Part shown: positions 1-64,000 of the stretch, piece after piece
Layout: each line of letters begins with the position of its first letter
Numbering within the stretch: position 1 is the first letter of the stretch
From: Martelella radicis
GTDB lineage: Bacteria > Pseudomonadota > Alphaproteobacteria > Rhizobiales > Rhizobiaceae
Direction of reading: 5' to 3'
Length of the DNA stretch: 64,000 bases
Assembly (NCBI RefSeq): GCF_014196625.1
Contig: NZ_JACIDZ010000014.1
Coordinates: 1 to 64,000, forward strand
Notes under the pieces: model-generated
Told to the model about the DNA's origin: nothing
Databases searched by the model: none
Seen by the model: only the letters and a program-made list of their open reading frames with translations
Made by a program: the position numbers and the translations under genes

Positions 1-192
1 CTGAGCCACAGCCTGTTGCGGCATGCCGCTGTAGAGCGCCACGCCGCTTGCCAGAAGCAGGGTCGTGAAAGCCGTTCCAGAAAGAAAGCGGGAAAGGCGA
101 TGCGGCCCGCACTCGCCGGAACCCGATACTCCCAGCCCAAAGCCGCCAAATCTCGTGGAACTTGCAGCCGTATCGCGAAATCTTGCAGACAT
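1..192 (-). CDS. Secreted protein, N-terminal fragment leaving the left edge
   Basis: The reverse strand stays open from an ATG at 192 to the window edge (64 codons, no stop). The product starts with about 35 polar residues containing several Arg, then a hydrophobic core (about residues 38-54, ending ...LLLASGVALYSG) and an AVA-Q type signal-peptidase site at the last visible residues. The long n-region before the hydrophobic core resembles the extended signal peptides of autotransporters and other large secreted proteins, but the mature protein lies outside the window and its function is unknown. A run of six G lies 8 bases before the ATG at 192; another in-frame ATG at 198 is too close to that run, so 192 is preferred. 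The AT-rich inverted repeats at 260-387 lie just upstream and may control it. Confidence 0.6.
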   Translation of the reverse strand, partial: MSARFRDTAASSTRFGGFGLGVSGSGECGPHRLSRFLSGTAFTTLLLASGVALYSGMPQQAVAQ

Positions 193-259
193 TTTCATCC
201 CCCCGGTTGACCGCCGTAGCAGCGTGGCCTCGTCGTTGCCTGAGCCAAAATTTAAAACG

Positions 260-311
260 CTACAAGTATAAATTCACTATTCATAGTTTATACTTGTAGT
301 AGACTCTACTA
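260..311. promoter_or_regulatory. Inverted-repeat cluster upstream of the left-edge gene
   Basis: Two overlapping palindromes. CTACAAGTATAAA (260-272) is repeated in perfect inversion as TTTATACTTGTAG (287-299), 13-base arms around a 14-base centre. The last bases also form the near-perfect palindrome TAGTAGA-C-TCTACTA (297-311). They lie about 70-120 bases upstream of the leftward start at 192, in a strongly AT-rich stretch within a GC-rich genome. Operator or promoter function is inferred from position. A hairpin terminator is less likely, because no gene is seen to end here. Confidence 0.5.
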
Positions 312-360
312 ATTAAATCATATCAACAAAAATAACTTTTTCAAATTGAATCTTTTCAGA

Positions 361-387
361 GTTTACTTCGATGTATACAAGTAAAAC
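361..387. promoter_or_regulatory. Second AAGTA-type inverted repeat
   Basis: TTTACTT (362-368) and AAGTAAA (379-385) form perfect 7-base arms around a 10-base centre. The right arm contains TACAAGTA, the same core as the larger palindrome at 260-299. Two related inverted repeats about 100 bases apart suggest paired binding sites for one regulator; this is inference only. Confidence 0.35.
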
Positions 388-760
388 AGAAGTTCTGACG
401 AAACGGTACTTCTCGCAGAGAGATGCCGAAGTCGTTTTGGGGCCAGCCTGCGTCGAAGGCGGCAGATGAAGAGAAGGGGCGCCTATGGAGCCAGCCGCAT
501 CACGAGGCTGTCTCACCTCGCCGCCCAAGAGGCTGAAACAATCACGAACGACAAGCCTCATGCTCTTTTCGTCCTGCTGATCATGGACTGAAGCTCGTCC
601 GTTTACACCTGCATGCTGCAGCCGCGGCCTACCCGAGCGAATATATGGGCGTGACGAGACGCCAAGGCGCCGCTGCCGCATCCGTAAAGCACGATTGAGC
701 AAGATAAAGCCGGTAACATTTAAGCTGCCGGGCTCTTCTCGCCGACTGAACGATACGCGC

Positions 761-799
761 AAAAAAAAAGGCCTGCGACAGACAACCCCGTCGCAGGCC
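761..799 (-). terminator. Rho-independent terminator of the leftward operon
   Basis: GGCCTGCGAC (770-779) and GTCGCAGGCC (790-799) form a perfect 10-bp stem with a 10-base loop. On the reverse strand the stem is followed directly by nine T (761-769 are all A on the top strand). It lies about 140 bases past the stop of the isoaspartyl peptidase gene and should end the leftward operon that begins at the GntR gene. Confidence 0.85.
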
Positions 800-840
800 C
801 TGAACGGACCGCCAAGAAGGCGGCGGTCCCATCCGGTTCT

Positions 841-943
841 TGAGCGCTTCCGCTCTTCTTCGAACCGCGAAATCGCTCTATCTCTTTGTTTCTGTGCGTT
901 CCCGGGCGGAAACCGGTACCCACTTTTCGTGGAAACGCTCTAG
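841..943. repeat. Rhizobial-type intergenic mosaic element
   Basis: The segment carries the blocks AATCGCTCTA, TTTGTTTCTGTGCGTTCCC, GGAAACCGGTACCCACTTTT and GTGGAAACGCTCTAGG. From memory these match the short non-coding mosaic elements (RIME-like) scattered between genes in Rhizobium, Sinorhizobium, Mesorhizobium and relatives. It sits between the terminator at 761-799 and the stop of the peptidase gene at 940. A related degenerate copy appears at 51422-51514. Family assignment is by recollection of the consensus, not a search. Confidence 0.65.
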
Positions 944-1866
944 GACCGGTAAATAGCCGTAACGGCTTCCTCGCCGGCGCGGACATGACCGCGATACATA
1001 CCTTCGGAGTTGAACGGCAGCGTGATATTGCCGTCCCGGTCAACCGCGATGACGCCGCCGGAGCCATCGTTTTCGCCGAGATCGACCATCACCACATGAC
1101 GCGCGGCCTCTTCCAGGCTCTCGCCCTTGTAGCGCATGCGCGCAGCGATCTCGGACGCTGCCGTCCAGCGGATGAAGATCTCGCCGTGGCCTGTGCCGGA
1201 CACAGCGCAGGTGGCATTGTCGGCATAGGTGCCGGCGCCGATCATCGGCGTGTCGCCAATGCGGCCCTTGGCCTTGCCGGTCCAGCCGCCGGTGGAGGTG
1301 GCGGCCGCCAGGTTGCCGTCATTGTCGCAGGCCACAGCGCCAACCGTGCCATGGCGGCGGGCCGGGTCGGCGTCATCCTCGCCCTTGGCCTTCATCTTCA
1401 GCGTTTCCTGAAGCGCGTCCCAGCGAGCCTGCGTGAAGAAATAGTCCTTGTCGGCGAATTCGACGCCGGCGTTACGGGCAATTTCCAGCGCATTCGGCCC
1501 GGTCATGCAGACATGGACCGTGTGTTCCATCACCGCGCGCGCCGCCAGAACCGGGTTCTTCGGCCCGAAAATGCTGGCAACCGTGCCAGCCTTGCGGTCG
1601 CGTCCATCCATGACGGCAGCATCCATTTCCTGCTCGCCATGATCGGTGAACACCGCGCCGCGCCCGGCATTGAAGAGCGGCTCGTCTTCCAGCGCGCAGA
1701 CGGCGGCCGTTACCGCATCAAGCGCTGCCCCACCATCCTTCAGCACGGCTTCACCTGCTTCCAGCGCCCGGCGAAGGCCTGCGTGATAGGCCGCTTCCTT
1801 TTCCGGCGTCATCTTCGATTTCAAAATGGTTCCGGCCCCGCCATGGACCGCGAGAGAATAACGCAT
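940..1866 (-). CDS. Isoaspartyl peptidase / type III L-asparaginase (Ntn hydrolase)
   Basis: A 308-residue plant-type asparaginase, cytoplasmic. The family cleaves isoaspartyl (beta-linked) dipeptides and L-asparagine after autocatalytic splitting into alpha and beta chains. The nucleophile should be Thr174 in the HGTVGAVA motif, which would become the N-terminus of the beta chain. The N-terminal VHGGAGT, the NAGRGAVF block (66-73) and the GGWTGK/GRIGD and SGTGHGE substrate loops are all present. Length is normal. The start at 1866 is preceded by GGAG 7 bases upstream and lies 2 bases after the stop of the deacetylase gene, so it is the last gene of the leftward GntR operon. A longer frame runs upstream but overlaps the previous gene and lacks family similarity. 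Confidence 0.92.
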   Translation of the reverse strand: MRYSLAVHGGAGTILKSKMTPEKEAAYHAGLRRALEAGEAVLKDGGAALDAVTAAVCALEDEPLFNAGRGAVFTDHGEQEMDAAVMDGRDRKAGTVASIFGPKNPVLAARAVMEHTVHVCMTGPNALEIARNAGVEFADKDYFFTQARWDALQETLKMKAKGEDDADPARRHGTVGAVACDNDGNLAAATSTGGWTGKAKGRIGDTPMIGAGTYADNATCAVSGTGHGEIFIRWTAASEIAARMRYKGESLEEAARHVVMVDLGENDGSGGVIAVDRDGNITLPFNSEGMYRGHVRAGEEAVTAIYRS

Positions 1867-1868
1867 GT

Positions 1869-2762
1869 CTACTCCTTCAGCCCGGCTTCGGTAGCACAGT
1901 AGCGGGCGATATCGGCATGGGTGGCAATCCAGCAATCACCCTTTGACGTGATGTGCGACAGAAGCTCTTCCAGAATAAAAATCCGCGAACGATAGCCGGT
2001 GATGTGCGGGTGCATGGTCAGAAGGAACATGCCGCCCTCTTCATAGGCGCCATCGAACTCGCGACGAAAGATATCGAGCACATCGGTCGGCGGCGTATAG
2101 GGCCGCTGCGCGCCAAAACGGTTCATCATGAAATAGACCGCATCATCGCGGATCCATTCGACCGGCAGCTCGACGATGCCTGTGCGCTCGCCATTGTCGA
2201 GGATCTCGTAAGGATCGTCATCGGCAAACAGCGAACTGTCGTAGACGAGACCGAGTTCGCGCGCGATCTTCAGCGTCACATCGGAATAATCCCATGACGG
2301 CGTGCGCATGCCGACGGGACGGGTGCCGGTGAGCTTTTCCAGCGTATCGGCGGAGCGGAGCATCAGTTCGCGCTCCTTGTCGGCGGGCACCTGCGCATTG
2401 CGCTCGTGGATCCAGCCGTGAAGCGCGATCTCGTGGCCATCCTCGGCCAGCGATTTCTGTTCTTCCGGATGCAGCAGCGCGGAGACGGCGGGCACGAAGA
2501 AACTTGCCTTTGCGCCAAAGCGATCGAGCACCTTGCGGATGCGCGGGATGCCCCGCCTTGCGCCAAACTCACCCCAGCTGAGGCGAGCGGGCGACTCCCC
2601 GCCATCGCGCAACTCATTGGTCTCGTGGTCGCTATCGAAGCTGAGCGCCACCGCGCAGCGCGCGCCGCCGGGCCAGGCCTTCGGCAGCAGGCTCTTGCCC
2701 GCGCGCACCTGATTGACCCGGCCGCGCCAGGTCGCCTCGTCCCATTCATAGGGTTCGCTCAT
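1869..2762 (-). CDS. CE4 polysaccharide deacetylase-family hydrolase (HpPgdA/imidase-like)
   Basis: 297 residues with the NodB-homology fold: motif 1 SFDSDHE (41-47, Asp43/Asp45), metal-binding H115-x3-H119 in HGWIHE, and a RTPSWDYS block typical of the allantoinase/HpPgdA branch. No signal peptide, so it is cytoplasmic and unlikely to act on cell-wall polymer; some members of this branch have, as I recall, been described as hydrolases of small cyclic amides or imides. Its start overlaps the SDR stop (ATGA). Context with creatininase-family, SDR, reductase and isoaspartyl peptidase genes favours a small-molecule C-N hydrolase. The substrate is not determined. Confidence 0.85.
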   Translation of the reverse strand: MSEPYEWDEATWRGRVNQVRAGKSLLPKAWPGGARCAVALSFDSDHETNELRDGGESPARLSWGEFGARRGIPRIRKVLDRFGAKASFFVPAVSALLHPEEQKSLAEDGHEIALHGWIHERNAQVPADKERELMLRSADTLEKLTGTRPVGMRTPSWDYSDVTLKIARELGLVYDSSLFADDDPYEILDNGERTGIVELPVEWIRDDAVYFMMNRFGAQRPYTPPTDVLDIFRREFDGAYEEGGMFLLTMHPHITGYRSRIFILEELLSHITSKGDCWIATHADIARYCATEAGLKE

Positions 2763-3511
2763 GCATGGCCTCCATCGACCGAAAGAATTTGTCCGCTGAT
2801 CCAGCCGGCTTGCGGCGAGGCCAGAAAGGTGACGGCATTTGCAATGTCGGCCGGCGCACCAAGTCGGCGCATGTGTATTCCGCCGATGACGGCCTTCTGC
2901 CGCTCTTCGCCGAAGGCCGCCCACTGCTTTTGCGTGGACGGGTTGGAAAGGACGAAACCGGGCGCCACGGAATTGACCGTGATGCCGAAGGGGCCGAGTT
3001 CCAGCGCAAGCTGTTTCGTCAGGCCGACAAGCGCGTGCTTGGCGCTGGCATAGGCCTGAATGCCGGTCAAGCTCGGTCGCAGGCCTGCACCTGAGGAGAT
3101 GGTGATAATCCGGCCTTCGCCGCGCGCTTTCATATCGGGCGCCGCAGCCTGCACGCACCACATGGCGGCGTCGACATTGGCCTGAAAGATCACATGCCAG
3201 TCATCCTCGCCGATTTCTTCGATCGGGCGGCCAGCCTGCCCGCGCACACCACCGGCTGATGTGACAAGCCCGTCGATACGGCCATGCTGTGAGAGCACGG
3301 ACCGGATTGCCGCATGCGCGCCCTTACGCGAGCCAAGATCGGCCTGATGCAGGCTGATGCCGTCACCAAGAAGCGGTTTCATGCCATCGCCGTCGATATC
3401 GATGGCGGCGACAGCAGCGCCAGACGCCTTGAGCTGGCGGGCGATGGCCGCGCCGATACCCTGCGCCGCACCGGTGACGGCGAAAACCTTGCTGGAAAGA
3501 TCTAGCTGCAC
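2759..3511 (-). CDS. Short-chain dehydrogenase/reductase
   Basis: 250 residues, classical SDR, cytoplasmic NAD(P)-dependent oxidoreductase. TGAAQGIG cofactor motif near residue 14, an Asp at the end of strand 2 (AIDIDG) that favours NAD(H), TSAGG in place of the usual NNAG, catalytic Ser in ISSGAG and YASAK active site, then a C-terminal GQILSVDGG. The replacement of NNAG by TSAG is mildly atypical. It starts with GTG at 3511, 10 bases inside the end of the reductase gene, and ends in a 4-base overlap with the deacetylase gene, so it is translationally coupled on both sides. Substrate unknown; presumably a hydroxyl or keto intermediate of the operon's pathway. Confidence 0.9.
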   Translation of the reverse strand: MQLDLSSKVFAVTGAAQGIGAAIARQLKASGAAVAAIDIDGDGMKPLLGDGISLHQADLGSRKGAHAAIRSVLSQHGRIDGLVTSAGGVRGQAGRPIEEIGEDDWHVIFQANVDAAMWCVQAAAPDMKARGEGRIITISSGAGLRPSLTGIQAYASAKHALVGLTKQLALELGPFGITVNSVAPGFVLSNPSTQKQWAAFGEERQKAVIGGIHMRRLGAPADIANAVTFLASPQAGWISGQILSVDGGHA

Positions 3512-4521
3512 AGCAGCACCATCTCATCGACAAGGGCCGCCGATTGCTCGCGCTTGCCGTCCTCGATGTCGTGAATGAGGTCGACCATCTTCGCGAGGGC
3601 GGGAACGGCAAGACCGTGCGCGGCGGCAAGCGGGATCATCGTGCCGATCTGCGCATCCACTTCCGTCTTGCGCTTGCGCACGGCAAGGTCGCGCCAGATG
3701 CCGGAATGGGTCTTGGCCGTCTTGCGGTTATGCGCCACCATCTTGTCGAGCGCCGCCAGCATACCTTCGGGATCAGCCGCCAGAAAGGCCGCCGGATCAA
3801 AACCGTTGAAGCCAAGCGGGCTTGCGCCCTCGGCCTCGGCCAGCAGCATCACCTCATGGCCGAGCTTTTCGTAGACGACGCGATGTTCCGGCCGCGCCAT
3901 CGCATCCGACATGGAATCCGGCGTCAGTGCGGTACAGAACAGCAGCGAGCCATAGCCCATCTTGCCCCAGAGATAACCCCAGATATTGTCGGTCGCCACG
4001 GCATCCGGCTCGACCAGCGACAGAAGCTTGTGCACCTCGGCAACACGCGGCGTCATCCGGCCATCAAGTTCGCCGACAGCAACGGCAGCGCGGTTGCCAT
4101 AAAGAATGCGGCCCGGCTCCAGCCAGTCGGCACCATAATTGACGAAGCAACCGACGGTGTTTTCAGCGCCGATCTTTTCCGCAATCACCTTTTCATTGAG
4201 GCCATTCTGGGCGGAGACGACATAGCCGTCTTCCGCCAGATGCGGGATGAGCATGTCGAGCGCGCCTGCCGTATGATGCGCCTTGACCGCCAGAAACACG
4301 CGGTCGAATTGTCCTTCAAGTTCATCCGGCGTGCTCGCCTTCAGGACCTGCCTGAACTCCTCCACCGGGCCTTCGATCTTCAGGCCAGTGGTGCGCATCG
4401 CCTCGACATGTTCAGGCACGATATCGACCATGTGAACATCATGGCCGGCGCGGGCGAAATAGGCACCGAGAACGCCGCCGATCGCGCCGGCGCCCCAGAT
4501 CAGGATTGGCGAATTGCTCAT
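3502..4521 (-). CDS. Ketopantoate reductase-family (PanE/ApbA) oxidoreductase
   Basis: 339 residues, NADPH-dependent reductase of 2-oxo acids with an N-terminal Rossmann domain (GAGAIGG near residue 11), the central AVKAH block holding the second nucleotide contacts, and an all-alpha C-terminal domain with the WGKM lysine motif. True pantothenate PanE proteins are slightly shorter; in a catabolic operon a paralogue acting on another 2-oxo acid is more likely. The start overlaps the creatininase stop by 4 bases (ATGA), and the end overlaps the SDR start. Substrate unknown. Confidence 0.88.
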   Translation of the reverse strand: MSNSPILIWGAGAIGGVLGAYFARAGHDVHMVDIVPEHVEAMRTTGLKIEGPVEEFRQVLKASTPDELEGQFDRVFLAVKAHHTAGALDMLIPHLAEDGYVVSAQNGLNEKVIAEKIGAENTVGCFVNYGADWLEPGRILYGNRAAVAVGELDGRMTPRVAEVHKLLSLVEPDAVATDNIWGYLWGKMGYGSLLFCTALTPDSMSDAMARPEHRVVYEKLGHEVMLLAEAEGASPLGFNGFDPAAFLAADPEGMLAALDKMVAHNRKTAKTHSGIWRDLAVRKRKTEVDAQIGTMIPLAAAHGLAVPALAKMVDLIHDIEDGKREQSAALVDEMVLLCS

Positions 4522-5219
4522 GCCCAGTCACCCTCGATCAGGGCGCGGGTTTCTTCGACAGCCACGGACCAGAGCCGGTCCATGTCTTCATCGGGGCGCT
4601 GGTAGAGACCACCATAATTGCCATCGCCGATCAGCGCGCGAACGCCAGCGGCATTGCGATCGCGCAGGCGGTCGAAATCGACATAGGGCTTCTGCTCGGC
4701 CGGCATCTCGCGGCCCGGCAGGCGCGTCCAGGCAAAATTCTCCATCCAGCTGGCGTGGCTGGCGATGGGATCGATCTCGCGGACGGTCGCAAACGTCTTC
4801 GGCGCCCGCCACCAGTCATGGAAGCGGCAGCGCGCGCCTTCGTGACGCTCCATCCATTCCATGGTGACCGGCTGCACCGGCGTATTGCCGCCATGGCCGT
4901 TGACGACCAGGATACGGCGAAAGCCCGTCGCATAGAGACTGTCGAGAATGTCTGAGACAAGCGCTGCATAGGTCGAGAGCTTCAGCGTGACGCTGCCCGG
5001 AAAAGCCATGAAATACGGCGTCAGCCCATAGGCAACGGCGGGAAACACCGGAACGCCGAGCGGCTCGGCGGCATCGGCTGCGACCTTTTCGGACAGGATG
5101 CTGTCGACGGAGAGGCTGAGAAAGGCGTGCTGCTCGGTACTGCCAAGCGGCAGGACGCAACGGTCATCTGCCTTCAGATAGTCCTCGATTTCACCCCAGT
5201 TGCTTTCGGAAATTTTCAA
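4518..5219 (-). CDS. Creatininase-family amidohydrolase
   Basis: 233 residues, the usual length of the family, whose members hydrolyse cyclic or linear amides (creatinine to creatine; formamides in cofactor pathways) with two metal ions. Metal ligands visible are Glu29 and His31 in GSTEQH, Asp39, and the NGHGGN loop (107-112), with a later SHASWMENF segment supplying the last Glu. The start is TTG at 5219: GGAGGGG lies 6 bases upstream and no better start is in frame. It overlaps the end of the GntR gene by 29 bases. Whether it acts on creatinine itself cannot be told; no creatinase accompanies it. Confidence 0.88.
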   Translation of the reverse strand: MKISESNWGEIEDYLKADDRCVLPLGSTEQHAFLSLSVDSILSEKVAADAAEPLGVPVFPAVAYGLTPYFMAFPGSVTLKLSTYAALVSDILDSLYATGFRRILVVNGHGGNTPVQPVTMEWMERHEGARCRFHDWWRAPKTFATVREIDPIASHASWMENFAWTRLPGREMPAEQKPYVDFDRLRDRNAAGVRALIGDGNYGGLYQRPDEDMDRLWSVAVEETRALIEGDWA

Positions 5220-6216
5220 CGTTGCCCCTCCGTTTTTTGAGGATTTTTGTTCTGTAGGCTTCGATTGTGGGAAGCAGTTCCTTCCGCACGGAATGAATGT
5301 CGGGCGTGTGCCGGTATTCGAAGGCGCGCTGGTCGGATCTCAGCGTCTCAAGCAGATATTCGGCCCCCGTCGCATAGACCAGCACATCGGCCGAAGCGAT
5401 CGCCTCCTCCACGCCAGGCTCGCCGCGCACCACCATCTTCAACTCGGTGATATGCGGACCGAACCGTCGGATACCGGCCTTCATCAGCGTCACGAACGTA
5501 TCGAAATAAGAATAGCCGACGACCTCGGCATCGGTCGCAAGCGAGGCCAGGGAGACACGCGTCGCCTCATCCGGAATCAGCGTGACGCCGGTAATCGGCG
5601 TGTCAGCAAAATGGTCGCGAGCGGGCTTGAGGAGGCTGCGCGGCGAAATCACCAGATCGACGCTGTCAGGGGCGACATTCTCAAGCATGTCCATGGTCGC
5701 GACCGAAAGCGTGTCGCCATGGGCAAGATGCGGGCGCAGCGCCGCAGCATAAGCTTCGGTCGCCTCGACAAAATTACCGACGATCAGAAGCCGCATGTTC
5801 ATGTTCGGCCTGCTGGAAGACATGGAGACCCGCGTCGCCAGTTCGGCAGGCGAAATGCCGCAATCGCGCCCAAGCTCAACCAATTCCGCAATCCGCATAT
5901 CGAGTTCGCGCAGCCGTACCTGGTTTGCCGGAACGGAAATGCTTTTGACGAATGTGCCGGAACCGACGCGACCCTCCGTATGCCCGACTTCCTGCAACGC
6001 GGCGTAGACGGTGCTGACGGTCACAGGCGAAATGCCAAGCCTTGACGCAAGCGAGCGCACGGAAGGCATGCGGCCACCGGCCGGCAACTCTCCGGACGCG
6101 ATCCCGAACTCCAACGCTCCGCGCAACTGCACCGAAACGGCAACAGAAGAAGAGCGGTCAATGGCATCGACGATGCGATCCATTGCCTGATCGAATTGCA
6201 CCTGCGTGTCTGTCAT
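5191..6216 (-). CDS. GntR-family transcriptional regulator with atypical effector domain
   Basis: 341 residues. The N-terminal winged helix (about 25-95) carries the GntR signature: ELPAGGRMPSVRSLASRLGIS, then PVTVSTVYAALQEVG. The rest is neither an FCD/UTRA nor an aminotransferase domain; it looks like an alpha/beta sensor domain with alternating strands (LLIVGNF, DLVISPR, TGVTLIP, VVGYSY, DVLVYATG), possibly a periplasmic-binding-protein-like fold. It is first in the leftward operon and divergent from the peptide ABC operon, so it probably controls both in response to the imported compound. Start chosen at 6216; a longer frame from 6264 reaches into the divergent promoter region. Confidence 0.88.
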   Translation of the reverse strand: MTDTQVQFDQAMDRIVDAIDRSSSVAVSVQLRGALEFGIASGELPAGGRMPSVRSLASRLGISPVTVSTVYAALQEVGHTEGRVGSGTFVKSISVPANQVRLRELDMRIAELVELGRDCGISPAELATRVSMSSSRPNMNMRLLIVGNFVEATEAYAAALRPHLAHGDTLSVATMDMLENVAPDSVDLVISPRSLLKPARDHFADTPITGVTLIPDEATRVSLASLATDAEVVGYSYFDTFVTLMKAGIRRFGPHITELKMVVRGEPGVEEAIASADVLVYATGAEYLLETLRSDQRAFEYRHTPDIHSVRKELLPTIEAYRTKILKKRRGNVENFRKQLG

Positions 6217-6306
6217 AGTGTTATAATGGACAAAAACACCCAACCTGCCAAGCCTTTGAAGCAACTGTTTTTATGTTTTCAAAATGATATTTGTCTCAGT
6301 TCAGGG

Positions 6307-6336
6307 TTGACCGTTTCAAAAAATCGGGACTATCGT
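6307..6336 (+). promoter_or_regulatory. Candidate promoter of the peptide ABC operon
   Basis: TTGACC (6307-6312), an 18-base spacer and TATCGT (6331-6336) resemble a sigma-70 promoter, 34 bases before the binding-protein start. The 153-base divergent region must also hold the GntR operator, which I could not identify with confidence. Confidence 0.4.
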
Positions 6337-6369
6337 ATCAGTCAGTTGAAACAAAGGGGAACAAACCTG

Positions 6370-7941
6370 ATGAAAAAAGCTCTTCTCCGTTCCGCCGTCA
6401 CCGCGCTTGCGCTGATGGCAGCGGCGCCGGCGGTGCTTGCCGACGACCTGATCATCGGCCTGCGCGCCGGCCCGGACTCCATTGATCCGCACTGGTCGAC
6501 GCTCGGCAGCCAGGCCGAAGCGCTGCGCCACATCTATGACACGGTCGTTGATGTCGACGATAAGCTGCAGCTGAAACCCGGCCTCGCCGTCAGCTGGGAG
6601 CCGATCGACGACACGACCTGGGAATTCAAGCTGCGCGAAGGCGTAAAATTCCATGACGGCTCTGACTTCACCGCCGAAGACGTCAAGTTCTCGATCGAGC
6701 GCATTCCGGAAGTCACCGGCCCGATGCCGATGACGCTCTACACGAAATATGTCGACAGCGTCGAAGTGGTCGACGACTACACGCTGCGCGTCCATACAAA
6801 GGGCATGGCGCCTGCGCTCCCCAACGACTTTACCCGCCTCTTCGTCGTCTCCGACGGAACCAGCATGGAAGCCCGCAACGAGGAGTTCAACTCCGGCGAA
6901 GCCGCCATCGGCACTGGCCCCTACAAATTCGTCTCCTGGGAGCCCAAGGGTGATCTGGTGCTCGAGCGCTTTGACGGCTACTGGGGCGAAGAACCGGCCT
7001 GGGAAAAGGTCATCCGTCGCGAAATCCCGGATGACGCCGCCCGTGTCGCGGCCCTGCGTTCCGGCGATGTCGACATGATCAACTACGTTCCGGCGTCCGA
7101 CTATCTGGCCTTCCAGAACGATGACAGCCTGGAAACCTTCATCTCCGACTCGATCTACATCCTCAACATCGCGCCGAGCGTGAAGGATGAAGAACCGCAG
7201 CCGATCACCGTCGACGGCGAGCCGGTCGACGGCAACCCGCTGCAGGACCTGCGCGTCCGCAAGGCGCTTGACCTTGCCATCAATCGCGACGTGCTGGTCA
7301 ATGTCGTCCTCGAAGGTCTCGGCAACCCCGCAAATCAGCTGATGCCGGAAGGCTTCTTCGGCTATTCGGAAGAACTCGGCCCGCGCGAATACGATATCGA
7401 ACAGGCCAAGGCGCTCTTGGCAGAGGCCGGCTATCCGGACGGTTTCGAGATCGACTTCACCTGCACCAACAACCGCGTTCCCGGCGATGCCGTGGTCTGC
7501 GAAGCGCTCGCCCAGATGTGGGCCCGCCTTGGCCTGAAGGTGAACGCACAGGCTCTCAACGGCACGGTCTTCTTCCCCGCCGCAGCGCGCGAGGAATACA
7601 CGATGACCATGTCGGCATGGGGCACGCTGACGGGTGAAGCCGCCTACACCTATGGTGCGCTGACCCACACCAAGGACGCGGAAAAGGGCTTCGGCAACTT
7701 CAACCGCACCGGCTATTCCAACCCGGAATTCGACAAGGTCTTCGACGAAGGCACGCAGACGCTCGATGCCGAGGCACGCAAGAAGCTTTATGAAGAAGCT
7801 TCCTACATTGCCATGGAAGACCGCGCCCTGATCCCGACCGTCATCCTGCAGACCGTCTGGGCCGCTGATGCCGACACCATCGAAATCACGCCGCGCGTCG
7901 ACCAGGAAACGCGCGCTTACGAGATCACGCCCGCCAAGTAA
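6370..7941 (+). CDS. Peptide/nickel-type ABC transporter substrate-binding protein
   Basis: 523 residues, SBP_bac_5 (cluster C) family, periplasmic. Signal peptide 1-24 ending AVLA-D. The N-terminal IIGLRAGPDSIDPHWST and the central LREGVKFHDGSDFTAEDVKFSIER are hallmarks of Dpp/Opp-type binding proteins, as are the GTGPYKFVSWE and VRKALDLAINRD blocks. It captures the substrate for the permease and ATPase genes downstream. ATG at 6370 has AGGGGAAC upstream; earlier in-frame starts would remove the signal-peptide character. Ligand may be a dipeptide, a peptide derivative or another amine. Its mRNA is followed by a strong hairpin before the permease gene. Confidence 0.93.
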   Translation: MKKALLRSAVTALALMAAAPAVLADDLIIGLRAGPDSIDPHWSTLGSQAEALRHIYDTVVDVDDKLQLKPGLAVSWEPIDDTTWEFKLREGVKFHDGSDFTAEDVKFSIERIPEVTGPMPMTLYTKYVDSVEVVDDYTLRVHTKGMAPALPNDFTRLFVVSDGTSMEARNEEFNSGEAAIGTGPYKFVSWEPKGDLVLERFDGYWGEEPAWEKVIRREIPDDAARVAALRSGDVDMINYVPASDYLAFQNDDSLETFISDSIYILNIAPSVKDEEPQPITVDGEPVDGNPLQDLRVRKALDLAINRDVLVNVVLEGLGNPANQLMPEGFFGYSEELGPREYDIEQAKALLAEAGYPDGFEIDFTCTNNRVPGDAVVCEALAQMWARLGLKVNAQALNGTVFFPAAAREEYTMTMSAWGTLTGEAAYTYGALTHTKDAEKGFGNFNRTGYSNPEFDKVFDEGTQTLDAEARKKLYEEASYIAMEDRALIPTVILQTVWAADADTIEITPRVDQETRAYEITPAK

Positions 7942-7978
7942 GGCGGCGCGGCGAACGCTCGTGCGCCAGGGCGTTCAC

Positions 7979-8007
7979 GGGGCTGCGGCAGGTATCGCCG
8001 CAGCCCC
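7979..8007 (+). other. Intercistronic stem-loop after binding-protein gene
   Basis: GGGGCTGCGGC (7979-7989) and GCCGCAGCCCC (7997-8007) form a perfect 11-bp stem with a 7-base loop, 38 bases after the stop. No U-run follows, so it more likely protects the upstream message or partly attenuates read-through than fully terminates. Confidence 0.7.
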
Positions 8008-8106
8008 TCATCGGCGAATTGATACCCGGCCAGATGCCGGATGATGCCATTCGTGCGATATTCAGCGCGTCGCGCAGATGCGCATGCTCTATTCCAAGAG
8101 GCTTAG

Positions 8107-9081
8107 ATGCTTGGTTTTCTTGTCCAGCGGCTGCTGCAGGCCGTTGTCGTCATCTTTGCAATGTCGATCATTGTCTTTCTCGGCGTCTACGCAATCGGCA
8201 ATCCGATCGATGTGATGATCGACCCCGGCGCGACCCAGGAGATCCGCCAGAAACTGATCGAGCAATACGGTCTCGACCAACCGCTCTGGCAGCAATACTG
8301 GACGTTTCTTTCCAATGTCATCCACGGCGATCTCGGCACGTCGATGGTCTACAATGTCTCGGTCATCAAACTCGTCTTCTCCAGGCTTCCGGCCACCATC
8401 GAACTGGTCTTCGTCGCTGTGATGATCGCAACCCTCATCGGCATCCCAGCCGGCATCTATGCGGGCTACCGCCCGAACAGCCTGCCTGCCAAGGCAATCA
8501 TGGCGCTCTCGGTTCTCGGCTTCTCCGTTCCAACCTTCTGGATCGGCATGCTGCTGGTCATGGCCTTTGCGGTCAATCTCGGCTGGCTGCCCTCCGGCGG
8601 GCGCGGCGATATCGGTTCCATCCTCGGCCTGCGCACTTCTCTGGCGACCGTGGACGGCTGGAGCCACGTCATCATGCCGGCCTTCAACCTTTCGCTGTTC
8701 ATGATGGGCCTGCTCATCCGTCTCACCCGGGCTGGAATGGTCGAGGCGATGCAGACGGACTATGTGAAATTCGCCCGCGCCCAGGGACTGCCCGACCGGC
8801 AGATCGTGTTCCGCCATGTTCTGCGCAACATCTCAATCCCGATCGTCACAGTCTTTGGCCTTGAACTCGGCTCAACGCTCGCCTTTGCCGTCGTCACCGA
8901 GAGCGTCTTCAACTGGCCGGGCGTCGGAAAGCTGATCATCGACAGCATCCTCCAGCTCGACCGCCCGGTCATGGTCACCTATCTCATTCTCGTGGTCATT
9001 CTCTTCGTGCTCATCAACCTTGTCGTCGACATCATCTACGCCCAGCTCGATCCGCGCGTGCGGCTGAAGGGAGGCAAGTGA
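8107..9081 (+). CDS. Dipeptide-type ABC transporter permease (DppB-like)
   Basis: 324 residues, inner-membrane permease with six predicted helices: an N-terminal helix after LVQRLLQAVVV, a large periplasmic loop, then five helices. The EAA-type coupling loop is EAMQTDYVKFARAQGLPDR with the downstream VFRHVLRNISIPIVT. The N-terminal MLGFLVQRLL and the C-terminal ARQ/YAQLDPRVRL are typical of DppB/OppB. AAGAGG lies 6 bases before the ATG. It overlaps the next gene, so the two permeases are coupled. Confidence 0.93.
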   Translation: MLGFLVQRLLQAVVVIFAMSIIVFLGVYAIGNPIDVMIDPGATQEIRQKLIEQYGLDQPLWQQYWTFLSNVIHGDLGTSMVYNVSVIKLVFSRLPATIELVFVAVMIATLIGIPAGIYAGYRPNSLPAKAIMALSVLGFSVPTFWIGMLLVMAFAVNLGWLPSGGRGDIGSILGLRTSLATVDGWSHVIMPAFNLSLFMMGLLIRLTRAGMVEAMQTDYVKFARAQGLPDRQIVFRHVLRNISIPIVTVFGLELGSTLAFAVVTESVFNWPGVGKLIIDSILQLDRPVMVTYLILVVILFVLINLVVDIIYAQLDPRVRLKGGK

Positions 9082-9992
9082 TGGCTGACGCTACGCCCGC
9101 TGCGGCGCCGGTGGAAACCCGCCCCGCCCGGTTCCGCAATTTCTGTTCCGACTTTGCCCGCTCCCCGGTCGCGGTCGTCTCTCTGATCATGATCGTAGGC
9201 CTGCTGTTCGTCTCCTTTGCAGCGCCGCTGGTGTCGCCGCAGGACCCCTATGACATGGCCAAGCTCGACTGGATGGATGCGTTTCTGAAGCCCGGCACGG
9301 TCGGTTCCGGCGGCTATACCCATCTTCTCGGCACCGACAATGTCGGCCGCGACATGCTGTCGGCGATCTTCTACGGATTGCGCACCAGCTTCGTCATCGG
9401 CCTTTCCGCCGGCGGGCTGGCGTTGATCGTCGGCATTTGCGTCGGCCTGTCGGCGGCCTATTTCGGCGGCCGGATCGAGGCCTTCCTGATGCGCATCGTC
9501 GACCTGCAATTGTCGATGCCGGCGATCCTGCTGGCACTGGTGCTGGTCGCCGTTCTCGGACAGGGCGTCGGCCAGATCATTCTGGCGCTGGTGATTGCCC
9601 AATACGCCTATTTCGCCCGCACCACCCATGGCGCGGCGACCGTCGAGCGCGGCAAGGACTATATCGAGGCCGCCCGCTCGACGCCGCTTCCCACAGGCCG
9701 CGTTCTCTTCCGCCACCTCCTGCCGAACGTGCTGCCGCCGCTGATCGTGGTTGCCACGGTACAGGTCGCAAGCGCGATCGCGCTGGAGGCGACGCTCTCC
9801 TTCCTCGGCGTCGGTCTGCCGCTCACCGAACCCTCGCTCGGCTCGCTGATTGCCAACGGCTTCAAATATATCCACACGGACCGCTACTGGCTGTCGATCT
9901 ATCCGGGCCTTTTCCTGATGGTGACGGTGGTGACGATCAATCTGGTCGGCGATCAGGTCCGCACCGTTCTAGACCCGAGGCGCAGCCGATGA
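9081..9992 (+). CDS. Dipeptide-type ABC transporter permease (DppC-like)
   Basis: 303 residues, second inner-membrane permease subunit. N-terminal OppC-type helix after SPVAVVSLIMI, GTDNVGRDMLS motif characteristic of DppC/OppC, and coupling loop KDYIEAARSTPLPTGRVLFRH. The overlap reads GTGATGG: the first gene ends in TGA and this one starts at ATG 9081, 6 bases after GGGAGG. A GTG at 9078 would add one residue but is too close to the Shine-Dalgarno. Followed by ATGA overlap with the ATPase gene. Confidence 0.93.
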   Translation: MADATPAAAPVETRPARFRNFCSDFARSPVAVVSLIMIVGLLFVSFAAPLVSPQDPYDMAKLDWMDAFLKPGTVGSGGYTHLLGTDNVGRDMLSAIFYGLRTSFVIGLSAGGLALIVGICVGLSAAYFGGRIEAFLMRIVDLQLSMPAILLALVLVAVLGQGVGQIILALVIAQYAYFARTTHGAATVERGKDYIEAARSTPLPTGRVLFRHLLPNVLPPLIVVATVQVASAIALEATLSFLGVGLPLTEPSLGSLIANGFKYIHTDRYWLSIYPGLFLMVTVVTINLVGDQVRTVLDPRRSR

Positions 9993-10954
9993 CCAAAGCA
10001 CTGGACGTCCGGGGCCTCACCACCCGGTTTGAAACCCGTCGCGGCGACGTCACCGCCGTCAACAATGTCAGCTTTTCGGTCGAGCGCGGCCGCATCATGG
10101 GTCTTGTCGGCGAGAGCGGCTCGGGCAAGAGCGTCACCGGCTTTTCCATTCTCGGCCTTGTCGAGGAACCGGGCCATATCACCGGCGGCGAAGTTCTGGT
10201 CGATGGCCAGGACCTCAGGGCGCTGAAGCCCGAGGCACTGCGAAAACTGCGCGGCGCCAAGGTCGCCATGGTGTTTCAGGACCCGATGATGACACTGAAC
10301 CCGGTCTTGCGGATCGGCGACCAGATGGCGATGGCCGTGCGCGTGCACGAGAAGATGTCGAAGCGCGACGCCTGGGAGCGTGCGCGCCAGGCCCTCGAGA
10401 CCGTCGGCATTCCGGCTGCCCGCGAAAGGCTGAAGGCCTATCCGCACCAGCTTTCCGGCGGCATGCGCCAGCGCGTGGCCATTGCCACCGCGCTTTTGCA
10501 CCGCCCGGCGGTGATCATCGCCGACGAACCGACGACGGCGCTCGACGTCTCGATCCAGAGCCAGATTCTCGCCGAGGTGCGCAGGCTTGCCGACGAGACC
10601 GGCACGGCGATCGTCTGGGTCACCCACGACCTTGCCGTCATCTCCAGCCTCGCTGACGACATCTGCGTCATGTATGCTGGCAGGATCGTTGAGCGCGGCA
10701 CGGCCGAAGAGGTGATTGTCGCCCCCCGCCACCCCTATACGGTTGGCCTGATCGGCTCCGTGCCGAGCCTGCATGAGCCGGGCGCGCATCTGCCGCAAAT
10801 CCCCGGATCGACGCCGCAGCTTGCCAATCTGCCATCGGGCTGTCCGTTCAGGCCGCGCTGTCCGCGCGCGTCAGACATCTGCGCCACCGAGCCGCCCCTG
10901 CATGAGACCGGAACGCATTCGGTTTCCTGTCATCATCCGATGGAGGCCCCATGA
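9989..10954 (+). CDS. Peptide ABC transporter ATPase (DppD-like)
   Basis: 321 residues. Walker A GESGSGKS (41-48), signature LSGGMRQR, Walker B VIIADEPTTALDV and switch His in WVTHDLAVIS. The C-terminal oligopeptide-transport extension has the cysteine cluster CPFRPRCPRASDIC typical of DppD/OppD. Start ATG at 9989 overlaps the permease stop (ATGA); a much longer open frame upstream in the same phase runs through the permease gene and is not coding. It works as a heterodimer with the next ATPase. Confidence 0.94.
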   Translation: MTKALDVRGLTTRFETRRGDVTAVNNVSFSVERGRIMGLVGESGSGKSVTGFSILGLVEEPGHITGGEVLVDGQDLRALKPEALRKLRGAKVAMVFQDPMMTLNPVLRIGDQMAMAVRVHEKMSKRDAWERARQALETVGIPAARERLKAYPHQLSGGMRQRVAIATALLHRPAVIIADEPTTALDVSIQSQILAEVRRLADETGTAIVWVTHDLAVISSLADDICVMYAGRIVERGTAEEVIVAPRHPYTVGLIGSVPSLHEPGAHLPQIPGSTPQLANLPSGCPFRPRCPRASDICATEPPLHETGTHSVSCHHPMEAP

Positions 10955-11982
10955 GCAAGCCGCTTCTGACGATCAAAAGCGTTCACAAACGCTTCACCCG
11001 AAAGCCCGGCCTCGTCATCCAGGGCATCAACAGGCTCGCCGGCAAGCCCTCGGGCGAAACCGTTCATGCGCTTTCCGATATCTCGCTGGAGGTCGCCGAG
11101 GGCGAGGTGCTCGGCCTTGTCGGCGAATCGGGCTGCGGCAAGTCTACGCTCGGCCGCATCATCTCGGGCATCTACACGCCAAGCGAGGGTCAGGTGCTTC
11201 TGAGCGGTGCGCCCGTTGCCCGCAAGCACGGCAACAATGTCGACAAGCTCACCACCAAGGTGCAGATGATCCATCAGGATCCGTTCGCAAGCCTCAATCC
11301 GCGCATGAAGGTGGGCGAGACGATCGCCGAAGGTCCGCGCATCCATCATATCGTCAAGGCCAATGAAGTCCGCGCCCGTGTGCGCAGTCTGCTTGAGCAG
11401 GTGGGCCTTGAGGGCGCCTATGCCGACCGCCTGCCGCACCAGTTTTCCGGTGGTCAACGCCAGCGCGTCGCCATTGCCCGCGCGCTCGCCATGGAGCCGG
11501 AGCTGCTGGTGCTGGACGAAGCGGTGGCCTCGCTGGACGTCTCGATCCAGGCGCAGGTGCTGAACCTGTTCATGGATCTGCGCCGCGAACTCGATCTTAC
11601 CGCCGTTTTCATCAGCCACGACCTTTCGGTCGTGCGCCATGTGTGCGACCGTGTGGCGATCATGTATCTCGGACGGATCGTCGAGCTCGCCACAGCGGAA
11701 GAGCTTTATGCGACGCCGCGCCACCCCTATACTAGGGCGCTGTTCGCCTCGATCCCGAAGCTTGGCGCCGGGCGCGGCTCGTTTCAGCCGATCGAGGGCG
11801 AAATCCCCTCGCCGATCAACCCGCCGAAAGGCTGCGCCTTCCATCCGCGCTGTCCGATGGCCGGCCCGAGGTGCAAAACCGAACTGCCGCGCCTCAAGCC
11901 GGCGACAAGCGGAACGGCATCGGTTGCCTGCCACCTCAACGACGGCGGCACCGGCGCCACAGCAAAGCCGGAGGCCGCATGA
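10951..11982 (+). CDS. Peptide ABC transporter ATPase (DppF-like)
   Basis: 343 residues. Walker A GESGCGKST (58-66), signature FSGGQRQR, Walker B LLVLDEAVASLDVS, switch SHDLSVV, and the C-terminal peptide-transport extension with CAFHPRCPMAGPRC. Glu in Walker B is followed by AVASLDV, the DppF/OppF pattern. ATGA overlaps join it to the DppD-like gene before and the carboxypeptidase gene after, so importer and peptidase are made from one message. Confidence 0.94.
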   Translation: MSKPLLTIKSVHKRFTRKPGLVIQGINRLAGKPSGETVHALSDISLEVAEGEVLGLVGESGCGKSTLGRIISGIYTPSEGQVLLSGAPVARKHGNNVDKLTTKVQMIHQDPFASLNPRMKVGETIAEGPRIHHIVKANEVRARVRSLLEQVGLEGAYADRLPHQFSGGQRQRVAIARALAMEPELLVLDEAVASLDVSIQAQVLNLFMDLRRELDLTAVFISHDLSVVRHVCDRVAIMYLGRIVELATAEELYATPRHPYTRALFASIPKLGAGRGSFQPIEGEIPSPINPPKGCAFHPRCPMAGPRCKTELPRLKPATSGTASVACHLNDGGTGATAKPEAA

Positions 11983-13469
11983 ACGCGTTCACAACCCGCA
12001 CAGCCGAAATCAACGATATTCTCTCGGCCGTCAACCTGCTGCAATGGGATGCGCGAGTCATGATGCCTGCAGGCGGAGCAGCCACCCGCGGCCAGCAGAT
12101 TGCCACGCTGAAGGCCAAGGCGCGCGCGATGCTGCTCGACACCGCCACGGAAGATGCCGCCGAAGCCGTGCTGGCAAAGCCTTCCGATGAACGCGAGCGC
12201 CGCGCCGCCGAGGCTGTGCTTGCCGCTCGCAAATGGCATCTGAGCGTGCCGCCCGAACTGCTGCGTCGCCAGGACGAAATCTCGATTATTGCCGGCCGCG
12301 CCTGGGAAGGGGCTCGTGCGGAAGGCGACTTTGCCCTGTTCCGTCCGCATCTTGCCGAGATCGTCTCGCTTGCGCGCCAGATGGCGGACGCGATCGGCTA
12401 TGACGCCCACCCCTATGACCCGATGGTGCAGATCTACGAGCCCGGCGAGACCGCCGCCTCGCTGAAGGCTCTGTTCGACGACCTGCGCGACGGCATCAAG
12501 CCGATCCTGACGGCAGCGCTCGAACGACCGAAACCGCGCGCGGATTTTCTCTACCGCGCCTATCCGGTCGAACAGCAGAAAGCGCTCTGTGCGGAGCTTG
12601 CCGAAGTTCTCGGCCTTGATTTTACCCGCAGCCGGCTCGACACAGCCGTCCATCCCTTCGAGATCTCGTTTACCCGCCAGGATGTGCGCATCACCTCGCG
12701 CTGGAACCCGAACTATCTGCCGATGTCGATCTTCGGCACCATGCACGAGACCGGCCACGCGCTGTACGAACAGGGCGTCGATCCGGCACTGACCCGCACG
12801 GCACACACGACCGATCTGATCGGTCTTTATTCCGTCGGCGGCAGCAGTTTCGGCATGCATGAGAGCCAGTCGCGGCTTTTCGAAAACCATATCGGACGTT
12901 CCGCTGATTTCTGGGCGCTGCATTTCGGACGGCTCAAGGCGCATTTCCCGGACCAGCTCGCCGATGTCAGCAAGGAAGAGTTCGTCAGGGCCGTCAACCG
13001 CACCGAGCCGGGCCTCATCCGCGTGGAAGCGGACGAACTGACCTATGATCTGCACATCATGCTCAGGGTGCGCATCGAAATGGCGCTGATGGACGGTTCG
13101 CTTGTTGTCGATGACGTGCCGGCGGCCTGGAACGCCGCCATGCGCGAGGACCTCGGCATCGATGTGCCGCATGACGGGCTCGGCTGCCTTCAGGACGTCC
13201 ACTGGTCGAGCGGCTATATCGGCTCCTTCCCGACCTACACGATCGGCAATGTCACCGCCGCTCAGATCATGGCGCGGCTCGATGAAACAGATCCTCAATT
13301 GCGCAGTGCCACCAAGGCCGGCGATCTTGCGCCGCTGCGGCAAAAACTCGGAGAGGCTGTCTGGCAGCACGGCCGCTCGAGAAGCCGCCGCGAGGCTCTC
13401 TCCTCGATCGGCGCTGACGCCGGCGACTGCGGCGCCTATCTCGACTATCTGAGGACCAAATTCGCATAG
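11979..13469 (+). CDS. M32 (Taq-type) metallocarboxypeptidase
   Basis: 496 residues, normal for family M32, which removes C-terminal residues from peptides in the cytoplasm with one metal ion. The zinc site is H256-E-T-G-H260, with Glu295 of the HESQSR motif as third ligand. The segment between the HExxH helix and HESQSR (ALTRTAHTTDLIGLYSVG...) looks some 8-9 residues longer than I expect for the family and may alter the substrate cleft. The gene overlaps the importer ATPase by 4 bases. Position as last gene of the peptide importer operon indicates it degrades the imported peptide. Confidence 0.93.
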   Translation: MNAFTTRTAEINDILSAVNLLQWDARVMMPAGGAATRGQQIATLKAKARAMLLDTATEDAAEAVLAKPSDERERRAAEAVLAARKWHLSVPPELLRRQDEISIIAGRAWEGARAEGDFALFRPHLAEIVSLARQMADAIGYDAHPYDPMVQIYEPGETAASLKALFDDLRDGIKPILTAALERPKPRADFLYRAYPVEQQKALCAELAEVLGLDFTRSRLDTAVHPFEISFTRQDVRITSRWNPNYLPMSIFGTMHETGHALYEQGVDPALTRTAHTTDLIGLYSVGGSSFGMHESQSRLFENHIGRSADFWALHFGRLKAHFPDQLADVSKEEFVRAVNRTEPGLIRVEADELTYDLHIMLRVRIEMALMDGSLVVDDVPAAWNAAMREDLGIDVPHDGLGCLQDVHWSSGYIGSFPTYTIGNVTAAQIMARLDETDPQLRSATKAGDLAPLRQKLGEAVWQHGRSRSRREALSSIGADAGDCGAYLDYLRTKFA

Positions 13470-13543
13470 GTTTTCGGCGCGAGCGCCTGGCGCGGGCAGG
13501 TCGAAGGCGGCCCAAAGTCCGGCGCGGCCGGCCCATATGTGCT

Positions 13544-14548
13544 TCAGCCACCGGCAGGCGGCCTCATGGTTGACTGCCGGATCATCAGTGTCGGCTCCAG
13601 CCTGTAGTCGCGCGCAATCTCCTTGCCCGCGATCATCGCCAGGATCTGCTGCATCGCGATCTCGCCCATGGTCTCGCTGCGCATATCGACGGTCGTCAGC
13701 GATGGCAGGACATAGCGGCTCGGTTCGATATTGTCGAAGCCGGCAAGGCCGACATCCTCCGGTATGGAGATGCCGAGCGCGCGCGCCTGAATCAGAAAGC
13801 CGAGCGCCACCTGATCGTTACAGGCAACGATCACCTCCGGCCGGTCGGGCCGCAGCAGGACATGGGCAGCCGCCCGCTCGCCCGACTCGGTCACCGTGCC
13901 GTCCACCTCGAAGACCTGAAGCTCCAGCCCCTCGGCTTCGACCACCTCCTTCAGCCCCCTCAGGCGCTCCTCGTTCCAGGAGGCAAGCGGAAAACCGGCA
14001 TAGGCGATACGCCGATAGCCCTGACGCACGAGATAGCGCGCCAGAAGCCCGGCGCCGAGGTAACCGTCGGTGCGCACCGTATAGATCACATCGCGCATCG
14101 GCCGGCCGACGAAGATCACCGGCTTGCCCATATTGGCGAGCCAGTCCATGTCCTGTTCCGGGATCCGCGTGCTCACGATCAGCCCGTCGACGCGCATGGC
14201 CAGCGCATCCAGCATCTGATGAACGCCTTCGCGACGCTCCTCCATGTCGACGACAAACTGGCTGTAGCCGCTCTTCATGCCGACGCGGTTCGCGCCCTTG
14301 ACGATATTGGCGTAATGCGGATTGCGGATATCCATCACCGCAAGGCCGATCGCCTGGGTGCGCCCCGTGACCATGCTGCGGGCGGCCGGGTTCTGCCGAT
14401 AACCGAGAGATGCGATGGCCGCGCGGATGCGCTCCTCCACCGCAGGCGAAAAGGTCTGCTGGCGATTGACGAATTTCGACACCGTGGCGATCGAAACGCC
14501 CGCCGCGGTGGCGACATCCTTGATTGTGGCAGCTCTGGGCTCGGACAT
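13544..14548 (-). CDS. LacI-family repressor of the oligouronide operon
   Basis: 334 residues: N-terminal LacI helix-turn-helix (ATIKDVATAAGVSIATVSKF, residues 7-26), hinge helix with NPAARSM, and a periplasmic-binding-type sugar sensor domain. It is divergent from the ABC/alginate-lyase operon. A GTAAACGTTT-type palindrome touches its own start codon (14549-14562) and a near-identical one sits at the operon promoter (14740-14753), so it probably represses both and is released by an oligouronide or its breakdown product. It is convergent with the carboxypeptidase gene; 74 bases separate the stops. Confidence 0.92.
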   Translation of the reverse strand: MSEPRAATIKDVATAAGVSIATVSKFVNRQQTFSPAVEERIRAAIASLGYRQNPAARSMVTGRTQAIGLAVMDIRNPHYANIVKGANRVGMKSGYSQFVVDMEERREGVHQMLDALAMRVDGLIVSTRIPEQDMDWLANMGKPVIFVGRPMRDVIYTVRTDGYLGAGLLARYLVRQGYRRIAYAGFPLASWNEERLRGLKEVVEAEGLELQVFEVDGTVTESGERAAAHVLLRPDRPEVIVACNDQVALGFLIQARALGISIPEDVGLAGFDNIEPSRYVLPSLTTVDMRSETMGEIAMQQILAMIAGKEIARDYRLEPTLMIRQSTMRPPAGG

Positions 14549-14562
14549 AAAAAACGTTTACC
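14549..14562 (-). promoter_or_regulatory. LacI operator 1 (autoregulatory)
   Basis: On the reverse strand GGTAAACGTTTTTT, with the CG-centred AAACGTTT core expected for LacI-family repressors, directly abuts the repressor's start codon. It matches operator 2 (GTTAAACGTTTTCT) at 12 of 14 positions. Confidence 0.55.
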
Positions 14563-14739
14563 TGATTTTGTCGATATGGCTGTATTGTGGCACTTTCTCG
14601 CCGAGCCCACAAGCATTTACAGCGCTAGACACACGCGTGTCAGTTTGACGCAGCTTAATTAGATATGCAGCTATTTCAAAGACGTAAGACAAGCTTAGGT
14701 CGCCTCTTTCATCGCATGGAATCGCCGGTCCAAAGTTTA

Positions 14740-14781
14740 GTTAAACGTTTTCTTGATTCCGGAAATTTGCTGCGTTATGGT
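14740..14781 (+). promoter_or_regulatory. Promoter and LacI operator 2 of the oligouronide operon
   Basis: GTTAAACGTTTTCT (14740-14753) runs straight into a promoter-like TTGATT (14753-14758), a 17-base spacer and TATGGT (14776-14781). A repressor bound here would cover the -35 box. The start codon at 14852 is about 65 bases past the expected transcript start. The remaining sequence of this 303-base divergent gap shows no gene. Confidence 0.6.
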
Positions 14782-14851
14782 CCAAGCCAGTCGGATGCTG
14801 AAGCTCTAGGCCAGTCTCCGTCGACAGCAGTGAAACCGTGGAGGAGACCAC

Positions 14852-16144
14852 ATGAAAAAGATCACTTGCATTGCCGGGCTTGCCGGCGCCCTTCTCGCCG
14901 GAACGGCAGCCATTCCGGCAAACGCGCAGGACCTCGATGTGTGGATCCGCGCCAGCAACGACTCGCGCGAAGTCTATGAACAGATGGCCGAGGCCTTCGA
15001 GACGAAGACCGGCATCCATATCAACTATTTCAACGCCACCACCGATTTCGAGCAGCGCCTGGCCCGCGCCGCCGCAGGCCGCGAACTGCCGGACCTGCTT
15101 TTCAATGATGCTACCGCCATGGGGCAGATGGAGCAGATGGGGATCATCGAGGAGGTCGACCGTTCCAAGATTGAGGGCGCTGACGACATCTACCCAACCG
15201 CCTGGAAGAGCGCCGAGGCCGCTGACGGCAAGTATTACGGCGTGCCGACCTCGGCCCAGTCCTTTGCCCTCTTCATCCGCAAGGACTGGCGCGAAAAGCT
15301 CGGGCTTGAACAGCCCAAGACCTGGGATGAGCTGAAAGCCATGGCTGCGGCCTTCACCCACGACGACCCCGACGGCAACGGCAAGGATGATACCTATGGC
15401 TTCATCCTGCCCGCGTCGACAACGCGCGGCTATGCGAGTTGGTTCATGAGCAGCTTCATGTGGCAGGCCGGCGGCGGCTATCTTGCCAAGGAAGGCGATG
15501 GCTACAAGGCGGCGCTGCCCCAGGAAGGCAATGTCGAGGCGATGGAATTCATGCGCAGCCTCGTCTGCGAGGGCCTCACCCAGCCGGGCGCCATCAACGC
15601 CACCACCGCCGATGTCATCCCCTCCTTCCGTTCCGGCCAGACCGGCATGTTCTTTACCGGACCCTACCACATCGCGCTTCTTGACGCCGAACCCGGCGCC
15701 GACAAGATCGAGGTGATCGCACCGCCGGCCGGGCCTGAGGGCGTTGCCACGCTTGCCGAAGGCACCAATGTCTACTTCATGAAGGGCAGCGAGAAGGTCG
15801 ACGACGCCCGCAAGTTCGTCGAGTTCATGATCTCGCCGGAAGGCCAGACCATGGGCATGGCCGTGGGCACCGGGCGCATCCCGATCGTCCGTCTGCCGAT
15901 CAACAAGAATGTCGACACGCTCGCCACCCTGAAAGACGAGCGCTGGGGTCTGTTCGCCAAGCTCTATGCCGACGCGGGCCGCTATGTTCCGACCGTTCCG
16001 GACTGGACGCCGATAAGGCTCGACACGGCCATGGGCTTCAACAAGATCTTCGCTGATTGCGAGTCAGACATTCCCGCACTTCTGGAAGAAACCAATGGCA
16101 CGGTTACCGGCATCCTGAAGGATCAGGGCGCGCTGGCCGAATAG
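14852..16144 (+). CDS. Sugar ABC transporter substrate-binding protein
   Basis: 430 residues, SBP_bac_1 (cluster B) family. Signal peptide 1-25, cleavage after PANA-Q. The DLDVWIRASND start, the DLLFNDATAMGQM segment and the conserved GQTGMFFTGPYH block are typical of oligosaccharide binders. Strong GGAGGAG ribosome site. First gene of the LacI-controlled operon with two permeases, an ATPase and polysaccharide lyases, so the ligand is probably an alginate or related uronate oligosaccharide; the sequence alone does not fix this. Confidence 0.93.
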   Translation: MKKITCIAGLAGALLAGTAAIPANAQDLDVWIRASNDSREVYEQMAEAFETKTGIHINYFNATTDFEQRLARAAAGRELPDLLFNDATAMGQMEQMGIIEEVDRSKIEGADDIYPTAWKSAEAADGKYYGVPTSAQSFALFIRKDWREKLGLEQPKTWDELKAMAAAFTHDDPDGNGKDDTYGFILPASTTRGYASWFMSSFMWQAGGGYLAKEGDGYKAALPQEGNVEAMEFMRSLVCEGLTQPGAINATTADVIPSFRSGQTGMFFTGPYHIALLDAEPGADKIEVIAPPAGPEGVATLAEGTNVYFMKGSEKVDDARKFVEFMISPEGQTMGMAVGTGRIPIVRLPINKNVDTLATLKDERWGLFAKLYADAGRYVPTVPDWTPIRLDTAMGFNKIFADCESDIPALLEETNGTVTGILKDQGALAE

Positions 16145-16156
16145 GCCTCAAGGCAG

Positions 16157-16179
16157 GGCCGGCGGCACCTCCGCCGGCC
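16157..16179 (+). other. Intercistronic stem-loop after binding-protein gene
   Basis: GGCCGGCGG (16157-16165) and CCGCCGGCC (16171-16179) pair perfectly over 9 bp with a 5-base loop, 13 bases after the stop. No U-run. Probably raises binding-protein mRNA stability relative to the permeases. Confidence 0.65.
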
Positions 16180-16229
16180 TCCAAACGGGCCATCACACCA
16201 TCCATTCTTTGAAAGTCCAGGCGAATTCA

Positions 16230-17183
16230 ATGCCCAGTGAGCCCATGATCGCGCAGAACGGCCAGGTGGCCGCAGCGCCAAACGTCACCCGACGTCGCAA
16301 AACCAAGTTTTCCAGGCGCCTCAAGCGCGGCGTGATACCGTGGCTGTTTCTCATGCCTGCCCTCGTCATCTTCACCTGGTTCAAATTCTACCCCATGGTC
16401 CGGGGACTGATCATCAGCTTCTACCAGATGAATTTCTACGGGCCGAACGAATGGGTCGGGTTCGACAATTTCCAGCGCGTCCTCACCGACACGGCGCTGC
16501 ATTCCGCCGTGATCAACACGGTGATCTACGTTATCTTTTCCATGACGATCGGCGCAGTCATCGCCTTTGCCCTGGCTCTGGCGCTGGAAGGCCCGGCCCG
16601 GCACCTGCGCTTCATCCGCACGGCGATGTTCCTGCCGGCCGTCACCAGCGCCGCCGTCGTTGCCGAAATCTGGCGCATCCTGTTCAACCCGACGCCGAGC
16701 GGCGTGGTCAACCAGATCATCGGCTGGGTCGGCGTCGCCCCGCAGGGCTTTCTTGCCGACACCCACCAGGCGCTGGCGACGATCATTCTCCTGCACATCT
16801 GGAAGAGCGTGCCCTACAGCATGGTCATCTTCATCGCGGGTCTGGCGGGCATCAACCGCGACCTCTATGACGCTGCCCATGTCGATGGAGCCTCGCCCTG
16901 GCAGCGCCTGCGCTATGTCACGCTTCCCGGCATGATCCCGGCGATCTCCGTGGTGCTGATGCTCTCCTTCATCCGTGGTTTCCGCGTGTTTACCGAAGTC
17001 TATGCGACAACCGGCGGCGGTCCGGCCGGCTCCACCGAGATGATCATGACCCACATCTACAAGATCGGCTTCGAACAATTCGATTACGGCTATGCCTCGG
17101 CCGTGTCCTTCCTCCTGTTCCTGTTCACGGTGCTGCTGACGATGGTGCACCTCGGTATCAAGAACCGGATCTCCAGGTTCTAG
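16230..17183 (+). CDS. Sugar ABC transporter permease (MalF/UgpA-like)
   Basis: 317 residues, inner membrane, six helices after an Arg/Lys-rich cytoplasmic N-terminus (VTRRRKTKFSRRLKRG). Coupling loop YDAAHVDGASPWQRLRYVTL. Start taken as ATG 16230; a TTG at 16209 is in frame but has no ribosome site. Pairs with the MalG-like permease 10 bases downstream. Confidence 0.92.
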   Translation: MPSEPMIAQNGQVAAAPNVTRRRKTKFSRRLKRGVIPWLFLMPALVIFTWFKFYPMVRGLIISFYQMNFYGPNEWVGFDNFQRVLTDTALHSAVINTVIYVIFSMTIGAVIAFALALALEGPARHLRFIRTAMFLPAVTSAAVVAEIWRILFNPTPSGVVNQIIGWVGVAPQGFLADTHQALATIILLHIWKSVPYSMVIFIAGLAGINRDLYDAAHVDGASPWQRLRYVTLPGMIPAISVVLMLSFIRGFRVFTEVYATTGGGPAGSTEMIMTHIYKIGFEQFDYGYASAVSFLLFLFTVLLTMVHLGIKNRISRF

Positions 17184-17193
17184 GAGAGTAAAA

Positions 17194-18033
17194 ATGCTCA
17201 AGAAACAATGGAATCGCGCCGGCCGCCTGATCATCTACGCGCTCGTGCTGATCGTCTTCGTCGGTCCCTACTGGGGCATTGTGGCCACCGCCTTCAGCGG
17301 TCTCTCGGTCAAGCCGGGCGAGCTTCTGGCATGGCCGAACCAACCCTCCTTCGACAACTTCATCTTTGCCTGGCAGAACCTTGATGTCTGGCGCTACCTG
17401 ATGAACTCGGTGATCGTCGTCACCTTCGGCACCGTGCTGCAGACCATGGTCAGCGCCATGGCGGCCTATGCGCTGGCGCGCAAGAAGTTCCGCGGGGTCG
17501 CCTTCGTCGCCCTGCTGATCCTCTCGACCCTGATCCTGCCCGAGGAAGTGATCGCCATTCCGCTTTATCTCGTCGTGCTGCAGCGCCTGCCGGTCATCGA
17601 CGTCTCGCTCTACAACACCTATGCGGCGATGATCCTGCCGATTGTCGGCTGGGCCTTCTCGATCTTCCTTCTGACGGAGTTCATGAAAGCGATCCCGAAG
17701 GAGCTGGAGGAAGCCGCCCGCATTGACGGCGCCAACGAGTTCCAGATCTTCTACCGCGTGGTCCTGCCGCTGGTGAAGCCGGCGCTCGGCACCTGCATCA
17801 TCTTCGGCTTCATCATGATCTGGGACCAGTACCTGTTGCCGCTGATCGTCGTCAACGACGAGGGGCTCTACACGATCCCGGTCATTCTCGGCTCCATCCG
17901 CGTCGATGAAAGCATCACGCCGAACATCTTCATCGCCGTCACGCTTCTCGCAATGCTGCCGAGCATCGTCATCTATCTCCTTCTTCAAAAGCACTTCAAC
18001 CGCGGCCTGATGTCCGGCGCGGTGAAGGGTTGA
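17194..18033 (+). CDS. Sugar ABC transporter permease (MalG/UgpE-like)
   Basis: 279 residues, six membrane helices, with the coupling loop ELEEAARIDGANEFQIFYRV and following VLPLVKPAL characteristic of MalG-type subunits. GGAGAG ribosome site 6 bases before the ATG. Forms the channel with the preceding permease. Confidence 0.93.
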   Translation: MLKKQWNRAGRLIIYALVLIVFVGPYWGIVATAFSGLSVKPGELLAWPNQPSFDNFIFAWQNLDVWRYLMNSVIVVTFGTVLQTMVSAMAAYALARKKFRGVAFVALLILSTLILPEEVIAIPLYLVVLQRLPVIDVSLYNTYAAMILPIVGWAFSIFLLTEFMKAIPKELEEAARIDGANEFQIFYRVVLPLVKPALGTCIIFGFIMIWDQYLLPLIVVNDEGLYTIPVILGSIRVDESITPNIFIAVTLLAMLPSIVIYLLLQKHFNRGLMSGAVKG

Positions 18034-18059
18034 AGACCTGAAAGTCAGAGGAACTCGTC

Positions 18060-19145
18060 ATGGGATCTGTCGTTCTCAACCACGTCTACAAGTCTTTCGG
18101 CGCCGTCAATGTCATCAAGGACGTGTCGTTGAACATCGAAGACGGTGAATTCTGCGTCCTGGTCGGTCCGTCCGGCTGCGGCAAGTCGACCCTTCTGCGC
18201 ATCATCGCGGGTCTTGAGGAAACCACCGGCGGCAGCATCGATATTGCCGGCGCCGACGTCACCGATTTGGAGCCCAAGGAGCGCGACATCGCCATGGTGT
18301 TCCAGTCCTACGCGCTCTACCCGCAGATGACGGTGCGTGAAAACATGGGCTTCGCGCTGCATCTGGCGCGTCGGCCGAAGGAAGAAATCCGCTCCAAGGT
18401 CGATGACGTTGCCCGCATGCTGGGGCTCGAAGCCCTTCTCGACCGCCTGCCGAAGGAACTCTCCGGCGGCCAGCGCCAGCGCGTCGCCATGGGCCGGGCG
18501 ATCGTGCGCAACCCGCAGGTTTTCCTGTTCGATGAACCGCTGTCAAACCTCGACGCCAAGCTGCGCACCCAGGTGCGCGCCGAGATCCGCGACCTGCATG
18601 CCCGCCTGAAAACGACCTCTATCTATGTCACCCATGACCAGATCGAGGCGATGACGATGGGCCAGAAGATCGTGGTCCTGCGCGATGGCTGCGTGGAACA
18701 GGTCGGCACGCCGCTGGAACTCTACGACACGCCCGCCAACGCCTTTGTCGCAGGCTTCATCGGATCTCCGGCGATCAACCAGCTTTCCTGCACCATTGCC
18801 GAGAAGGACGGCGCCTACCACGCCCTGATGAATGACGGCAGTCTCCTGCCCTTGCCGCAGGGACTGGCGGTGAGCGAAGGACAACCGATCATCTACGCGA
18901 TCCGGCCCGAACATGTGCGCATCGTTTCGGCCGAAACGGAGCACAGCCTCAGTGCGGAAGTCACCTCGGTGGAGAACACCGGCTCCGACATGATGGTGTT
19001 CTGCAGGACGGCCGGCGGCCAGCTCACGGCCGCCTTCAAGGACAGGGTCGACATCGAAACCGGGGACCAGCTCTCGCTGCAGCCCTTCATCGACAGGGTC
19101 CATGTCTTCGATGCCGGAACCGGCGCCCGGATCGGCCTCAAATGA
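18060..19145 (+). CDS. Sugar ABC transporter ATPase (UgpC/MsmK-like)
   Basis: 361 residues. Walker A GPSGCGKST (36-44), Q-loop FQSYALYP, signature LSGGQRQR, Walker B VFLFDEPLSNLD, switch His in VTHDQIEAM, and a C-terminal TOBE-type regulatory domain (IYAIRPEHVRIV). AGAGGAAC ribosome site. It energises the importer of this operon. The stop overlaps the start of the PL17 lyase gene by 4 bases, tying import to depolymerisation. Confidence 0.94.
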   Translation: MGSVVLNHVYKSFGAVNVIKDVSLNIEDGEFCVLVGPSGCGKSTLLRIIAGLEETTGGSIDIAGADVTDLEPKERDIAMVFQSYALYPQMTVRENMGFALHLARRPKEEIRSKVDDVARMLGLEALLDRLPKELSGGQRQRVAMGRAIVRNPQVFLFDEPLSNLDAKLRTQVRAEIRDLHARLKTTSIYVTHDQIEAMTMGQKIVVLRDGCVEQVGTPLELYDTPANAFVAGFIGSPAINQLSCTIAEKDGAYHALMNDGSLLPLPQGLAVSEGQPIIYAIRPEHVRIVSAETEHSLSAEVTSVENTGSDMMVFCRTAGGQLTAAFKDRVDIETGDQLSLQPFIDRVHVFDAGTGARIGLK

Positions 19146-21454
19146 AGCATTTCGCGGCAAAGCGGGAGAGCGCGACGGCATCAGGATCGCCGCCCCTTCG
19201 GCAATGGCCCCGTCAGACAGCAGAGAATACCACCGAAATGGTCACCAAGATGACATCGCCCGGTTTCGCCGAGAAAGCACGGCCCTTCAGCCCGCCTGCC
19301 GGCCCAGTCTTCCTTGAGGAGGTCGAGGCATCCGCGCTTTCAGCGCTTGTGGCGCAGGACAGCCTGATCGGCAGTACGCTGCGCAATGAGCGAGACGCTT
19401 TCAAGCGTTTCCTGCAGGCGCCGGTCGATGTACCGGGCAGCGGCCCCGGCGGCAGCTCGGCCCATGAGGCGCACAAGCACAACTACCAGATGATCTTTTC
19501 TGGCGGCCGCCTTTGGCAGATTTTTCGAGACGAACGCTACCCGCGACGGATCCGCGACATTTTGCTGGCCTATGCGCGAAGATACGAAACGCTGCCCTTT
19601 GCGGTGCCGAACACGCCGAACCCGCCGGGCCGCCTCTTCCACCAGATCCTGAACGAGCATATGTGGCTGCTGTTTTCCGCCGCTGGTTATGGCAGCATCC
19701 GGGAATGGCTCAGCGAAGATGATCAGGCGATGATCGAAGGTCATCTGTTTTCGCCGATGGTGGACATGTTCACCCGGACCTATGCCCACCATTTCGACAT
19801 CATCCACAATCACGGCATGTGGGCCTCCAGCGCCGTCGGCATTGCCGGTCTTGCCACTGGGCGGCGCGACTGGCTGGACCTGGCAATCCATGGCCAGAAC
19901 GGCGACGACCGTACAGCGGGTTTCCTTGCCCAGCTTTCCGGCCTGTTCTCTCCCTCCGGCTACTATGAGGAAGGCCCCTACTACCAGCGTTTCGCCATTC
20001 AGCCGATGCTGCTCTTCGCCGAGGCGCTGGAACGCCGCTGCCCGGCACTGACGATCTACGAGTTCAACGACCAGGTCATTCGCCGCGGATTTTTCGGCGC
20101 GCTGTCATCGGTTTTGCCAGACGGCACTTTCCTGCCGCTCAATGATGCCCTGAAGCGCATGAATGTCGACAGCCTCGGCTATGTGATCGGCGCAAGCACG
20201 CTGTTCCGGCGCTACGGACCGGATCCGCGCCTGCTATGGCTTGCCGAGCGCCATGGCCGCGTCTGGCCGGATGTTTCGGGCGGCATGCTCTCCCAGGCGC
20301 TCGAAGACGCGCGGGAGCGCGCGCCGGAGGGCGGCCTGTCCGCACCCAGCGTAGAACTGACCTGCGGCAGGAACGGCGAGAAGGGCGCCATCGGGATCAT
20401 GCGCGCGGATGACGGCGATAGCGGACAGGCCGTCGCGAGCCTCGACTACGGCACGCACGGGCTTGAGGAACATGCCCATTTCGACGGGCTGACGCTCGGC
20501 TATTTCGCCGGCGGCCACGAGATCCTCCGCGATTATGGCTCCGTGCGCTGGATCAACATGGAGCCCAAGAACGGAGGCAGCTATCTGCCCGAAAACATCA
20601 CTTTCGCCAAGCAGACCATCGCCCACAACACCGTGACCGTGGACGAGGCCGCGCAAAACGGCGGCAACGGCCAGCATGCGATGAAGCGTCATGGCGAGCA
20701 TCAGGTGTTCTTCTCCGAGAACCCCGACTGCCAAATGATGAGCGGCGCGATCCGGGAATTCGATCCCGGCGTCACGATGAAGCGGACGGTTCTCCTCGTC
20801 CGGCATGCCGATTTCGAACACCCCGTTCTGATCGATCTCTTCCGCATCTTTGCCGATCGCCCGCACCAATACGACTATGCGCTTTATTATGAAGGTCAGT
20901 TGGTGCGCATGGATGAACGCTTTTCTGCCGCCGAAAGCCTGTCGCCGCTTTCGGAAAAACCGGGCTACCGGCACTTGTGGAAACGCGGCGAGGCTACGCT
21001 TGAGGACGGCGCGACGCGGCTGACCTGGATGCAGGACAGCGAATATGTTTCGCTTTCGCTTGCGGCGAGCCGGCCTGCGACGCTGATCGCAACACTTGTC
21101 GGGGCCGAGGACCCGCACTTCAATCTGCGTCCGGAAACCGGACTGATGATCCGGGTCAATGCGCAGGATGCGGTTTTTGCGGCAGTTGTCGAACGGCATG
21201 GCGTTTTCGACGAGGCGCGGGAGCTTTCGGCCCGCACCGAAGGGCAGATCGGCGGCATCAGCGTGCTATTTGCGGACGGGGAGCACGCTTTGCTCGCCCT
21301 TTCCGGAAAGAGGCAATCGTGGCGCGTCGCGATCGCTTTGAAGCCGTGCAGCCCTGATACAGGCCACCATGTCGCGGGGCCGTTCGGAGAGGTGACATGG
21401 CAGGGGCAATGTGCCTTCATTGCGAATGAAAGCACTTTTTGTAACGCGGTTTGA
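19142..21454 (+). CDS. PL17-type oligoalginate lyase (heparinase II/III-like)
   Basis: 770 residues: an (alpha/alpha) toroid (about 70-400) followed by a heparinase-like beta-sandwich. The catalytic signature of family PL17 is visible: Asn223-His224 in HNHGMW and Tyr280 in EEGPYYQRFA. The 56-residue His-to-Tyr spacing equals the one I recall for Saccharophagus Alg17C (His202, Tyr258). The HAHFDGLTLG block follows at the domain junction. Such enzymes release unsaturated monouronate (which becomes DEH) from alginate oligomers by beta-elimination. No signal peptide, so it acts in the cytoplasm. The first 36 residues after the coupled ATG at 19142 are unlike the family; ATGs at 19238 and 19250 are alternatives but lack clear ribosome sites. 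Confidence 0.9.
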   Translation: MKHFAAKRESATASGSPPLRQWPRQTAENTTEMVTKMTSPGFAEKARPFSPPAGPVFLEEVEASALSALVAQDSLIGSTLRNERDAFKRFLQAPVDVPGSGPGGSSAHEAHKHNYQMIFSGGRLWQIFRDERYPRRIRDILLAYARRYETLPFAVPNTPNPPGRLFHQILNEHMWLLFSAAGYGSIREWLSEDDQAMIEGHLFSPMVDMFTRTYAHHFDIIHNHGMWASSAVGIAGLATGRRDWLDLAIHGQNGDDRTAGFLAQLSGLFSPSGYYEEGPYYQRFAIQPMLLFAEALERRCPALTIYEFNDQVIRRGFFGALSSVLPDGTFLPLNDALKRMNVDSLGYVIGASTLFRRYGPDPRLLWLAERHGRVWPDVSGGMLSQALEDARERAPEGGLSAPSVELTCGRNGEKGAIGIMRADDGDSGQAVASLDYGTHGLEEHAHFDGLTLGYFAGGHEILRDYGSVRWINMEPKNGGSYLPENITFAKQTIAHNTVTVDEAAQNGGNGQHAMKRHGEHQVFFSENPDCQMMSGAIREFDPGVTMKRTVLLVRHADFEHPVLIDLFRIFADRPHQYDYALYYEGQLVRMDERFSAAESLSPLSEKPGYRHLWKRGEATLEDGATRLTWMQDSEYVSLSLAASRPATLIATLVGAEDPHFNLRPETGLMIRVNAQDAVFAAVVERHGVFDEARELSARTEGQIGGISVLFADGEHALLALSGKRQSWRVAIALKPCSPDTGHHVAGPFGEVTWQGQCAFIANESTFCNAV

Positions 21455-21463
21455 GGACAGGAC

Positions 21464-22249
21464 ATGAACTTGGCAGACAATTTCTCGCTTGAAGGCAAGG
21501 TCGCGCTGGTGACCGGCGCGTCCTACGGCATCGGCTTCTCCATCGCCTCGGCGCTCGCCGAAGCCGGTGCGACGATCGTCTTCAACGACATCAATGAAGA
21601 TTTTCTGGCGAAGGGCGTCGCCGCCTACAAGGAAGCCGATATTAACGCCAAGGGCTATATCTGCGATGTGACCGACGAACCTTCGGTTCAGAAAATGGTG
21701 GCGCAGATTACCGAGGACGTCGGCCCGGTCGACATTCTCGTCAACAATGCCGGCATCATCGCCCGCACGCCGATGCACGAGATGGAAGCCAAGGATTTCC
21801 GCAAGGTCATCGATATCGACCTGACGGCGCCCTTCATCATGGCCAAGGCCGTGCTGCCGTCGATGATGGAACGCCGCTCCGGCAAGATCATCAACATCTG
21901 CTCGATGATGAGCGAACTCGGCCGCGAGACCGTCTCTGCCTATGCCGCCGCCAAGGGCGGTCTGAAGATGCTGACCCGCAACATCGCGTCCGAATACGGT
22001 TCCTACAACATCCAGTGCAACGGCATCGGCCCGGGCTATATCGAAACGCCGCAGACCGCGCCGCTGCGCGAGCCCGGCCATCCGTTCAATTCCTTCATCC
22101 TGGCCAAGACCCCTGCAAACCGTTGGGGCACGACCCAGGACCTGAAGGGCCCGGCGGTCTTCCTCGCCTCGGCGGCTTCGGACTTCGTCAACGGCCATGT
22201 GCTTTATGTCGACGGCGGCATTCTCGCCTATATCGGCAAACAGCCGTAA
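21464..22249 (+). CDS. SDR of the gluconate 5-dehydrogenase / DEH-reductase type
   Basis: 261 residues, classical SDR. TGASYGIG cofactor motif, Asp in FNDIN, NNAGII, catalytic Ser in NICSMMSELG, YAAAK active site, and the C-terminal GHVLYVDGGILAYIGKQP. The long conserved stretch around NICSMMSELGRETVSAYAAA is the pattern of gluconate 5-dehydrogenases and relatives found in uronate pathways. Placed right after the PL17 lyase, it may reduce DEH to 2-keto-3-deoxygluconate, or interconvert keto- and hydroxy-hexonates. GAGGAC ribosome site 5 bases before the ATG. Confidence 0.9.
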   Translation: MNLADNFSLEGKVALVTGASYGIGFSIASALAEAGATIVFNDINEDFLAKGVAAYKEADINAKGYICDVTDEPSVQKMVAQITEDVGPVDILVNNAGIIARTPMHEMEAKDFRKVIDIDLTAPFIMAKAVLPSMMERRSGKIINICSMMSELGRETVSAYAAAKGGLKMLTRNIASEYGSYNIQCNGIGPGYIETPQTAPLREPGHPFNSFILAKTPANRWGTTQDLKGPAVFLASAASDFVNGHVLYVDGGILAYIGKQP

Positions 22250-22279
22250 GAAAGAGCCGAACAGACGACAAATATTTGG

Positions 22280-23092
22280 ATGAAGAACATGACCGAAGAC
22301 GATATCCGTACCGTGGCGACCGCTTTTGTCGCCGCACGACAGAAGACAACCATCCTCGACACCTTTCCCGGCAAACTGCCGGACACACTCGATGAAGCTT
22401 ATCGGGTCCAGGACAAGACGCTTGAACTGGACGGACGGCCGGTCGCAGGGTGGAAGGTCGCAGGCGTGCATCCCGACCTTCAGGCAAAACTCGATGCGAC
22501 GCGGATCGTCGGCCCGGTCTTTGCCGAAAACGTTCGTCGCCTGCCTGCGGGCGGCATGGCCGAAGTGACGGTTTTCGACGGCGGTTTCGCCGCGCTCGAA
22601 GCCGAATTCACCGCGGTGTTTGCAAAGGATCTGGAGCCCTCGGATGAAGGGTTCACCGATGCCGTCATCCTTTCGGCGCTTGAGGGTATCCATGCTGGCG
22701 CGGAAATCGCCTCCTCGCCGCTGCCAAGCCTCAACGCCATCGGTCCGCTCGCTGTCGTCAGCGATCACGGCAACAATGCCGGCGCCGTCGTGGGCCCGAT
22801 CATCGAGGGCTGGGAAAATCTTGATCTTGCGGCGATGACCTCGCGGATGCTTGTCGACGGCACGCTGGCCGGCGAGGGATCAGCCGCCAAGCCCGCCGGC
22901 GGCCCACTGGAATCGATCCGCCAGCTCGCCGAGAACCTGAAGGCGCGCGGCCTCAAGGTCAAAAAGGGCGATATCGTGCTGACCGGCATGACAACCGGCA
23001 TTCACGAGGTTACGCCCGGCGCGCGCGCAAGGGCCGAGTTCGCCGGAGCCGCGCCTTTCGAGATCGCTGTTTCCGCAGCAAGACCACGCTGA
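22280..23092 (+). CDS. 2-keto-4-pentenoate hydratase-like protein (FAH superfamily)
   Basis: 270 residues (261 if the second in-frame ATG at 22289 is used; neither has a strong ribosome site). Resembles MhpD-type hydratases of the fumarylacetoacetate hydrolase superfamily: AYRVQDKTLE near the start, GWKVAG, the acidic EAEFTAVF metal segment and GDIVLTGMTTGIHEV near the C-terminus. Such enzymes hydrate or decarboxylate 2-oxo-enoic acids with Mg2+. In this operon it could act on a 2-keto-3-deoxy or unsaturated acid from uronate breakdown, an unusual step compared with the KdgK/KdgA route, whose genes are absent here. Confidence 0.85.
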   Translation: MKNMTEDDIRTVATAFVAARQKTTILDTFPGKLPDTLDEAYRVQDKTLELDGRPVAGWKVAGVHPDLQAKLDATRIVGPVFAENVRRLPAGGMAEVTVFDGGFAALEAEFTAVFAKDLEPSDEGFTDAVILSALEGIHAGAEIASSPLPSLNAIGPLAVVSDHGNNAGAVVGPIIEGWENLDLAAMTSRMLVDGTLAGEGSAAKPAGGPLESIRQLAENLKARGLKVKKGDIVLTGMTTGIHEVTPGARARAEFAGAAPFEIAVSAARPR

Positions 23093-23105
23093 CGCACACA
23101 TAAAA

Positions 23106-23130
23106 GGCGGCGCGTGGCGAACGCGCCGCC
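23106..23130 (+). other. Stem-loop between hydratase and lyase genes
   Basis: GGCGGCGCG (23106-23114) and CGCGCCGCC (23122-23130) form a perfect 9-bp stem with a 7-base loop, 13 bases after the hydratase stop and just before the ribosome site (GAGGG) of the next gene. Only CGTTT follows, so termination would be weak; partial attenuation of the last gene is plausible. Confidence 0.55.
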
Positions 23131-23148
23131 CGTTTGAGGGCCGTATTC

Positions 23149-24327
23149 ATGCGCCAACCTATTTCCACAAGACGGTCCGTTGCAAACATGCTGACGATCG
23201 ATCCTGGCGCGCTTGAGAACGCCCGCAAGGCTCTCGACCGGCCCGAGAGCGCGGAAAACATCGCCATTTGCGCCCTCCTTGCGCGCGCAAAGAAGGCGCT
23301 CGGCGCCCCTCTTGAGACCGTGACCGCCAAATCTTTCCTGCCGCCGAGCGGCGACCGGCGCGACTATATGAGCCTCGGCTCCTACTGGTGGCCGAACCCG
23401 GACACCGCTGACGGCCTGCCCTATGTCCGCCGCGACGGCGCGCGAAACCCGGCTTCTCTCAGCGAGGATGTCGATGAAAGCCGGCTGACACGGATGGCCA
23501 ACACCGTGCTCGACCTCGCGCTCGCCTTTCATTTCACCGCAAATTCAGATTTTTCGGCAAAGGCCGTGGACTTCCTCCGCGCATGGTTTCTCGAGGAGAA
23601 AACCCGGATGAATCCGAACTTGCGCTTCGGCCAGTCGGTGCCCGGCGTGGCCGAGGGACGCGGCCTTGGGCTCATCGACACACGCTGCCTGTGGCGAGTC
23701 ATCGATTCAGCTTTGATGCTCGAAGCATGCGGGTTGCTGGATAGAAGGGATATGGAAGGTCTCCGCGACTGGTTCCACGCTTTCCGCCGGTGGATGCACA
23801 CGCACCCGCTCGGCCATGACGAATATATCTGGCACAATAATCACGGCACCTATTTCGACGTCCAGTCCGTCAATTATGCGCTTTTTACCGGCGATACGGC
23901 CTCGGCAAGAGAGATGCTCTACGACGCCGTCCATCGGCGGATGGCAAGCCAGATCCTGCGCGACGGCACGCAGCCGGCAGAGCTCGAACGCACCCGGCCC
24001 TTCCATTATTCGATCTTCAACCTGATCGGTCATTTCCGGCTGGCGCGTTACGGCGAGATCGCGGGTTTCGATTATCTGAACGCGACGCAGGACGGCAGAT
24101 CGCTGCGCGGAGCGACGGAATTCATGATCGGGCAGATCGCCGCGCCGGAGGCCCGTTTCTTCCCCGCGCGCGAGGATTTCCTGAACGAACTCACCCTGCG
24201 CTTTGTCCTTCAGGCCGAAAACCTCTTCGGGCTTCGGGTTCAAGATAACATGGTCCTCGCCGAACTGCTTGCGGGAAACGCCCGGGAAATCACGTGCCTT
24301 GCCTTTGGCCAGGGGCCGGCGCATTGA
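23149..24327 (+). CDS. Alginate-lyase-family protein (PF05426-type)
   Basis: 392 residues, all-helical toroid protein. The SYWWPNPDT...GLPYVRRDG...NP stretch (about 70-100) and the NNHGTYFD motif near residue 227 are hallmarks of the Alginate_lyase Pfam family (PL5/PL38-like), with the Asn-His pair in NNHG as probable catalytic residues. There is no signal peptide, so it acts on imported oligomers in the cytoplasm, unlike periplasmic AlgL. ATG 23149 is preferred, with GAGGG about 9 bases upstream; a TTG at 23134 is in frame. Last gene of the LacI-controlled operon. Substrate could be polymannuronate, glucuronan or another polyuronate. Confidence 0.85.
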   Translation: MRQPISTRRSVANMLTIDPGALENARKALDRPESAENIAICALLARAKKALGAPLETVTAKSFLPPSGDRRDYMSLGSYWWPNPDTADGLPYVRRDGARNPASLSEDVDESRLTRMANTVLDLALAFHFTANSDFSAKAVDFLRAWFLEEKTRMNPNLRFGQSVPGVAEGRGLGLIDTRCLWRVIDSALMLEACGLLDRRDMEGLRDWFHAFRRWMHTHPLGHDEYIWHNNHGTYFDVQSVNYALFTGDTASAREMLYDAVHRRMASQILRDGTQPAELERTRPFHYSIFNLIGHFRLARYGEIAGFDYLNATQDGRSLRGATEFMIGQIAAPEARFFPAREDFLNELTLRFVLQAENLFGLRVQDNMVLAELLAGNAREITCLAFGQGPAH

Positions 24328-24389
24328 CCGACTGACGCCCTTGTCCACGCCCGATTGCAGGAAAGACGCGAAAGGGCGCGCCGCAGCCC

Positions 24390-25463
24390 TCAGCCCGTTG
24401 CTGCCTTGCCGCGCTCCCAATACCAGGCGACATACATCATCTTGCGGTCATGCTGCCGTTCCTTCAGTACTCTGCGAATATCGCGCACATCGGCTTTCTC
24501 GCAGGCGATCCAGACGAATGTTTCCCGATCGAGCCCGGCGATCGCATCCTTTGCCGCGTCGGCAAGTCCATGCATTGCGTTCTTGCGATCGTTTGAGCGG
24601 TGCAGCCAGCGGAGTTCCAAATCACCCGCGCTACTGATCGGTTGCTCCTCGGTCTCGTTTTCGACCTCGATGATCGCTGAAAGGCGCGTGCCGGCCGGGA
24701 CTTCCTCCGCGATGCGGGCAATCGCCGGCAGCGCCGCCTCGTCGCCGACCAGAAAGATCTTGTCGGCCTCGGGCACCACGCCGCCGCCGGGTCCGAGAAA
24801 CGCGACCCGATCTCCCGGCCTGGCATCCCGGGCGAAGTCGGCCCCTGGCGTCGCAATATCCGCGGCCGGATGCTGCAGAAAGTCGACGGAGACCTCACGG
24901 CGATCGACATCCACGCGACGGATCGTATAGACGCGGACCAGAAGAGCGTCCTCGCCTTCCGGCCATTTGATACGGCCGTCACCGGCCACCACAGGCCAGA
25001 CCGGCTCCCGCCCCTTCGGTGGCACGAGAAGTCGAACATGCATATTGCCGCCGACATAAGGGTGGACATCGCCGCAGGAAAATATCACCCGAACCATATG
25101 CGGGGTCACGGTCTCGGTGGAAACGACAACGGCTTCGCAGAGGTTCGAGGGCGTTGCCTCGGCCGGAGGCATCGACCACTCGAGCGCAAGCTTTTCGTCC
25201 CCGGCAAAATAGAACATGTGCTCGGCCAGCATGGTTCGTGAAAGCTGCAAGGCCCCCTCGCTCGCTGCCGAAAGCAGAATGTCGAGCTGCTCTCCGTCGG
25301 TTTCGATCCTCGCCACGCCGAACGCGCTTTTCAGCGTGACAAGACCACCGTCCCGTTCGACCTCGGCATGTTCGGCGAAATGTTCTGCGATCAAATCGAG
25401 CATGGCGGCGGGCTTCCTCGGCACGGCAACGCCCGAGAGCGTGAATGTGCTTGGTTCGACCAT
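24390..25463 (-). CDS. Siderophore-interacting protein (ferric-siderophore reductase, ViuB-like) with N-terminal DUF2218
   Basis: 357 residues. The first 100 residues resemble DUF2218 (LDLIAEHFAEHAEVER...). The rest is a flavoreductase: FAD-binding block with VRVYTIRRVD (R-x-Y-T motif), DFARDARPGDRVAFLGPGGG, and a NAD(P)H-binding SIP domain ending YWERGKA. It releases iron from imported ferric siderophores in the cytoplasm. ATG at 25463 has GTAGGAA upstream; an in-frame ATG at 25499 would overlap the ATPase gene. Last gene of the leftward iron operon and convergent with the lyase gene. Confidence 0.88.
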   Translation of the reverse strand: MVEPSTFTLSGVAVPRKPAAMLDLIAEHFAEHAEVERDGGLVTLKSAFGVARIETDGEQLDILLSAASEGALQLSRTMLAEHMFYFAGDEKLALEWSMPPAEATPSNLCEAVVVSTETVTPHMVRVIFSCGDVHPYVGGNMHVRLLVPPKGREPVWPVVAGDGRIKWPEGEDALLVRVYTIRRVDVDRREVSVDFLQHPAADIATPGADFARDARPGDRVAFLGPGGGVVPEADKIFLVGDEAALPAIARIAEEVPAGTRLSAIIEVENETEEQPISSAGDLELRWLHRSNDRKNAMHGLADAAKDAIAGLDRETFVWIACEKADVRDIRRVLKERQHDRKMMYVAWYWERGKAATG

Positions 25464-25491
25464 GGCGTTCCTACTTTCCTTGCGTTCCGTT

Positions 25492-26307
25492 TCAGGCATC
25501 GCGATTCTCCCCGGCCATGTGATGACGGCCGACCGGCAGCATCATCGGCCGGCCGGAAACCGGATCGGGAATGATCCGGCTTTCGAGACCGAAGACATCG
25601 CGGACCAGCCCAGCTGTAAGAACCTTTTCCGGCGTGCCTGCCGTGTGGAGCGTACCACCCTGCATGGCGACCAGATAATCGGCATAACGGGCTGCAAGGT
25701 TCAGATCGTGCAGCACCATGACGATCGTGGTGGCGTTTATCCGGTTAAGGTCGGTCAGAAGATCGAGAACTTCGACCTGGTGGTTGATGTCCAGGAAGGT
25801 GGTCGGCTCATCGAGAAGCAGGATGTCAGTCCGTTGGGCGAGCACCATGGCGATCCACACGCGCTGACGCTGGCCGCCGGACAGCTCGTCGACGGGGCGA
25901 TCGGCAAGGTCTGCGGTGCCTGTGGTGTCCAGCGCTGCGGCAACGGCCTCGTCATCTGCCGCCGTCCAGCGTGAAAAAAGGCCGTGATGCGGATGACGGC
26001 CACGGCTGACGAGATCAGAAACCGTGACCCCCTCCGGCGCCAGCGGCGATTGCGGCAATAGCCCGAGCGTGCGGGCAAGCATCTTCGTCGGCATATTGTG
26101 GATCGCCTTGCCGTCGAGCAGCACCTCGCCCGCCTTCGGCGCCAGCAACCGCGACAGGGTGCGAAGAAGCGTCGACTTGCCGCAGGCATTCGCGCCGACA
26201 ATAGCCGTGATCCGTCCCGAAGGCACGGCAAAGCTCAAATCGTTCAGGACCACGCTATCGTCGTAGCCCGCCGAAATGCGGTCGGCCTTGAGAGTATGAA
26301 CGGTCAA
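25492..26307 (-). CDS. Iron-siderophore ABC transporter ATPase (FecE/FepC-like)
   Basis: 271 residues. Walker A GANACGKST, Q-loop LLPQSPLAPEG, signature LSGGQRQRV, Walker B ILLLDEPTTFLDI and switch VLHDLNLAARY are those of the FecE/BtuD group. Overlaps the upstream permease gene by 4 bases (ATGA). Supplies energy for the two FecCD-type permeases. Confidence 0.94.
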   Translation of the reverse strand: MTVHTLKADRISAGYDDSVVLNDLSFAVPSGRITAIVGANACGKSTLLRTLSRLLAPKAGEVLLDGKAIHNMPTKMLARTLGLLPQSPLAPEGVTVSDLVSRGRHPHHGLFSRWTAADDEAVAAALDTTGTADLADRPVDELSGGQRQRVWIAMVLAQRTDILLLDEPTTFLDINHQVEVLDLLTDLNRINATTIVMVLHDLNLAARYADYLVAMQGGTLHTAGTPEKVLTAGLVRDVFGLESRIIPDPVSGRPMMLPVGRHHMAGENRDA

Positions 26308-27332
26308 AGCGAACCTCCGGCCCTGTTGGCCCTGATGATGAGATAGATGAGATAGGGTGCGCCAAGCGCGCCGGTGACGACGCCGACGGGATAACGGCTC
26401 GGCAGCAGAAACTGGCCGGCATAGTCACCGGTCAGCACAAGGCTAGCTCCGATAAGCGCCGCCGGAATGAGGGGCGAGCCGTTGTTTCCGATGATGCGTA
26501 CGGCGATCGGTCCGGATAGGAAGGCGACAAAGGCAATCGGTCCGGTAACCGCGGTCGCCACCGCGATCAGACCGACGGCAGCGATGATGACGACGGCCCG
26601 CGTCCGCGCGACGCCGACCCCGAGGGCGGCTGCCGTATCATCGCCAAGCCGGAGTGCGTCAAGTTCGCGTGCCCGGCTCACCAGCACCCCGCCGAAGAAG
26701 ACGAGGCTGACGATAAGCGGCAAGACCTGGCTCGATGTCGCGCCATTGAGACTGCCCGTCAGCCAGCGCATTGCCTCCTGCAGGTCCCACATCGGCGCCA
26801 TGGAAAGAATATAGGCGACAATGCTTTCCAGCATGGCCGAGATGCCAATGCCAACCAGAATGAGACGCGTTCCGGCAACGCCGTTGCGCGCGGCAAGACC
26901 GTAAACCAGGATTGCGATGCCAAGGCCGGCAATGACGGCGACCACGGAAACGGCGGGACCGCTCCAGGACAGGACCACGATGGCGAAAACCGCCGCCGCG
27001 CTCGCGCCGGACGAGATGCCGATGATATCCGGGCTTGCCAGCGGATTGCGCAGCATAACCTGGAACGCAACGCCGCCAAGGCCGAAGCTGAGGCCCGACA
27101 GGATGGCCATACAGGCGCGTGGCAGCCGTAACTGACCGACGGTAAAGGAAGCGCCCGGCACATCCTCTCCCATCATCACGCGCAGCACGTCACCCGGCGG
27201 CGTGAGGGATTGCCCCAGCACCAGCGTCAGCGCGAACAGCCCGAAAAGCAACAGCAGGAAGCCGGCAAGGATCCGGTATCTTCGCCGCAGCCTGGCCTGC
27301 CGGATTATCGAAATGGCTGAAAGCGTGGTCAC
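26304..27332 (-). CDS. Iron-siderophore ABC permease (FecCD family), second subunit
   Basis: 342 residues with about ten membrane helices. FecCD landmarks: RLPRACMAILSGLSFGLGG, NPLASPDIIGISSGA, and a GPIAFVAFLSGPIAVRIIG block near the C-terminus. ATGA overlaps on both sides couple it to the other permease and the ATPase. Confidence 0.93.
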   Translation of the reverse strand: MTTLSAISIIRQARLRRRYRILAGFLLLLFGLFALTLVLGQSLTPPGDVLRVMMGEDVPGASFTVGQLRLPRACMAILSGLSFGLGGVAFQVMLRNPLASPDIIGISSGASAAAVFAIVVLSWSGPAVSVVAVIAGLGIAILVYGLAARNGVAGTRLILVGIGISAMLESIVAYILSMAPMWDLQEAMRWLTGSLNGATSSQVLPLIVSLVFFGGVLVSRARELDALRLGDDTAAALGVGVARTRAVVIIAAVGLIAVATAVTGPIAFVAFLSGPIAVRIIGNNGSPLIPAALIGASLVLTGDYAGQFLLPSRYPVGVVTGALGAPYLIYLIIRANRAGGSL

Positions 27333-28378
27333 AGTTCACGTACCTTCTGACGCCTGACGATCCAGATGAAGAAAGGCCCACCGACAAGCGCGGTGACGAT
27401 GCCGACATCGACCTCGCCGGGCCGCGCGACAATTCGCCCGAGAATGTCGCTCGCCAGAAGCAGTGCTGCGCCGACAAGCGCCGAGAAGGGCAGCAGCCAG
27501 CGATGATCGACGCCGACCAGAAGGCGGCAGACATGCGGGACAACGAGGCCGACGAAGCCGATCGGCCCGCAAACGGCCGTGATGGCGCCGCAAAGCAGCA
27601 CGGAGGAAAGAGCGGACAGGGCGCGGCCGAGGGAGACGTTCTCGCCAAGGCCCGCTGCAATCTCGTCGCCCAGCGCCATGGCGTTCAGCTTTCGGGCGGA
27701 GACGAGCGCCAGAACGAGGCCCGCTGCAAGAAACGGCAGCACCGGCAGTATCCGCTCGAATGTCGCGCCGCCGACGCCGCCGATCTGCCAGGAACGGATT
27801 CCGCCGGCGATATCGCCGCGCGGCAGCACGACGGCAATCACCAGCGAGGCAAAGGCGATTGACGTCGCAGCCCCCGCCAGCGTCAACTTCAGCGGGGTCG
27901 CCCCGCCGCGCCCGAGCGATCCGACGGCATAGACAAAGACGGCCGTGACGCCGGCCCCGAGGATCGCACTCCAGATATAGGCCTGGGACGAAGCAATACC
28001 GAACCATGCGACGCCGATGACCACAGCAAGCGAGGCCCCCATGTTGACGCCGAATATGCCTGGATCGGCGAGCGGGTTGCGGGTCATGCCCTGCATCAGC
28101 GCCCCGGAAAGGCCGAGCGCCGCGCCGGCGAGCAGGGCGAGCAGGGTGCGCGGGATGCGCATGGTCACCACGGCCTCGCCTATCGTATCCGCATGGCCGG
28201 CGAGCGCGCCGGCGACATCTGAAAGCGAAACCGACCTTGTGCCGATGGCAAGCGATGCCGCCAGCAGGACCGCCAGCACGGCAAGCATGGCAGCCAGCCA
28301 GAAAGCCCGGTTCTGCCGCAGCCGTTCACGCAGACGAGGCGCCAGTCGTTCGAATGAGATCAAGGTCTTCGCCGTCAT
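27329..28378 (-). CDS. Iron-siderophore ABC permease (FecCD family), first subunit
   Basis: 349 residues, about ten helices. Landmarks MRIPRTLLALLAGAALGLSG, NPLADPGIFGVNMGA and GPIGFVGLVVPHVCRLLVG, the last being the canonical ATPase-contact segment. Overlaps the binding-protein stop (ATGA) and the second permease start. Heterodimer with the next permease. Confidence 0.93.
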   Translation of the reverse strand: MTAKTLISFERLAPRLRERLRQNRAFWLAAMLAVLAVLLAASLAIGTRSVSLSDVAGALAGHADTIGEAVVTMRIPRTLLALLAGAALGLSGALMQGMTRNPLADPGIFGVNMGASLAVVIGVAWFGIASSQAYIWSAILGAGVTAVFVYAVGSLGRGGATPLKLTLAGAATSIAFASLVIAVVLPRGDIAGGIRSWQIGGVGGATFERILPVLPFLAAGLVLALVSARKLNAMALGDEIAAGLGENVSLGRALSALSSVLLCGAITAVCGPIGFVGLVVPHVCRLLVGVDHRWLLPFSALVGAALLLASDILGRIVARPGEVDVGIVTALVGGPFFIWIVRRQKVREL

Positions 28379-29373
28379 TCCGATTTTCGGGCAGCGGCTG
28401 CAAGCTCGGCCACATAGTCTTCAAGAACAAAGGAAATCGACAGCGGCGTCGGGTTGGCGGCCGTCCCGAGCGGATCGCGCCCGAGCAGAACCACCGCCCC
28501 GTTGCGAACGGCCGGCATGCGCCGGAAAAGCGGATTGAGTTTCATGGCCTCAAGCAGAAGACTGTTGCCATAGGTGACGATGATATCGACATCGTCGAAG
28601 GCATCGATCCGCTCGACGCTGATCGATCCGGAGAAACTGCCGCCGGTCGAAGCGGCCTTCACGCTTTCGGGCATCTGAAGGCCGAGATCCCTGAAGAACT
28701 GAACGCGGGTGTCGTGAGTGGTGTAGAAATTGACCACGCTCAGATCCGTGACATCGAGATGCGTTATGAACATCGCAGTCTTGCCTTCAAGCTCAGGATA
28801 TCTGCCGATTTCGGCATCGATCTCGTCCTCGATATCGGCAATCAGCGCCTCGCCGTCTTCCGGCATGCCAAGACCGGCAGCGTTGAAGCGGATCATGTCG
28901 CGCCAACCCGTTGACCAGGGAGCTTCGGGATAGGCGACGACGGGTGCAATCCGGCTCAACGTGTCGTAGTCGGATCGGGTGAGGCCGGAATAGGCCGCGA
29001 GAATGACATCGGGTCTGACTTCGGCCACCGCCTCGAAGTCGATCCCGTCACCTTCATCAAAGAGAACTGGAGCATCGGCGCCGAGTTCGTCCAGCCGCTC
29101 GGATACCCAGGGCAAAAACCCGTCACCGTTGTCATCACCGAAATTGGCGGCGGCAAAGCCGACAGGCACGATCCCGAGCGCCAGAGGGACCTCGTGATTG
29201 GCCCAGGCGACAGTGGCGACACGCTCTGGCTTCTCGGTAATGACGGTTTTGCCGAAGGCATGTTCGATCGTGATGGGTTGTTGAAGGCTCTCCCCGGCCC
29301 GCGCTGCCGGACCGGACGCGAGTACCGACAGGAAGGCAACGATGAGCAGGGACAAACCGGACAGGCGCGACAT
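28375..29373 (-). CDS. Iron-siderophore ABC transporter substrate-binding protein (FecB/FhuD type)
   Basis: 332 residues, cluster A binding protein with two lobes and a long linker helix. Signal peptide 1-26 ending PAARAG, no lipobox Cys. Landmarks: FGKTVITEKPERVATVAWAN, EAVAEVRPDVILAAYSGL and the DTLSRIAPVVAYPEAPW block that usually contacts the siderophore. ATG 29373 is 7 bases past AGAGG; a TTG two codons earlier overlaps the ribosome site. First gene of the leftward operon, divergent from the receptor gene. Confidence 0.92.
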   Translation of the reverse strand: MSRLSGLSLLIVAFLSVLASGPAARAGESLQQPITIEHAFGKTVITEKPERVATVAWANHEVPLALGIVPVGFAAANFGDDNGDGFLPWVSERLDELGADAPVLFDEGDGIDFEAVAEVRPDVILAAYSGLTRSDYDTLSRIAPVVAYPEAPWSTGWRDMIRFNAAGLGMPEDGEALIADIEDEIDAEIGRYPELEGKTAMFITHLDVTDLSVVNFYTTHDTRVQFFRDLGLQMPESVKAASTGGSFSGSISVERIDAFDDVDIIVTYGNSLLLEAMKLNPLFRRMPAVRNGAVVLLGRDPLGTAANPTPLSISFVLEDYVAELAAAARKSE

Positions 29374-29402
29374 CGGCAACCTCTTTGATTGACCGCTTAA
29401 AG

Positions 29403-29431
29403 TTGACTTTCTGTGTCATGTTCATATGACG
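29403..29431 (+). promoter_or_regulatory. Receptor promoter containing a candidate AraC-regulator site
   Basis: TTGACT (29403-29408), 16 bases and TATGAC (29425-29430) form a good sigma-70 promoter for the receptor gene. GTCAT/ATGAC arms (29415-29419, 29426-29430) make an inverted repeat over the -10 box. The segment shares 20 of 29 positions, including TTGACTTT-N5-TCAT, with 32819-32847 upstream of the AraC gene, suggesting a common regulator. The rest of this 255-base divergent gap shows no gene. Confidence 0.5.
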
Positions 29432-29628
29432 GGGTCAAGCACGGTGCCTGCAACGAGACTGAGGCCTCTGAATTTTCAGGGGAATCCTACAAAAAACAAG
29501 AAAATCTACAATACTGGACTAATTCATTCAAGTTAAAGAGCCACAGAACATGCCCTCATCGGCACGGTGCGCGCCACGGCCGCAAGGTGAAGGCAGCGCC
29601 CGTGAGACGTCAAATTCTGGAAGCCAAG

Positions 29629-31758
29629 ATGGATCATTCACACCGCAATAGTCACGGCCCGCGATCCCCGATCGGATTGAGGACCACGGTTCTTCTCGCC
29701 TGCACCGCCCTTGCGGCCAGCGCGCTGCCCGCACTGGCGCAGGAGGCTCTCGACACGTTGCCCGCCGATACCACGATGCTTGATCCGGTCAACATCGACC
29801 TTGTCGGCTACGGCGATGACGACGCCAATTCCATTGTCGCCTTCGGTTCCTCCGGCGGCGGTCGCTTGTCACAGGAAATCCTCGACACTCCGGCCTCGGT
29901 TTCCGTGATCACGGCAAAGGAAGTCCAGCAGCGCGATGCGCAGACGGTCGAGCAGGTGCTCGATTATACCGCCGGCGTGACAACGGACTTTTACGGTTCG
30001 GACGACCGTTTCGACTATTTCAAGATTCGCGGCTTCGATGCCTATACCTATCGTGACGGCCTGCCGCTCGGCTCGCCCTTCGGCGGTGTCCGGGAAGAGC
30101 CCTTCGCCTTCGAGCGGATCGAAGTGCTGAAGGGCGCCGACTCGACCGTTTACGGCGTCTCCGATCCCGGTGGCACCGTCAATTTCGTCTCCAAGACGCC
30201 GCGTCGGGAACGCTTCGGTGAGGCCTATATCTCCGGCGGCTCCTTCGACCACGCCGAAGTGGGCTTCGATTTCGGCGACAATATCACGGAAGACGACACC
30301 CTCTCTTATCGCCTGACGGGCAAGTTCCAGAACGCCGATGCGGAATATGACTATTCCAATGATGACGAGACATTCATCATGGGCGGCATCACCTGGCGGC
30401 CCTCCGATGCAACGACGATGACGCTGCTCTATGACTATCTCGACACCGACGGCACGCCGGGCGGCGGCGGGCATCCGATCGGATCGGATTTCGACCGCAG
30501 CTTCTTTCTCGGCGAACCGGACTACAACTACAATGACGTGACCCGCAACACCGTCACATGGATGTTCGACCATGACTTCGGTTCGGGCCTGACCTTCAGC
30601 TCGCGGGCACGCTATACCGATGCCGACAAAGGCTTTGGCTATGCCTATGTCTACGAGCCGGTCGACAACGGCGACACGATCGCCGACCGCTACTATTTCG
30701 GCAATGCCAGCTCCTATGACGACTTCGTCATCGACGCGCATCTCGAGTACGACACATCGTTCAGCACCGTCGACAGCCGCACGCTGGCGGGCGTCCAGTA
30801 CAATGACTATTCGGGCACGAACAACGCCTATTACGCGCCGGCGCCCGGCATCGACTGGACCAATCCGATCTATTCCGGCGGTCCGGACTATGCCGGTCCC
30901 TATGCCAGCACGAACAGCAAACAGAAGACCACTTCGCTCTACCTCCAGCAGGAACTGACCTTGGCCGACAAGCTGATCGGAACCATCGGACTGCGCAACG
31001 ACTGGCTGGATCTCGAAGAGCGCAACAACCTGACCGGCATCACCACGGCCGGCGACTACAGCGAATTTACCGGGCGCGCCGGACTGATCTACAAGGTGAC
31101 CGACGAGGTCTCGACCTATGCAAGCTATGCCCAGTCCGTCGCGCCGCCGACGCTTGGCACTGAGCCGGAACGCGGCGAGCAGTTCGAGCTCGGCGCGAAA
31201 TACGCGCCGCTTGCCTTCCCGGCGATGTTCAGCGCATCGATCTACGATCTCACCAAGGACAATATCACCGTCACCAATCCGGCAACCAACCTGCAGGAGA
31301 CGATCGGAAAGTCCCGCGTGCGCGGTATCGATCTGGAGGCCAAGGCGGAACTGTTGAACAATCTGAGCTTCACCGCCGCCTATTCCTACATGATGTCGGA
31401 TATCGTCGAGAATGGCGCCGGCGGCAATGTCGGCAACCAGCTTGCCTTCGTGCCCAACAACGTCGCCTCGCTCTGGGTCGACTATACGCTTGAAGGCGAA
31501 GGCAGGCGCGGCGACATGACCTTCGGTCTCGGGGCGCGCTACCAGAGCTCCTACTATTTTGCCGAGGACAACGCGATCAAGTCCGATCCGAACATCACTT
31601 TCGATGCGGCCTTCACCTATCAGGTGGCCGAGAACACCACCTTCCAGGTCAACGCCACCAATCTGTTCGACGAGAAATATGTGGCCTATGGCGGCTACGG
31701 CGCCGACTGGTACAATCAGGGACGTGCCGTCTATGTGACGCTGCGCCAGGCCTGGTAG
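29629..31758 (+). CDS. TonB-dependent siderophore receptor
   Basis: 709 residues, outer membrane. Signal peptide 1-37 (ALA-Q). Plug domain with QEILDTPASVSVITAKEV, QTVEQVLDYTAGV, FKIRGFD and the ERIEVLKGADSTVYG...PGGTVNFVSK block characteristic of FhuA/ferrichrome-type siderophore receptors; then a 22-strand barrel with VSTYASYAQSVAPP and the LFDEKYVAYGGYGADWYNQGR terminal region. The last residue is Trp instead of the common Phe. It delivers ferric siderophore to the FecB-type protein encoded divergently. ATG 29629 is preferred, as the upstream in-frame extension to 29413 lacks signal-peptide character. Confidence 0.92.
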   Translation: MDHSHRNSHGPRSPIGLRTTVLLACTALAASALPALAQEALDTLPADTTMLDPVNIDLVGYGDDDANSIVAFGSSGGGRLSQEILDTPASVSVITAKEVQQRDAQTVEQVLDYTAGVTTDFYGSDDRFDYFKIRGFDAYTYRDGLPLGSPFGGVREEPFAFERIEVLKGADSTVYGVSDPGGTVNFVSKTPRRERFGEAYISGGSFDHAEVGFDFGDNITEDDTLSYRLTGKFQNADAEYDYSNDDETFIMGGITWRPSDATTMTLLYDYLDTDGTPGGGGHPIGSDFDRSFFLGEPDYNYNDVTRNTVTWMFDHDFGSGLTFSSRARYTDADKGFGYAYVYEPVDNGDTIADRYYFGNASSYDDFVIDAHLEYDTSFSTVDSRTLAGVQYNDYSGTNNAYYAPAPGIDWTNPIYSGGPDYAGPYASTNSKQKTTSLYLQQELTLADKLIGTIGLRNDWLDLEERNNLTGITTAGDYSEFTGRAGLIYKVTDEVSTYASYAQSVAPPTLGTEPERGEQFELGAKYAPLAFPAMFSASIYDLTKDNITVTNPATNLQETIGKSRVRGIDLEAKAELLNNLSFTAAYSYMMSDIVENGAGGNVGNQLAFVPNNVASLWVDYTLEGEGRRGDMTFGLGARYQSSYYFAEDNAIKSDPNITFDAAFTYQVAENTTFQVNATNLFDEKYVAYGGYGADWYNQGRAVYVTLRQAW

Positions 31759-31765
31759 AACAAGG

Positions 31766-31804
31766 AGCGCCGCCCGTCCCGCGCGACGGCGCTGGGCGGG
31801 CGCT
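31766..31804. terminator. Hairpin between convergent receptor and AraC genes
   Basis: AGCGCCGCCC (31766-31775) pairs with GGGCGGGCGCT (31794-31804) apart from one bulged G. The 48-base space between the two convergent stops consists mostly of this stem-loop. No U-run on either side, so a bidirectional structure of uncertain strength. Confidence 0.45.
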
Positions 31805-31806
31805 GC

Positions 31807-32733
31807 TCAAAATCGCTGAGCGCGTCTCCATGCCGCCGGGGTTTCCCCGGTAAACTGGCGGAAGACCTTGGTCAGATGCGCCTGGTCGGAAAATCCGAGC
31901 TTCGCCGCCACATCCGCCACGGAAAGGACTGTTCCGTTCAAGAGCGCCTGAGCGCGCTCGATGCGGCGCGCAAGCTGCCATTGAAGCGGCGTCTTGCCCG
32001 TGGTCTGCCTGAAGGCGGTAGAAAACCAGCTTTCCGACAGACCGGCCGTTTCCGCCATTTCGGCTACCGACATGCGGAGACCGGGACGGGCGTCGAAGGC
32101 GGACAGCAGCCGGTTCATCTGCGCCTGGGTGACCCCGCCGCCCGGCACGCGCTCGCCGGCCCCTTCCGGGATATCGAGAAGCGCCGTCGCCACGCTGCCC
32201 ACGAGGCTCTCGGCATAAACAGCGTGACGGGTCGGGTTCTCCACCTCTTCGACGATCATCCGCGCCAGGGTCTCGATCGGCCCGACCTCCTGCACTTCGA
32301 CCGGGCGGCGCACGATACTGCGCGCCACCGAGGCGCCGACCGACGGGATCAGGTAGCGCAGCAGACGGTCCTCATGCAGATGCAGGTCGAGATGCGAAAA
32401 CCGGTGCGACGCGGTGAATTTCGTCCACATGGGCGTGCCGGCGGGCACATAGATTGCCCGCGTTAACGGCCGCTCCTGCGCGCCAAAACCGAACTGCCTG
32501 TTCGACATGCGGATGTGCGATGAGACGTCGTTGAAGAAGATGACGATGCGCGGATCCGGCGAAAGATAATAGGCGCCTGCGCCGCAAGCGCCCTCCGCAT
32601 CCCAGTAGACGCCCACGAGACCGTCAAGACCGCGCCATTTGACCGGAGCGATCGGGTGAATGCCATCCGTATGGCAGATCATGGAATGCTGGTAGCCCAC
32701 GGCATTTTCAACGTTCTGGTGCGGGATAGGCAC
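31807..32733 (-). CDS. AraC-family transcriptional regulator of the iron cluster
   Basis: 308 residues. The C-terminal 100 residues hold two helix-turn-helix units: MSVAEMAETAGLSESWFSTAFRQ and VADVAAKLGFSDQAHLTKVFRQ with the PAAWRR end. The N-terminal cupin-like ligand domain includes IYVPAGTPMW and FSHLDLHLHEDRL. By position it controls siderophore uptake, probably with the siderophore or Fe status as signal, like PchR-type regulators. The start is GTG at 32733, without a strong ribosome site; an ATG 17 codons later is an alternative. A candidate site at 32819-32847 lies upstream. Confidence 0.88.
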   Translation of the reverse strand: MPIPHQNVENAVGYQHSMICHTDGIHPIAPVKWRGLDGLVGVYWDAEGACGAGAYYLSPDPRIVIFFNDVSSHIRMSNRQFGFGAQERPLTRAIYVPAGTPMWTKFTASHRFSHLDLHLHEDRLLRYLIPSVGASVARSIVRRPVEVQEVGPIETLARMIVEEVENPTRHAVYAESLVGSVATALLDIPEGAGERVPGGGVTQAQMNRLLSAFDARPGLRMSVAEMAETAGLSESWFSTAFRQTTGKTPLQWQLARRIERAQALLNGTVLSVADVAAKLGFSDQAHLTKVFRQFTGETPAAWRRAQRF

Positions 32734-32818
32734 GCAAGGAACATCCCGCCGTTCATTCGTTCAAAAGACACAAAGCGTAGCGCCCAGCCCGGCATCCGGC
32801 AGGGCGCCATGCATTAAC

Positions 32819-32847
32819 TTGACTTTTAATATCATATTTTTGTGATG
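32819..32847. promoter_or_regulatory. Candidate AraC-regulator site upstream of its own gene
   Basis: Contains TTGACTTT, five bases, TCAT and then ATTTTTGTGATG, matching the receptor promoter segment at 29403-29431 at 20 of 29 positions. About 85 bases before the AraC start and in an AT-rich patch. Suggests autoregulation. Confidence 0.4.
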
Positions 32848-32921
32848 CGCAAGGCCCGCCGTCTCATCGCGTCTTCGCGCCCACCTTAAAGCTTCCACCG
32901 AGAGCAGCGCTCACCGCGTGG

Positions 32922-34016
<1,095 letters not shown>

Positions 34017-34136
34017 GTTTGCTCCTGGCATTCGGGTCATCAAAAGCGCCCGGCCTGACGGCAGCGCGCTCGATAAATTCGGTTGGCGTGATGTCTCGGA
34101 TCTTCTGTCCGGCACGATCGGCCGGCGCGCGAAAGG

Positions 34137-34161
34137 CCGGAGGCGCGGCTCACGCCTCCGG
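34137..34161 (-). other. Intercistronic stem-loop after binding-protein gene
   Basis: CCGGAGGCG (34137-34145) and CGCCTCCGG (34153-34161) form a perfect 9-bp stem with a 7-base loop, 10 bases past the binding-protein stop on the reverse strand. No U-run. Same arrangement as after the other binding-protein genes in this window. Confidence 0.65.
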
Positions 34162-34171
34162 CAGGCTCGGG

Positions 34172-35461
34172 TTATTCCTGGGCGGCAACCTCCGCATTGA
34201 TGACGTCCATGTCCTTCTTGAGCGTGTCGAAGGTCTGCTCGACTGACAGTTCGCCGACGATCATCTGGGAAAGACGCTGGACAACGGCGGTGAAGAACGC
34301 CGTATTGCCCTTGGCAACATTGAGCTGATAGGCCTGCGGGGTTGGGGTGTCGCGGTTCGCGTTGAAGACCTTCATCGCGTTCTGAACGTTCGGATCGTCG
34401 GTCTTGTAGTCGAGCCCTTCGATATCTGCGCCGGGAACAAGAATAAACTCCTCGGCAAGCGCGCGCTGGATGTCCTCGCTGCCGATATATTCCATGAACG
34501 CGGCCGCCGCTTCCGGGTACCGGGTATGTTCGAAGGCGATTACCGAACTTCCCCCCGGCATGGCGACGCAGCCGCCGGGACCGCAAGGAGCCTGAATGGC
34601 GGTCCATTCGAAGGCATCACCGATCATGCCGGCGAGCGCTCCGACCATCCAGTTGCCCGACAGATAGGTCACGGCATTGGCGTTGGCGAATTCCTCGCCC
34701 ATGGATTTGTAGGCCGAACCGCCGGCCGCGCCCCACATTTCGGGCGGGAACGCGCCCGTTAGCGTGTAGCCGTAGAGCTCTTCAATGACGGAGCGCGCCG
34801 CCTCGTCCGGGAAGGTGTAGACCCCGTCCTCGGAAATGATATCGGCGCCTGCCGACAGAAGCGGCCCGGTGATGCGGTGCCCGGAGCGATCGAGCGTGAA
34901 GGGGATCGCGACGCCGGTTGCCTCGGCCACTTCGACGGAGGCCGCAACGATTTCGTCCAGCGTTGCGCCCGGTTCCGGAATATCGACGCCTGCCTGCTCG
35001 AACAGGGTGACGTTGACGAAGGGCAGGTTCAGGGTTTGCGTCCATGTGATGCCGTTGATCGCATCCGAACCGGGTTCTTCGTACTGGCGCAACGGACTGA
35101 GGCTTGCGCCGTAGAGCGCCTCGAAACCCTCCGGATCCTTCAGCAGCGGCCGCAGATCAAGCGCGTAACGGCCAAGGGTGCGGTCGGTCACTCGGGCGAT
35201 ATCCGGCCCCTCGCCGACAGCAAGCTGAAGCGGCAACTGGCGAAGAATGGTGTTGTAGCCCGTGCTGATGAATTCGACGTCGATGTCGTCATGCGCCTCG
35301 TTGAAGGCTGCAACGATCTCCTCCATCCGAACCAGGTTCTCCGGATCATCGTCAGAATAAAGAAATGTCAGGTTGGCGGGCTCCTGCCCTGATGCCGACG
35401 TTGCGAGCAAAGCGCCGAATGCAATCATCCCGGCAAGCGTGAAATTCAGACGGATTGGCAT
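34172..35461 (-). CDS. Sugar ABC transporter substrate-binding protein
   Basis: 429 residues, SBP_bac_1 family. Signal peptide 1-25 (SASG-Q). LTFLYSDDDPENLVRMEEIVAAF, the GEGPDIARVTD segment and NWMVGALAG are typical of extracellular sugar-binding proteins. Perfect GAGGAGG ribosome site before ATG 35461. It is transcribed away from its permease and ATPase genes, an uncommon split for an ABC importer, so both arms must share the divergent promoter region at 35462-35611. Probably brings in the product of, or substrate for, the 821-residue protein. Confidence 0.9.
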   Translation of the reverse strand: MPIRLNFTLAGMIAFGALLATSASGQEPANLTFLYSDDDPENLVRMEEIVAAFNEAHDDIDVEFISTGYNTILRQLPLQLAVGEGPDIARVTDRTLGRYALDLRPLLKDPEGFEALYGASLSPLRQYEEPGSDAINGITWTQTLNLPFVNVTLFEQAGVDIPEPGATLDEIVAASVEVAEATGVAIPFTLDRSGHRITGPLLSAGADIISEDGVYTFPDEAARSVIEELYGYTLTGAFPPEMWGAAGGSAYKSMGEEFANANAVTYLSGNWMVGALAGMIGDAFEWTAIQAPCGPGGCVAMPGGSSVIAFEHTRYPEAAAAFMEYIGSEDIQRALAEEFILVPGADIEGLDYKTDDPNVQNAMKVFNANRDTPTPQAYQLNVAKGNTAFFTAVVQRLSQMIVGELSVEQTFDTLKKDMDVINAEVAAQE

Positions 35462-35611
35462 ACAAGTCCTCCTCTTGTTTAAACCATGCAAAATTTTAAT
35501 GATTTTTGTTCAATCATCGCATTTTCTGCTTACATGCTCGACATTAGCAATAATTTATGCAATTGAGAAGAGGGAGTTACTCATGCAATTTTTTCATGAA
35601 AAGGTAAAAGC
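35462..35611. promoter_or_regulatory. Divergent control region with three ATGCAA repeats
   Basis: This AT-rich 150-base region must drive both arms of the sugar system. ATGCAA occurs three times in the same orientation (35486, 35557, 35583), each followed by an A/T-rich tract (AATTTT, TTG, TTTTTT). TTTTTTCATGAAAA near the third copy is nearly palindromic. No CG-centred LacI operator like those at 14.5-14.8 kb is apparent, so the site for the LacI protein encoded at 41248 is undecided; the ATGCAA repeats are candidates. Confidence 0.35.
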
Positions 35612-35618
35612 ATGGTGA
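35583..35618 (+). CDS. Possible leader peptide MQFFHEKVKAW
   Basis: An 11-codon frame (MQFFHEKVKAW) with a near-ideal ribosome site, AGGGAG at 35571-35576, 6 bases before the ATG. Its TGA (35616-35618) lies just past the ATG (35612) of the 821-residue protein in another frame, so ribosomes ending here could restart on the large gene. It may be a coupling leader or a fortuitous frame; no attenuator hairpin was found. Confidence 0.35.
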   Translation: MQFFHEKVKAW

Positions 35619-38077
35619 GGAGACGATTCGAGCAGACACTCAAGACGGGTGATGCGCTGACATTGTGGGAGCTAGGCCCGATCATCGAGGCGGCATTTCC
35701 GGGCTATCCGGCTCCGGCCGGCGGGGAAATCGATTACGCGTTTCGCAATGGCACGCATCCCGCCCCCCCGCTGCCATGCCGCGTCGCCTTTGTGGCGGAA
35801 ATGAAAGGCCGGGCGTTACCGCCGCCAACGTTCTGGACACGCGACGGCTTCTACGCGCCCGAAGGCAACCCCAAGATTGAATTCAGCGAATTCGGCTACA
35901 CGCCGACGCATAAGCGCCGCTGGCTGCGCAATACGCTCAGCGTGGAAAAGACAGGCGACTATCGCTTCTCGGTTTCGACATGCGGCGGCGTGCGTCTGAG
36001 GGTCGACGACACGGAGGTCGTATTCGAGCCATACCAGCTCAACGGTTTCCAGGCGACAGAGATCACACTGCCGCTGAAGGCCGGCGAAAACGACATCCTC
36101 ATGCATATGGAGGAGCTGTTCGAGCGCGATACCAAATGGATTGTCGAGATCCACTATCTCGGCGAGGAAGAGATCGTTGCTGGCGTCGCGGCGGACGCCG
36201 AGCCGGAGAAGATAGCCGAAGTCAGCGCCCTTGCCGCCGAGGTCCGACCGGCGCGGGATTTCTTTGGCCGCGAACCCTTCATTCTGGTCTTCGACCGTCC
36301 CGCGAGCTTTGACGTCCCCGTCTCGGCCCGGATGATCTCCCACCAGCATGATCGCGCGGTGTTGCTCGATGTCGATGCCGTCCTGCGCGCCGGGGAACAT
36401 GAACTCGACCTCGGTCCGGCCGACAAGCTGCGCGAGGGCTTTCACCGCCTCGAACTCACGTTCGGCGCCGGGGATGTTGCGGTCGCCCGCTCAATCGATG
36501 CCGCCTTTCTGCGCGAAACAGAGCTCCGGCAAGCCGCCGAAACGGAAACCGAGCGCAAACGCGAGGCGCTTTTCCATGCGGCACGGCACGGCGCGCCACG
36601 GGTCGGCCGAGTTCTCTCGATGTTCGCGACCGACGAAATCGATCCGGTCGCCGTCGAAACGATCCTGCGCGATGCGCTGACAACGATCGAGGAGCGGCAT
36701 GACTGCTCCGATTTTTCCATGGTGCCGCTGCTCTGGGTGTGGGGGCATTACCGCGACAAGCTGACTGATGCGATGCGCGCGCGCGTCCGTCGCGCCATTC
36801 TCGAGTGGCGTTACTGGATCGACGAGCCCGGCAATGACGTGATGTGGTTCTGGAGCGAAAATCATGTGCTCTGCTTCCATGTCTCGCAGTATATAGCCGG
36901 CGCGCTGTTCCCCGACGCTATCTTTTCTTGCTCGGGGCGAACGGGCCGTGAGCAGCAGAAGACCGCCGAGGACCGCCTTCATCGCTGGTTCTCATCGATC
37001 GAGAAGCACGGTCTTGGCGAATGGAATTCCTCAGCCTACTACCCGATCGATTTTATCGGCATCTTCGGCCTTTACGGCTGGTGCGACGAGGCGCTGAAAA
37101 CCCGTTGCAAAGCGCTGCTTGACCGTATTTTCCTGATGACCGGGCTGCATACGCTGAAAGGGATTGCCGCCGGTTCACAGGGCCGCGCCTATGACAAGGA
37201 ACTCAAGGCTGGACCGCAGACCGAGCTCAGCCCGTTCTGCCAGGTGGCCTTTGGCGAGGGCTGGCTCAACAGCGGCGTCGCCGCCCTTCCGCTCTATTGC
37301 CTGAGCGATTACGAAGCGCCCGAAATGGCCCGAAAGGCAGCGCTCTGGTCAAAGCCGGACGGCATCATCGCGCATTACACACAAGGCCACGAGCATAGCG
37401 GCAAGCTCGCGCTCTACAAGAACGACAGGGCCATGCTTTCGAGCGTTGTCGAACATTCGCCGGGCAGAAAGGGTTTTCAGGAACACGTGGTCGATGTGCG
37501 GCTTTCCGGCCATCCGATGGCCAGGCTCTGGGTCAATCATCCGGGCGAACTCGATCCGTGGGGAACCAAGAGACCGTCATTCTGGTCCGGCAACGGTATT
37601 CTTCCTCAGGTCGGGCAGTATGGCGACACCGCCATGCTGATCTACGATCTCGGCGAAAACCCCGACGTGGACTTCGTGCATGCCTTTGCCGAACGCGACG
37701 GGTTGGACGCAGTCGAGACCGACGGGCATTGGCTCTTTGCCCGCGCCGGCGACGGCTATGTCGCGATATGGGCATCCGAGGAGATCGAGGCGGTCCGGAA
37801 AGGCGCCACCGCCGGACGCGAATTCAGGGCCGCTAGCCTTCGCTCCGGCTGGATGGTGCGCGTTGGCGGCGGCGATGGCAGGACAGGCTTCAAGAGCTTC
37901 ATGGCAGAGAACAAGGGAGCGCCACCGCAATTTGACGCGGATCGACGCGTTCTCGAAGTGACCCGCAGCGAGGGGCCAGAACTCGCTCTTGGCTGGAGCG
38001 AAGGCCTTTCCGTCGACGGCAGGCCAACCCCGTTCACAGCCCTGACCGTCATCCCGCAGATCAACTGGGGAGCGTGA
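35612..38077 (+). CDS. Unrecognised 821-residue toroid-type protein, candidate carbohydrate-active enzyme
   Basis: I do not recognise a named family. No signal peptide. Residues about 90-187 look like a PA14/beta-sandwich ligand domain (TGDYRFSVSTCGGVRLRVDD...LPLKAGENDILMHME). About 300-600 is helical and toroid-like: DVMWFWSENHVLCFH (409-423), GEWNSSAYYPIDF (470-482) and AAGSQGRAYDKE (518-529) supply conserved-looking His, Glu, Tyr, Arg candidates. The C-terminal part is beta-rich (RPSFWSGNGILPQVGQY near 653). This is the arrangement of heparinase/PL8-like lyases and some glycosidases. Next to a sugar ABC importer, a dehydrogenase and LacI, it is probably a cytoplasmic enzyme acting on an imported oligosaccharide. 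ATG 35612 has AAGG 8 bases upstream. Confidence 0.75.
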   Translation: MVRRRFEQTLKTGDALTLWELGPIIEAAFPGYPAPAGGEIDYAFRNGTHPAPPLPCRVAFVAEMKGRALPPPTFWTRDGFYAPEGNPKIEFSEFGYTPTHKRRWLRNTLSVEKTGDYRFSVSTCGGVRLRVDDTEVVFEPYQLNGFQATEITLPLKAGENDILMHMEELFERDTKWIVEIHYLGEEEIVAGVAADAEPEKIAEVSALAAEVRPARDFFGREPFILVFDRPASFDVPVSARMISHQHDRAVLLDVDAVLRAGEHELDLGPADKLREGFHRLELTFGAGDVAVARSIDAAFLRETELRQAAETETERKREALFHAARHGAPRVGRVLSMFATDEIDPVAVETILRDALTTIEERHDCSDFSMVPLLWVWGHYRDKLTDAMRARVRRAILEWRYWIDEPGNDVMWFWSENHVLCFHVSQYIAGALFPDAIFSCSGRTGREQQKTAEDRLHRWFSSIEKHGLGEWNSSAYYPIDFIGIFGLYGWCDEALKTRCKALLDRIFLMTGLHTLKGIAAGSQGRAYDKELKAGPQTELSPFCQVAFGEGWLNSGVAALPLYCLSDYEAPEMARKAALWSKPDGIIAHYTQGHEHSGKLALYKNDRAMLSSVVEHSPGRKGFQEHVVDVRLSGHPMARLWVNHPGELDPWGTKRPSFWSGNGILPQVGQYGDTAMLIYDLGENPDVDFVHAFAERDGLDAVETDGHWLFARAGDGYVAIWASEEIEAVRKGATAGREFRAASLRSGWMVRVGGGDGRTGFKSFMAENKGAPPQFDADRRVLEVTRSEGPELALGWSEGLSVDGRPTPFTALTVIPQINWGA

Positions 38078-38080
38078 AGC

Positions 38081-39193
38081 ATGGCCAGTCTTTCGATCGA
38101 AAACGTCACCAAGAACTTCGGCGCCGTCAAGGTCATCAAGGGTGTCGACCTTGAGGTCGAGGACGGCGAATTCGTCGTTCTCGTCGGCCCATCCGGTTGC
38201 GGAAAATCGACCCTGCTGCGCGTGATCGCCGGGCTTGAGGATGTCACCGGAGGCGACATCGCCGTCGGCGGGAAGCAGGTCACACGCCTCACCCCGGCCC
38301 AGCGGGAAATCGCGATGGTGTTCCAGTCCTATGCGCTCTATCCGCATATGAGCGTGCGCAAGAACCTGTCCTTCGGCCTTGAAAATCTCCGCATGAAGAA
38401 GTCGGAAATCGATGAACGGGTATCTCGCGCCGCCGGCATGCTTGGCCTCGATCCGTTCCTGGATCGGCGACCGAAGGCCCTTTCCGGCGGGCAGCGCCAG
38501 CGCGTTGCCATCGGGCGGGCGATCGTGCGCGAACCGACATTATTCCTGTTCGACGAGCCGCTTTCCAACCTCGATGCCAAATTGCGCGTGCAGACGCGCG
38601 GCGAAATCATCAATCTGCACCGCAAGCTCAAGTCAACGATGATCTATGTGACGCATGACCAGATCGAGGCCATGACCATGGCCGACCGCATCGTGGTCAT
38701 GCATGACGGCATCATGGAGCAGGTCGGCACACCGCTTGAACTTTTCGACGCGCCGGTCAACCTGTTCGTCGCTGGCTTCATCGGATCGCCCCGGATGAAC
38801 TTCTTCCCCGGAACGGTGCGCGGCATAAACGGCGAAAACATCACCGTCACGCTCGACCACCTCGGCTCCATCGTCCTGCCTTTCGCCACGGGCAGCGTTA
38901 CCGACGGGGAGCGTCTGGTTATCGGCGTCCGCCCCTCGCATACGAAAGTCAATGAAGGGCCATACGCGGTCGAGGTGCAGTATCAGGAAAGCCTCGGCAC
39001 AGAGACCTTCATTTACGGCAAGCTTGAAGGCGTGGAAGAACTGGTCACCCTGCATGTGCAGGATCACTTCCAATCCGAACCCGGTCAGCAACTGGCCTTC
39101 GACCTTCCGGTTGAGCGCGTGCATGTCTTCCGCGAGTCCGACGAGAAACGCGTGCCGACACGCACCGAGGCAGGCCAGGGAGGCGGCCGATGA
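38081..39193 (+). CDS. Sugar ABC transporter ATPase (UgpC-like)
   Basis: 370 residues. Walker A GPSGCGKST (36-44), FQSYALYPH Q-loop, LSGGQRQRVA signature, LFLFDEPLSNLD Walker B, VTHDQIEAMTM switch and a C-terminal TOBE-like domain (VIGVRPSHTKV). Starts 3 bases after the 821-residue protein gene and overlaps the permease gene by 4 bases. It is close in sequence to the ATPase at 18060-19145, and the two might substitute for each other. Confidence 0.94.
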   Translation: MASLSIENVTKNFGAVKVIKGVDLEVEDGEFVVLVGPSGCGKSTLLRVIAGLEDVTGGDIAVGGKQVTRLTPAQREIAMVFQSYALYPHMSVRKNLSFGLENLRMKKSEIDERVSRAAGMLGLDPFLDRRPKALSGGQRQRVAIGRAIVREPTLFLFDEPLSNLDAKLRVQTRGEIINLHRKLKSTMIYVTHDQIEAMTMADRIVVMHDGIMEQVGTPLELFDAPVNLFVAGFIGSPRMNFFPGTVRGINGENITVTLDHLGSIVLPFATGSVTDGERLVIGVRPSHTKVNEGPYAVEVQYQESLGTETFIYGKLEGVEELVTLHVQDHFQSEPGQQLAFDLPVERVHVFRESDEKRVPTRTEAGQGGGR

Positions 39194-40176
39194 CCAATCT
39201 CAGAGCGCTTCCCGGCATGACCTTTTCCTGGCTGGTCCGGCTGCTTGAAGTTCCCTTCGATCTGATTGAGCGGCTGATCGGCGGACGGCGCATGCCGTGG
39301 GCGTTCCTGGCGCCCAACATGGTCATCTTCGGCATATTCAGCTTTCTGCCGATCGCGCTACTGATCGGCTACGCCTTTACCGGCGGCTCGGACGTCCTGC
39401 TCGGGGACCGGCCTTTCGTCGGCCTGGAGAACTTTGCGAGGCTGTTCGACTGCGAGAATTACCTTTCGCCTTATACCTGCCGCGAGTCCTTTTTCTGGAT
39501 CGCGGTCAGGAATACCCTTTGGTATGTGACGATCAAGGTCACGGCAATGCTTGCCATTTCGCTGATGACGGCGATCATCCTCAACCGGATATGGTTCGGA
39601 AGAGGCTTTTTCCGCGCCGTGTTCTTCTATCCGGTTCTGCTCTCTCCCGTTGTCGTGGGACTGGTCTGGCAGTGGTTCCTCAACACCAACGGCCTTTTGA
39701 ACGCCTTTCTGGTGGAGCTCGGTTTCGAGCGCGTGATCTTCATGCTCGATATTTTCTGGTCGCGCTTCTTCGTGATCTTCGTGTCGATCTGGTTCCAGAT
39801 GGGCTTTTACACGCTCATCCTGCTTGCCGGACTGCAGGCAATCCCAAGCGACATCTATGAGGCGGCCGCCATTGACGGCACCCCGCGCTGGCGGGTCTTC
39901 ACCCGGATCACCCTGCCAATGCTGGCGCCCAATCTTGTCGTGGTCCTCGTGCTCCTGATGATCAGGGCGGTGCAGGTCTTCGATGAGGCCTATGTCCTGA
40001 CGAATGGCGGCGGGCCGGGCACCGCCAACACCTTCCTCGTCCAGTTCATCTACGAAACCGCCTTTGCCAGCGACCTGAAACTCTACGGCCTGGCATCCGC
40101 CGCATCGGTGGTCATGGGGTTCGTGCTTTTGATCCTGACGCTCGTGCAGCTCCAACTGGCTCGTAAAGCGGAGTAA
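39190..40176 (+). CDS. Sugar ABC transporter permease (MalF-like)
   Basis: 328 residues, six helices after an N-terminal cytoplasmic segment. Large periplasmic loop with LFDCENYLSPYTCRESF (two Cys that could form a disulfide). Coupling loop DIYEAAAIDGTPRWRVFTRI. ATGA overlap with the ATPase stop. Works with the next permease and the divergently encoded binding protein. Confidence 0.92.
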   Translation: MTNLRALPGMTFSWLVRLLEVPFDLIERLIGGRRMPWAFLAPNMVIFGIFSFLPIALLIGYAFTGGSDVLLGDRPFVGLENFARLFDCENYLSPYTCRESFFWIAVRNTLWYVTIKVTAMLAISLMTAIILNRIWFGRGFFRAVFFYPVLLSPVVVGLVWQWFLNTNGLLNAFLVELGFERVIFMLDIFWSRFFVIFVSIWFQMGFYTLILLAGLQAIPSDIYEAAAIDGTPRWRVFTRITLPMLAPNLVVVLVLLMIRAVQVFDEAYVLTNGGGPGTANTFLVQFIYETAFASDLKLYGLASAASVVMGFVLLILTLVQLQLARKAE

Positions 40177-40182
40177 AGATTC

Positions 40183-41229
40183 ATGCCTGTAAAAAGCTTT
40201 CTCGCACAGACCCGCGGCAAGAACGGACCGGATATCGCCGACTGGCTTTCCTGGTTCTGGCTGGTATTCGGGACGCTGCTGATTGCCATACCCGTCGCCT
40301 GGGCCGCGATCTCCTCGCTCAAACAACCCGCAGAGATCACCCGTTTTCCGCCGAGTTTCGTGCCCACGGCGCCGGCACAGGTGGAAGTTGCCGGTTACGA
40401 CAGGCCTCTGGGTCTGTGGGAGGTGAACATCGACGGCAACACGGAGGAGATGGCGCTCGTGCGGCGGATCGGCATCCAGGCCAGCATGGTCGACCCTGAA
40501 AATCCGGAGGAGACCGTCAACGTGCCGACGAGCGACATTCGCCCGTTGCTGGAACTGTCCATAGCGGCGAGCAACTACACAGAGCCGCTCGAACGCTTCA
40601 ACTTCCTGACCTATTTCAAGAATTCCGTGTTCGTCACCACGGTGGCAACCCTGCTTACCTTGCTGCTGAATGCAATGGCGGCATTTGCGCTCTCGAAATA
40701 TCGCTTCCGCGGACGCAATGCGGTATTCGTGCTGATCATCTCGACCTTGATGATTCCGCTTTCCGTGGTCATGGTCCCCGCATTCCTGGTGGTTGTAGGC
40801 CTCAACCTCATGGACAACCTCTGGGGCGTCATTCTTCCGACCATCGCAACCCCGACCGGCGTGTTCCTGTTGCGCCAGTACATGCTGACCATCCCCGATG
40901 AACTGATCGAGGCCGGCCGCATCGACGCTGCGAGCGAATTCCGCATCTTCTGGCGGATCGTTCTGCCGCTGACGGCGCCAGCGCTTGCGGTATTGGCGAT
41001 TTTCTCGGTGATCTGGCGCTGGAACGATTTTCTCTGGCCGCTGATCGTTCTGATCCGTCCGGAAAATTTCACGCTCCAGGTCGGCCTCAACGCCTTCAAG
41101 GGCCAATATCAGGTCCAGTGGCACTATATTCTGGCGATGACGATGCTGAGCCTTGCGCCGGTCACAATCATCTTTGTATTTCTTCAGCGCTACATTACCG
41201 CTGGCATCGCCAATACCGGCATCAAGTAG
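40183..41229 (+). CDS. Sugar ABC transporter permease (MalG-like)
   Basis: 348 residues, longer than the usual 280 because of a periplasmic insertion of about 90 residues after the first helix (PPSFVPTAPAQVEVAGYDR to about NYTEPLERFN). Coupling loop ELIEAGRIDAASEFRIFWRI and VLPLTAPAL. Such extended loops occur in permeases for alpha-glucoside or acidic sugars. GGAG ribosome site, 6 bases after the previous stop. Confidence 0.92.
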   Translation: MPVKSFLAQTRGKNGPDIADWLSWFWLVFGTLLIAIPVAWAAISSLKQPAEITRFPPSFVPTAPAQVEVAGYDRPLGLWEVNIDGNTEEMALVRRIGIQASMVDPENPEETVNVPTSDIRPLLELSIAASNYTEPLERFNFLTYFKNSVFVTTVATLLTLLLNAMAAFALSKYRFRGRNAVFVLIISTLMIPLSVVMVPAFLVVVGLNLMDNLWGVILPTIATPTGVFLLRQYMLTIPDELIEAGRIDAASEFRIFWRIVLPLTAPALAVLAIFSVIWRWNDFLWPLIVLIRPENFTLQVGLNAFKGQYQVQWHYILAMTMLSLAPVTIIFVFLQRYITAGIANTGIK

Positions 41230-41247
41230 ATCAGGAGTGTCAAAATC

Positions 41248-42324
41248 TTGGCGAAGACGACAAAAGGTCCGGGATCGAAGCCCCGGGTCGGCCTCAAGGA
41301 CATCGCCCAAAGCGCCAATGTCTCGATCAGCACGGTCTCACACGTCATCAACCGGACCGCGCCAATCTCCGAGGATGTGCGCGAACGGGTCATGCAGGCG
41401 GCACGTGAAACCGGCTATCTCGGCCTGCGCAGGGAGCGGGAAGCGCGCGGCGGCATCCGAAAGGTGCTGCTCGCCTCTTCGGCCTACGGCCTTGCCGAAA
41501 ATGACAACAACCTGTTCCTGTGGAGCATCTTGTCCGCGCTTCGGGCACGATGTGAACAGATCGGCGTCAAGCTTCTCCCTCACTCGCCGCCGGGCGATCA
41601 TCTGAGCGCCGAGGGCATCATTCGTGCTGCCAATGACGAACGCGCCGACGGCGTTCTGCTCATTCACGACGATCGGCGCGAATTGCTGGCGCTGCTCAGC
41701 GAACGCCGGGAGGAATTGCCGCCGGTCGTCCTGATCAACGGCGAGGATCCCGACATGGGCATCGATACGGTCTCGCCCCAGAACCGTTTCGCCGCGTTCA
41801 AGGCCACACGATGGCTGACGGAGATCGGTCACCGCAACATCCTGCATGTTACCTGGCACGGCAGAACGACGATCTCGCGGCGGCGAGACGGATTTCTTGA
41901 CGGCATGGCAGAGATCGGGGTCAGGCCCGAGAATGCGCCGATCTTCGCCTTTTCCGGTCCAGACGCCTGGCGCGCCCAACCCTTCCTATCGGACAAGCTG
42001 ATCGAACAGGTTCGGTCCGAGAACATCACCGCGATCTTCTGCGGGGCCGACGATGTCGCGCTCCGGGTCCACAGATCCCTTCACAAGGCCGGATACAAAG
42101 TGCCGGAAGACATATCGCTCATGGGGTTCGACAATATCGTCCATGCGGAAATGAGTTCGCCTCCGCTCGCCTCTGTCGCCGTTCCGGTCGGCCATATCGG
42201 TCCTGTCGCCCTGAAACTGCTCGAGGAGCGTCTGAGCGAGTCCTTCGGACCATCCGCGCCCGCACGACGGGTTGAACTCGCCTGCACGCTGATAAAACGC
42301 GCAAGCGTGGCGCCGTTGCGATAG
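41248..42324 (+). CDS. LacI-family regulator of the second sugar system
   Basis: 358 residues. HTH VGLKDIAQSANVSISTVSHV (14-33) followed by the hinge and a periplasmic-binding-type effector domain ending in LMGFDNIVHAEMSSPPLASV, the standard LacI/GalR C-terminal pattern. The start is TTG at 41248 with AGGAG about 11 bases upstream; there is no ATG before the HTH. Cotranscribed with the importer, so likely an autoregulated repressor of both arms. Confidence 0.9.
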   Translation: MAKTTKGPGSKPRVGLKDIAQSANVSISTVSHVINRTAPISEDVRERVMQAARETGYLGLRREREARGGIRKVLLASSAYGLAENDNNLFLWSILSALRARCEQIGVKLLPHSPPGDHLSAEGIIRAANDERADGVLLIHDDRRELLALLSERREELPPVVLINGEDPDMGIDTVSPQNRFAAFKATRWLTEIGHRNILHVTWHGRTTISRRRDGFLDGMAEIGVRPENAPIFAFSGPDAWRAQPFLSDKLIEQVRSENITAIFCGADDVALRVHRSLHKAGYKVPEDISLMGFDNIVHAEMSSPPLASVAVPVGHIGPVALKLLEERLSESFGPSAPARRVELACTLIKRASVAPLR

Positions 42325-42399
42325 GCAGATATTCCCGCTGTCACACGTTGGCGGCTCTGCCATGATCGCGCGGCAGGCCCTGCCCAGCCTTGGCCGGCC

Positions 42400-43131
42400 T
42401 CAGCCGATGACAAGGCCAAACCCCGCTGCTGCGAGAACGCTCCAGATGACGTAAAGCACCTTGATGCGGGAAATGCGGCCGCCGAGCAGGCTGCCGAAGG
42501 CCAACCCGCAAAGCATGGCGGGAAGGCACCAGACAATCAGGTGCAGGGTTTCCCTCCGCGCGTAGTAGCCCGTGCTCAAGAACCATGAGAACCGGCAGAC
42601 GCCGATACTCAGGATGAACAGGCTGATCGTCGCCCTGAACGTCCTGTGATCCGGCAGACGCCGCGAGAGATAGACAGAATAGATCGGACCGCCGGTACCG
42701 AACAGCGCGGTAAAAATGCCGCCGGAAAGACCGGTAGGGATTGCCCAGCGGCTCGATACGGGGCCGCCGGCCGGCCGTTTGAGAAAGTTCAAGCCGGAAT
42801 AGGCAAGCAGGAACACACCGAGCGTCAACCTCAAAGCACGCTCCGGCGCATAGTGGAAGACCACAAGCCCGAGCGCGATACCGACCGCGCAGAAGGGCGC
42901 AAGCCGGGCCAGCTCAGCAAAGTCCGCCAATTTTCGGCCACGCACGCCGACGAGGAAGCCGGCCAGGATATCGAGCACCTGCATCACCGGCGAAGCGGTG
43001 GTGATCGGCAGAAAAAAGGCGAGCAACGGCAGCGCGGTGATGGTTGAACCGAAACCCGTCAGCCCGTAGACGGCATAGCCGAAAAAGATGATCGGCGCCG
43101 CCAGAAGGAACGCATCCGGTTGCTCGAGCAT
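42400..43131 (-). CDS. TauE/SafE-family membrane transporter
   Basis: 243 residues, about eight membrane helices in two repeats. The repeat motifs GLTGFGSTITALPLLAFF and GLSGGIFTALFGTGGPIYSVY are the TauE/SafE signature. Family members export small anions such as sulfite or sulfoacetate, or are associated with CoA/sulfonate metabolism. Starts 3 bases after the acyl-CoA ligase stop, so it is the last gene of that operon; it may export an end product. Confidence 0.88.
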   Translation of the reverse strand: MLEQPDAFLLAAPIIFFGYAVYGLTGFGSTITALPLLAFFLPITTASPVMQVLDILAGFLVGVRGRKLADFAELARLAPFCAVGIALGLVVFHYAPERALRLTLGVFLLAYSGLNFLKRPAGGPVSSRWAIPTGLSGGIFTALFGTGGPIYSVYLSRRLPDHRTFRATISLFILSIGVCRFSWFLSTGYYARRETLHLIVWCLPAMLCGLAFGSLLGGRISRIKVLYVIWSVLAAAGFGLVIG

Positions 43132-43134
43132 GGC

Positions 43135-45264
43135 TCAGCGACTGGATGCTTCAGGCGGCGCGTCGTTCAGGATCATGACGCAGTCCACCACGCGCGGCCC
43201 GCTCTTGCCGACAAGCACGGGGTTGAGATCCAGTTCAAGAAGACGCGGCGCCATCGCATCCGCCCATTGCGACAGCTTGGCCAGCAGGTCGGCGATTTCG
43301 TCGCGGTCGACGGCCGGCTTGCCGCGCACGCCGTCGAGGATCGCGCCCATCCGCAGTTCCGAAAGCATGAGGGCGGCCTCATGGCGGTCAAAGGGCGCCT
43401 TGCGGAAGGTGACATCCTTCAGCACCTCCACGAGCACGCCGCCTAGACCGACCATGACGATCATGCCGAAAACCGGATCACGGCTCACGCCGACGACGAG
43501 TTCGACATGTCCTTGCGACATCTCCTGAACCAGGATGCCGGACAGACGGGCCTTCGGCATGTTCTCCTTCGCCCGCGACACCAGTGTCCGGTATCCCTCT
43601 CGGATCGCGGCTTCGCTGTCGACGCCGAGAATGATGCCTCCCATGTCCGACTTGTGCAGGATATCGGGCGATTCGACCTTCAGAGCGACAGCGCCGCCAT
43701 TCCCGCGCCACAGTGCGACGGCGGCATCCTCGTCTCCGGCAAGCGCGACGTTGGCCATCGGAATGCCGGCGGCGGCAAGGAGAGCGGATGCCTCGACCGT
43801 CGGCTGGACGCCGCTTGGCGCCTTGGGCACGGGTGGCGAGAGGCGTGACTTTGCCGGGCCGGCGTCGGCTTTTCGCTCGCTTTGCCCATAGCGCGCGAGT
43901 GCTGCTGCGGCCTCGACCGCCCGTTCTCCGGCGGAAAACACCGGAATGCCGAGCGCGCCCAGCCCCTTCGCTGCCGCCTCGGGCGCGGCGACCCAGCAGA
44001 CAAGGAACGGTTTTTCCGTGTGGTCCCTGATCTCGGCGAATATCTTCAACAGCGCATCGACATAGCCAGTCATGAGTTGCAGCCAGACGATCGCGACATC
44101 AATTGCGGGATCGTCGAGCATGGCAACGACGGATTCACTCAAGAGTTCCGGCCGGGCAACGAACTGGCCGGTCACATCGACCGGATTTCCGGCAGCGCCG
44201 AAGGCCGGCATCACCGATGCGAGTTTTGCCTGTGTTTGCGTGCCGAGATGGGGAACGGCAAGCCCGACCTCCTCCGCACGGTCGGCCATCATCACGCCGG
44301 CGCCGCCCGATTGCGTGGCGATGCCGAGCCCGTTTCCGCCGGCGCGACGGGCCTGGCAGAATACCTCCATCATGTCCAGCATCTGCTCCTCGTTGCGCGC
44401 GCGGAGGATGCCATATTGCCGGGCCACCGCATCGAAAACCGCATCGGAGACCGCCAGCGCCCCGGTGTGCGAGGCGGCGGCGCGCGCGCCGGATTCCATC
44501 CGTCCGACCTTGGTCAGAATGAGCGGCTTGCCGAGTGCGCGACATTTCTGAGCAAGCTTCACCAGCGCCTCGCCATCGGAGATGCCTTCGAGATAGCCGG
44601 CGGCGACCTTGACGCGCGGATCCTCGACGACCGCCATCATCAGCTCGGCAAAGTCGAGGTCGGCCTGGTTCCCGGTGTTGACGAAGTATCCAAGGCCCAG
44701 CCCGCGCCTGCGCGCAAGCGCCGCGATCGCCGTGCCGAACGCGCCGGACTGGGTGACGAAGGCGACCGGGCCCGCCCCGGTGTCACCGTCCGCATACTGG
44801 CTGAACGTGGCATAGACGTTTTCGAAGGCGTTGATGAAGCCGAGGCAGTTGGGCCCGAGCAGGATCACGCGGGCCGCTTTCGCCGTGTCCGCGAGTTCCT
44901 GTTCAAGCGCCTTGCCGTCCGGCCCCATCTCGCCGAAGCCGGAACTGAAGATAACCGCTGCGCGGATGCCTTTCCTCCCCAGTTGCCGAATGCAATCGCA
45001 GACGAGCGCCGCCGGCAACGCGATGATCGCCAGATCGGCGGCACGCGGAAGCGAGGCAATATCGGGATAGCAGGCAAGCCCCGCAATCTCACGGTATTTC
45101 GGGTTTACCGGAAGGATCTCGCCGCCATAGCCCTTGTCGATCAGGTGTTTGAGCGGGCGTCCGTTGACCTTGGAGAAATCGGCCGAAGCGCCGATGACGG
45201 CGACTGACCGCGGGTTGACGAGCTGTCGGATGACCGCCGCGCGGTCGGGGTTCATGAACGTCAT
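43135..45264 (-). CDS. NDP-forming acyl-CoA ligase (acetate-CoA ligase family)
   Basis: 709 residues in one chain: CoA-binding domain (SVAVIGASADFSKVNG, NPKYREIAGLACYPDI), succinyl-CoA-synthetase-like domains with the phosphohistidine His266 in ASHTGALAVSD, and a C-terminal ATP-grasp domain (about 480-700; KVESPDILHKSDMGG, LELDLNPVLVG). Converts a carboxylic acid to its CoA thioester with ATP hydrolysis to ADP. Probably the activating step for the substrate imported by the TRAP system. It begins 10 bases after the dehydrogenase stop. Confidence 0.93.
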   Translation of the reverse strand: MTFMNPDRAAVIRQLVNPRSVAVIGASADFSKVNGRPLKHLIDKGYGGEILPVNPKYREIAGLACYPDIASLPRAADLAIIALPAALVCDCIRQLGRKGIRAAVIFSSGFGEMGPDGKALEQELADTAKAARVILLGPNCLGFINAFENVYATFSQYADGDTGAGPVAFVTQSGAFGTAIAALARRRGLGLGYFVNTGNQADLDFAELMMAVVEDPRVKVAAGYLEGISDGEALVKLAQKCRALGKPLILTKVGRMESGARAAASHTGALAVSDAVFDAVARQYGILRARNEEQMLDMMEVFCQARRAGGNGLGIATQSGGAGVMMADRAEEVGLAVPHLGTQTQAKLASVMPAFGAAGNPVDVTGQFVARPELLSESVVAMLDDPAIDVAIVWLQLMTGYVDALLKIFAEIRDHTEKPFLVCWVAAPEAAAKGLGALGIPVFSAGERAVEAAAALARYGQSERKADAGPAKSRLSPPVPKAPSGVQPTVEASALLAAAGIPMANVALAGDEDAAVALWRGNGGAVALKVESPDILHKSDMGGIILGVDSEAAIREGYRTLVSRAKENMPKARLSGILVQEMSQGHVELVVGVSRDPVFGMIVMVGLGGVLVEVLKDVTFRKAPFDRHEAALMLSELRMGAILDGVRGKPAVDRDEIADLLAKLSQWADAMAPRLLELDLNPVLVGKSGPRVVDCVMILNDAPPEASSR

Positions 45265-45274
45265 GGTACTGACC

Positions 45275-46492
45275 CTAAAATGCCGGAATGTCGGTCTGCG
45301 CGCGCCCGAGAACGAGCGCGTGAATGTCGTGGGTGCCTTCGAGTGTGTTTACCGTTTCCAGGTTCATAAGGTGCCGGATAACATGATACTCGTCGGAAAT
45401 ACCGTTGCCGCCGTGCATGTCGCGGGCCTGGCGTGCGATCTCCAGGGCCTTGCCGGCATTGTTTCGCTTCAGCAGCGAGACCATTTCCGGGCTGGCCTTG
45501 CCCTCGTCGCGCATCCGGCTGAGATGCAGGCAGGAGACCAGGGCGAGCGTGATTTCGGTCTGCATGTCGGCCAGCTTCTTCTGGATGAGCTGATTGGCGG
45601 CGAGCGGTCTGCCGAACTGCCGGCGCTCGAGCGCATAGTCGCGCGCTGCATGCCAGCAGAATTCGGCAGCCCCGACAGCCCCCCAGCAAATGCCGAAGCG
45701 GGCATTGTTGAGACAGCTAAACGGCGCGCCGAAACCACGGGCCCCGGGAAGCCGGTTTTCCTCGGGCACGAAAACATCATCCATGTGGATCTGGCCGGTC
45801 GGAGAGGCGCGAACCGAGAACTTGCCCTCTATCTTGCTCGTTGCCAGCCCCTCCATGCCGCGCTCGAGAATGAATCCGAGCAACGCGCCCTCATCGTCCT
45901 TGGCCCAGACCACCATGACATCGGCGATCGGCGCATGGGTGATCCAGGTCTTCGACCCCGTCAGCCGGAAACCGCCATCCACCTTGCGCGCGCGGGACTG
46001 CATGCCCGAGGGATCGGAGCCGTGATCGGGCTCGGTCAGGCCGAAACATCCAAGCTTTTCCGCACGCGCCATCGCCGGCAGGAAGGCTTCGCGCTGGTGT
46101 TCTGATCCGTAGAGATAGATCGGGAGCATGCTGAGCGTGCTCTGCACGCCGAGCGCCGAGCGATAACTTGTGTCGACGCGCTCGAATTCGCGCGCAATCA
46201 GCCCGTAGGCGACATAGCTGATGCCGGCGCAGCCAAAACCATCGATGGTCGCGCCAAGAAAGCCGAGTTCGGCCATTTCGGCCATGATCTCGATGTCGAA
46301 GCGTTCGTGACGGTTTGCCTCCAAAATCCGGGGCATCAGGCGTTCCTGCGCATAGTCGCGGGCCGCGTCGCGGATCATGATCTCCTCGGAGGTCAGCAGG
46401 TCCTCAATCCGGAACGGATCCTCCCAGTCAAACCGGGCACCCTTCATGCGCGCGCGATCCAGCACATCCGCCGGCGGTTGGTGATACGTCAT
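45275..46492 (-). CDS. Acyl-CoA dehydrogenase, glutaryl-CoA dehydrogenase-like
   Basis: 405 residues, flavoprotein. [42 protein letters not shown] and the ending [18 protein letters not shown] are closest to glutaryl-CoA dehydrogenases; Glu385 in LEGTHD is the catalytic base. GCDH-type enzymes oxidise and decarboxylate glutaryl-CoA to crotonyl-CoA, but relatives oxidise other dicarboxyl- or branched acyl-CoAs. Set between enoyl-CoA hydratase and acyl-CoA ligase, it supplies the enoyl-CoA. Confidence 0.92.
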
Positions 46493-46543
46493 CTGTTTCC
46501 CCCTCCTACTTCTCGCGCTGCTGGCGCGTCCTCCAGTCCCGCC

Positions 46544-47338
46544 TCAAAACCCGTCGCTTTCCGGCTGCGGGCCGAATTGCGGTTCCCGTTTTTCGAGAAA
46601 CGCCGCCACGCCCTCCTTCTTGCCAGCAGAGGCAAGGCAGATCTGAAACCAGCGGTGCTCGTAATCGATGGCGTGATCAATGGTCATGTCGGCGCTGCGG
46701 GAGACGGTATCAATGACCGCGCGCGCCGAAACGGGCGCCAGTTTTGAAAGGCGCTCGGCCAGTGCCTCAACCGCGCCGTCGAAAACATCCCCATCCACGA
46801 CCCAGTCGAGGATACCGAAACGCTCGGCTTCAGAAGCATCGATCCGTTCGCCCAGCAGGATCATCCGCATGGCGCGACCGCGTCCGACAAGGCGGGTCAG
46901 CCGGGCCGTGCCGCCATTGGCGGGCAGGATTCCGATCCTCGTCTCCGGGAGCCCCACGACTGCATTGGCAGAAGCGATGCGCAAATGGCAGGCAAGCGCC
47001 AGTTCCAGACCGCCGCCGAGCGCAAACCCGTCAATCGCGGCAACCGTCGGAAAAGGAGCGGTTTCAAGTTTGCGGGCAAGCAGGCGGCGGGCACCGAAAT
47101 CGATTTCGCTCCACTGCGTGCGCTTCTCCATTTCGCGGAGATCGGCGCCTGCGGCAAAGGCTTTTCCGCCAGCGCCGCGCAGAACGAGAACCCGGGTGTC
47201 CGCAGAAAGCCGAGAGACTGCATCGAGCGCCTCCGCGATCAGATGATTGTTGAGCGCGTTGAGCACATCGGGCCGGTTGAAGGTCAGATATGCCTTGGGG
47301 CCGTCCTGCCGGAATCTGATTGTCTCATACTCTGCCAT
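46544..47338 (-). CDS. Enoyl-CoA hydratase
   Basis: 264 residues, crotonase fold. Oxyanion-hole motifs KAFAAGADLREM and DGFALGGGLELALACHLRI, with both catalytic glutamates of true hydratases present: Glu in GGGLELAL and Glu in VGLPETRIGILPANGGT. First gene of the leftward operon; a LysR-type palindrome lies 171 bases upstream. Hydrates the product of the acyl-CoA dehydrogenase. Confidence 0.92.
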   Translation of the reverse strand: MAEYETIRFRQDGPKAYLTFNRPDVLNALNNHLIAEALDAVSRLSADTRVLVLRGAGGKAFAAGADLREMEKRTQWSEIDFGARRLLARKLETAPFPTVAAIDGFALGGGLELALACHLRIASANAVVGLPETRIGILPANGGTARLTRLVGRGRAMRMILLGERIDASEAERFGILDWVVDGDVFDGAVEALAERLSKLAPVSARAVIDTVSRSADMTIDHAIDYEHRWFQICLASAGKKEGVAAFLEKREPQFGPQPESDGF

Positions 47339-47508
47339 ACGCCTGCCTTTGGAAACTAGCCCGGATCACCGGCACGTTCATGAAACCACCCGATAATCTG
47401 TCATCTCGACGCTCCGATTCCCGACAGATCATCAACGGGAATTTCACCGGCGCTCAAAGCAGCTATCAGGTCGAGGTAAAAACAGTCCAATTTATTTTGG
47501 GCAGAATG

Positions 47509-47529
47509 ATTATTCATAACTTGAATAAT
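47509..47529. promoter_or_regulatory. LysR-type operator 1
   Basis: ATTATTCA (47509-47516), 5 bases, TGAATAAT (47522-47529): a perfect 8-base inverted repeat holding the T-N11-A pattern of LysR boxes. Lies in the 207-base gap between the LysR stop and the hydratase gene. Shares 13 of 17 core positions with operator 2. Confidence 0.6.
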
Positions 47530-47545
47530 ACTGGCGCCAAACGCC

Positions 47546-48451
47546 TTAGAGCGATTCACACAGCGCGATCAGGTGATTGCGCAGCCACCGATGCGCCGGG
47601 TCCGTGTTGAACGTATCGTGCCAGATCAGGAAGACAGGAAATTTCGGCGTTCGGACCGGCGGCGTATAGGTCTTCAGGCGAAAATGATCGGCATAGATAT
47701 AGGCCATGCGACGCGGAAGCGTTGCCAGAAGGTTGGAACGCTGCACCACGGTCGGCATCGAAAGAAAATGCGGGACCGTCAGGGCAATCTTCCGCTTCAG
47801 TCCGCGCTTGTCGAGCGCCAGATCGATCATCGGACGGGATTTGCGCCGCGGCGTGATGACCGCATGCTGGAGCGCAAGATAGGTCTCCAGGGAAAGCTGC
47901 TCGCCGATCGCCGGATGATCGATCCGCGATAGCGTGACGAGGTCTTCCGTCAGCACGCACCGGCTTTCAAAGCCGTCTCCGCGCAGGGCGAAATAGTCGA
48001 GCGCGAGATCGACCGTCCCCTCCCTCAGTTCACGGGTCAGCGACGAACTCAATTCCGGGCGGATCTGGATGTGAATGCCGGGCGCGGCCTCGGCAAGCCA
48101 GTCGATGAAACGCGGGATCAGGACGGTCTCGCCATAATCCTCGACCGCGATCACGAATTCCCGGCTGGACTGAGAGTGATCGAAGGTCTCGTCGCTGCGA
48201 AACCCGCGTTCCAGCAGCTCCAGTGCCTGGCTTATGGGATCGCGCAGCGATTTGGCGCGGGCTGTCGGCACCATGCCGCTGCCCTCCCGCTTGAACAGCG
48301 GATCTTCCAACGCATGCCTCAATCGCGCCAGCGCATTGGAAACAGCAGGCTGGGACAGGTTCAGCCGCAATGCCGCCCGCGAGATGCTGCGCTCGGAATA
48401 GATCGCGTCGAAGATGAGCAGCAGGTTGAGATCCATCGATCGAAGATTCAT
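47546..48451 (-). CDS. LysR-family transcriptional regulator
   Basis: 301 residues. N-terminal winged helix: MDLNLLLIFDAIYSERSISRAALRLNLSQPAVSNALARLR, a NodD/NahR-type variant, followed by the inducer-binding domain, with a YFALRGDGFESRCVL segment typical of that subgroup. ATG 48451 is preceded by GAGAGG; longer in-frame starts lack one. Divergent from the thiolase-TRAP operon and upstream of the CoA operon. Matching palindromes at 47509-47529 and 48476-48496 suggest it activates both. Confidence 0.92.
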   Translation of the reverse strand: MNLRSMDLNLLLIFDAIYSERSISRAALRLNLSQPAVSNALARLRHALEDPLFKREGSGMVPTARAKSLRDPISQALELLERGFRSDETFDHSQSSREFVIAVEDYGETVLIPRFIDWLAEAAPGIHIQIRPELSSSLTRELREGTVDLALDYFALRGDGFESRCVLTEDLVTLSRIDHPAIGEQLSLETYLALQHAVITPRRKSRPMIDLALDKRGLKRKIALTVPHFLSMPTVVQRSNLLATLPRRMAYIYADHFRLKTYTPPVRTPKFPVFLIWHDTFNTDPAHRWLRNHLIALCESL

Positions 48452-48475
48452 CACGCCTCTCAGTGGCTTTGCCAA

Positions 48476-48522
48476 AATATTCACAAAGTCAATATTGTCT
48501 ATCATCTATAGAAACTAGACAA
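48476..48522. promoter_or_regulatory. LysR-type operator 2 and adjacent inverted repeat
   Basis: TATTCA (48478-48483), 5 bases, TCAATA (48489-48494), flanked by AATATT-like ends, matches operator 1. Next to it TTGTCTA (48495-48501) and TAGACAA (48516-48522) form a second inverted repeat. A LysR activator typically binds such a recognition site plus an adjacent activation site in the divergent promoter region. Confidence 0.55.
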
Positions 48523-48597
48523 ATACAGGTCGCCTGCGCACCCTGACGCCTGAAATGCGGGCTGCCGACAAAACGGGCAGACCTGGGAGGAGACAAA

Positions 48598-49806
48598 ATG
48601 CGCGGAAAAGTGGCTATCGTCGGCTATGGCAGAACGCCATACAGCCGGGTGAAACCCGGCGAGCAGGTTTACACGGTTGATGAATATATCGCCTGGGCGG
48701 CGGAACTGGCGCTTGAAAGTGCCGGCATGTCGAAATCCGATTTCGATGGCCAGGGCCTCGGCGTTTCCCACGCCGAAGTCGCTCACACCGTGAACTGGTC
48801 GGCGGCAACGGCGGAGAACCTTGGGATCAGTCCCAACGCCCTGATCCGCGGCGACCAGGGCGGCTGTTCGGCCACGTCGATGCTGATCCGCGCCGCGGCA
48901 CTGATCGATGCCGGCGTCATCGACCGGGCGTTGATCGTCGGCGCCGACACGCCGCTTTCCATGCCCTCGATCGCACCCGGACTTCCGCTTTCGCCGGAGC
49001 GCACGCGCGGCGTCTTCTGGGATTTTCAGGGGCCGTTCGGGGTGATGGGGGCCACGGCCCAGTTCGCCCTTGTGCTGCGCCGTTACATGCATGAACATGA
49101 GGTGACCCCCGAGCAGCTCGGCAAGGTCGCGGTGTCGAACCGCTATCATGCCTCGCTTCATCCGGGCGCCATCTACCGCAAGCCTTATACGCTCGACGAC
49201 TATCTCGGCTCGCGCATGCTTTCCGATCCGATCAGGCTCTTCGACTGCGTGCCGATCGTCAATGGCGGCCTGGCCTTCATCGTGACCTCGGCCGAAACGG
49301 CAAGATCGATCACCGACAGGCCCGTCCATGTTCTGGGTTTCGGAGAGACCAATAATTTCTACGCCGGTTCGAAAGTGTTTCCCGATGTGACGGTGACCGG
49401 TTTTACGCAATCGGCGCCACGCGCAATGGAAATGGCCGGGGTGACGCATGACGACATCGATTTTCTGCAGCCCTATGACGATTATCCCTTCATCTCGATG
49501 ATGACGATCGAGGATTGGGGCTTCTGCAAGAAGGGTGAAGGCGGCCGATTCATCGAGGAGCACGATCTTCATTATGATGGCGACTTTCCGCTCTCCACAG
49601 ACGGCGGCCAGCTCTCGGGCGGCCAGCCGGGCGGCGCCAATGGCGGCTTCATGCCGCTGGTGGAAGGTGTGGCCCAGCTTCGCGGAGAAGCCGACGGACG
49701 CCAGGTCAGGGATGCAACGGTCGGTGCGGTCTGCGGTTTCGGCGGCATTCCCTATGGCCGACCCGGCCGCAGTTGCATCTCAGTCATTCTCGGATCGGAG
49801 GCCTGA
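48598..49806 (+). CDS. Thiolase-like protein (DUF35-associated, lacks the canonical His)
   Basis: 402 residues, thiolase fold. Cys90 in GDQGGCSAT is at the nucleophile position, and the YDDYPFISMMTIEDWGFCKKGEGG stretch fits the SCPx/Ltp group. But the canonical GHPxGA loop reads GGQPGGANGG (from 340), with Gln in place of the catalytic His. With the DUF35 gene 3 bases downstream this resembles the thiolase/DUF35 pairs acting as aldolases or unusual acyltransferases (for example Ltp2 in steroid side-chain breakdown). Ribosome site GGGAGGAG. First gene of the LysR-divergent operon. Confidence 0.88.
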   Translation: MRGKVAIVGYGRTPYSRVKPGEQVYTVDEYIAWAAELALESAGMSKSDFDGQGLGVSHAEVAHTVNWSAATAENLGISPNALIRGDQGGCSATSMLIRAAALIDAGVIDRALIVGADTPLSMPSIAPGLPLSPERTRGVFWDFQGPFGVMGATAQFALVLRRYMHEHEVTPEQLGKVAVSNRYHASLHPGAIYRKPYTLDDYLGSRMLSDPIRLFDCVPIVNGGLAFIVTSAETARSITDRPVHVLGFGETNNFYAGSKVFPDVTVTGFTQSAPRAMEMAGVTHDDIDFLQPYDDYPFISMMTIEDWGFCKKGEGGRFIEEHDLHYDGDFPLSTDGGQLSGGQPGGANGGFMPLVEGVAQLRGEADGRQVRDATVGAVCGFGGIPYGRPGRSCISVILGSEA

Positions 49807-49809
49807 ACC

Positions 49810-50226
49810 ATGAACGCTTTGCCGAAAAAGCCACTGCCCGAGATTTCCGACCTGACGCGCCCGTTCTGGACGGCGGCGCGCGAGGGGCGGCTCGTCATGC
49901 AGAAATGTCCGCGCTGCGGCACGGTCAATTTCCAGCCAAAACCATGGTGCATCGAGTGTGGAGAACGCGCGCTGGAGTGGACTGAAATGCCATCCGAGGG
50001 CACTGTCTACTCCTACACGATCTCGCATTCCGTCGCCATGAACTATCTCGGCTGGCAGGAGGAGCTGCCTGTGGTGATGTGCCTCATCGACATTGATGAC
50101 GGCGCCAGAATGTACGCGCAACTCACCGATACTGTCGCGGAGGACGTGCATGTCGGAATGCGGGTACGGGTCTATTTCGAGGAGATCAGCAAGGAGGCGG
50201 GCATCCCGAAATTCAGGCCGGCATAA
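49810..50226 (+). CDS. DUF35 OB-fold / zinc-ribbon protein
   Basis: 138 residues. Rubredoxin-like zinc ribbon CPRCG...CIECG (about 34-51) with WTEMPSEGTVYSYT leading into an OB-fold (VVMCLIDIDDGARMYAQL). Such proteins form a complex with the adjacent thiolase-like subunit and are needed for its activity. It lies 3 bases after that gene. Confidence 0.9.
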   Translation: MNALPKKPLPEISDLTRPFWTAAREGRLVMQKCPRCGTVNFQPKPWCIECGERALEWTEMPSEGTVYSYTISHSVAMNYLGWQEELPVVMCLIDIDDGARMYAQLTDTVAEDVHVGMRVRVYFEEISKEAGIPKFRPA

Positions 50227-50303
50227 AAGACTGGGCGACGGTCCGGACGCCTTCGGCAATCGCCATCCGGGCGGGGGAATGAAACTCTGGGAGGAGAACA
50301 GTT

Positions 50304-51326
50304 ATGCAAAAGTCAGCCAATGCCAAAGTCCGCGGGATCACTGCGGCGGTTTTCGCCTGCGGGCTACTCTCTTTCGGCGCTGGCGCTGCATCGGCGCAGG
50401 ACCAGACCGACATCAGCCTGATCAGCGCCCCCTTCGGGACGGGATCCTATGTCATGGGATCGGCGCTTGAGGAGATTTCGAAGAAGAACGGCAACGGCGT
50501 TCGGATTACCCACACCGAAAGCCCCGGCTTTGTCTTCAACATCAAGAAGCTCGACGCTGAACCTGACCTGAAGGCCAACACGATCGTGGGCTCCGGCGGC
50601 GGCGTGCTGGGTCTTGCGGAGGCCGGCGACGCGCCTTTCGACAAGGCTTACGAGCCCTTGAAGCTGATCGCCAACTACAATCTCAACTCGAGCTGGCTTG
50701 CCACGCTCGATCCCGATATCAAGACCATTGAGGACCTGAAAGGCAAGAAGATCGCCGTGGGCCGCCGAGCGCAGATCAACTGGGCTATCCAACCGGTGGC
50801 AATCTTGAAGGATGGCTACGGCTTTACCGATGACGATATCGACATCGAGTATGTCGGAACGCAGGAGGCGGTGAACGCCCTTCTCGACGGCACGGCGGAT
50901 GCCGCCGTTGTCGGCGGTTATATCGATCCGGTAAGCGACCGCGTGATGATGAGCCCGCAGACCATCGAGTTCCTCGCTTCCGGGCGCAAGCCGCATCACC
51001 TGCAATGGGGCGCCGAGCAGGTGGCCAAGGCGCGCGAAGCCGGAATCAGCATGGCCAATGCGACAATCCCGGCCGGCGCCGATCCGTCGATCACCGAACC
51101 GATGGAGGGTTTTGCCGACAGCGTTGCCTGGATGGTCGCGCCGGAATTTCCCGACGAGGAAGCCTATCAGGTGACCAAGCTCATTCTGGAGAATATCGAC
51201 CAGTTCGGCGAATACCAGGCCACCGGCAAGCTGATGTCGCCCGAAGGCATGATCTATGGCTGGGACGTGGAGGATATCCACCCCGGCGCCCTTCGTGCCT
51301 ATCGCGAGGCCGGCCTGATCAACTGA
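50304..51326 (+). CDS. TAXI-family TRAP transporter substrate-binding protein
   Basis: 340 residues, periplasmic. Signal peptide 1-31 (ASAQ). The family start ISLISAPFGTGSYVMGSALEE (compare GxxTGxYYxxG), DLKGKKIAVG and FTDDDIDIEYVG...ALLDGTADAAVVG are typical. Strong GGAGGAG ribosome site. Partner of the fused permease downstream. Ligand unknown; presumably the carboxylic acid used by the surrounding CoA pathway. Confidence 0.9.
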   Translation: MQKSANAKVRGITAAVFACGLLSFGAGAASAQDQTDISLISAPFGTGSYVMGSALEEISKKNGNGVRITHTESPGFVFNIKKLDAEPDLKANTIVGSGGGVLGLAEAGDAPFDKAYEPLKLIANYNLNSSWLATLDPDIKTIEDLKGKKIAVGRRAQINWAIQPVAILKDGYGFTDDDIDIEYVGTQEAVNALLDGTADAAVVGGYIDPVSDRVMMSPQTIEFLASGRKPHHLQWGAEQVAKAREAGISMANATIPAGADPSITEPMEGFADSVAWMVAPEFPDEEAYQVTKLILENIDQFGEYQATGKLMSPEGMIYGWDVEDIHPGALRAYREAGLIN

Positions 51327-51382
51327 TCGGCTGCGTCATGGGAAAGGGCGGCCGATCATCCGGAACGCGTCGCCTTTTCCCA
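51324..51382 (+). other. Overlapping stem-loops after binding-protein gene
   Basis: TGGGAAAGGGCG (51339-51350) pairs with CGCCTTTTCCCA (51371-51382) over 12 bp including one G-U. TGATCGGC (51324-51331, containing the stop codon) could instead pair with GCCGATCA (51351-51358), whose stem encloses the left arm of the first. No U-run. Likely 3' stabiliser of the binding-protein message. Confidence 0.55.
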
Positions 51383-51421
51383 CGCTGAGGCAAGGATGAA
51401 CACCCGCCCCCGGAGCCTTTG

Positions 51422-51514
51422 GCGTTTCTGGAAACGCAAGAGCGCTCTCACTGTTTGTTTGATGCATTCTCGCGAATGCCAGGCAGCCCGGCCTGACTGC
51501 GAAATGCTCTATCG
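51422..51514. repeat. Degenerate rhizobial intergenic element
   Basis: Holds AGCGCTCT, TTTGTTTGATGCATTC and an end reading GCGAAATGCTCTA, in the same order as the element at 841-943. Internal hairpins GCGTTT-CTGG-AAACGC (51422-51437) and GCATTC-TCGC-GAATGC (51464-51479). Located between binding-protein and permease genes of the TAXI-TRAP unit. Confidence 0.45.
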
Positions 51515-51526
51515 GAGCCCGACGTC

Positions 51527-53428
51527 ATGCGGTTGAGATTGTTGGACGGCGCCCTCGTCCTTTCCGGACTGGCGATGTTCGGCTACCAGATGCTGACAAC
51601 CCAGTACCTGTTTCTGGGATCCTACGAGCATCAGGCCGTGCATCTCGCCTTCATCTTCCTGCTTCTGTTTCTCTATCAGGCGCGCCAGTCGAAGACGCGG
51701 ATCGGCATGGTCCTCAATCTCGCCCTTGCCGCGCTCGGCGTTGCCGCGTCCGGCTACGTGCTCGTCAACATGGTTCACCTGGAGGAGGTATTCGGATTTC
51801 CCGACCCGACGGATGTCGTTGTCGGCGTTGTGCTGATCGGCCTTGTGGTGATTGCGACCCGGGCCGCATGGGGCTGGACGCTACCGATCGTCGCGGCGAT
51901 TTTCGTGGCCTATTTTCTGTGGGGGGACGCGCTGCCCGGCCACCTTTACCACCGTCCGTTCAATTTCGACTATGTCGTCTCCTATCTCAGCATTGGGCTA
52001 TCGGGCATTTTCGGCCAGTTTCTGGGCATATCCGCAAATCAGGTCTTCCTGTTCGTTGTCTTCGGCTCGCTACTCGGCATCATCAAGGTGAATGATTTCT
52101 TCCTGGAGGCGGGAAAGATCGCCGGCAAGGCCTTTCGCGGCGGGCCGGGCCAGACGGCTGTGGTCTCGAGCGGCTTTATCGGCATGATCTCGGGCGCCGC
52201 CGTTGCCAATGTCGCCGTCACCGGCGCCTTTACCATTCCCTACATGAAACAGGTCGGCTACAAGCCGCAGCATGCCGGCGCCATCGAGGCTGCCGCCTCC
52301 ACGGGCGGCCAACTCATGCCGCCAGTCATGGGGGCCGCGGCCTTTCTAATGGCGTCGTTCCTGGGCGTTTCCTACGATGCAGTGATGCTCGCCGGCATCC
52401 TGCCCGCCGTTCTTTACTTCTGGGGCGTGATGCTCGGCGTGCAGTTCCTCGCCGTCCGCTTCGACATCAAGGCGCCGCTCGAGCGCGTCGACTACCGAAA
52501 GCTCATGCGCCGGCTGCCGCTGTTCGGCCTGCCGCTTGCGGTTCTGATCACACTGCTGATCATGCAGTACAGTCCAGCAAAATCGGCTTTCTGGGCGATC
52601 CTGCTAGCCATCGGCCTGTCCTATATCGATCCACAGACGCGGCCGCGCCCACTGGAGCTCGTCAAGAGCATTGCCGGCGGCGCGCTGATCGGGGCCCAGA
52701 TCGGCATTTCGCTCGCGATCGTGGGCATGATCGCCCAGACCCTGATCACAACCGGTCTCGGCAACAAGATCGCAGGTCTCGTCGAGATCCTGAGCGCAGG
52801 CAATCTTTTGATCGGACTCGCCCTGACCATGGTGGTCTCGATCATTCTGGGATGCGGCGTGCCGACGAGCGCTGCCTATACGCTGGTTGCGATCGTGGTG
52901 ATCCCGTCGGTCATCAAGATGGGCATAGACCCGATGGCCGCGCATTTCTTCTCGTTCTATTTCGCGGTAATCTCATCCCTGACGCCACCCGTGGCGCTTG
53001 CAGCACTGGCCGGGGCGGGGATTGCCGGAGCGCCCTATTTCAAGACAGCGCTCTCGGCCGCCAAGCTCGCCATCTCCGGCTTCATCATTCCCTTTCTGAT
53101 CATCTTCAACCCACTGTTGACTTTCAACCCGGTCAATTGGGTCTGGGGGCTCGGCACCATCATCGCGGTGCCTCTAGGCATGACAGCGCTGACGGCAGCC
53201 ATCTATGGCTGCGGCCTGACGGTGCTGTCCGCGCGCGAGCGACTTCTGGCCACGGCCGCGGCCGCCCTCATGCTCGGTTATTCCGGTTTCCGGCACGTCG
53301 ACGGCCTGCCGATCGAATATCCGATGCTGGCGCTCGGAGCATTGGCGTTCATCGCCGTTCTGGTCTCCCAGATCCGCACGAGCCGCGCAAAGGAACAGCC
53401 GGCCGAGTTCCGGCTCCAGAACGGGTGA
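51527..53428 (+). CDS. TRAP transporter fused permease (DctQM, TAXI type)
   Basis: 633 residues, inner membrane, with many hydrophobic helices. The N-terminal part corresponds to the small four-helix DctQ subunit, the rest to DctM: GISANQVFLFVVFGSLLG, GGPGQTAVVSSGFIGMISGAA, ASTGGQLMPPVMGAAAF and ILGCGVPTSAAYTLVAI are typical of fused TAXI permeases. CGGAG ribosome site before ATG 51527. It is a Na+- or H+-coupled carboxylate importer working with the TAXI binding protein. Confidence 0.93.
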   Translation: MRLRLLDGALVLSGLAMFGYQMLTTQYLFLGSYEHQAVHLAFIFLLLFLYQARQSKTRIGMVLNLALAALGVAASGYVLVNMVHLEEVFGFPDPTDVVVGVVLIGLVVIATRAAWGWTLPIVAAIFVAYFLWGDALPGHLYHRPFNFDYVVSYLSIGLSGIFGQFLGISANQVFLFVVFGSLLGIIKVNDFFLEAGKIAGKAFRGGPGQTAVVSSGFIGMISGAAVANVAVTGAFTIPYMKQVGYKPQHAGAIEAAASTGGQLMPPVMGAAAFLMASFLGVSYDAVMLAGILPAVLYFWGVMLGVQFLAVRFDIKAPLERVDYRKLMRRLPLFGLPLAVLITLLIMQYSPAKSAFWAILLAIGLSYIDPQTRPRPLELVKSIAGGALIGAQIGISLAIVGMIAQTLITTGLGNKIAGLVEILSAGNLLIGLALTMVVSIILGCGVPTSAAYTLVAIVVIPSVIKMGIDPMAAHFFSFYFAVISSLTPPVALAALAGAGIAGAPYFKTALSAAKLAISGFIIPFLIIFNPLLTFNPVNWVWGLGTIIAVPLGMTALTAAIYGCGLTVLSARERLLATAAAALMLGYSGFRHVDGLPIEYPMLALGALAFIAVLVSQIRTSRAKEQPAEFRLQNG

Positions 53429-53650
53429 AGCCAGGCAGCTCGGGAGCATTCCGGACGCCTTACGGAGACAAGCGGTAACGGCAATCCCGGCCGGGCGACC
53501 ACAGGCGCCGGATCGCGCCTGACCTGCCTTCGTGAAGCCGCTCAAGTTGCGGGCGAAAACGCTCCCTGCAAGACCCTTGAGCGGCATCGATATCGCGGCT
53601 GCCGATTCCTGTTCCGGACGCATGCCCGGCTGCGGCCGCTGGGGGTTTGT

Positions 53651-54766
53651 TCAGATCGAACTCACACGATGATTGACGCAAAGCCGGTCGATCTCGTCCC
53701 AATCTAGATCAACACCGAGGCCGGGGCTATCCGGCACGACCGCATTGCCTTCGGCATCGATCGGCAAGCCACCCTTCATCGGGAATACGAACGGCTCCTG
53801 CGGTACGAACAACTCGAAATAGTCGCAGTTCTTGATCGCGCAGGAGGCATGGAGATTGGCGATGTCCATATAGGCCATGGTGGTGGTGTGGATCTCGCAC
53901 TTCAGACCGAAGGCTTCAGCCATATGCGCAATCTTCATCGTCCCGGTGATACCGGCTTTCCATGAAACATCGGCGCGCACGATGTCTGCCGCACGCTGGG
54001 CAATCACCTGGGCGACCCCCCAATGTGCCCCTCTTGTCGTTTCGGTGGCGGCAATGGGGATATCGAGCGCCTGGCACAGCGCCTGGTACTTCTGAAGCTC
54101 GAAATCGCGGAAGGGTTCCTCAAACCACACGTAGTCAAGTTTTTCGAGGTCCCGGCCGACCCTGATCGCCTCTTCCAGCGTGTATTCGCCGACCGGGTCG
54201 GTAAACAGAAGATAGTCAGGTCCAACGGCCTCGCGAACCGCGCGGTGGACCTCGATATCCTTTCGCCACGGGCATGGCGGGTGTGCCTTGTAGCCCGGAA
54301 GGCCGAGTGCCTTGTAGTGTTTCGCCTCCTCGACATATTCATCGACCGTGTCGTGAAAGAGACCGCTGGCATAGGCAGGCAGGCGGTCGCGATAGGCGCC
54401 GAGATAGCGGTAAAGCGGCTGACCGGCCTCCCGGGCAGCAAGGTCCCACAGGGCGACGTCGACCGGTCCCGGCAGGTAGACCGGAAAGAAAGTCAAATGC
54501 CGGTCGACATTCCAAAGATCGTGCCAGATCGCCTCACGCTGATAGGGATCGCGCCCGAGCATCACCGGCGCTATCGTTTCGTGCAGATAGGCCTCGGTGA
54601 TGGCCCCTGAGCGCGCGGCAAGCGCGGAAGCATAGCCCGCAGCCCCCGTATCGGCCGTCACCTTCAGCACGACGACGTCCCACGGCATATTGTTGCCCGC
54701 CCGGCTTTCGGGAAACAGGCTGAGGTCGCGGCGGCATTGCCACGTCTCGACGCTCTGGATTTTCAT
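53651..54766 (-). CDS. Enolase-superfamily sugar-acid dehydratase (mandelate racemase/muconate lactonizing group)
   Basis: 371 residues. Metal ligands Asp190, Glu216 and Glu242; Asp266-His293 dyad with the 27-residue spacing of the mandelate racemase subgroup. At the second-lysine position it has Lys160-Ala-His162 (GYKAHPP) rather than K-x-K. Probably abstracts the alpha proton of a sugar acid or its lactone and eliminates water. It is divergent from the hexuronate operon, and its 5' region carries the related AACCTATC operator, so it is likely part of the same regulon. Convergent with the TAXI permease gene; the 222-base gap shows nothing clear. Confidence 0.9.
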   Translation of the reverse strand: MKIQSVETWQCRRDLSLFPESRAGNNMPWDVVVLKVTADTGAAGYASALAARSGAITEAYLHETIAPVMLGRDPYQREAIWHDLWNVDRHLTFFPVYLPGPVDVALWDLAAREAGQPLYRYLGAYRDRLPAYASGLFHDTVDEYVEEAKHYKALGLPGYKAHPPCPWRKDIEVHRAVREAVGPDYLLFTDPVGEYTLEEAIRVGRDLEKLDYVWFEEPFRDFELQKYQALCQALDIPIAATETTRGAHWGVAQVIAQRAADIVRADVSWKAGITGTMKIAHMAEAFGLKCEIHTTTMAYMDIANLHASCAIKNCDYFELFVPQEPFVFPMKGGLPIDAEGNAVVPDSPGLGVDLDWDEIDRLCVNHRVSSI

Positions 54767-54781
54767 GATGCACCTTTCATA

Positions 54782-54806
54782 AACCTATCATCCTGTAGGA
54801 TAGGTT
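54782..54806. promoter_or_regulatory. Operator of the dehydratase gene
   Basis: AACCTATC (54782-54789), 9 bases, GATAGGTT (54799-54806): perfect 8-base inverted repeat, 16-40 bases upstream of the dehydratase start. The left flank CATAAACCTATCA recurs exactly at 55075-55087 before the hexuronate operon. Probable site for the FadR-type regulator encoded at 62826. Confidence 0.6.
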
Positions 54807-55079
54807 ATCTCTATCGCAATTTTCAGCGCTGGCAAGACAGTTTCGATCATTTTTCATGATCTGCGGCAAAGCGACCTCCTTCCGATCCCCCCAGAATAGC
54901 CTCTGGCCGGTTCTGGAAAATCATGGCGAAAGCGCTTCGGTCATGATGGCGGATGACGTGCAATCGATGGCGATCAGCACCTCGCCTGACGTACAGCATC
55001 CCGCCGAAAAGAAATTTCATGAACAAAAACAATGTCCATGATGATCGTCAGGCGAAAATCAAAATATTCTTTCCCATAA

Positions 55080-55121
55080 ACCTATCAGACAGGTTGACAT
55101 GTTTGTCGATGGGCATATTTT
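55080..55121 (+). promoter_or_regulatory. Promoter and operator of the hexuronate operon
   Basis: Operator ACCTATCAGACAGGT (55080-55094) is a near-perfect 15-base palindrome, overlapping the first base of a consensus -35 box TTGACA (55094-55099); 16 bases later TATTTT (55116-55121) forms the -10. Bound repressor would block polymerase. Transcript start would be near 55128, about 100 bases before the SDR gene. Confidence 0.65.
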
Positions 55122-55226
55122 GGCGTCCGAGACCGACGGAACGCGAAACCAACCGTCTCCGGAAGCTCTCGTCACAATGCGAAGCAGGCGGCCGCTTCGC
55201 GCCAAGCCAATTGAGCGAGTTCACAC

Positions 55227-55991
55227 ATGAATGCCGAAAATGCGTTTTCACTTGCGGGCAAGACAGCCCTGATCACCGGCGGCGGCAGCGGCCTCGGTTT
55301 CGCGATGGCAAGCTGCATGGTTGCCGCCGGCGCCACGGTCGTCATCGCGGATCTGAATGAGGAAACCGCCAAAAGGGCAGCAGAGGAGCTCGGCGCTGCC
55401 GCTATCCCCATGGTCTACGATGTGTCGAAGACCGAGATGGCGGACGCCTTTGTCGGCGCTGTTCTGGAAAAGACCGGCAAGGTCGACATTCTCGTCAACA
55501 ATGCCGGCAATCACAAGAAGAAGCCGATCGAGGAGATGACGGTCGCCGAATTCGAGGCCGTGCTCGATGTCCATGTCGTCGGCGCCTTCGCGCTCACCAA
55601 GGCGCTGGTGCCGTTCATGAAGCAGGCGGGCGGCGGATCGGTACTGTTTACGGCGTCCATGGCATCGTTCATCGGCACGCCTTTGGTTTCCGGTTACCAG
55701 GCGGCAAAATCGGCTTATCTCGGCCTCATTCGCGGTCTTGCCTCCGAACTTTCGCCGTCCGGCATCAGGGTCAACGGCGTTGCCCCCGGCTGGATCGACA
55801 CGCCGATGCTGCGAAAGGCGATCGAAGGCGACGACGCACGCAAGAACAAGATCCTCGGTCGCACGCCGATGAAGACTTTCGGCAAGCCGGAAGATATCGG
55901 CTGGGCCGCCTGCTACCTCGCCTCACCCGCCGCTTCCTTCGTCACCGGTCATGTTCTGGTGGTCGATGGCGGCGCGCTGATCGGGTTCTAG
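55227..55991 (+). CDS. SDR, candidate hexuronate/hexonate oxidoreductase
   Basis: 254 residues, classical SDR. TGGGSGLG cofactor motif, Asp in IADLN favouring NAD(H), NNAGNHKKKP (like gluconate 5-dehydrogenases), catalytic Ser in FTASMAS, YQAAK active site, GHVLVVDGGALIGF end. First gene of the hexuronate operon. As no uxaB or uxuB gene is present, it may reduce tagaturonate or fructuronate to the hexonate; alternatively it oxidises a hexonate. Ribosome site is weak. Confidence 0.9.
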   Translation: MNAENAFSLAGKTALITGGGSGLGFAMASCMVAAGATVVIADLNEETAKRAAEELGAAAIPMVYDVSKTEMADAFVGAVLEKTGKVDILVNNAGNHKKKPIEEMTVAEFEAVLDVHVVGAFALTKALVPFMKQAGGGSVLFTASMASFIGTPLVSGYQAAKSAYLGLIRGLASELSPSGIRVNGVAPGWIDTPMLRKAIEGDDARKNKILGRTPMKTFGKPEDIGWAACYLASPAASFVTGHVLVVDGGALIGF

Positions 55992-56090
55992 AGACCCGGG
56001 CATACCCCGATGCCGGCGTATCTCTCGCCTGCCAAAGCGACATGAGTTCGCCGGGACACCAACACCACACAGAACGAAACGGGAGGAATC

Positions 56091-57074
56091 ATGCGTTTCA
56101 TTTCAAAACTCTCACTGGCCTGCTCGGTCGCCTTCATATCGGGCGGCGTGGCCATGGCCGCAGACACGGTCACGCTGCAGCTTGCCCATGATGTCGACCT
56201 TGAACATTCGGGCCAGAAAGTCTCCGAATTCGTCGCCAAGGAAGTCGCCGAACTCTCCGGCGGCAAGATGAAGATCAACATCTATCCCTCCGGCCAGATG
56301 GGCTCGACCCGCGAACTGATGGAAATCCTGCCCGACCGCGGCGTCGACATGACCTACATCTCCGCCGGCGGCCTGGAATCCTTTGCCGATATCTACTCGG
56401 TCCTGACGCTTCCCTATATCTTCAAGGACAAGGATCACTACAACGCCGTCGTCTGGGGCCCGATCGGCAAGGAAATCATGGAGTCCACGAGGGACAAGGG
56501 CTATGTGGCCATCGGCGCCTATGCCGCCGGTTCGCGCAGCTTCTATGCCCGCGACCCGATCACCGCCTATGAAGACCTTCAAGGCAAGAAACTGCGCGTT
56601 CCGCCGTCGCCCATGCTGGTCGCGATCACCGAGGCCGTCGGCGCCCTTCCGACGCCGATCGCCTTTGCCGAATCCTATACGGCGATCCAGCAGGGCGTTG
56701 TCGACGGCGCTGAAAACAACATTCCCTCCTTCGTCTCGACCCGTCATTTCGAGGTTGCCAAATACTTCCTCGAAGACGAGCACAGCTCCTTCCCGGACTA
56801 TCTCGTCGTCTCCACGCAGACGCTCGATGCCCTGACGGAAGAACAGCGCGGCTGGCTGTTGCAGGCAGCCAAGGACGCCCAGGGCTATCAGCGCGAACTC
56901 TGGGAACAGATGGAAACCGAAAACCGGCAGACCGCGATCGAGGCCGGCGTCACCTTCACCCCGGTCGACAAGGCTCCCTTCCAGGCGGCGGTCAAGCCGA
57001 TCGTCGATGACTTCAAGGCCTCCCATCCGCAATATGAGGACCTGATGCAACGGATCCAGGACGCCGCCAACTGA
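56091..57074 (+). CDS. TRAP transporter substrate-binding protein (DctP family, likely uronate)
   Basis: 327 residues, periplasmic. Signal peptide 1-23 (AMA-A). SGGKMKINIYPSGQMGSTRELMEIL and KLRVPPSPMLV...GALPTPIAFAESYTAIQQGVVDGAENN carry the conserved Arg that grips the ligand carboxylate. Strong GGGAGG ribosome site. In an operon with uronate isomerase it probably binds galacturonate or glucuronate. Confidence 0.92.
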   Translation: MRFISKLSLACSVAFISGGVAMAADTVTLQLAHDVDLEHSGQKVSEFVAKEVAELSGGKMKINIYPSGQMGSTRELMEILPDRGVDMTYISAGGLESFADIYSVLTLPYIFKDKDHYNAVVWGPIGKEIMESTRDKGYVAIGAYAAGSRSFYARDPITAYEDLQGKKLRVPPSPMLVAITEAVGALPTPIAFAESYTAIQQGVVDGAENNIPSFVSTRHFEVAKYFLEDEHSSFPDYLVVSTQTLDALTEEQRGWLLQAAKDAQGYQRELWEQMETENRQTAIEAGVTFTPVDKAPFQAAVKPIVDDFKASHPQYEDLMQRIQDAAN

Positions 57075-57089
57075 TCGCCTGATGAGAAG

Positions 57090-57116
57090 TCCGGCGCCTT
57101 TGTGAAGGGCGCCGGA
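57090..57116 (+). other. Intercistronic stem-loop after binding-protein gene
   Basis: TCCGGCGCC (57090-57098) and GGCGCCGGA (57108-57116) form a perfect 9-bp stem with a 9-base loop, 15 bases after the stop, followed by ACCTTTGG rather than a U-run. Confidence 0.65.
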
Positions 57117-57187
57117 ACCTTTGGTTCACGCAAGAACCTTTCGGCGCTGCATCCCTGATCTTTCTCTCGCTCCCGATGGAGACAACA

Positions 57188-57709
57188 ATGCTGGAACAAA
57201 TCAAGAAGGGGCTCGACAAGACGCTGTCCTTCGTGTGCGTTCTCTTCCTGGGCATCATGGTCATCTGCGTTTCCTGGCAGGTGCTGAGCCGCTATGTCGT
57301 GCATGTGCCAAGCACGTGGACGGACGAGATTGCCCGTTTCCTGATGATCTGGACCTGCCTTCTCGGTAGCGCCTACGCGGTTGGCGCGCAACGGCACATC
57401 GCCATCGATATCGTCCCGATCCTTCTCGGGCCGAAGAAACGGGCGATCCTCGATGTCTTCATCAACCTTTGCATTCTCGTCTTCTCGCTGGTCGTCATCA
57501 CCGGCGGCGGATGGTACCTGCTGGCCAAGGTCTTCCGTTCCGGCCAGCTCACCATCGCGCTCAATATCCCCTACTGGATCGTTTACATCGTCATTCCGGT
57601 CAGCGGGCTCCTGATGGCGTTCTACAGCCTCTACCACCTTCTCAACCCGAAGCCACCGGAACCGGTCGATCCGCTCGCCGATCCCGCCGTCTCCTCGGTC
57701 CTGGACTGA
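57188..57709 (+). CDS. TRAP transporter small permease (DctQ)
   Basis: 173 residues, four membrane helices. WQVLSRYVVHVPSTWTDEIARFLMIWTCLLGSA is the DctQ signature. ATG 57188 follows GGAG at a spacing of 8; an ATG at 57176 is in frame but overlaps that site. Bridges binding protein and DctM. Confidence 0.9.
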   Translation: MLEQIKKGLDKTLSFVCVLFLGIMVICVSWQVLSRYVVHVPSTWTDEIARFLMIWTCLLGSAYAVGAQRHIAIDIVPILLGPKKRAILDVFINLCILVFSLVVITGGGWYLLAKVFRSGQLTIALNIPYWIVYIVIPVSGLLMAFYSLYHLLNPKPPEPVDPLADPAVSSVLD

Positions 57710-57713
57710 TATC

Positions 57714-59018
57714 ATGGAACTCGAGATTTCCCTTCTGCTCTTCGGCGTGTTCTTCGCCCTCGTGATTGTTGGCGTTCCGGTACCGTTCTGTATCGGCCTC
57801 GGCACAATTTCGGCGATGCTCGCCATCTTCCCCTACGGAAATGCCCTAACCATCACCGCCCAGCGCATGGCCGTCGGCATGGACAGTTTCGTGCTGCTTG
57901 CTATTCCCTTCTTCGTGCTGGCCGGCATGTTGATGAGCAATGGCGGCATAGCCATGCGGCTTGTGCGCTTTTCCGAAATGCTGCTTGGCCGCGTTCCGGG
58001 CTCGCTCCTGCATGTGAACATCCTCTCCAACATGCTGTTTGGCGCGATATCCGGATCGGCCGCCGCCGCTGCGGCCGCTGTCGGCTCCACGCTGAGCCCG
58101 ATCCAGAAGAAACTCGGCTATGATCCGACACTCTATACCTCGGCCAATATCTCCTCCTGCATCACCGGCGCACTGATCCCCCCTTCGACGCCTCTGATCG
58201 TCTATTCGCTGTCGGCGGGTGGCGTATCGATTGCCGCGCTCTTCGTCGCCGGCTATCTGCCCGGAATCCTGATGGGACTGTCGGTCATGATCGTTGCAGG
58301 CATCCTGGCAGCACGCCGCCACTATCCGCGATCAGAGCGACCAACCTTTCGCCAATGCGTCACGATCACGCTCGAAGCCCTTCCGAGCCTGATGCTGATC
58401 GTCATCGTCATCGGCGGCATCCTGGCCGGTGTCTTTACCGCGACGGAAGGTTCGGCCGTCGCCGTGGTCTACACCTTCCTTCTCTCGGTCGTGTTCTACC
58501 GCTCGATCGCGCTGAAGGACCTGCCCCGGATCATGATGGAATCGATCATCACCACCTCCGTCGTGATGCTGATGGTCGGCCTTTCGATGGGCATGGCCTG
58601 GGTGATGACCCGTGCGGCCATTCCGCAGGCCGTCAGCGCCGGGCTGCTTTCGGTCTCCGACAACCCGATCATCATCCTGCTGCTGATCAACCTGATCCTG
58701 CTGGTCATCGGACTGTTCATGGACCTGACCCCGGCCGTCCTGATCCTCGTGCCGATCCTGCTGCCGATCGTCAAAAGCCTTGGCATGGACCCGATCCATT
58801 TCGGCATCATGATGATCTTCAATCTCTGCATCGGGGTCATCACGCCGCCGGTCGGCACCTCGCTCTTCGTCGGCTGCTCGGTCTCCGGCGTCAGGGTGCA
58901 GGACATCATCAAGCCGATCCTGCCCTTCTATTTCGGCCTCATCACCGTGCTGGCCATGGTCATCTACATACCGGAACTTTCACTGTTCCTGCCCAGGCTT
59001 CTGGGGCTGACCAACTGA
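57714..59018 (+). CDS. TRAP transporter large permease (DctM)
   Basis: 434 residues, about twelve helices. LLAIPFFVLAGMLMSNGGIA, ISGSAAAAAAAVGSTL, SCITGALIPPSTPLIVYSL and GVITPPVGTSLFVG are DctM hallmarks. Starts 4 bases after dctQ ends. Na+-driven uptake of the acid bound by the DctP protein. Confidence 0.93.
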   Translation: MELEISLLLFGVFFALVIVGVPVPFCIGLGTISAMLAIFPYGNALTITAQRMAVGMDSFVLLAIPFFVLAGMLMSNGGIAMRLVRFSEMLLGRVPGSLLHVNILSNMLFGAISGSAAAAAAAVGSTLSPIQKKLGYDPTLYTSANISSCITGALIPPSTPLIVYSLSAGGVSIAALFVAGYLPGILMGLSVMIVAGILAARRHYPRSERPTFRQCVTITLEALPSLMLIVIVIGGILAGVFTATEGSAVAVVYTFLLSVVFYRSIALKDLPRIMMESIITTSVVMLMVGLSMGMAWVMTRAAIPQAVSAGLLSVSDNPIIILLLINLILLVIGLFMDLTPAVLILVPILLPIVKSLGMDPIHFGIMMIFNLCIGVITPPVGTSLFVGCSVSGVRVQDIIKPILPFYFGLITVLAMVIYIPELSLFLPRLLGLTN

Positions 59019-59035
59019 CCAAAAAACTGGCGCCT

Positions 59036-59054
59036 GCCGGCACATCCTGCCGGC
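59036..59054 (+). other. Small hairpin between dctM and uxaC
   Basis: GCCGGC (59036-59041) and GCCGGC (59049-59054) pair around a 7-base loop in the 81-base gap. Weak evidence for a processing or stability element. Confidence 0.3.
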
Positions 59055-59099
59055 CGGCCCGACCGGGACCCTCCCGAACGCATTTATCCGGAGCCAGCC

Positions 59100-60509
59100 A
59101 TGCCCAGTTTCATCCATGACGATTTCCTGCTCGACACGGAATTCTCCCGCCGCCTCTACCACGGCTACGCCAAGGACAAGCCGATCTACGACTATCACTG
59201 CCACTTGCCGCCGAACGAGATTGCCGGCAATTACCAGTTCCAGGATCTCTGGGACATCTGGCTCAGGGGCGATCACTACAAATGGCGGGCGATGCGGGCG
59301 AATGGCGTGTCGGAAAGGTTCTGCACCGGCGATGCCGCGCCGCGCGAGAAATTCGACGCCTGGGCCCGCACCGTTCCCGCGACGATCGGCAATCCGCTTT
59401 ACCACTGGACGCATCTGGAGCTGAAACGCCCCTTCGGCATAGACGATGTCCTGCTGTCGGAGAAAGCGGCGGGTCATGTCTGGGATGCCTGCAAGGAGAT
59501 GCTTGCCGATCCTTCATTTTCCGCCCGTTCCATCATGGACCGGATGAATGTCCATACCGCCGTTTCGGTCGATGATCCGGTGGACGACCTTTCCTATGTG
59601 GTCGAGGCCGCCAAGGACACGCGTTTCAAGGCGAAGGTCAGACCTTGCTTCCGTCCGGACCGGATCACGGCGATCGACCATCCCGGTTTCGTTTCCTATC
59701 TGGAAAAGCTGGAAGCTGCATCCGGGGTTTCGATCACCGACATGGCCTCGCTGTTCGATGCCCTTTCACAGCGGCTCGACCATTTTGCCAGTCACGGCTG
59801 CACCATCGCCGACCAGGCGCTCGATGTCGTCACCTACCGCGAGGCGGGCGAGGCCGAACTCAACGCCATCCTGAAGGCCCGCCGCGATGGTGTGATGCCG
59901 TCGCCCGATGAGTTCTCCGCCTTCCGGACCGCGCTTCTCATCTTTTTTGGCCGCGAATACAACCGCCGTTCATGGGTGCAGCAGTTCCACATCGGCGCCT
60001 ATCGCAACGTCAACACCCGCAAGGTGGCGGAAGTCGGCGAGGCCTGCGGTTTCGACAGCATCAATGACCAGCCGATCGCCATGCCGCTCGGCCGCCTTCT
60101 CGACGCGATGGAGAAAACCGGCGAACTGCCGCGCACGATCCTCTACTGCCTCAACCCGGCTGACAATGAGATGATTGCGGCCATGTGCGGCAATTTCCAG
60201 GACGGCGAAATCCGCGGCAAGATCCAGTTCGGTTCCGGCTGGTGGTTCAACGACCAGAAGGACGGCATGCTGCGGCAGATGAACCAGCTTGCCAATTTCG
60301 GTCTTCTGAGCCGTTTCGTCGGCATGCTGACCGACAGCCGCAGCTTCCTTTCCTACACCCGCCACGAATATTTCCGCCGGGTGCTCTGCCAGTACCTCGG
60401 CCACGGCGTGGCAAGCGGCGAGATCCCCGCCGACGAGGCGCTTCTGGGTCGCATGGTCGAGGATATCTGCTTCGACAACGCGGTCGAATATTTCCAGGTC
60501 AATGTCTAG
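59100..60509 (+). CDS. uxaC: Uronate isomerase
   Basis: 469 residues, normal for UxaC, a TIM-barrel amidohydrolase-superfamily enzyme converting D-galacturonate to D-tagaturonate and D-glucuronate to D-fructuronate. [14 protein letters not shown] near residue 31 gives the two metal-site His; [34 protein letters not shown] and [13 protein letters not shown] blocks are family-specific, with [22 protein letters not shown] near the C-terminus. CGGAG ribosome site. Central enzyme that defines this operon as hexuronate catabolism. Confidence 0.96.
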
Positions 60510-61179
60510 CGTGAAAGCAACGTCCATGAAAGATGACGAACTCTTCAACCTTGTCCGTTCCGAGCTCTATACGCCGGTCGTGGGCGACATACTCGATGCG
60601 ATGGGCCTTTATCACCAGTTCCTGCCCCAGCCGATCCAGCCTATGCTGACGGAGATGAAGCTTGTCGGCCGCGCCATGCCGGTGCTGATGATCGACGTCT
60701 ACGGGCCGCAGGCCGAGCCCTTCGGCAAGTTGACCCACGCGCTCGACCAGCTTGAGCAGGGCGATATCTACCTGGCGAGCGGCGGCGACATGCGCTGCGC
60801 CTACTGGGGCGAGCTGCTGACGGCAACGGCACGCACGCGCGGTGCGGTCGGCGCCGTCGTCAACGGATATCATCGCGACACGCCGATGGTTCTCGATCAG
60901 GACTGGCCGGTCTTCTCGCGCGGACGTTTCGCCCAGGACAGCGGCGTGCGCACAAAGGTCATCGATTATCGCTGCCCGATCGAGATCGGCTCCGTCTGGA
61001 TCGAACCGGGCGACCTCGTCTTCGGCGATCTCGACGGGGTCCTGATCGTGCCGCAAAAGCATGAAACCGAGGTGATCGAACGCGCCGTCGAAAAGGTGCG
61101 TGCCGAAAAGACCGTCCGCAAGGCGATCGAGGGTGGAATGACCGCGACCGCCGCCTTCGAGAAATACGGCGTTCTCTGA
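60502..61179 (+). CDS. RraA-like / HMG-aldolase-family protein
   Basis: 225 residues. The RraA fold signature: [32 protein letters not shown] and NGYHRDT (G-x-x-RD), then [16 protein letters not shown]. Members include 4-hydroxy-4-methyl-2-oxoglutarate aldolase, oxaloacetate decarboxylase and RNase E regulators; in sugar-acid operons they probably process a 2-oxo acid. It may serve as the aldolase or decarboxylase step here, as no KdgA is present. Start 60502 overlaps the uxaC stop; ATG 60526 is an alternative with a weak site. Confidence 0.88.
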
Positions 61180-61193
61180 CAGGGAGAGAAATC

Positions 61194-61523
61194 ATGGCTC
61201 CGCGCTGCTTCCGGATTCACGAAGCCGACAATGTCGCCACCATGCTGGATGCGGCCGAGGCGGAAGTCGTCAGCGTCACGGGCGCTGCGGCGGATGCCAC
61301 GCTCACCCTGCTCGAGGCAGTCGATCTCGGCCACAAGGTCGCCCTGAGCGACATTGGCGCAGGCGTGCCGGTCGTCAAGTTCGGCGTTGCGATCGGTGTT
61401 GCCTCGCAGCCGATCGCACGCGGCGCATGGGTTCATCTGCACAATTGCGAGAGCCGGTTCGATGCCCGCTCCGGCTCGCTCGACCTGCATACCGGCGCAA
61501 CGACGGACACGAAATATGAGTAA
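61194..61523 (+). CDS. UxaA-family dehydratase small subunit (SAF domain)
   Basis: 109 residues. SAF-domain protein equivalent to the N-terminal part of altronate/galactarate dehydratase: [25 protein letters not shown] and [18 protein letters not shown] ribosome site. Overlaps the large-subunit gene by 8 bases, so the enzyme is split in two chains. A similar split occurs in sulfolactate lyase (SuyAB), but the neighbouring uxaC favours a hexonate substrate. Confidence 0.9.
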
Positions 61524-62727
61524 TCCATTTGACCGGACATGGTCCGGATATCTGCGCGAGGACGGCGCCAAAGGCGTCCGCAATACGATCGTCGTCATCT
61601 ACACCGTGATGTGCTCGAGCCATGTCGTTCACGAGATCGCCGCCGGAGAGGACGACGTTCACGTCATCGGCTTTCCCGGCTGCTACGACAATCAGTATGC
61701 CGTGAACCTTATTCTTTCGCTTGCCCGTCACCCCAATACGGCCGCTGTTCTGGCCGTCGGCCTTGGCTGCGAGTATACCCAGCCTGGCAAGATCGCCGAG
61801 CTGGCGGAGGCAAGCGGACGCCCGGCGGCTTCGTTCTACATCCAGGATGTCGGCGGCACACGCGCTTCCGTTGAAAAGGGCAAGGCCATTCTCGGCGCGT
61901 TGCGCGAGCGCATCGCTGCGGAGACCGTACGCACGGAAATGTCCCTGAAGGACATGACCATTGGCTGTGAGTGCGGCGGATCGGACGGAACAAGCGGACT
62001 TGTGGGCAACCCTGTCGTCGGACGCTTCTTCGACATGCTGGCGGACAATGGCGGCTCGGCAATCTGCGAGGAAATCGTCGAGATGATCGGTCTTTCGCAA
62101 GTCATCTTCGATCGGGCCGCATCCCCCAAGGCACGCGGCGAACTCGAGGCGGCCTATGCAAAGGCGGAAGACTATTGCCGGAAGGTCCGGCAATACTCGG
62201 TCTCGCCGGGCAATTTCGCCGGCGGCCTGACGACGATCGAGGAAAAGAGCATGGGGGCCTTTGCCAAGAGCGGTTCGCGCCCGATCGAAGGCGTGATCAA
62301 GGTGGCCGAGCGTCCGCCCTATCCAGGGCTCTGGATCATGGACAGCGTTCCGGACGATCACTTCATGAATTTCGGTTATACCAATCCGAACGATACCGAA
62401 GGCATCATGGATCTTGTGAGTGGTGGCAGCCAGGTCGTTCTCTTTGTCACAGGGCGCGGCAGCGTCATCGGCTCGGCGGTCTCTCCGCTTGTCAAGGTGA
62501 CCGGCAATACGCGCACCTATGCACGGATGCGCGAAGACATGGATTTCAACGCGGGACGGGTGCTGGCCGGCGAGGTGACACTTGATGAGGCGGCCCTCGA
62601 ACTGGCGGATCTCATCTGCGATATCGCTTCCGGCGTCCCGAGCAAGCCGGAAGCGCTTGGGCACCGCGAGCAATATGTCATGTATAAATATCAGGATAGC
62701 GGCAGTGATAACGGCTGCAGGCTTTGA
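61516..62727 (+). CDS. UxaA-family dehydratase large subunit (altronate dehydratase-like)
   Basis: 403 residues. [43 protein letters not shown] and [15 protein letters not shown] are the conserved Cys-rich blocks that hold the catalytic metal in UxaA/GarD enzymes. Converts D-altronate (or a related hexonate) to 2-keto-3-deoxygluconate. Start ATG 61516 overlaps the small-subunit stop. The C-terminal tail ...[10 protein letters not shown] is longer than I expect. Confidence 0.9.
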
Positions 62728-62825
62728 CATTGCCCACCGGCGCCCGCAAAACGAAATCGGTTGCAGCGTTGGCAAACTCACAACGAACCCGCTTCAACCG
62801 GGCCTGTCGCTAGAGGGACAATTCC

Positions 62826-63524
62826 TTGGTCAAGATCGAAAAAAAGACGCTTACCGAGCAGACCGTCGAGTACATTCTGGAGATGATCAACTCCGACCGT
62901 CTCAGCGTCGGCATGGAAGTGCCGAGCGAGATGCAGGTCATCCGTGAGCTCGGCGTCAGCCGCGGCGTTGTGCGCGAGGCCTTCAAGTCGCTCGAAATTC
63001 TCGGCGTGCTGCAGGTCGAAAGCGGCAAACGGCCGAAGGTCGCGGAATTCAACCCCAAGGCGCTGCAGATCATCTTCGGCTTCGCCCTTGCCACCGAACA
63101 GGTCGAGACCACCCATATTCTGGGCTTCCGACGCCTGATGGAAGTTTCCAGCGTCGCGCTTGCCGCGCGCAACGGCACGGAAGAGGATTTTGCCGAGATT
63201 CGCCACCACATGGATCATATCCGCACCGATATTGCCGATATTCCGCGTTTCCTCGAGCACGATATCGCCTTTCATATCGCCCTTGCCGATGCCACCAAGA
63301 GCCCGATGTATTCCATCATGCTGAAGGCCCTGCGCTCGGCGGTCGCGCGTACGATCATCGACGGTCTTTATGCCGAGCGCCTGCGCAACCATTCAGAAGA
63401 GATCATAGAACTGCACCAGGCCATTACAGACGCTGTGTGCAATCGCGACGAACAAGGCGCCATGAAGGCGATGGACAATCATTTCGATTCCGTGATCGAG
63501 GACCTCCTGCGCGCAGGCGGCTGA
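62826..63524 (+). CDS. GntR-family regulator, FadR subfamily
   Basis: 232 residues: winged helix (VEYILEMINSDRLSVGMEVPSE...LGVSRGVVREAFKSLEILG) and an FCD ligand domain with metal-binding residues in EHDIAFHIALADAT and HQAITDAV. FCD regulators commonly sense uronates or hexonates. The start is TTG at 62826, 7 bases past AGAGGGA. Likely the repressor that binds the AACCTATC-type operators at 54.8 and 55.1 kb; it ends the operon. Confidence 0.92.
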   Translation: MVKIEKKTLTEQTVEYILEMINSDRLSVGMEVPSEMQVIRELGVSRGVVREAFKSLEILGVLQVESGKRPKVAEFNPKALQIIFGFALATEQVETTHILGFRRLMEVSSVALAARNGTEEDFAEIRHHMDHIRTDIADIPRFLEHDIAFHIALADATKSPMYSIMLKALRSAVARTIIDGLYAERLRNHSEEIIELHQAITDAVCNRDEQGAMKAMDNHFDSVIEDLLRAGG

Positions 63525-63841
63525 AGCACCGGACTTCGGCCGGTTATGCAAGAAGACGATCGAGCCGAGCGATTTGCCCATTTTCGTAACCCCAACGACA
63601 TCGGCGTGGAACTCCGCCGGCCGGCCGAATACACAAGGTGAATATGACCGTTTGGGCGGGCTGAGATCATTCTTGATTGGCTTTCGGCCTCGTTCATGCC
63701 ACCGCCTGCTTTCTCCGGCCGCGCTTAACAACAAGCCGTTCGGAATCATCCGAAACGCCTGCAAGGCCATTAGGGTCAAACCGTTCTTCGCGCTTCAAGC
63801 CCAAGACAAAAGCGTCACCCGCGCGGCAAGGACATCGCGAT
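63525..63841. other. Gap between regulator and right-edge gene
   Basis: 317 bases. Just after the stop, ACCGG (63528-63532) and CCGGT (63540-63544) could form a small hairpin. Short open frames on both strands here lack ribosome sites and recognisable sequence. No gene assigned; a decayed coding remnant around 63550-63650 cannot be ruled out. Confidence 0.4.
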
Positions 63842-64000
63842 CTAGCGCTTCTGCCTCGCCTTAAGCAAACGCGTTGCCTGTCCTGCATCCAGAGCTTCGG
63901 GCCTGCGGCAACGGGTCGAAACCGCGACGCTGCTGTTTTCTTCACTTGAGCGCAGAATAGCCGTCAGAACATCCACGACGTGAAGCGCGAATTCGCCGTT
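63842..64000 (-). CDS. Gfo/Idh/MocA-family dehydrogenase, C-terminal fragment
   Basis: The reverse strand is open from the right edge to a TAG at 63842, 52 codons. The product end reads NGEFALHVVDVLTAILRSSE, then VSTRCRRPEAL; this is the usual C-terminal pattern of Gfo/Idh/MocA sugar dehydrogenases (HVVxVxxAILxSxxxxxxVxxxxxxxRPxxL). It converges on the FadR-type regulator gene. The enzyme may belong to the next sugar operon outside the window. Confidence 0.65.
   Translation of the reverse strand, partial: NGEFALHVVDVLTAILRSSEENSSVAVSTRCRRPEALDAGQATRLLKARQKR

Follow-up and report, generated by a model that had tools for sequence, protein, structure and literature searches.

What reaction is carried out by the protein encoded at the head of a sugar importer operon in Martelella radicis, an 821-residue chain to which Pfam and NCBIfam searches give no family name, is the question raised by this locus in the 64,000-nucleotide stretch of DNA analysed here (the window). 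It is very probably an intracellular enzyme of soil bacteria that cleaves acidic sugar chains after their import, and its relatives are neighboured by genes for pectin breakdown. The protein is read here, with good confidence, as a cytoplasmic oligosaccharide lyase that combines a toroid with an antiparallel β-sheet domain and acts by the mechanism and pathway proposed below.

An importer operon and its divergent genes

The gene of the predicted cytoplasmic toroid-fold oligouronide lyase, delimited by its ATG-initiated open reading frame (35612–38077, + strand) and interpreted from an AlphaFold model, fold searches and conservation, is followed on the same strand by the UgpC/MalK-type ATPase of an ABC importer (38081–39193; NF008653, 476 bits against a cut-off of 432), two importer permeases (39190–40176 and 40183–41229, both matching PF00528) and a LacI-family regulator (41248–42324; PF00356 and PF13377). 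Intergenic gaps in the operon range from −4 to 18 bp. On the − strand lie a solute-binding protein whose hydropathy reveals a hydrophobic leader (34172–35461; PF13416 and PF01547), with the start set at the in-frame ATG at 35461 of a listed reading frame (34172–35491) that begins with TTG at 35491, and a Gfo/Idh/MocA oxidoreductase (32922–34040; PF01408 and PF22725), with an inferred start in a listed frame that extends to 34607. The closest solved chains to the latter are 3q2i and 3q2k (E about 1e-33, residues 11–350 of the 371 given). The gene is real and placed where the original prediction had put it, and the reading frames and profiles agree with its account of the operon order and of the divergent binding protein and oxidoreductase.

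The first 60 residues of the 821-residue protein hold no signal-peptide-like stretch, as had been claimed, by a simple hydropathy check that is not a signal-peptide predictor; the best 12-residue mean is 1.09, and the adjacent binding protein reaches 2.25 by the same measure. The enzymes of the family that were checked in this way also show no signal peptide. A perfect 12-bp palindrome at 35591–35602, considered as a LacI operator, is not claimed because its core, TTCATGAA, is not kept near the gene in related loci, being missing in L001, L113 and L115, while L114 has it only at a great distance from the gene.

Predicted fold and candidate active site

The AlphaFold model of the whole protein has a mean pLDDT of 85.0, and that of residues 304–821 alone (518 residues) has 85.5. 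The chain begins with a β-sandwich (residues 11–186; 35642–36169, +) resembling the N-terminal sandwich of GH2 enzymes, which occupy ranks between 20 and 43 among the matches (Z 8.7–9.1, 119–132 residues aligned), and carrying a weak PA14 signal (E 0.0013, 19 bits, under the cut-off of 24). A second, Ig-like β-sandwich, assigned by DSSP of the model (residues 198–298; 36203–36505, +), gave a single match, the chaperone CupB2 (3q48; Z 8.6, 83 residues). AlphaFold models and fold searches then place an (α/α) toroid at residues 304–577 (36521–37342, +) and an antiparallel β-sheet domain at residues 585–821 (37364–38074, +). This is the layout anticipated from the sequence, a sandwich, a helical toroid and a β-rich end, with WFWSENH at residues 412–418, NSSAYYPIDF at 472–481 and RPSFWSGNGILPQ at 654–666.

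For the model of residues 304–821, the 16 best Foldseek matches are all toroid plus antiparallel β-sheet polysaccharide lyases (PL35, PL15, PL17, PL21, PL39 and xanthan lyase; E 8.3e-8 to 2.7e-4), with low TM-scores (0.30–0.43) and large rmsd (10.6–14.5 Å) over whole chains. The first 42 VIA matches comprise 41 lyase chains (Z 8.4–10.8) and the same-fold epimerase DSE (Z 10.4), a Z near 10 at 8% identity being only moderately above the noise described for VIA. With the whole protein as query, Foldseek ranked exoHep (PL15) first, at E 1.6e-10. The predicted two-domain fold is thus, at the level of the models, that of the toroid lyases, and of the two original options, ‘polysaccharide lyase or glycosidase’, the fold search selects the former.

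Among these relatives, the PL35 glycosaminoglycan (GAG) lyases GAGase II (8KHV) and GAGase VII (8KHW; Z 10.8, rmsd 5.4 over 391 residues) are the best domain-level match, but they show no detectable sequence similarity, act on GAG substrates and lack the additional N-terminal sandwiches, whereas their Mn ligands and an HGHAD-like motif are not recognisable in the 821-residue protein. The PL15 exo-lyases, exoHep (6LJA) and Atu3025 (3A0O), act on alginate or heparin, and the protein studied here gives no Hepar_II_III profile match. The PL17 oligoalginate lyase Alg17c has a similar fold (Z 10.7, rmsd 5.2 over 417) but an alginate substrate and 8% identity, and the PL8 hyaluronate, chondroitin AC and xanthan lyases reach Z 9.7. 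PL26 enzymes are exo-rhamnogalacturonan lyases, possibly with a similar job on rhamnogalacturonan I (RG-I); PL26 and PL33 are absent from the fold listings, an absence that is not counted as exclusion. The Dickeya oligogalacturonide lyase OGL is a β-propeller enzyme of PL22, whereas the fold predicted here is a toroid. Its job is nevertheless alike, since OGL cleaves ABC-imported pectin oligomers in the cytoplasm, as stated in PMC12838403.

Four residues are invariant in both family alignments (all 40 rows of A1 and all 35 of A4): Asn417 and His418 of the SENH motif (36860–36865, +), Tyr476 (37037–37039, +) and Gln623 (37478–37480, +). Gln623 is a candidate third active-site residue, and its surrounding stretch may correspond to HGHAD, a motif of heparinase-type lyases. 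Another candidate for the third catalytic position is His643 (37538–37540, +), directly after the modelled strand 638–642 of the C-terminal domain; its column holds His in 35 of 40 A1 rows (with three Asn and two Gln) and in 35 of 35 A4 rows. From their invariance and the table of PMC12088678, Asn417–His418 are predicted to provide the carboxylate neutraliser and base, and Tyr476, placed 59 residues after Asn417 and 58 after His418, the catalytic acid. The distance falls in the range of 53–63 found between Asn/His and Tyr in 13 published entries (PMC12088678), so that, judged by sequence order, the putative neutraliser and Tyr follow the pattern of the superfamily. The PL8 entry 1RWA has the same Asn-to-Tyr spacing of 59, against 54 in PL35 and 57 in Alg17c (Asn201 to Tyr258, with His at 202 according to the title of the H202L mutant entry), and exoHep shares an Asn-His pair followed by Tyr (N336/H337, Y390).

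The third catalytic residue of the superfamily is a His in the β-sheet domain or, in PL8 and PL23, a His 7–9 residues before the Tyr (PMC12088678). His643 lies 167 residues after Tyr476, compared with 130–166 in published entries that have His after Tyr. The nearest counterpart of the PL8 residue, His466, stands 10 before Tyr476 and is not kept across the family (38 of 40 A1 rows, 18 of 35 A4 rows). Residue equivalences are putative, being assigned by order and spacing, and the model is unsure (pLDDT below 50) in the conserved loops 409–414, 471–475, 522–526 and 652–659, which limits its use for active-site geometry.

Sequence family and gene neighbourhoods

No match of the protein to a Pfam or NCBIfam family attains that family's cut-off, in keeping with the earlier failure to name one, and comparison of the single protein and the family alignments with Pfam, NCBIfam and solved-structure sequences gave no usable relative. 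Weak matches were to PA14 (9 of 40 A1 members, best E 3e-5, so that one member may reach the cut-off; 12 of 35 in A4) and to the β-galactosidase galactose-binding domain (8 of 40 and 3 of 35); any remaining family was matched weakly by at most two members. Hepar_II_III (PF07940) gave no match at E ≤ 1 with the query, the 40 A1 members or the 35 A4 members, in searches whose HMMER filters drop most weak hits, and profile–profile comparison (hhalign) with 30 Hepar_II_III proteins of the order gave nothing usable (E 0.35–0.56; the first alignment is of low diversity, Neff 2.4). For PL35, PL33, PL39 and PL40, compared through solved chains alone, the A1 and A4 profiles matched no lyase chain at E ≤ 10. 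At E ≤ 1, GH88/GH105 (PF07470) was not among the query's families, being instead the family of a neighbour, and GH127 appeared neither in the query's list of two families nor in the A4 list of 19.

The gene is no chance reading frame: searching genome contigs with tblastn (E ≤ 1e-3) yielded 221 stretches encoding a relative, of which the best 80 were kept. Matches were found in 14 of 61 genomes in the search for relatives and in 9 of 398 in the phylum sample, each count including the window's own genome. The family occurs in many Rhizobiales, in Roseobacteraceae and in one Photobacterium and one Subdoligranulum record, and perhaps in a haloarchaeon; none was found in phage records. In the annotated records examined, no member has a name other than ‘hypothetical protein’ or ‘hypothetical conserved protein’, and no report of enzymatic activity was found for any of them.

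The neighbourhoods point to the uptake and breakdown of unsaturated uronides, in line with the proposed action on imported oligosaccharides. Of the 122 loci, 112 encode a GH88/GH105 unsaturated-uronyl hydrolase no more than 9 kb away, and after clustering the count is 43 of 49 (80% identity) or 21 of 26 (65%). The hydrolase gene is directly downstream in 85 loci and directly upstream in one; the closest solved chain to these neighbours was 3qwt in all three tested. GH28 is present in 71 loci, KduI in 29 and KduD in 23, the GH28 loci falling mostly within a single branch, so that at 65% identity GH28 is found in 4 of 26 clusters. Three importer types adjoin the family: CUT1-type ABC, a two-ATPase ABC type with an SBP_bac_5 binding protein, and TRAP. 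Neither of the findings that the original prediction held to speak against it, a clear profile match to a characterised family and homologues consistently without carbohydrate genes, was encountered. The enzyme is likely new and the pathway mostly of known type; ‘undescribed enzyme and pathway’ therefore claimed too much for the family's pathway, with its GH105, KduI, KduD and GH28.

The window operon is an exception within the family, having a dehydrogenase and no GH105. GH105 is missing within 9 kb from 10 of the 122 loci, the window included, one of which (L043) stops at a contig end. The Martelella radicis genome contains six GH88-family matches over the cut-off (short and weak in two cases), three KduI/IolB-family matches and two GH28.

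Proposed reaction, substrate and alternatives

Read from the predicted fold, residue conservation and gene context, the pathway would start with uptake of short uronic-acid-containing oligosaccharides by the adjacent ABC importer. The oligosaccharide would bind between the toroid and the C-terminal sheet, with the +1 uronate carboxylate held by Asn417 (and His418). Removal of the C5 proton, most likely by His418 as base with His643 or Gln623 assisting, and protonation of the leaving oxygen by Tyr476 would complete a β-elimination, after which the new non-reducing end carries a 4,5-unsaturated uronate. A neighbouring GH105 would then remove this residue in most of the relatives examined, and KduI and KduD would convert the freed unsaturated uronate to 2-keto-3-deoxygluconate; the window operon, having lost its local GH105, is presumably served by copies elsewhere in the genome.

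The same fold and Asn/His/Tyr chemistry could serve a uronyl C5-epimerase, which returns the proton to C5 and leaves the glycosidic bond intact, and the fold search ranks human dermatan sulfate epimerase 1 high, among its best matches (Z 10.4, rmsd 5.7 over 441). Such an enzyme yields no unsaturated sugar, yet the hydrolase for unsaturated uronides and, in fewer loci, KduI and KduD accompany the family, which makes this reading very improbable. Hydrolysis by an (α/α)-barrel glycoside hydrolase, for example one exo-acting on uronides, has just as slight a chance: GH81 (E 6.4e-4) and SpGH92 (E 0.019) in Foldseek and chitobiose phosphorylase in VIA (Z 8.3, 237 residues) rank below the lyases, and such glycosidases and phosphorylases align over about half of the 518-residue model (209–237 residues, ending near its residue 267), whereas lyases match toroid and β-sheet jointly. 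Moreover, the families listed for the query and for A4 include no catalytic profile of a glycoside hydrolase.

The lyase reading leaves the choice of substrate. For the Rhizobium/Agrobacterium branch a pectic fragment, galacturonan or RG-I, is most likely, and the pectic reading is limited to that branch. A main role on glucuronate-containing glycans (GAG-like, capsular or arabinogalactan side chains) is a sizeable possibility that falls short of even chances. Fold relatives in the table of PMC12088678 act on GAGs or alginate; the operon of L113, from the window's genus, encodes a protein with a Glucosamine_iso domain, which is also found in L114, and a ROK-family protein whose sugar-kinase profile matches fall below threshold, and L115 matches in sizes and order by its listed reading frames, content that hints at an amino sugar; and a GH38 α-mannosidase gene follows in L120. 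Against this stand GH28, though mostly from one branch, and the closeness of the neighbouring hydrolases to GH105 chains. The pectic assignment does not extend to the window and Devosia pacifica copies, since GH105 is missing there and the Gfo/Idh/MocA dehydrogenase present. The dehydrogenase gene was found only in these two of the 122 loci, both without GH105 within 9 kb, and the tree joins their copies (support 100/100) next to L113 and L115. Replacement of the GH105 step by the dehydrogenase in a changed pathway is unlikely all the same: its solved relatives include glucuronide-3-dehydrogenase 8tdi (E 1.4e-17), but sugar dehydrogenases of other kinds match it at least as well, the enzyme could equally use a released monosaccharide, and GH105-type genes exist elsewhere in the genome.

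If true, the lyase reading provides a missing step in the way root and tumour bacteria degrade plant cell-wall fragments inside the cell: context and fold would have a ‘hypothetical’ family supply the substrate of the neighbouring GH105, in an enzyme family open to a sharp, cheap assay at 232 nm. In two Agrobacterium loci the adjoining genes belong to the NCBI families PglB and BglB, genes with a reported importance for plant infection, and the BglB family would then call for reinterpretation. More tentatively, at somewhat under even odds, the toroid fold, which in the fold searches and cited work belongs to GAG, alginate, xanthan and ulvan lyases, would be carried by this new sequence family into cytoplasmic pectin catabolism, where it would catalyse an anti-elimination on D-galacturonate, His418 acting as base and Tyr476 as acid; the protein would also be the first, so far overlooked, enzyme of the Agrobacterium pglB/bglB operon, and BglB, named a β-galactosidase, would act on its product as the unsaturated-uronyl hydrolase. 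A connection with the picA locus of Agrobacterium was set aside because the review PMC6683767 ties picA to pglA (Atu3129), not pglB. For Rhizobiales, PMC3870299 predicts a LacI-regulated rhamnogalacturonide cluster named ‘rhi’.

Predicted fold and sequence family

Fold, residues and gene context agree in making the 821-residue protein of the window (ORF 35612–38077, + strand, ATG start), in all good probability, a cytoplasmic oligouronide lyase. The AlphaFold model of the whole protein, built from 40 alignment rows, has a pLDDT of 85.0 and a pTM of 0.87. It comprises two β-sandwiches (residues about 11–186 and 198–298), a helical toroid (residues 304–577) and an antiparallel β-sheet domain (residues 585–821). 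Foldseek with the whole protein placed exoHep (PL15) at the top (E 1.6e-10), followed by many GH2-type enzymes, which we read as matching through the N-terminal sandwich; VIA placed GAGase VII and PL17 lyases at the top, aligned over about residues 309–803. When residues 304–821 were modelled alone (pLDDT 85.5), the best 16 Foldseek rows, with E values of 8.3e-8 to 2.7e-4, were all polysaccharide lyases, from PL35, PL15, PL17, PL21 and PL39, plus a xanthan lyase (PL8) and an alginate lyase whose family was not stated; row 17 was GH81 (E 6.4e-4). VIA matched this model to GAGase VII (Z 10.8, rmsd 5.4, 391 aligned), Alg17c (Z 10.7, rmsd 5.2, 417 aligned) and human dermatan sulfate epimerase 1 (Z 10.4, rmsd 5.7, 441 aligned). 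Predicted membership in the lyase fold is well supported by these models; active-site geometry is not, owing to low TM-scores (0.30–0.43) and large rmsd (10.6–14.5 Å) in Foldseek over whole chains, and to conserved loops that are among the model's least certain parts.

Pfam gave the window protein a sub-threshold PA14 match in the N-terminal sandwich, a still weaker one to DUF2793 and nothing else, and NCBIfam a single match (E 0.25). Two family alignments were used: A1, with 40 rows (the window protein and 39 of 80 genome-contig loci, themselves the best 80 of 221 stretches), and A4, with 35 rows picked to span both branches. Matches were weak and scattered both for A1 (Pfam) and for A4 (Pfam and NCBIfam), with PA14 in 9 of 40 A1 members and 12 of 35 A4 members. 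Solved lyase chains gave no match to the A1 and A4 profiles at E ≤ 10. In the literature covered, mostly outside subscription papers and wholly outside CAZy, no title or abstract opening was recognised as concerning this family, which may have an earlier number or description. The predicted lyase probably belongs to a known kind of enzyme and forms a new sequence family within it.

Candidate active-site residues

Combining the fold's residue table in PMC12088678 with PL33 from PMC11848413 yields 13 entries. In all of them Tyr lies 53–63 residues after Asn or its substitute (59 in PL8 1RWA; PMC12088678), counted for PL15 3A0O and PL21 from the catalytic His instead of the listed neutraliser. 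In these entries, His follows Tyr by 130–166 residues in 10 of 13 and precedes it by 7–9 in the 3 from PL8 and PL23 (PMC12088678, PMC11848413). When the +1 uronate is L-iduronate, the bases described are His311 (PL15) and His202 (PL21), with Tyr as the acid (PMC11848413).

All rows of both alignments (40/40 in A1 and 35/35 in A4) keep Asn417 and His418 in the SENH motif and Tyr476 in NSSAYYP, with 58–59 residues from Asn417/His418 to Tyr476. Elimination from D-galacturonate is also anti, and for this reason His418 would serve as the base and Tyr476 as the acid. Candidates for the third active-site residue are His643, which follows strand 638–642 at 167 residues past Tyr476 but gives way to Asn or Gln in five of the 40 A1 rows (loci L055, L059, L068, L069 and L073), and Gln623, which is invariant; His466 is kept in 38/40 A1 but only 18/35 A4 rows.

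Operon and neighbourhood across relatives

The gene of the predicted lyase (hereafter the lyase gene) opens a tight operon, with −4 to 18 bp between genes, that continues with an ABC ATPase, two permeases and a LacI regulator. It is transcribed divergently from the genes of a solute-binding protein and of a Gfo/Idh/MocA oxidoreductase. A simple hydropathy check, which is not a signal-peptide predictor, detected a hydrophobic leader on the binding protein and none on the 821-residue protein, its four start-annotated relatives (L093, L095, L096 and L108), the L093 GH105 and GH28 proteins or the L095 GH88-family protein. Because the leader is on the binding protein and not on the enzyme, hydropathy predicts that the former is exported and the latter stays inside. 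A perfect 12-bp palindrome, TTTTCATGAAAA, lies between the divergent operons (35591–35602); no counterpart was found near the lyase gene in L001 or in L113–L115, from the window's genus. Elsewhere in the window (26304–31758), translations read as two FecCD-like permeases, a periplasmic binding protein and a TonB-dependent receptor, likely an iron–siderophore uptake cluster.

For comparison, 123 loci were taken: the window, 80 genome-contig loci (best 80 of 221 stretches), 34 other genome stretches and 8 plasmid regions. A simple stop-to-stop rule defined their ORFs, which took their labels from BLAST comparison with 26 reference proteins; L110 (Haladaptatus) fell below threshold and was dropped, leaving 122. 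Since some genomes are present twice (for example, L019/L132 and L021/L134), cluster counts are fairer than locus counts. A GH88/GH105 protein is encoded within 9 kb at 112 of 122 loci (43/49 clusters at 80% identity, 21/26 at 65%), and by the gap rule its gene directly follows the lyase gene at 85 loci and directly precedes it at 1; the background in the window's genome is 6 matches above the GH88 cut-off in 5.0 Mb, or ~0.02 per 18 kb. GH28 occurs at 71 of 122 loci, yet in only 17/49 and 4/26 clusters (80% and 65%), KduI at 29 loci (16/49 clusters) and KduD at 23 (13/49). Among annotated genomes, R. sophoriradicis and R. etli have a binding protein, lyase gene, GH88, GH28 and ABC genes; Pseudosulfitobacter and Salipiger have the lyase gene with GH88, KduI, KduD and TRAP; and Pannonibacter has GH88, KduI, the lyase gene and ABC. 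Ten loci carry no GH88/GH105 label: the window, L001, L043 (at a contig end), L050, L079, L114, L115, L120, L135 and L136. At L120, the place after the lyase gene, occupied by GH105 in most other loci, is taken by a GH38 α-mannosidase (L120:11340–14489). The haloarchaeal plasmid protein at L110:9791–11776 is 29% identical to about half of the Pseudosulfitobacter relative and lies amid Gfo/Idh/MocA genes; the L110 stretch also contains a heparinase II/III gene.

The Pfam-GH88 neighbours are closest to GH105 chains in all three PDB searches (3qwt). The NCBIfam 'beta-galactosidase BglB' cut-off (NF051900) was exceeded by 13 of 14 GH88-family proteins tested, including that of L153, though its stretch has no recognised lyase copy; the sole one below was the fused L154 ORF. 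The GH28 neighbours at the Agrobacterium loci L052 and L065 score above the 'polygalacturonase PglB' cut-off (NF051861). One study's abstract reportedly names Atu4560 and Atu4561 (bglB) among seven listed Agrobacterium genes. From these cut-offs and gene names we infer that the Agrobacterium relative is a gene without a name beside pglB and bglB; if so, the main role of BglB would more likely be removal of lyase-made unsaturated uronate. The substrate in the Rhizobium/Agrobacterium branch is likely pectic, an estimate held less surely than the enzyme class and applying to that branch, not to the window's copy.

The variant operon of the window

The window and Devosia pacifica copies are 62% identical, have no GH105 within 9 kb and are the only 2 of 122 loci with the Gfo/Idh/MocA gene. 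In the tree, which was midpoint-rooted for drawing only and has a long branch at L111, the two fall together with 100/100 support, adjacent to L113 and L115. Because this group nests inside the GH105-bearing family, its lack of GH105 looks secondary.

The window's genome holds another lyase copy, with GH105 (L112). At L153 in this genome, a BglB-type GH105 has an ABC importer nearby, together with an α-L-rhamnosidase with Bac_rhamnosid domains (L153:9613–10728 and 16603–19272), likely a rhamnogalacturonan system with no recognised lyase copy close by. L154 contains an 887-residue frame, a GH28–GH88 fusion (G000:C2:74210–76249; L154:9201–11861) whose GH28 part exceeds the NCBIfam PglA cut-off, alongside a CUT1-type ABC importer. 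Given these GH88/GH105 genes and three matches to the KduI/IolB family in the same genome, the simplest account of the window operon is that the GH105 step is supplied in trans.

In the related operons of L113 and L114 (and, by ORF sizes, L115), a Glucosamine_iso-domain gene is present, with a ROK-family protein also in L113, which hints at an amino sugar in their substrate.
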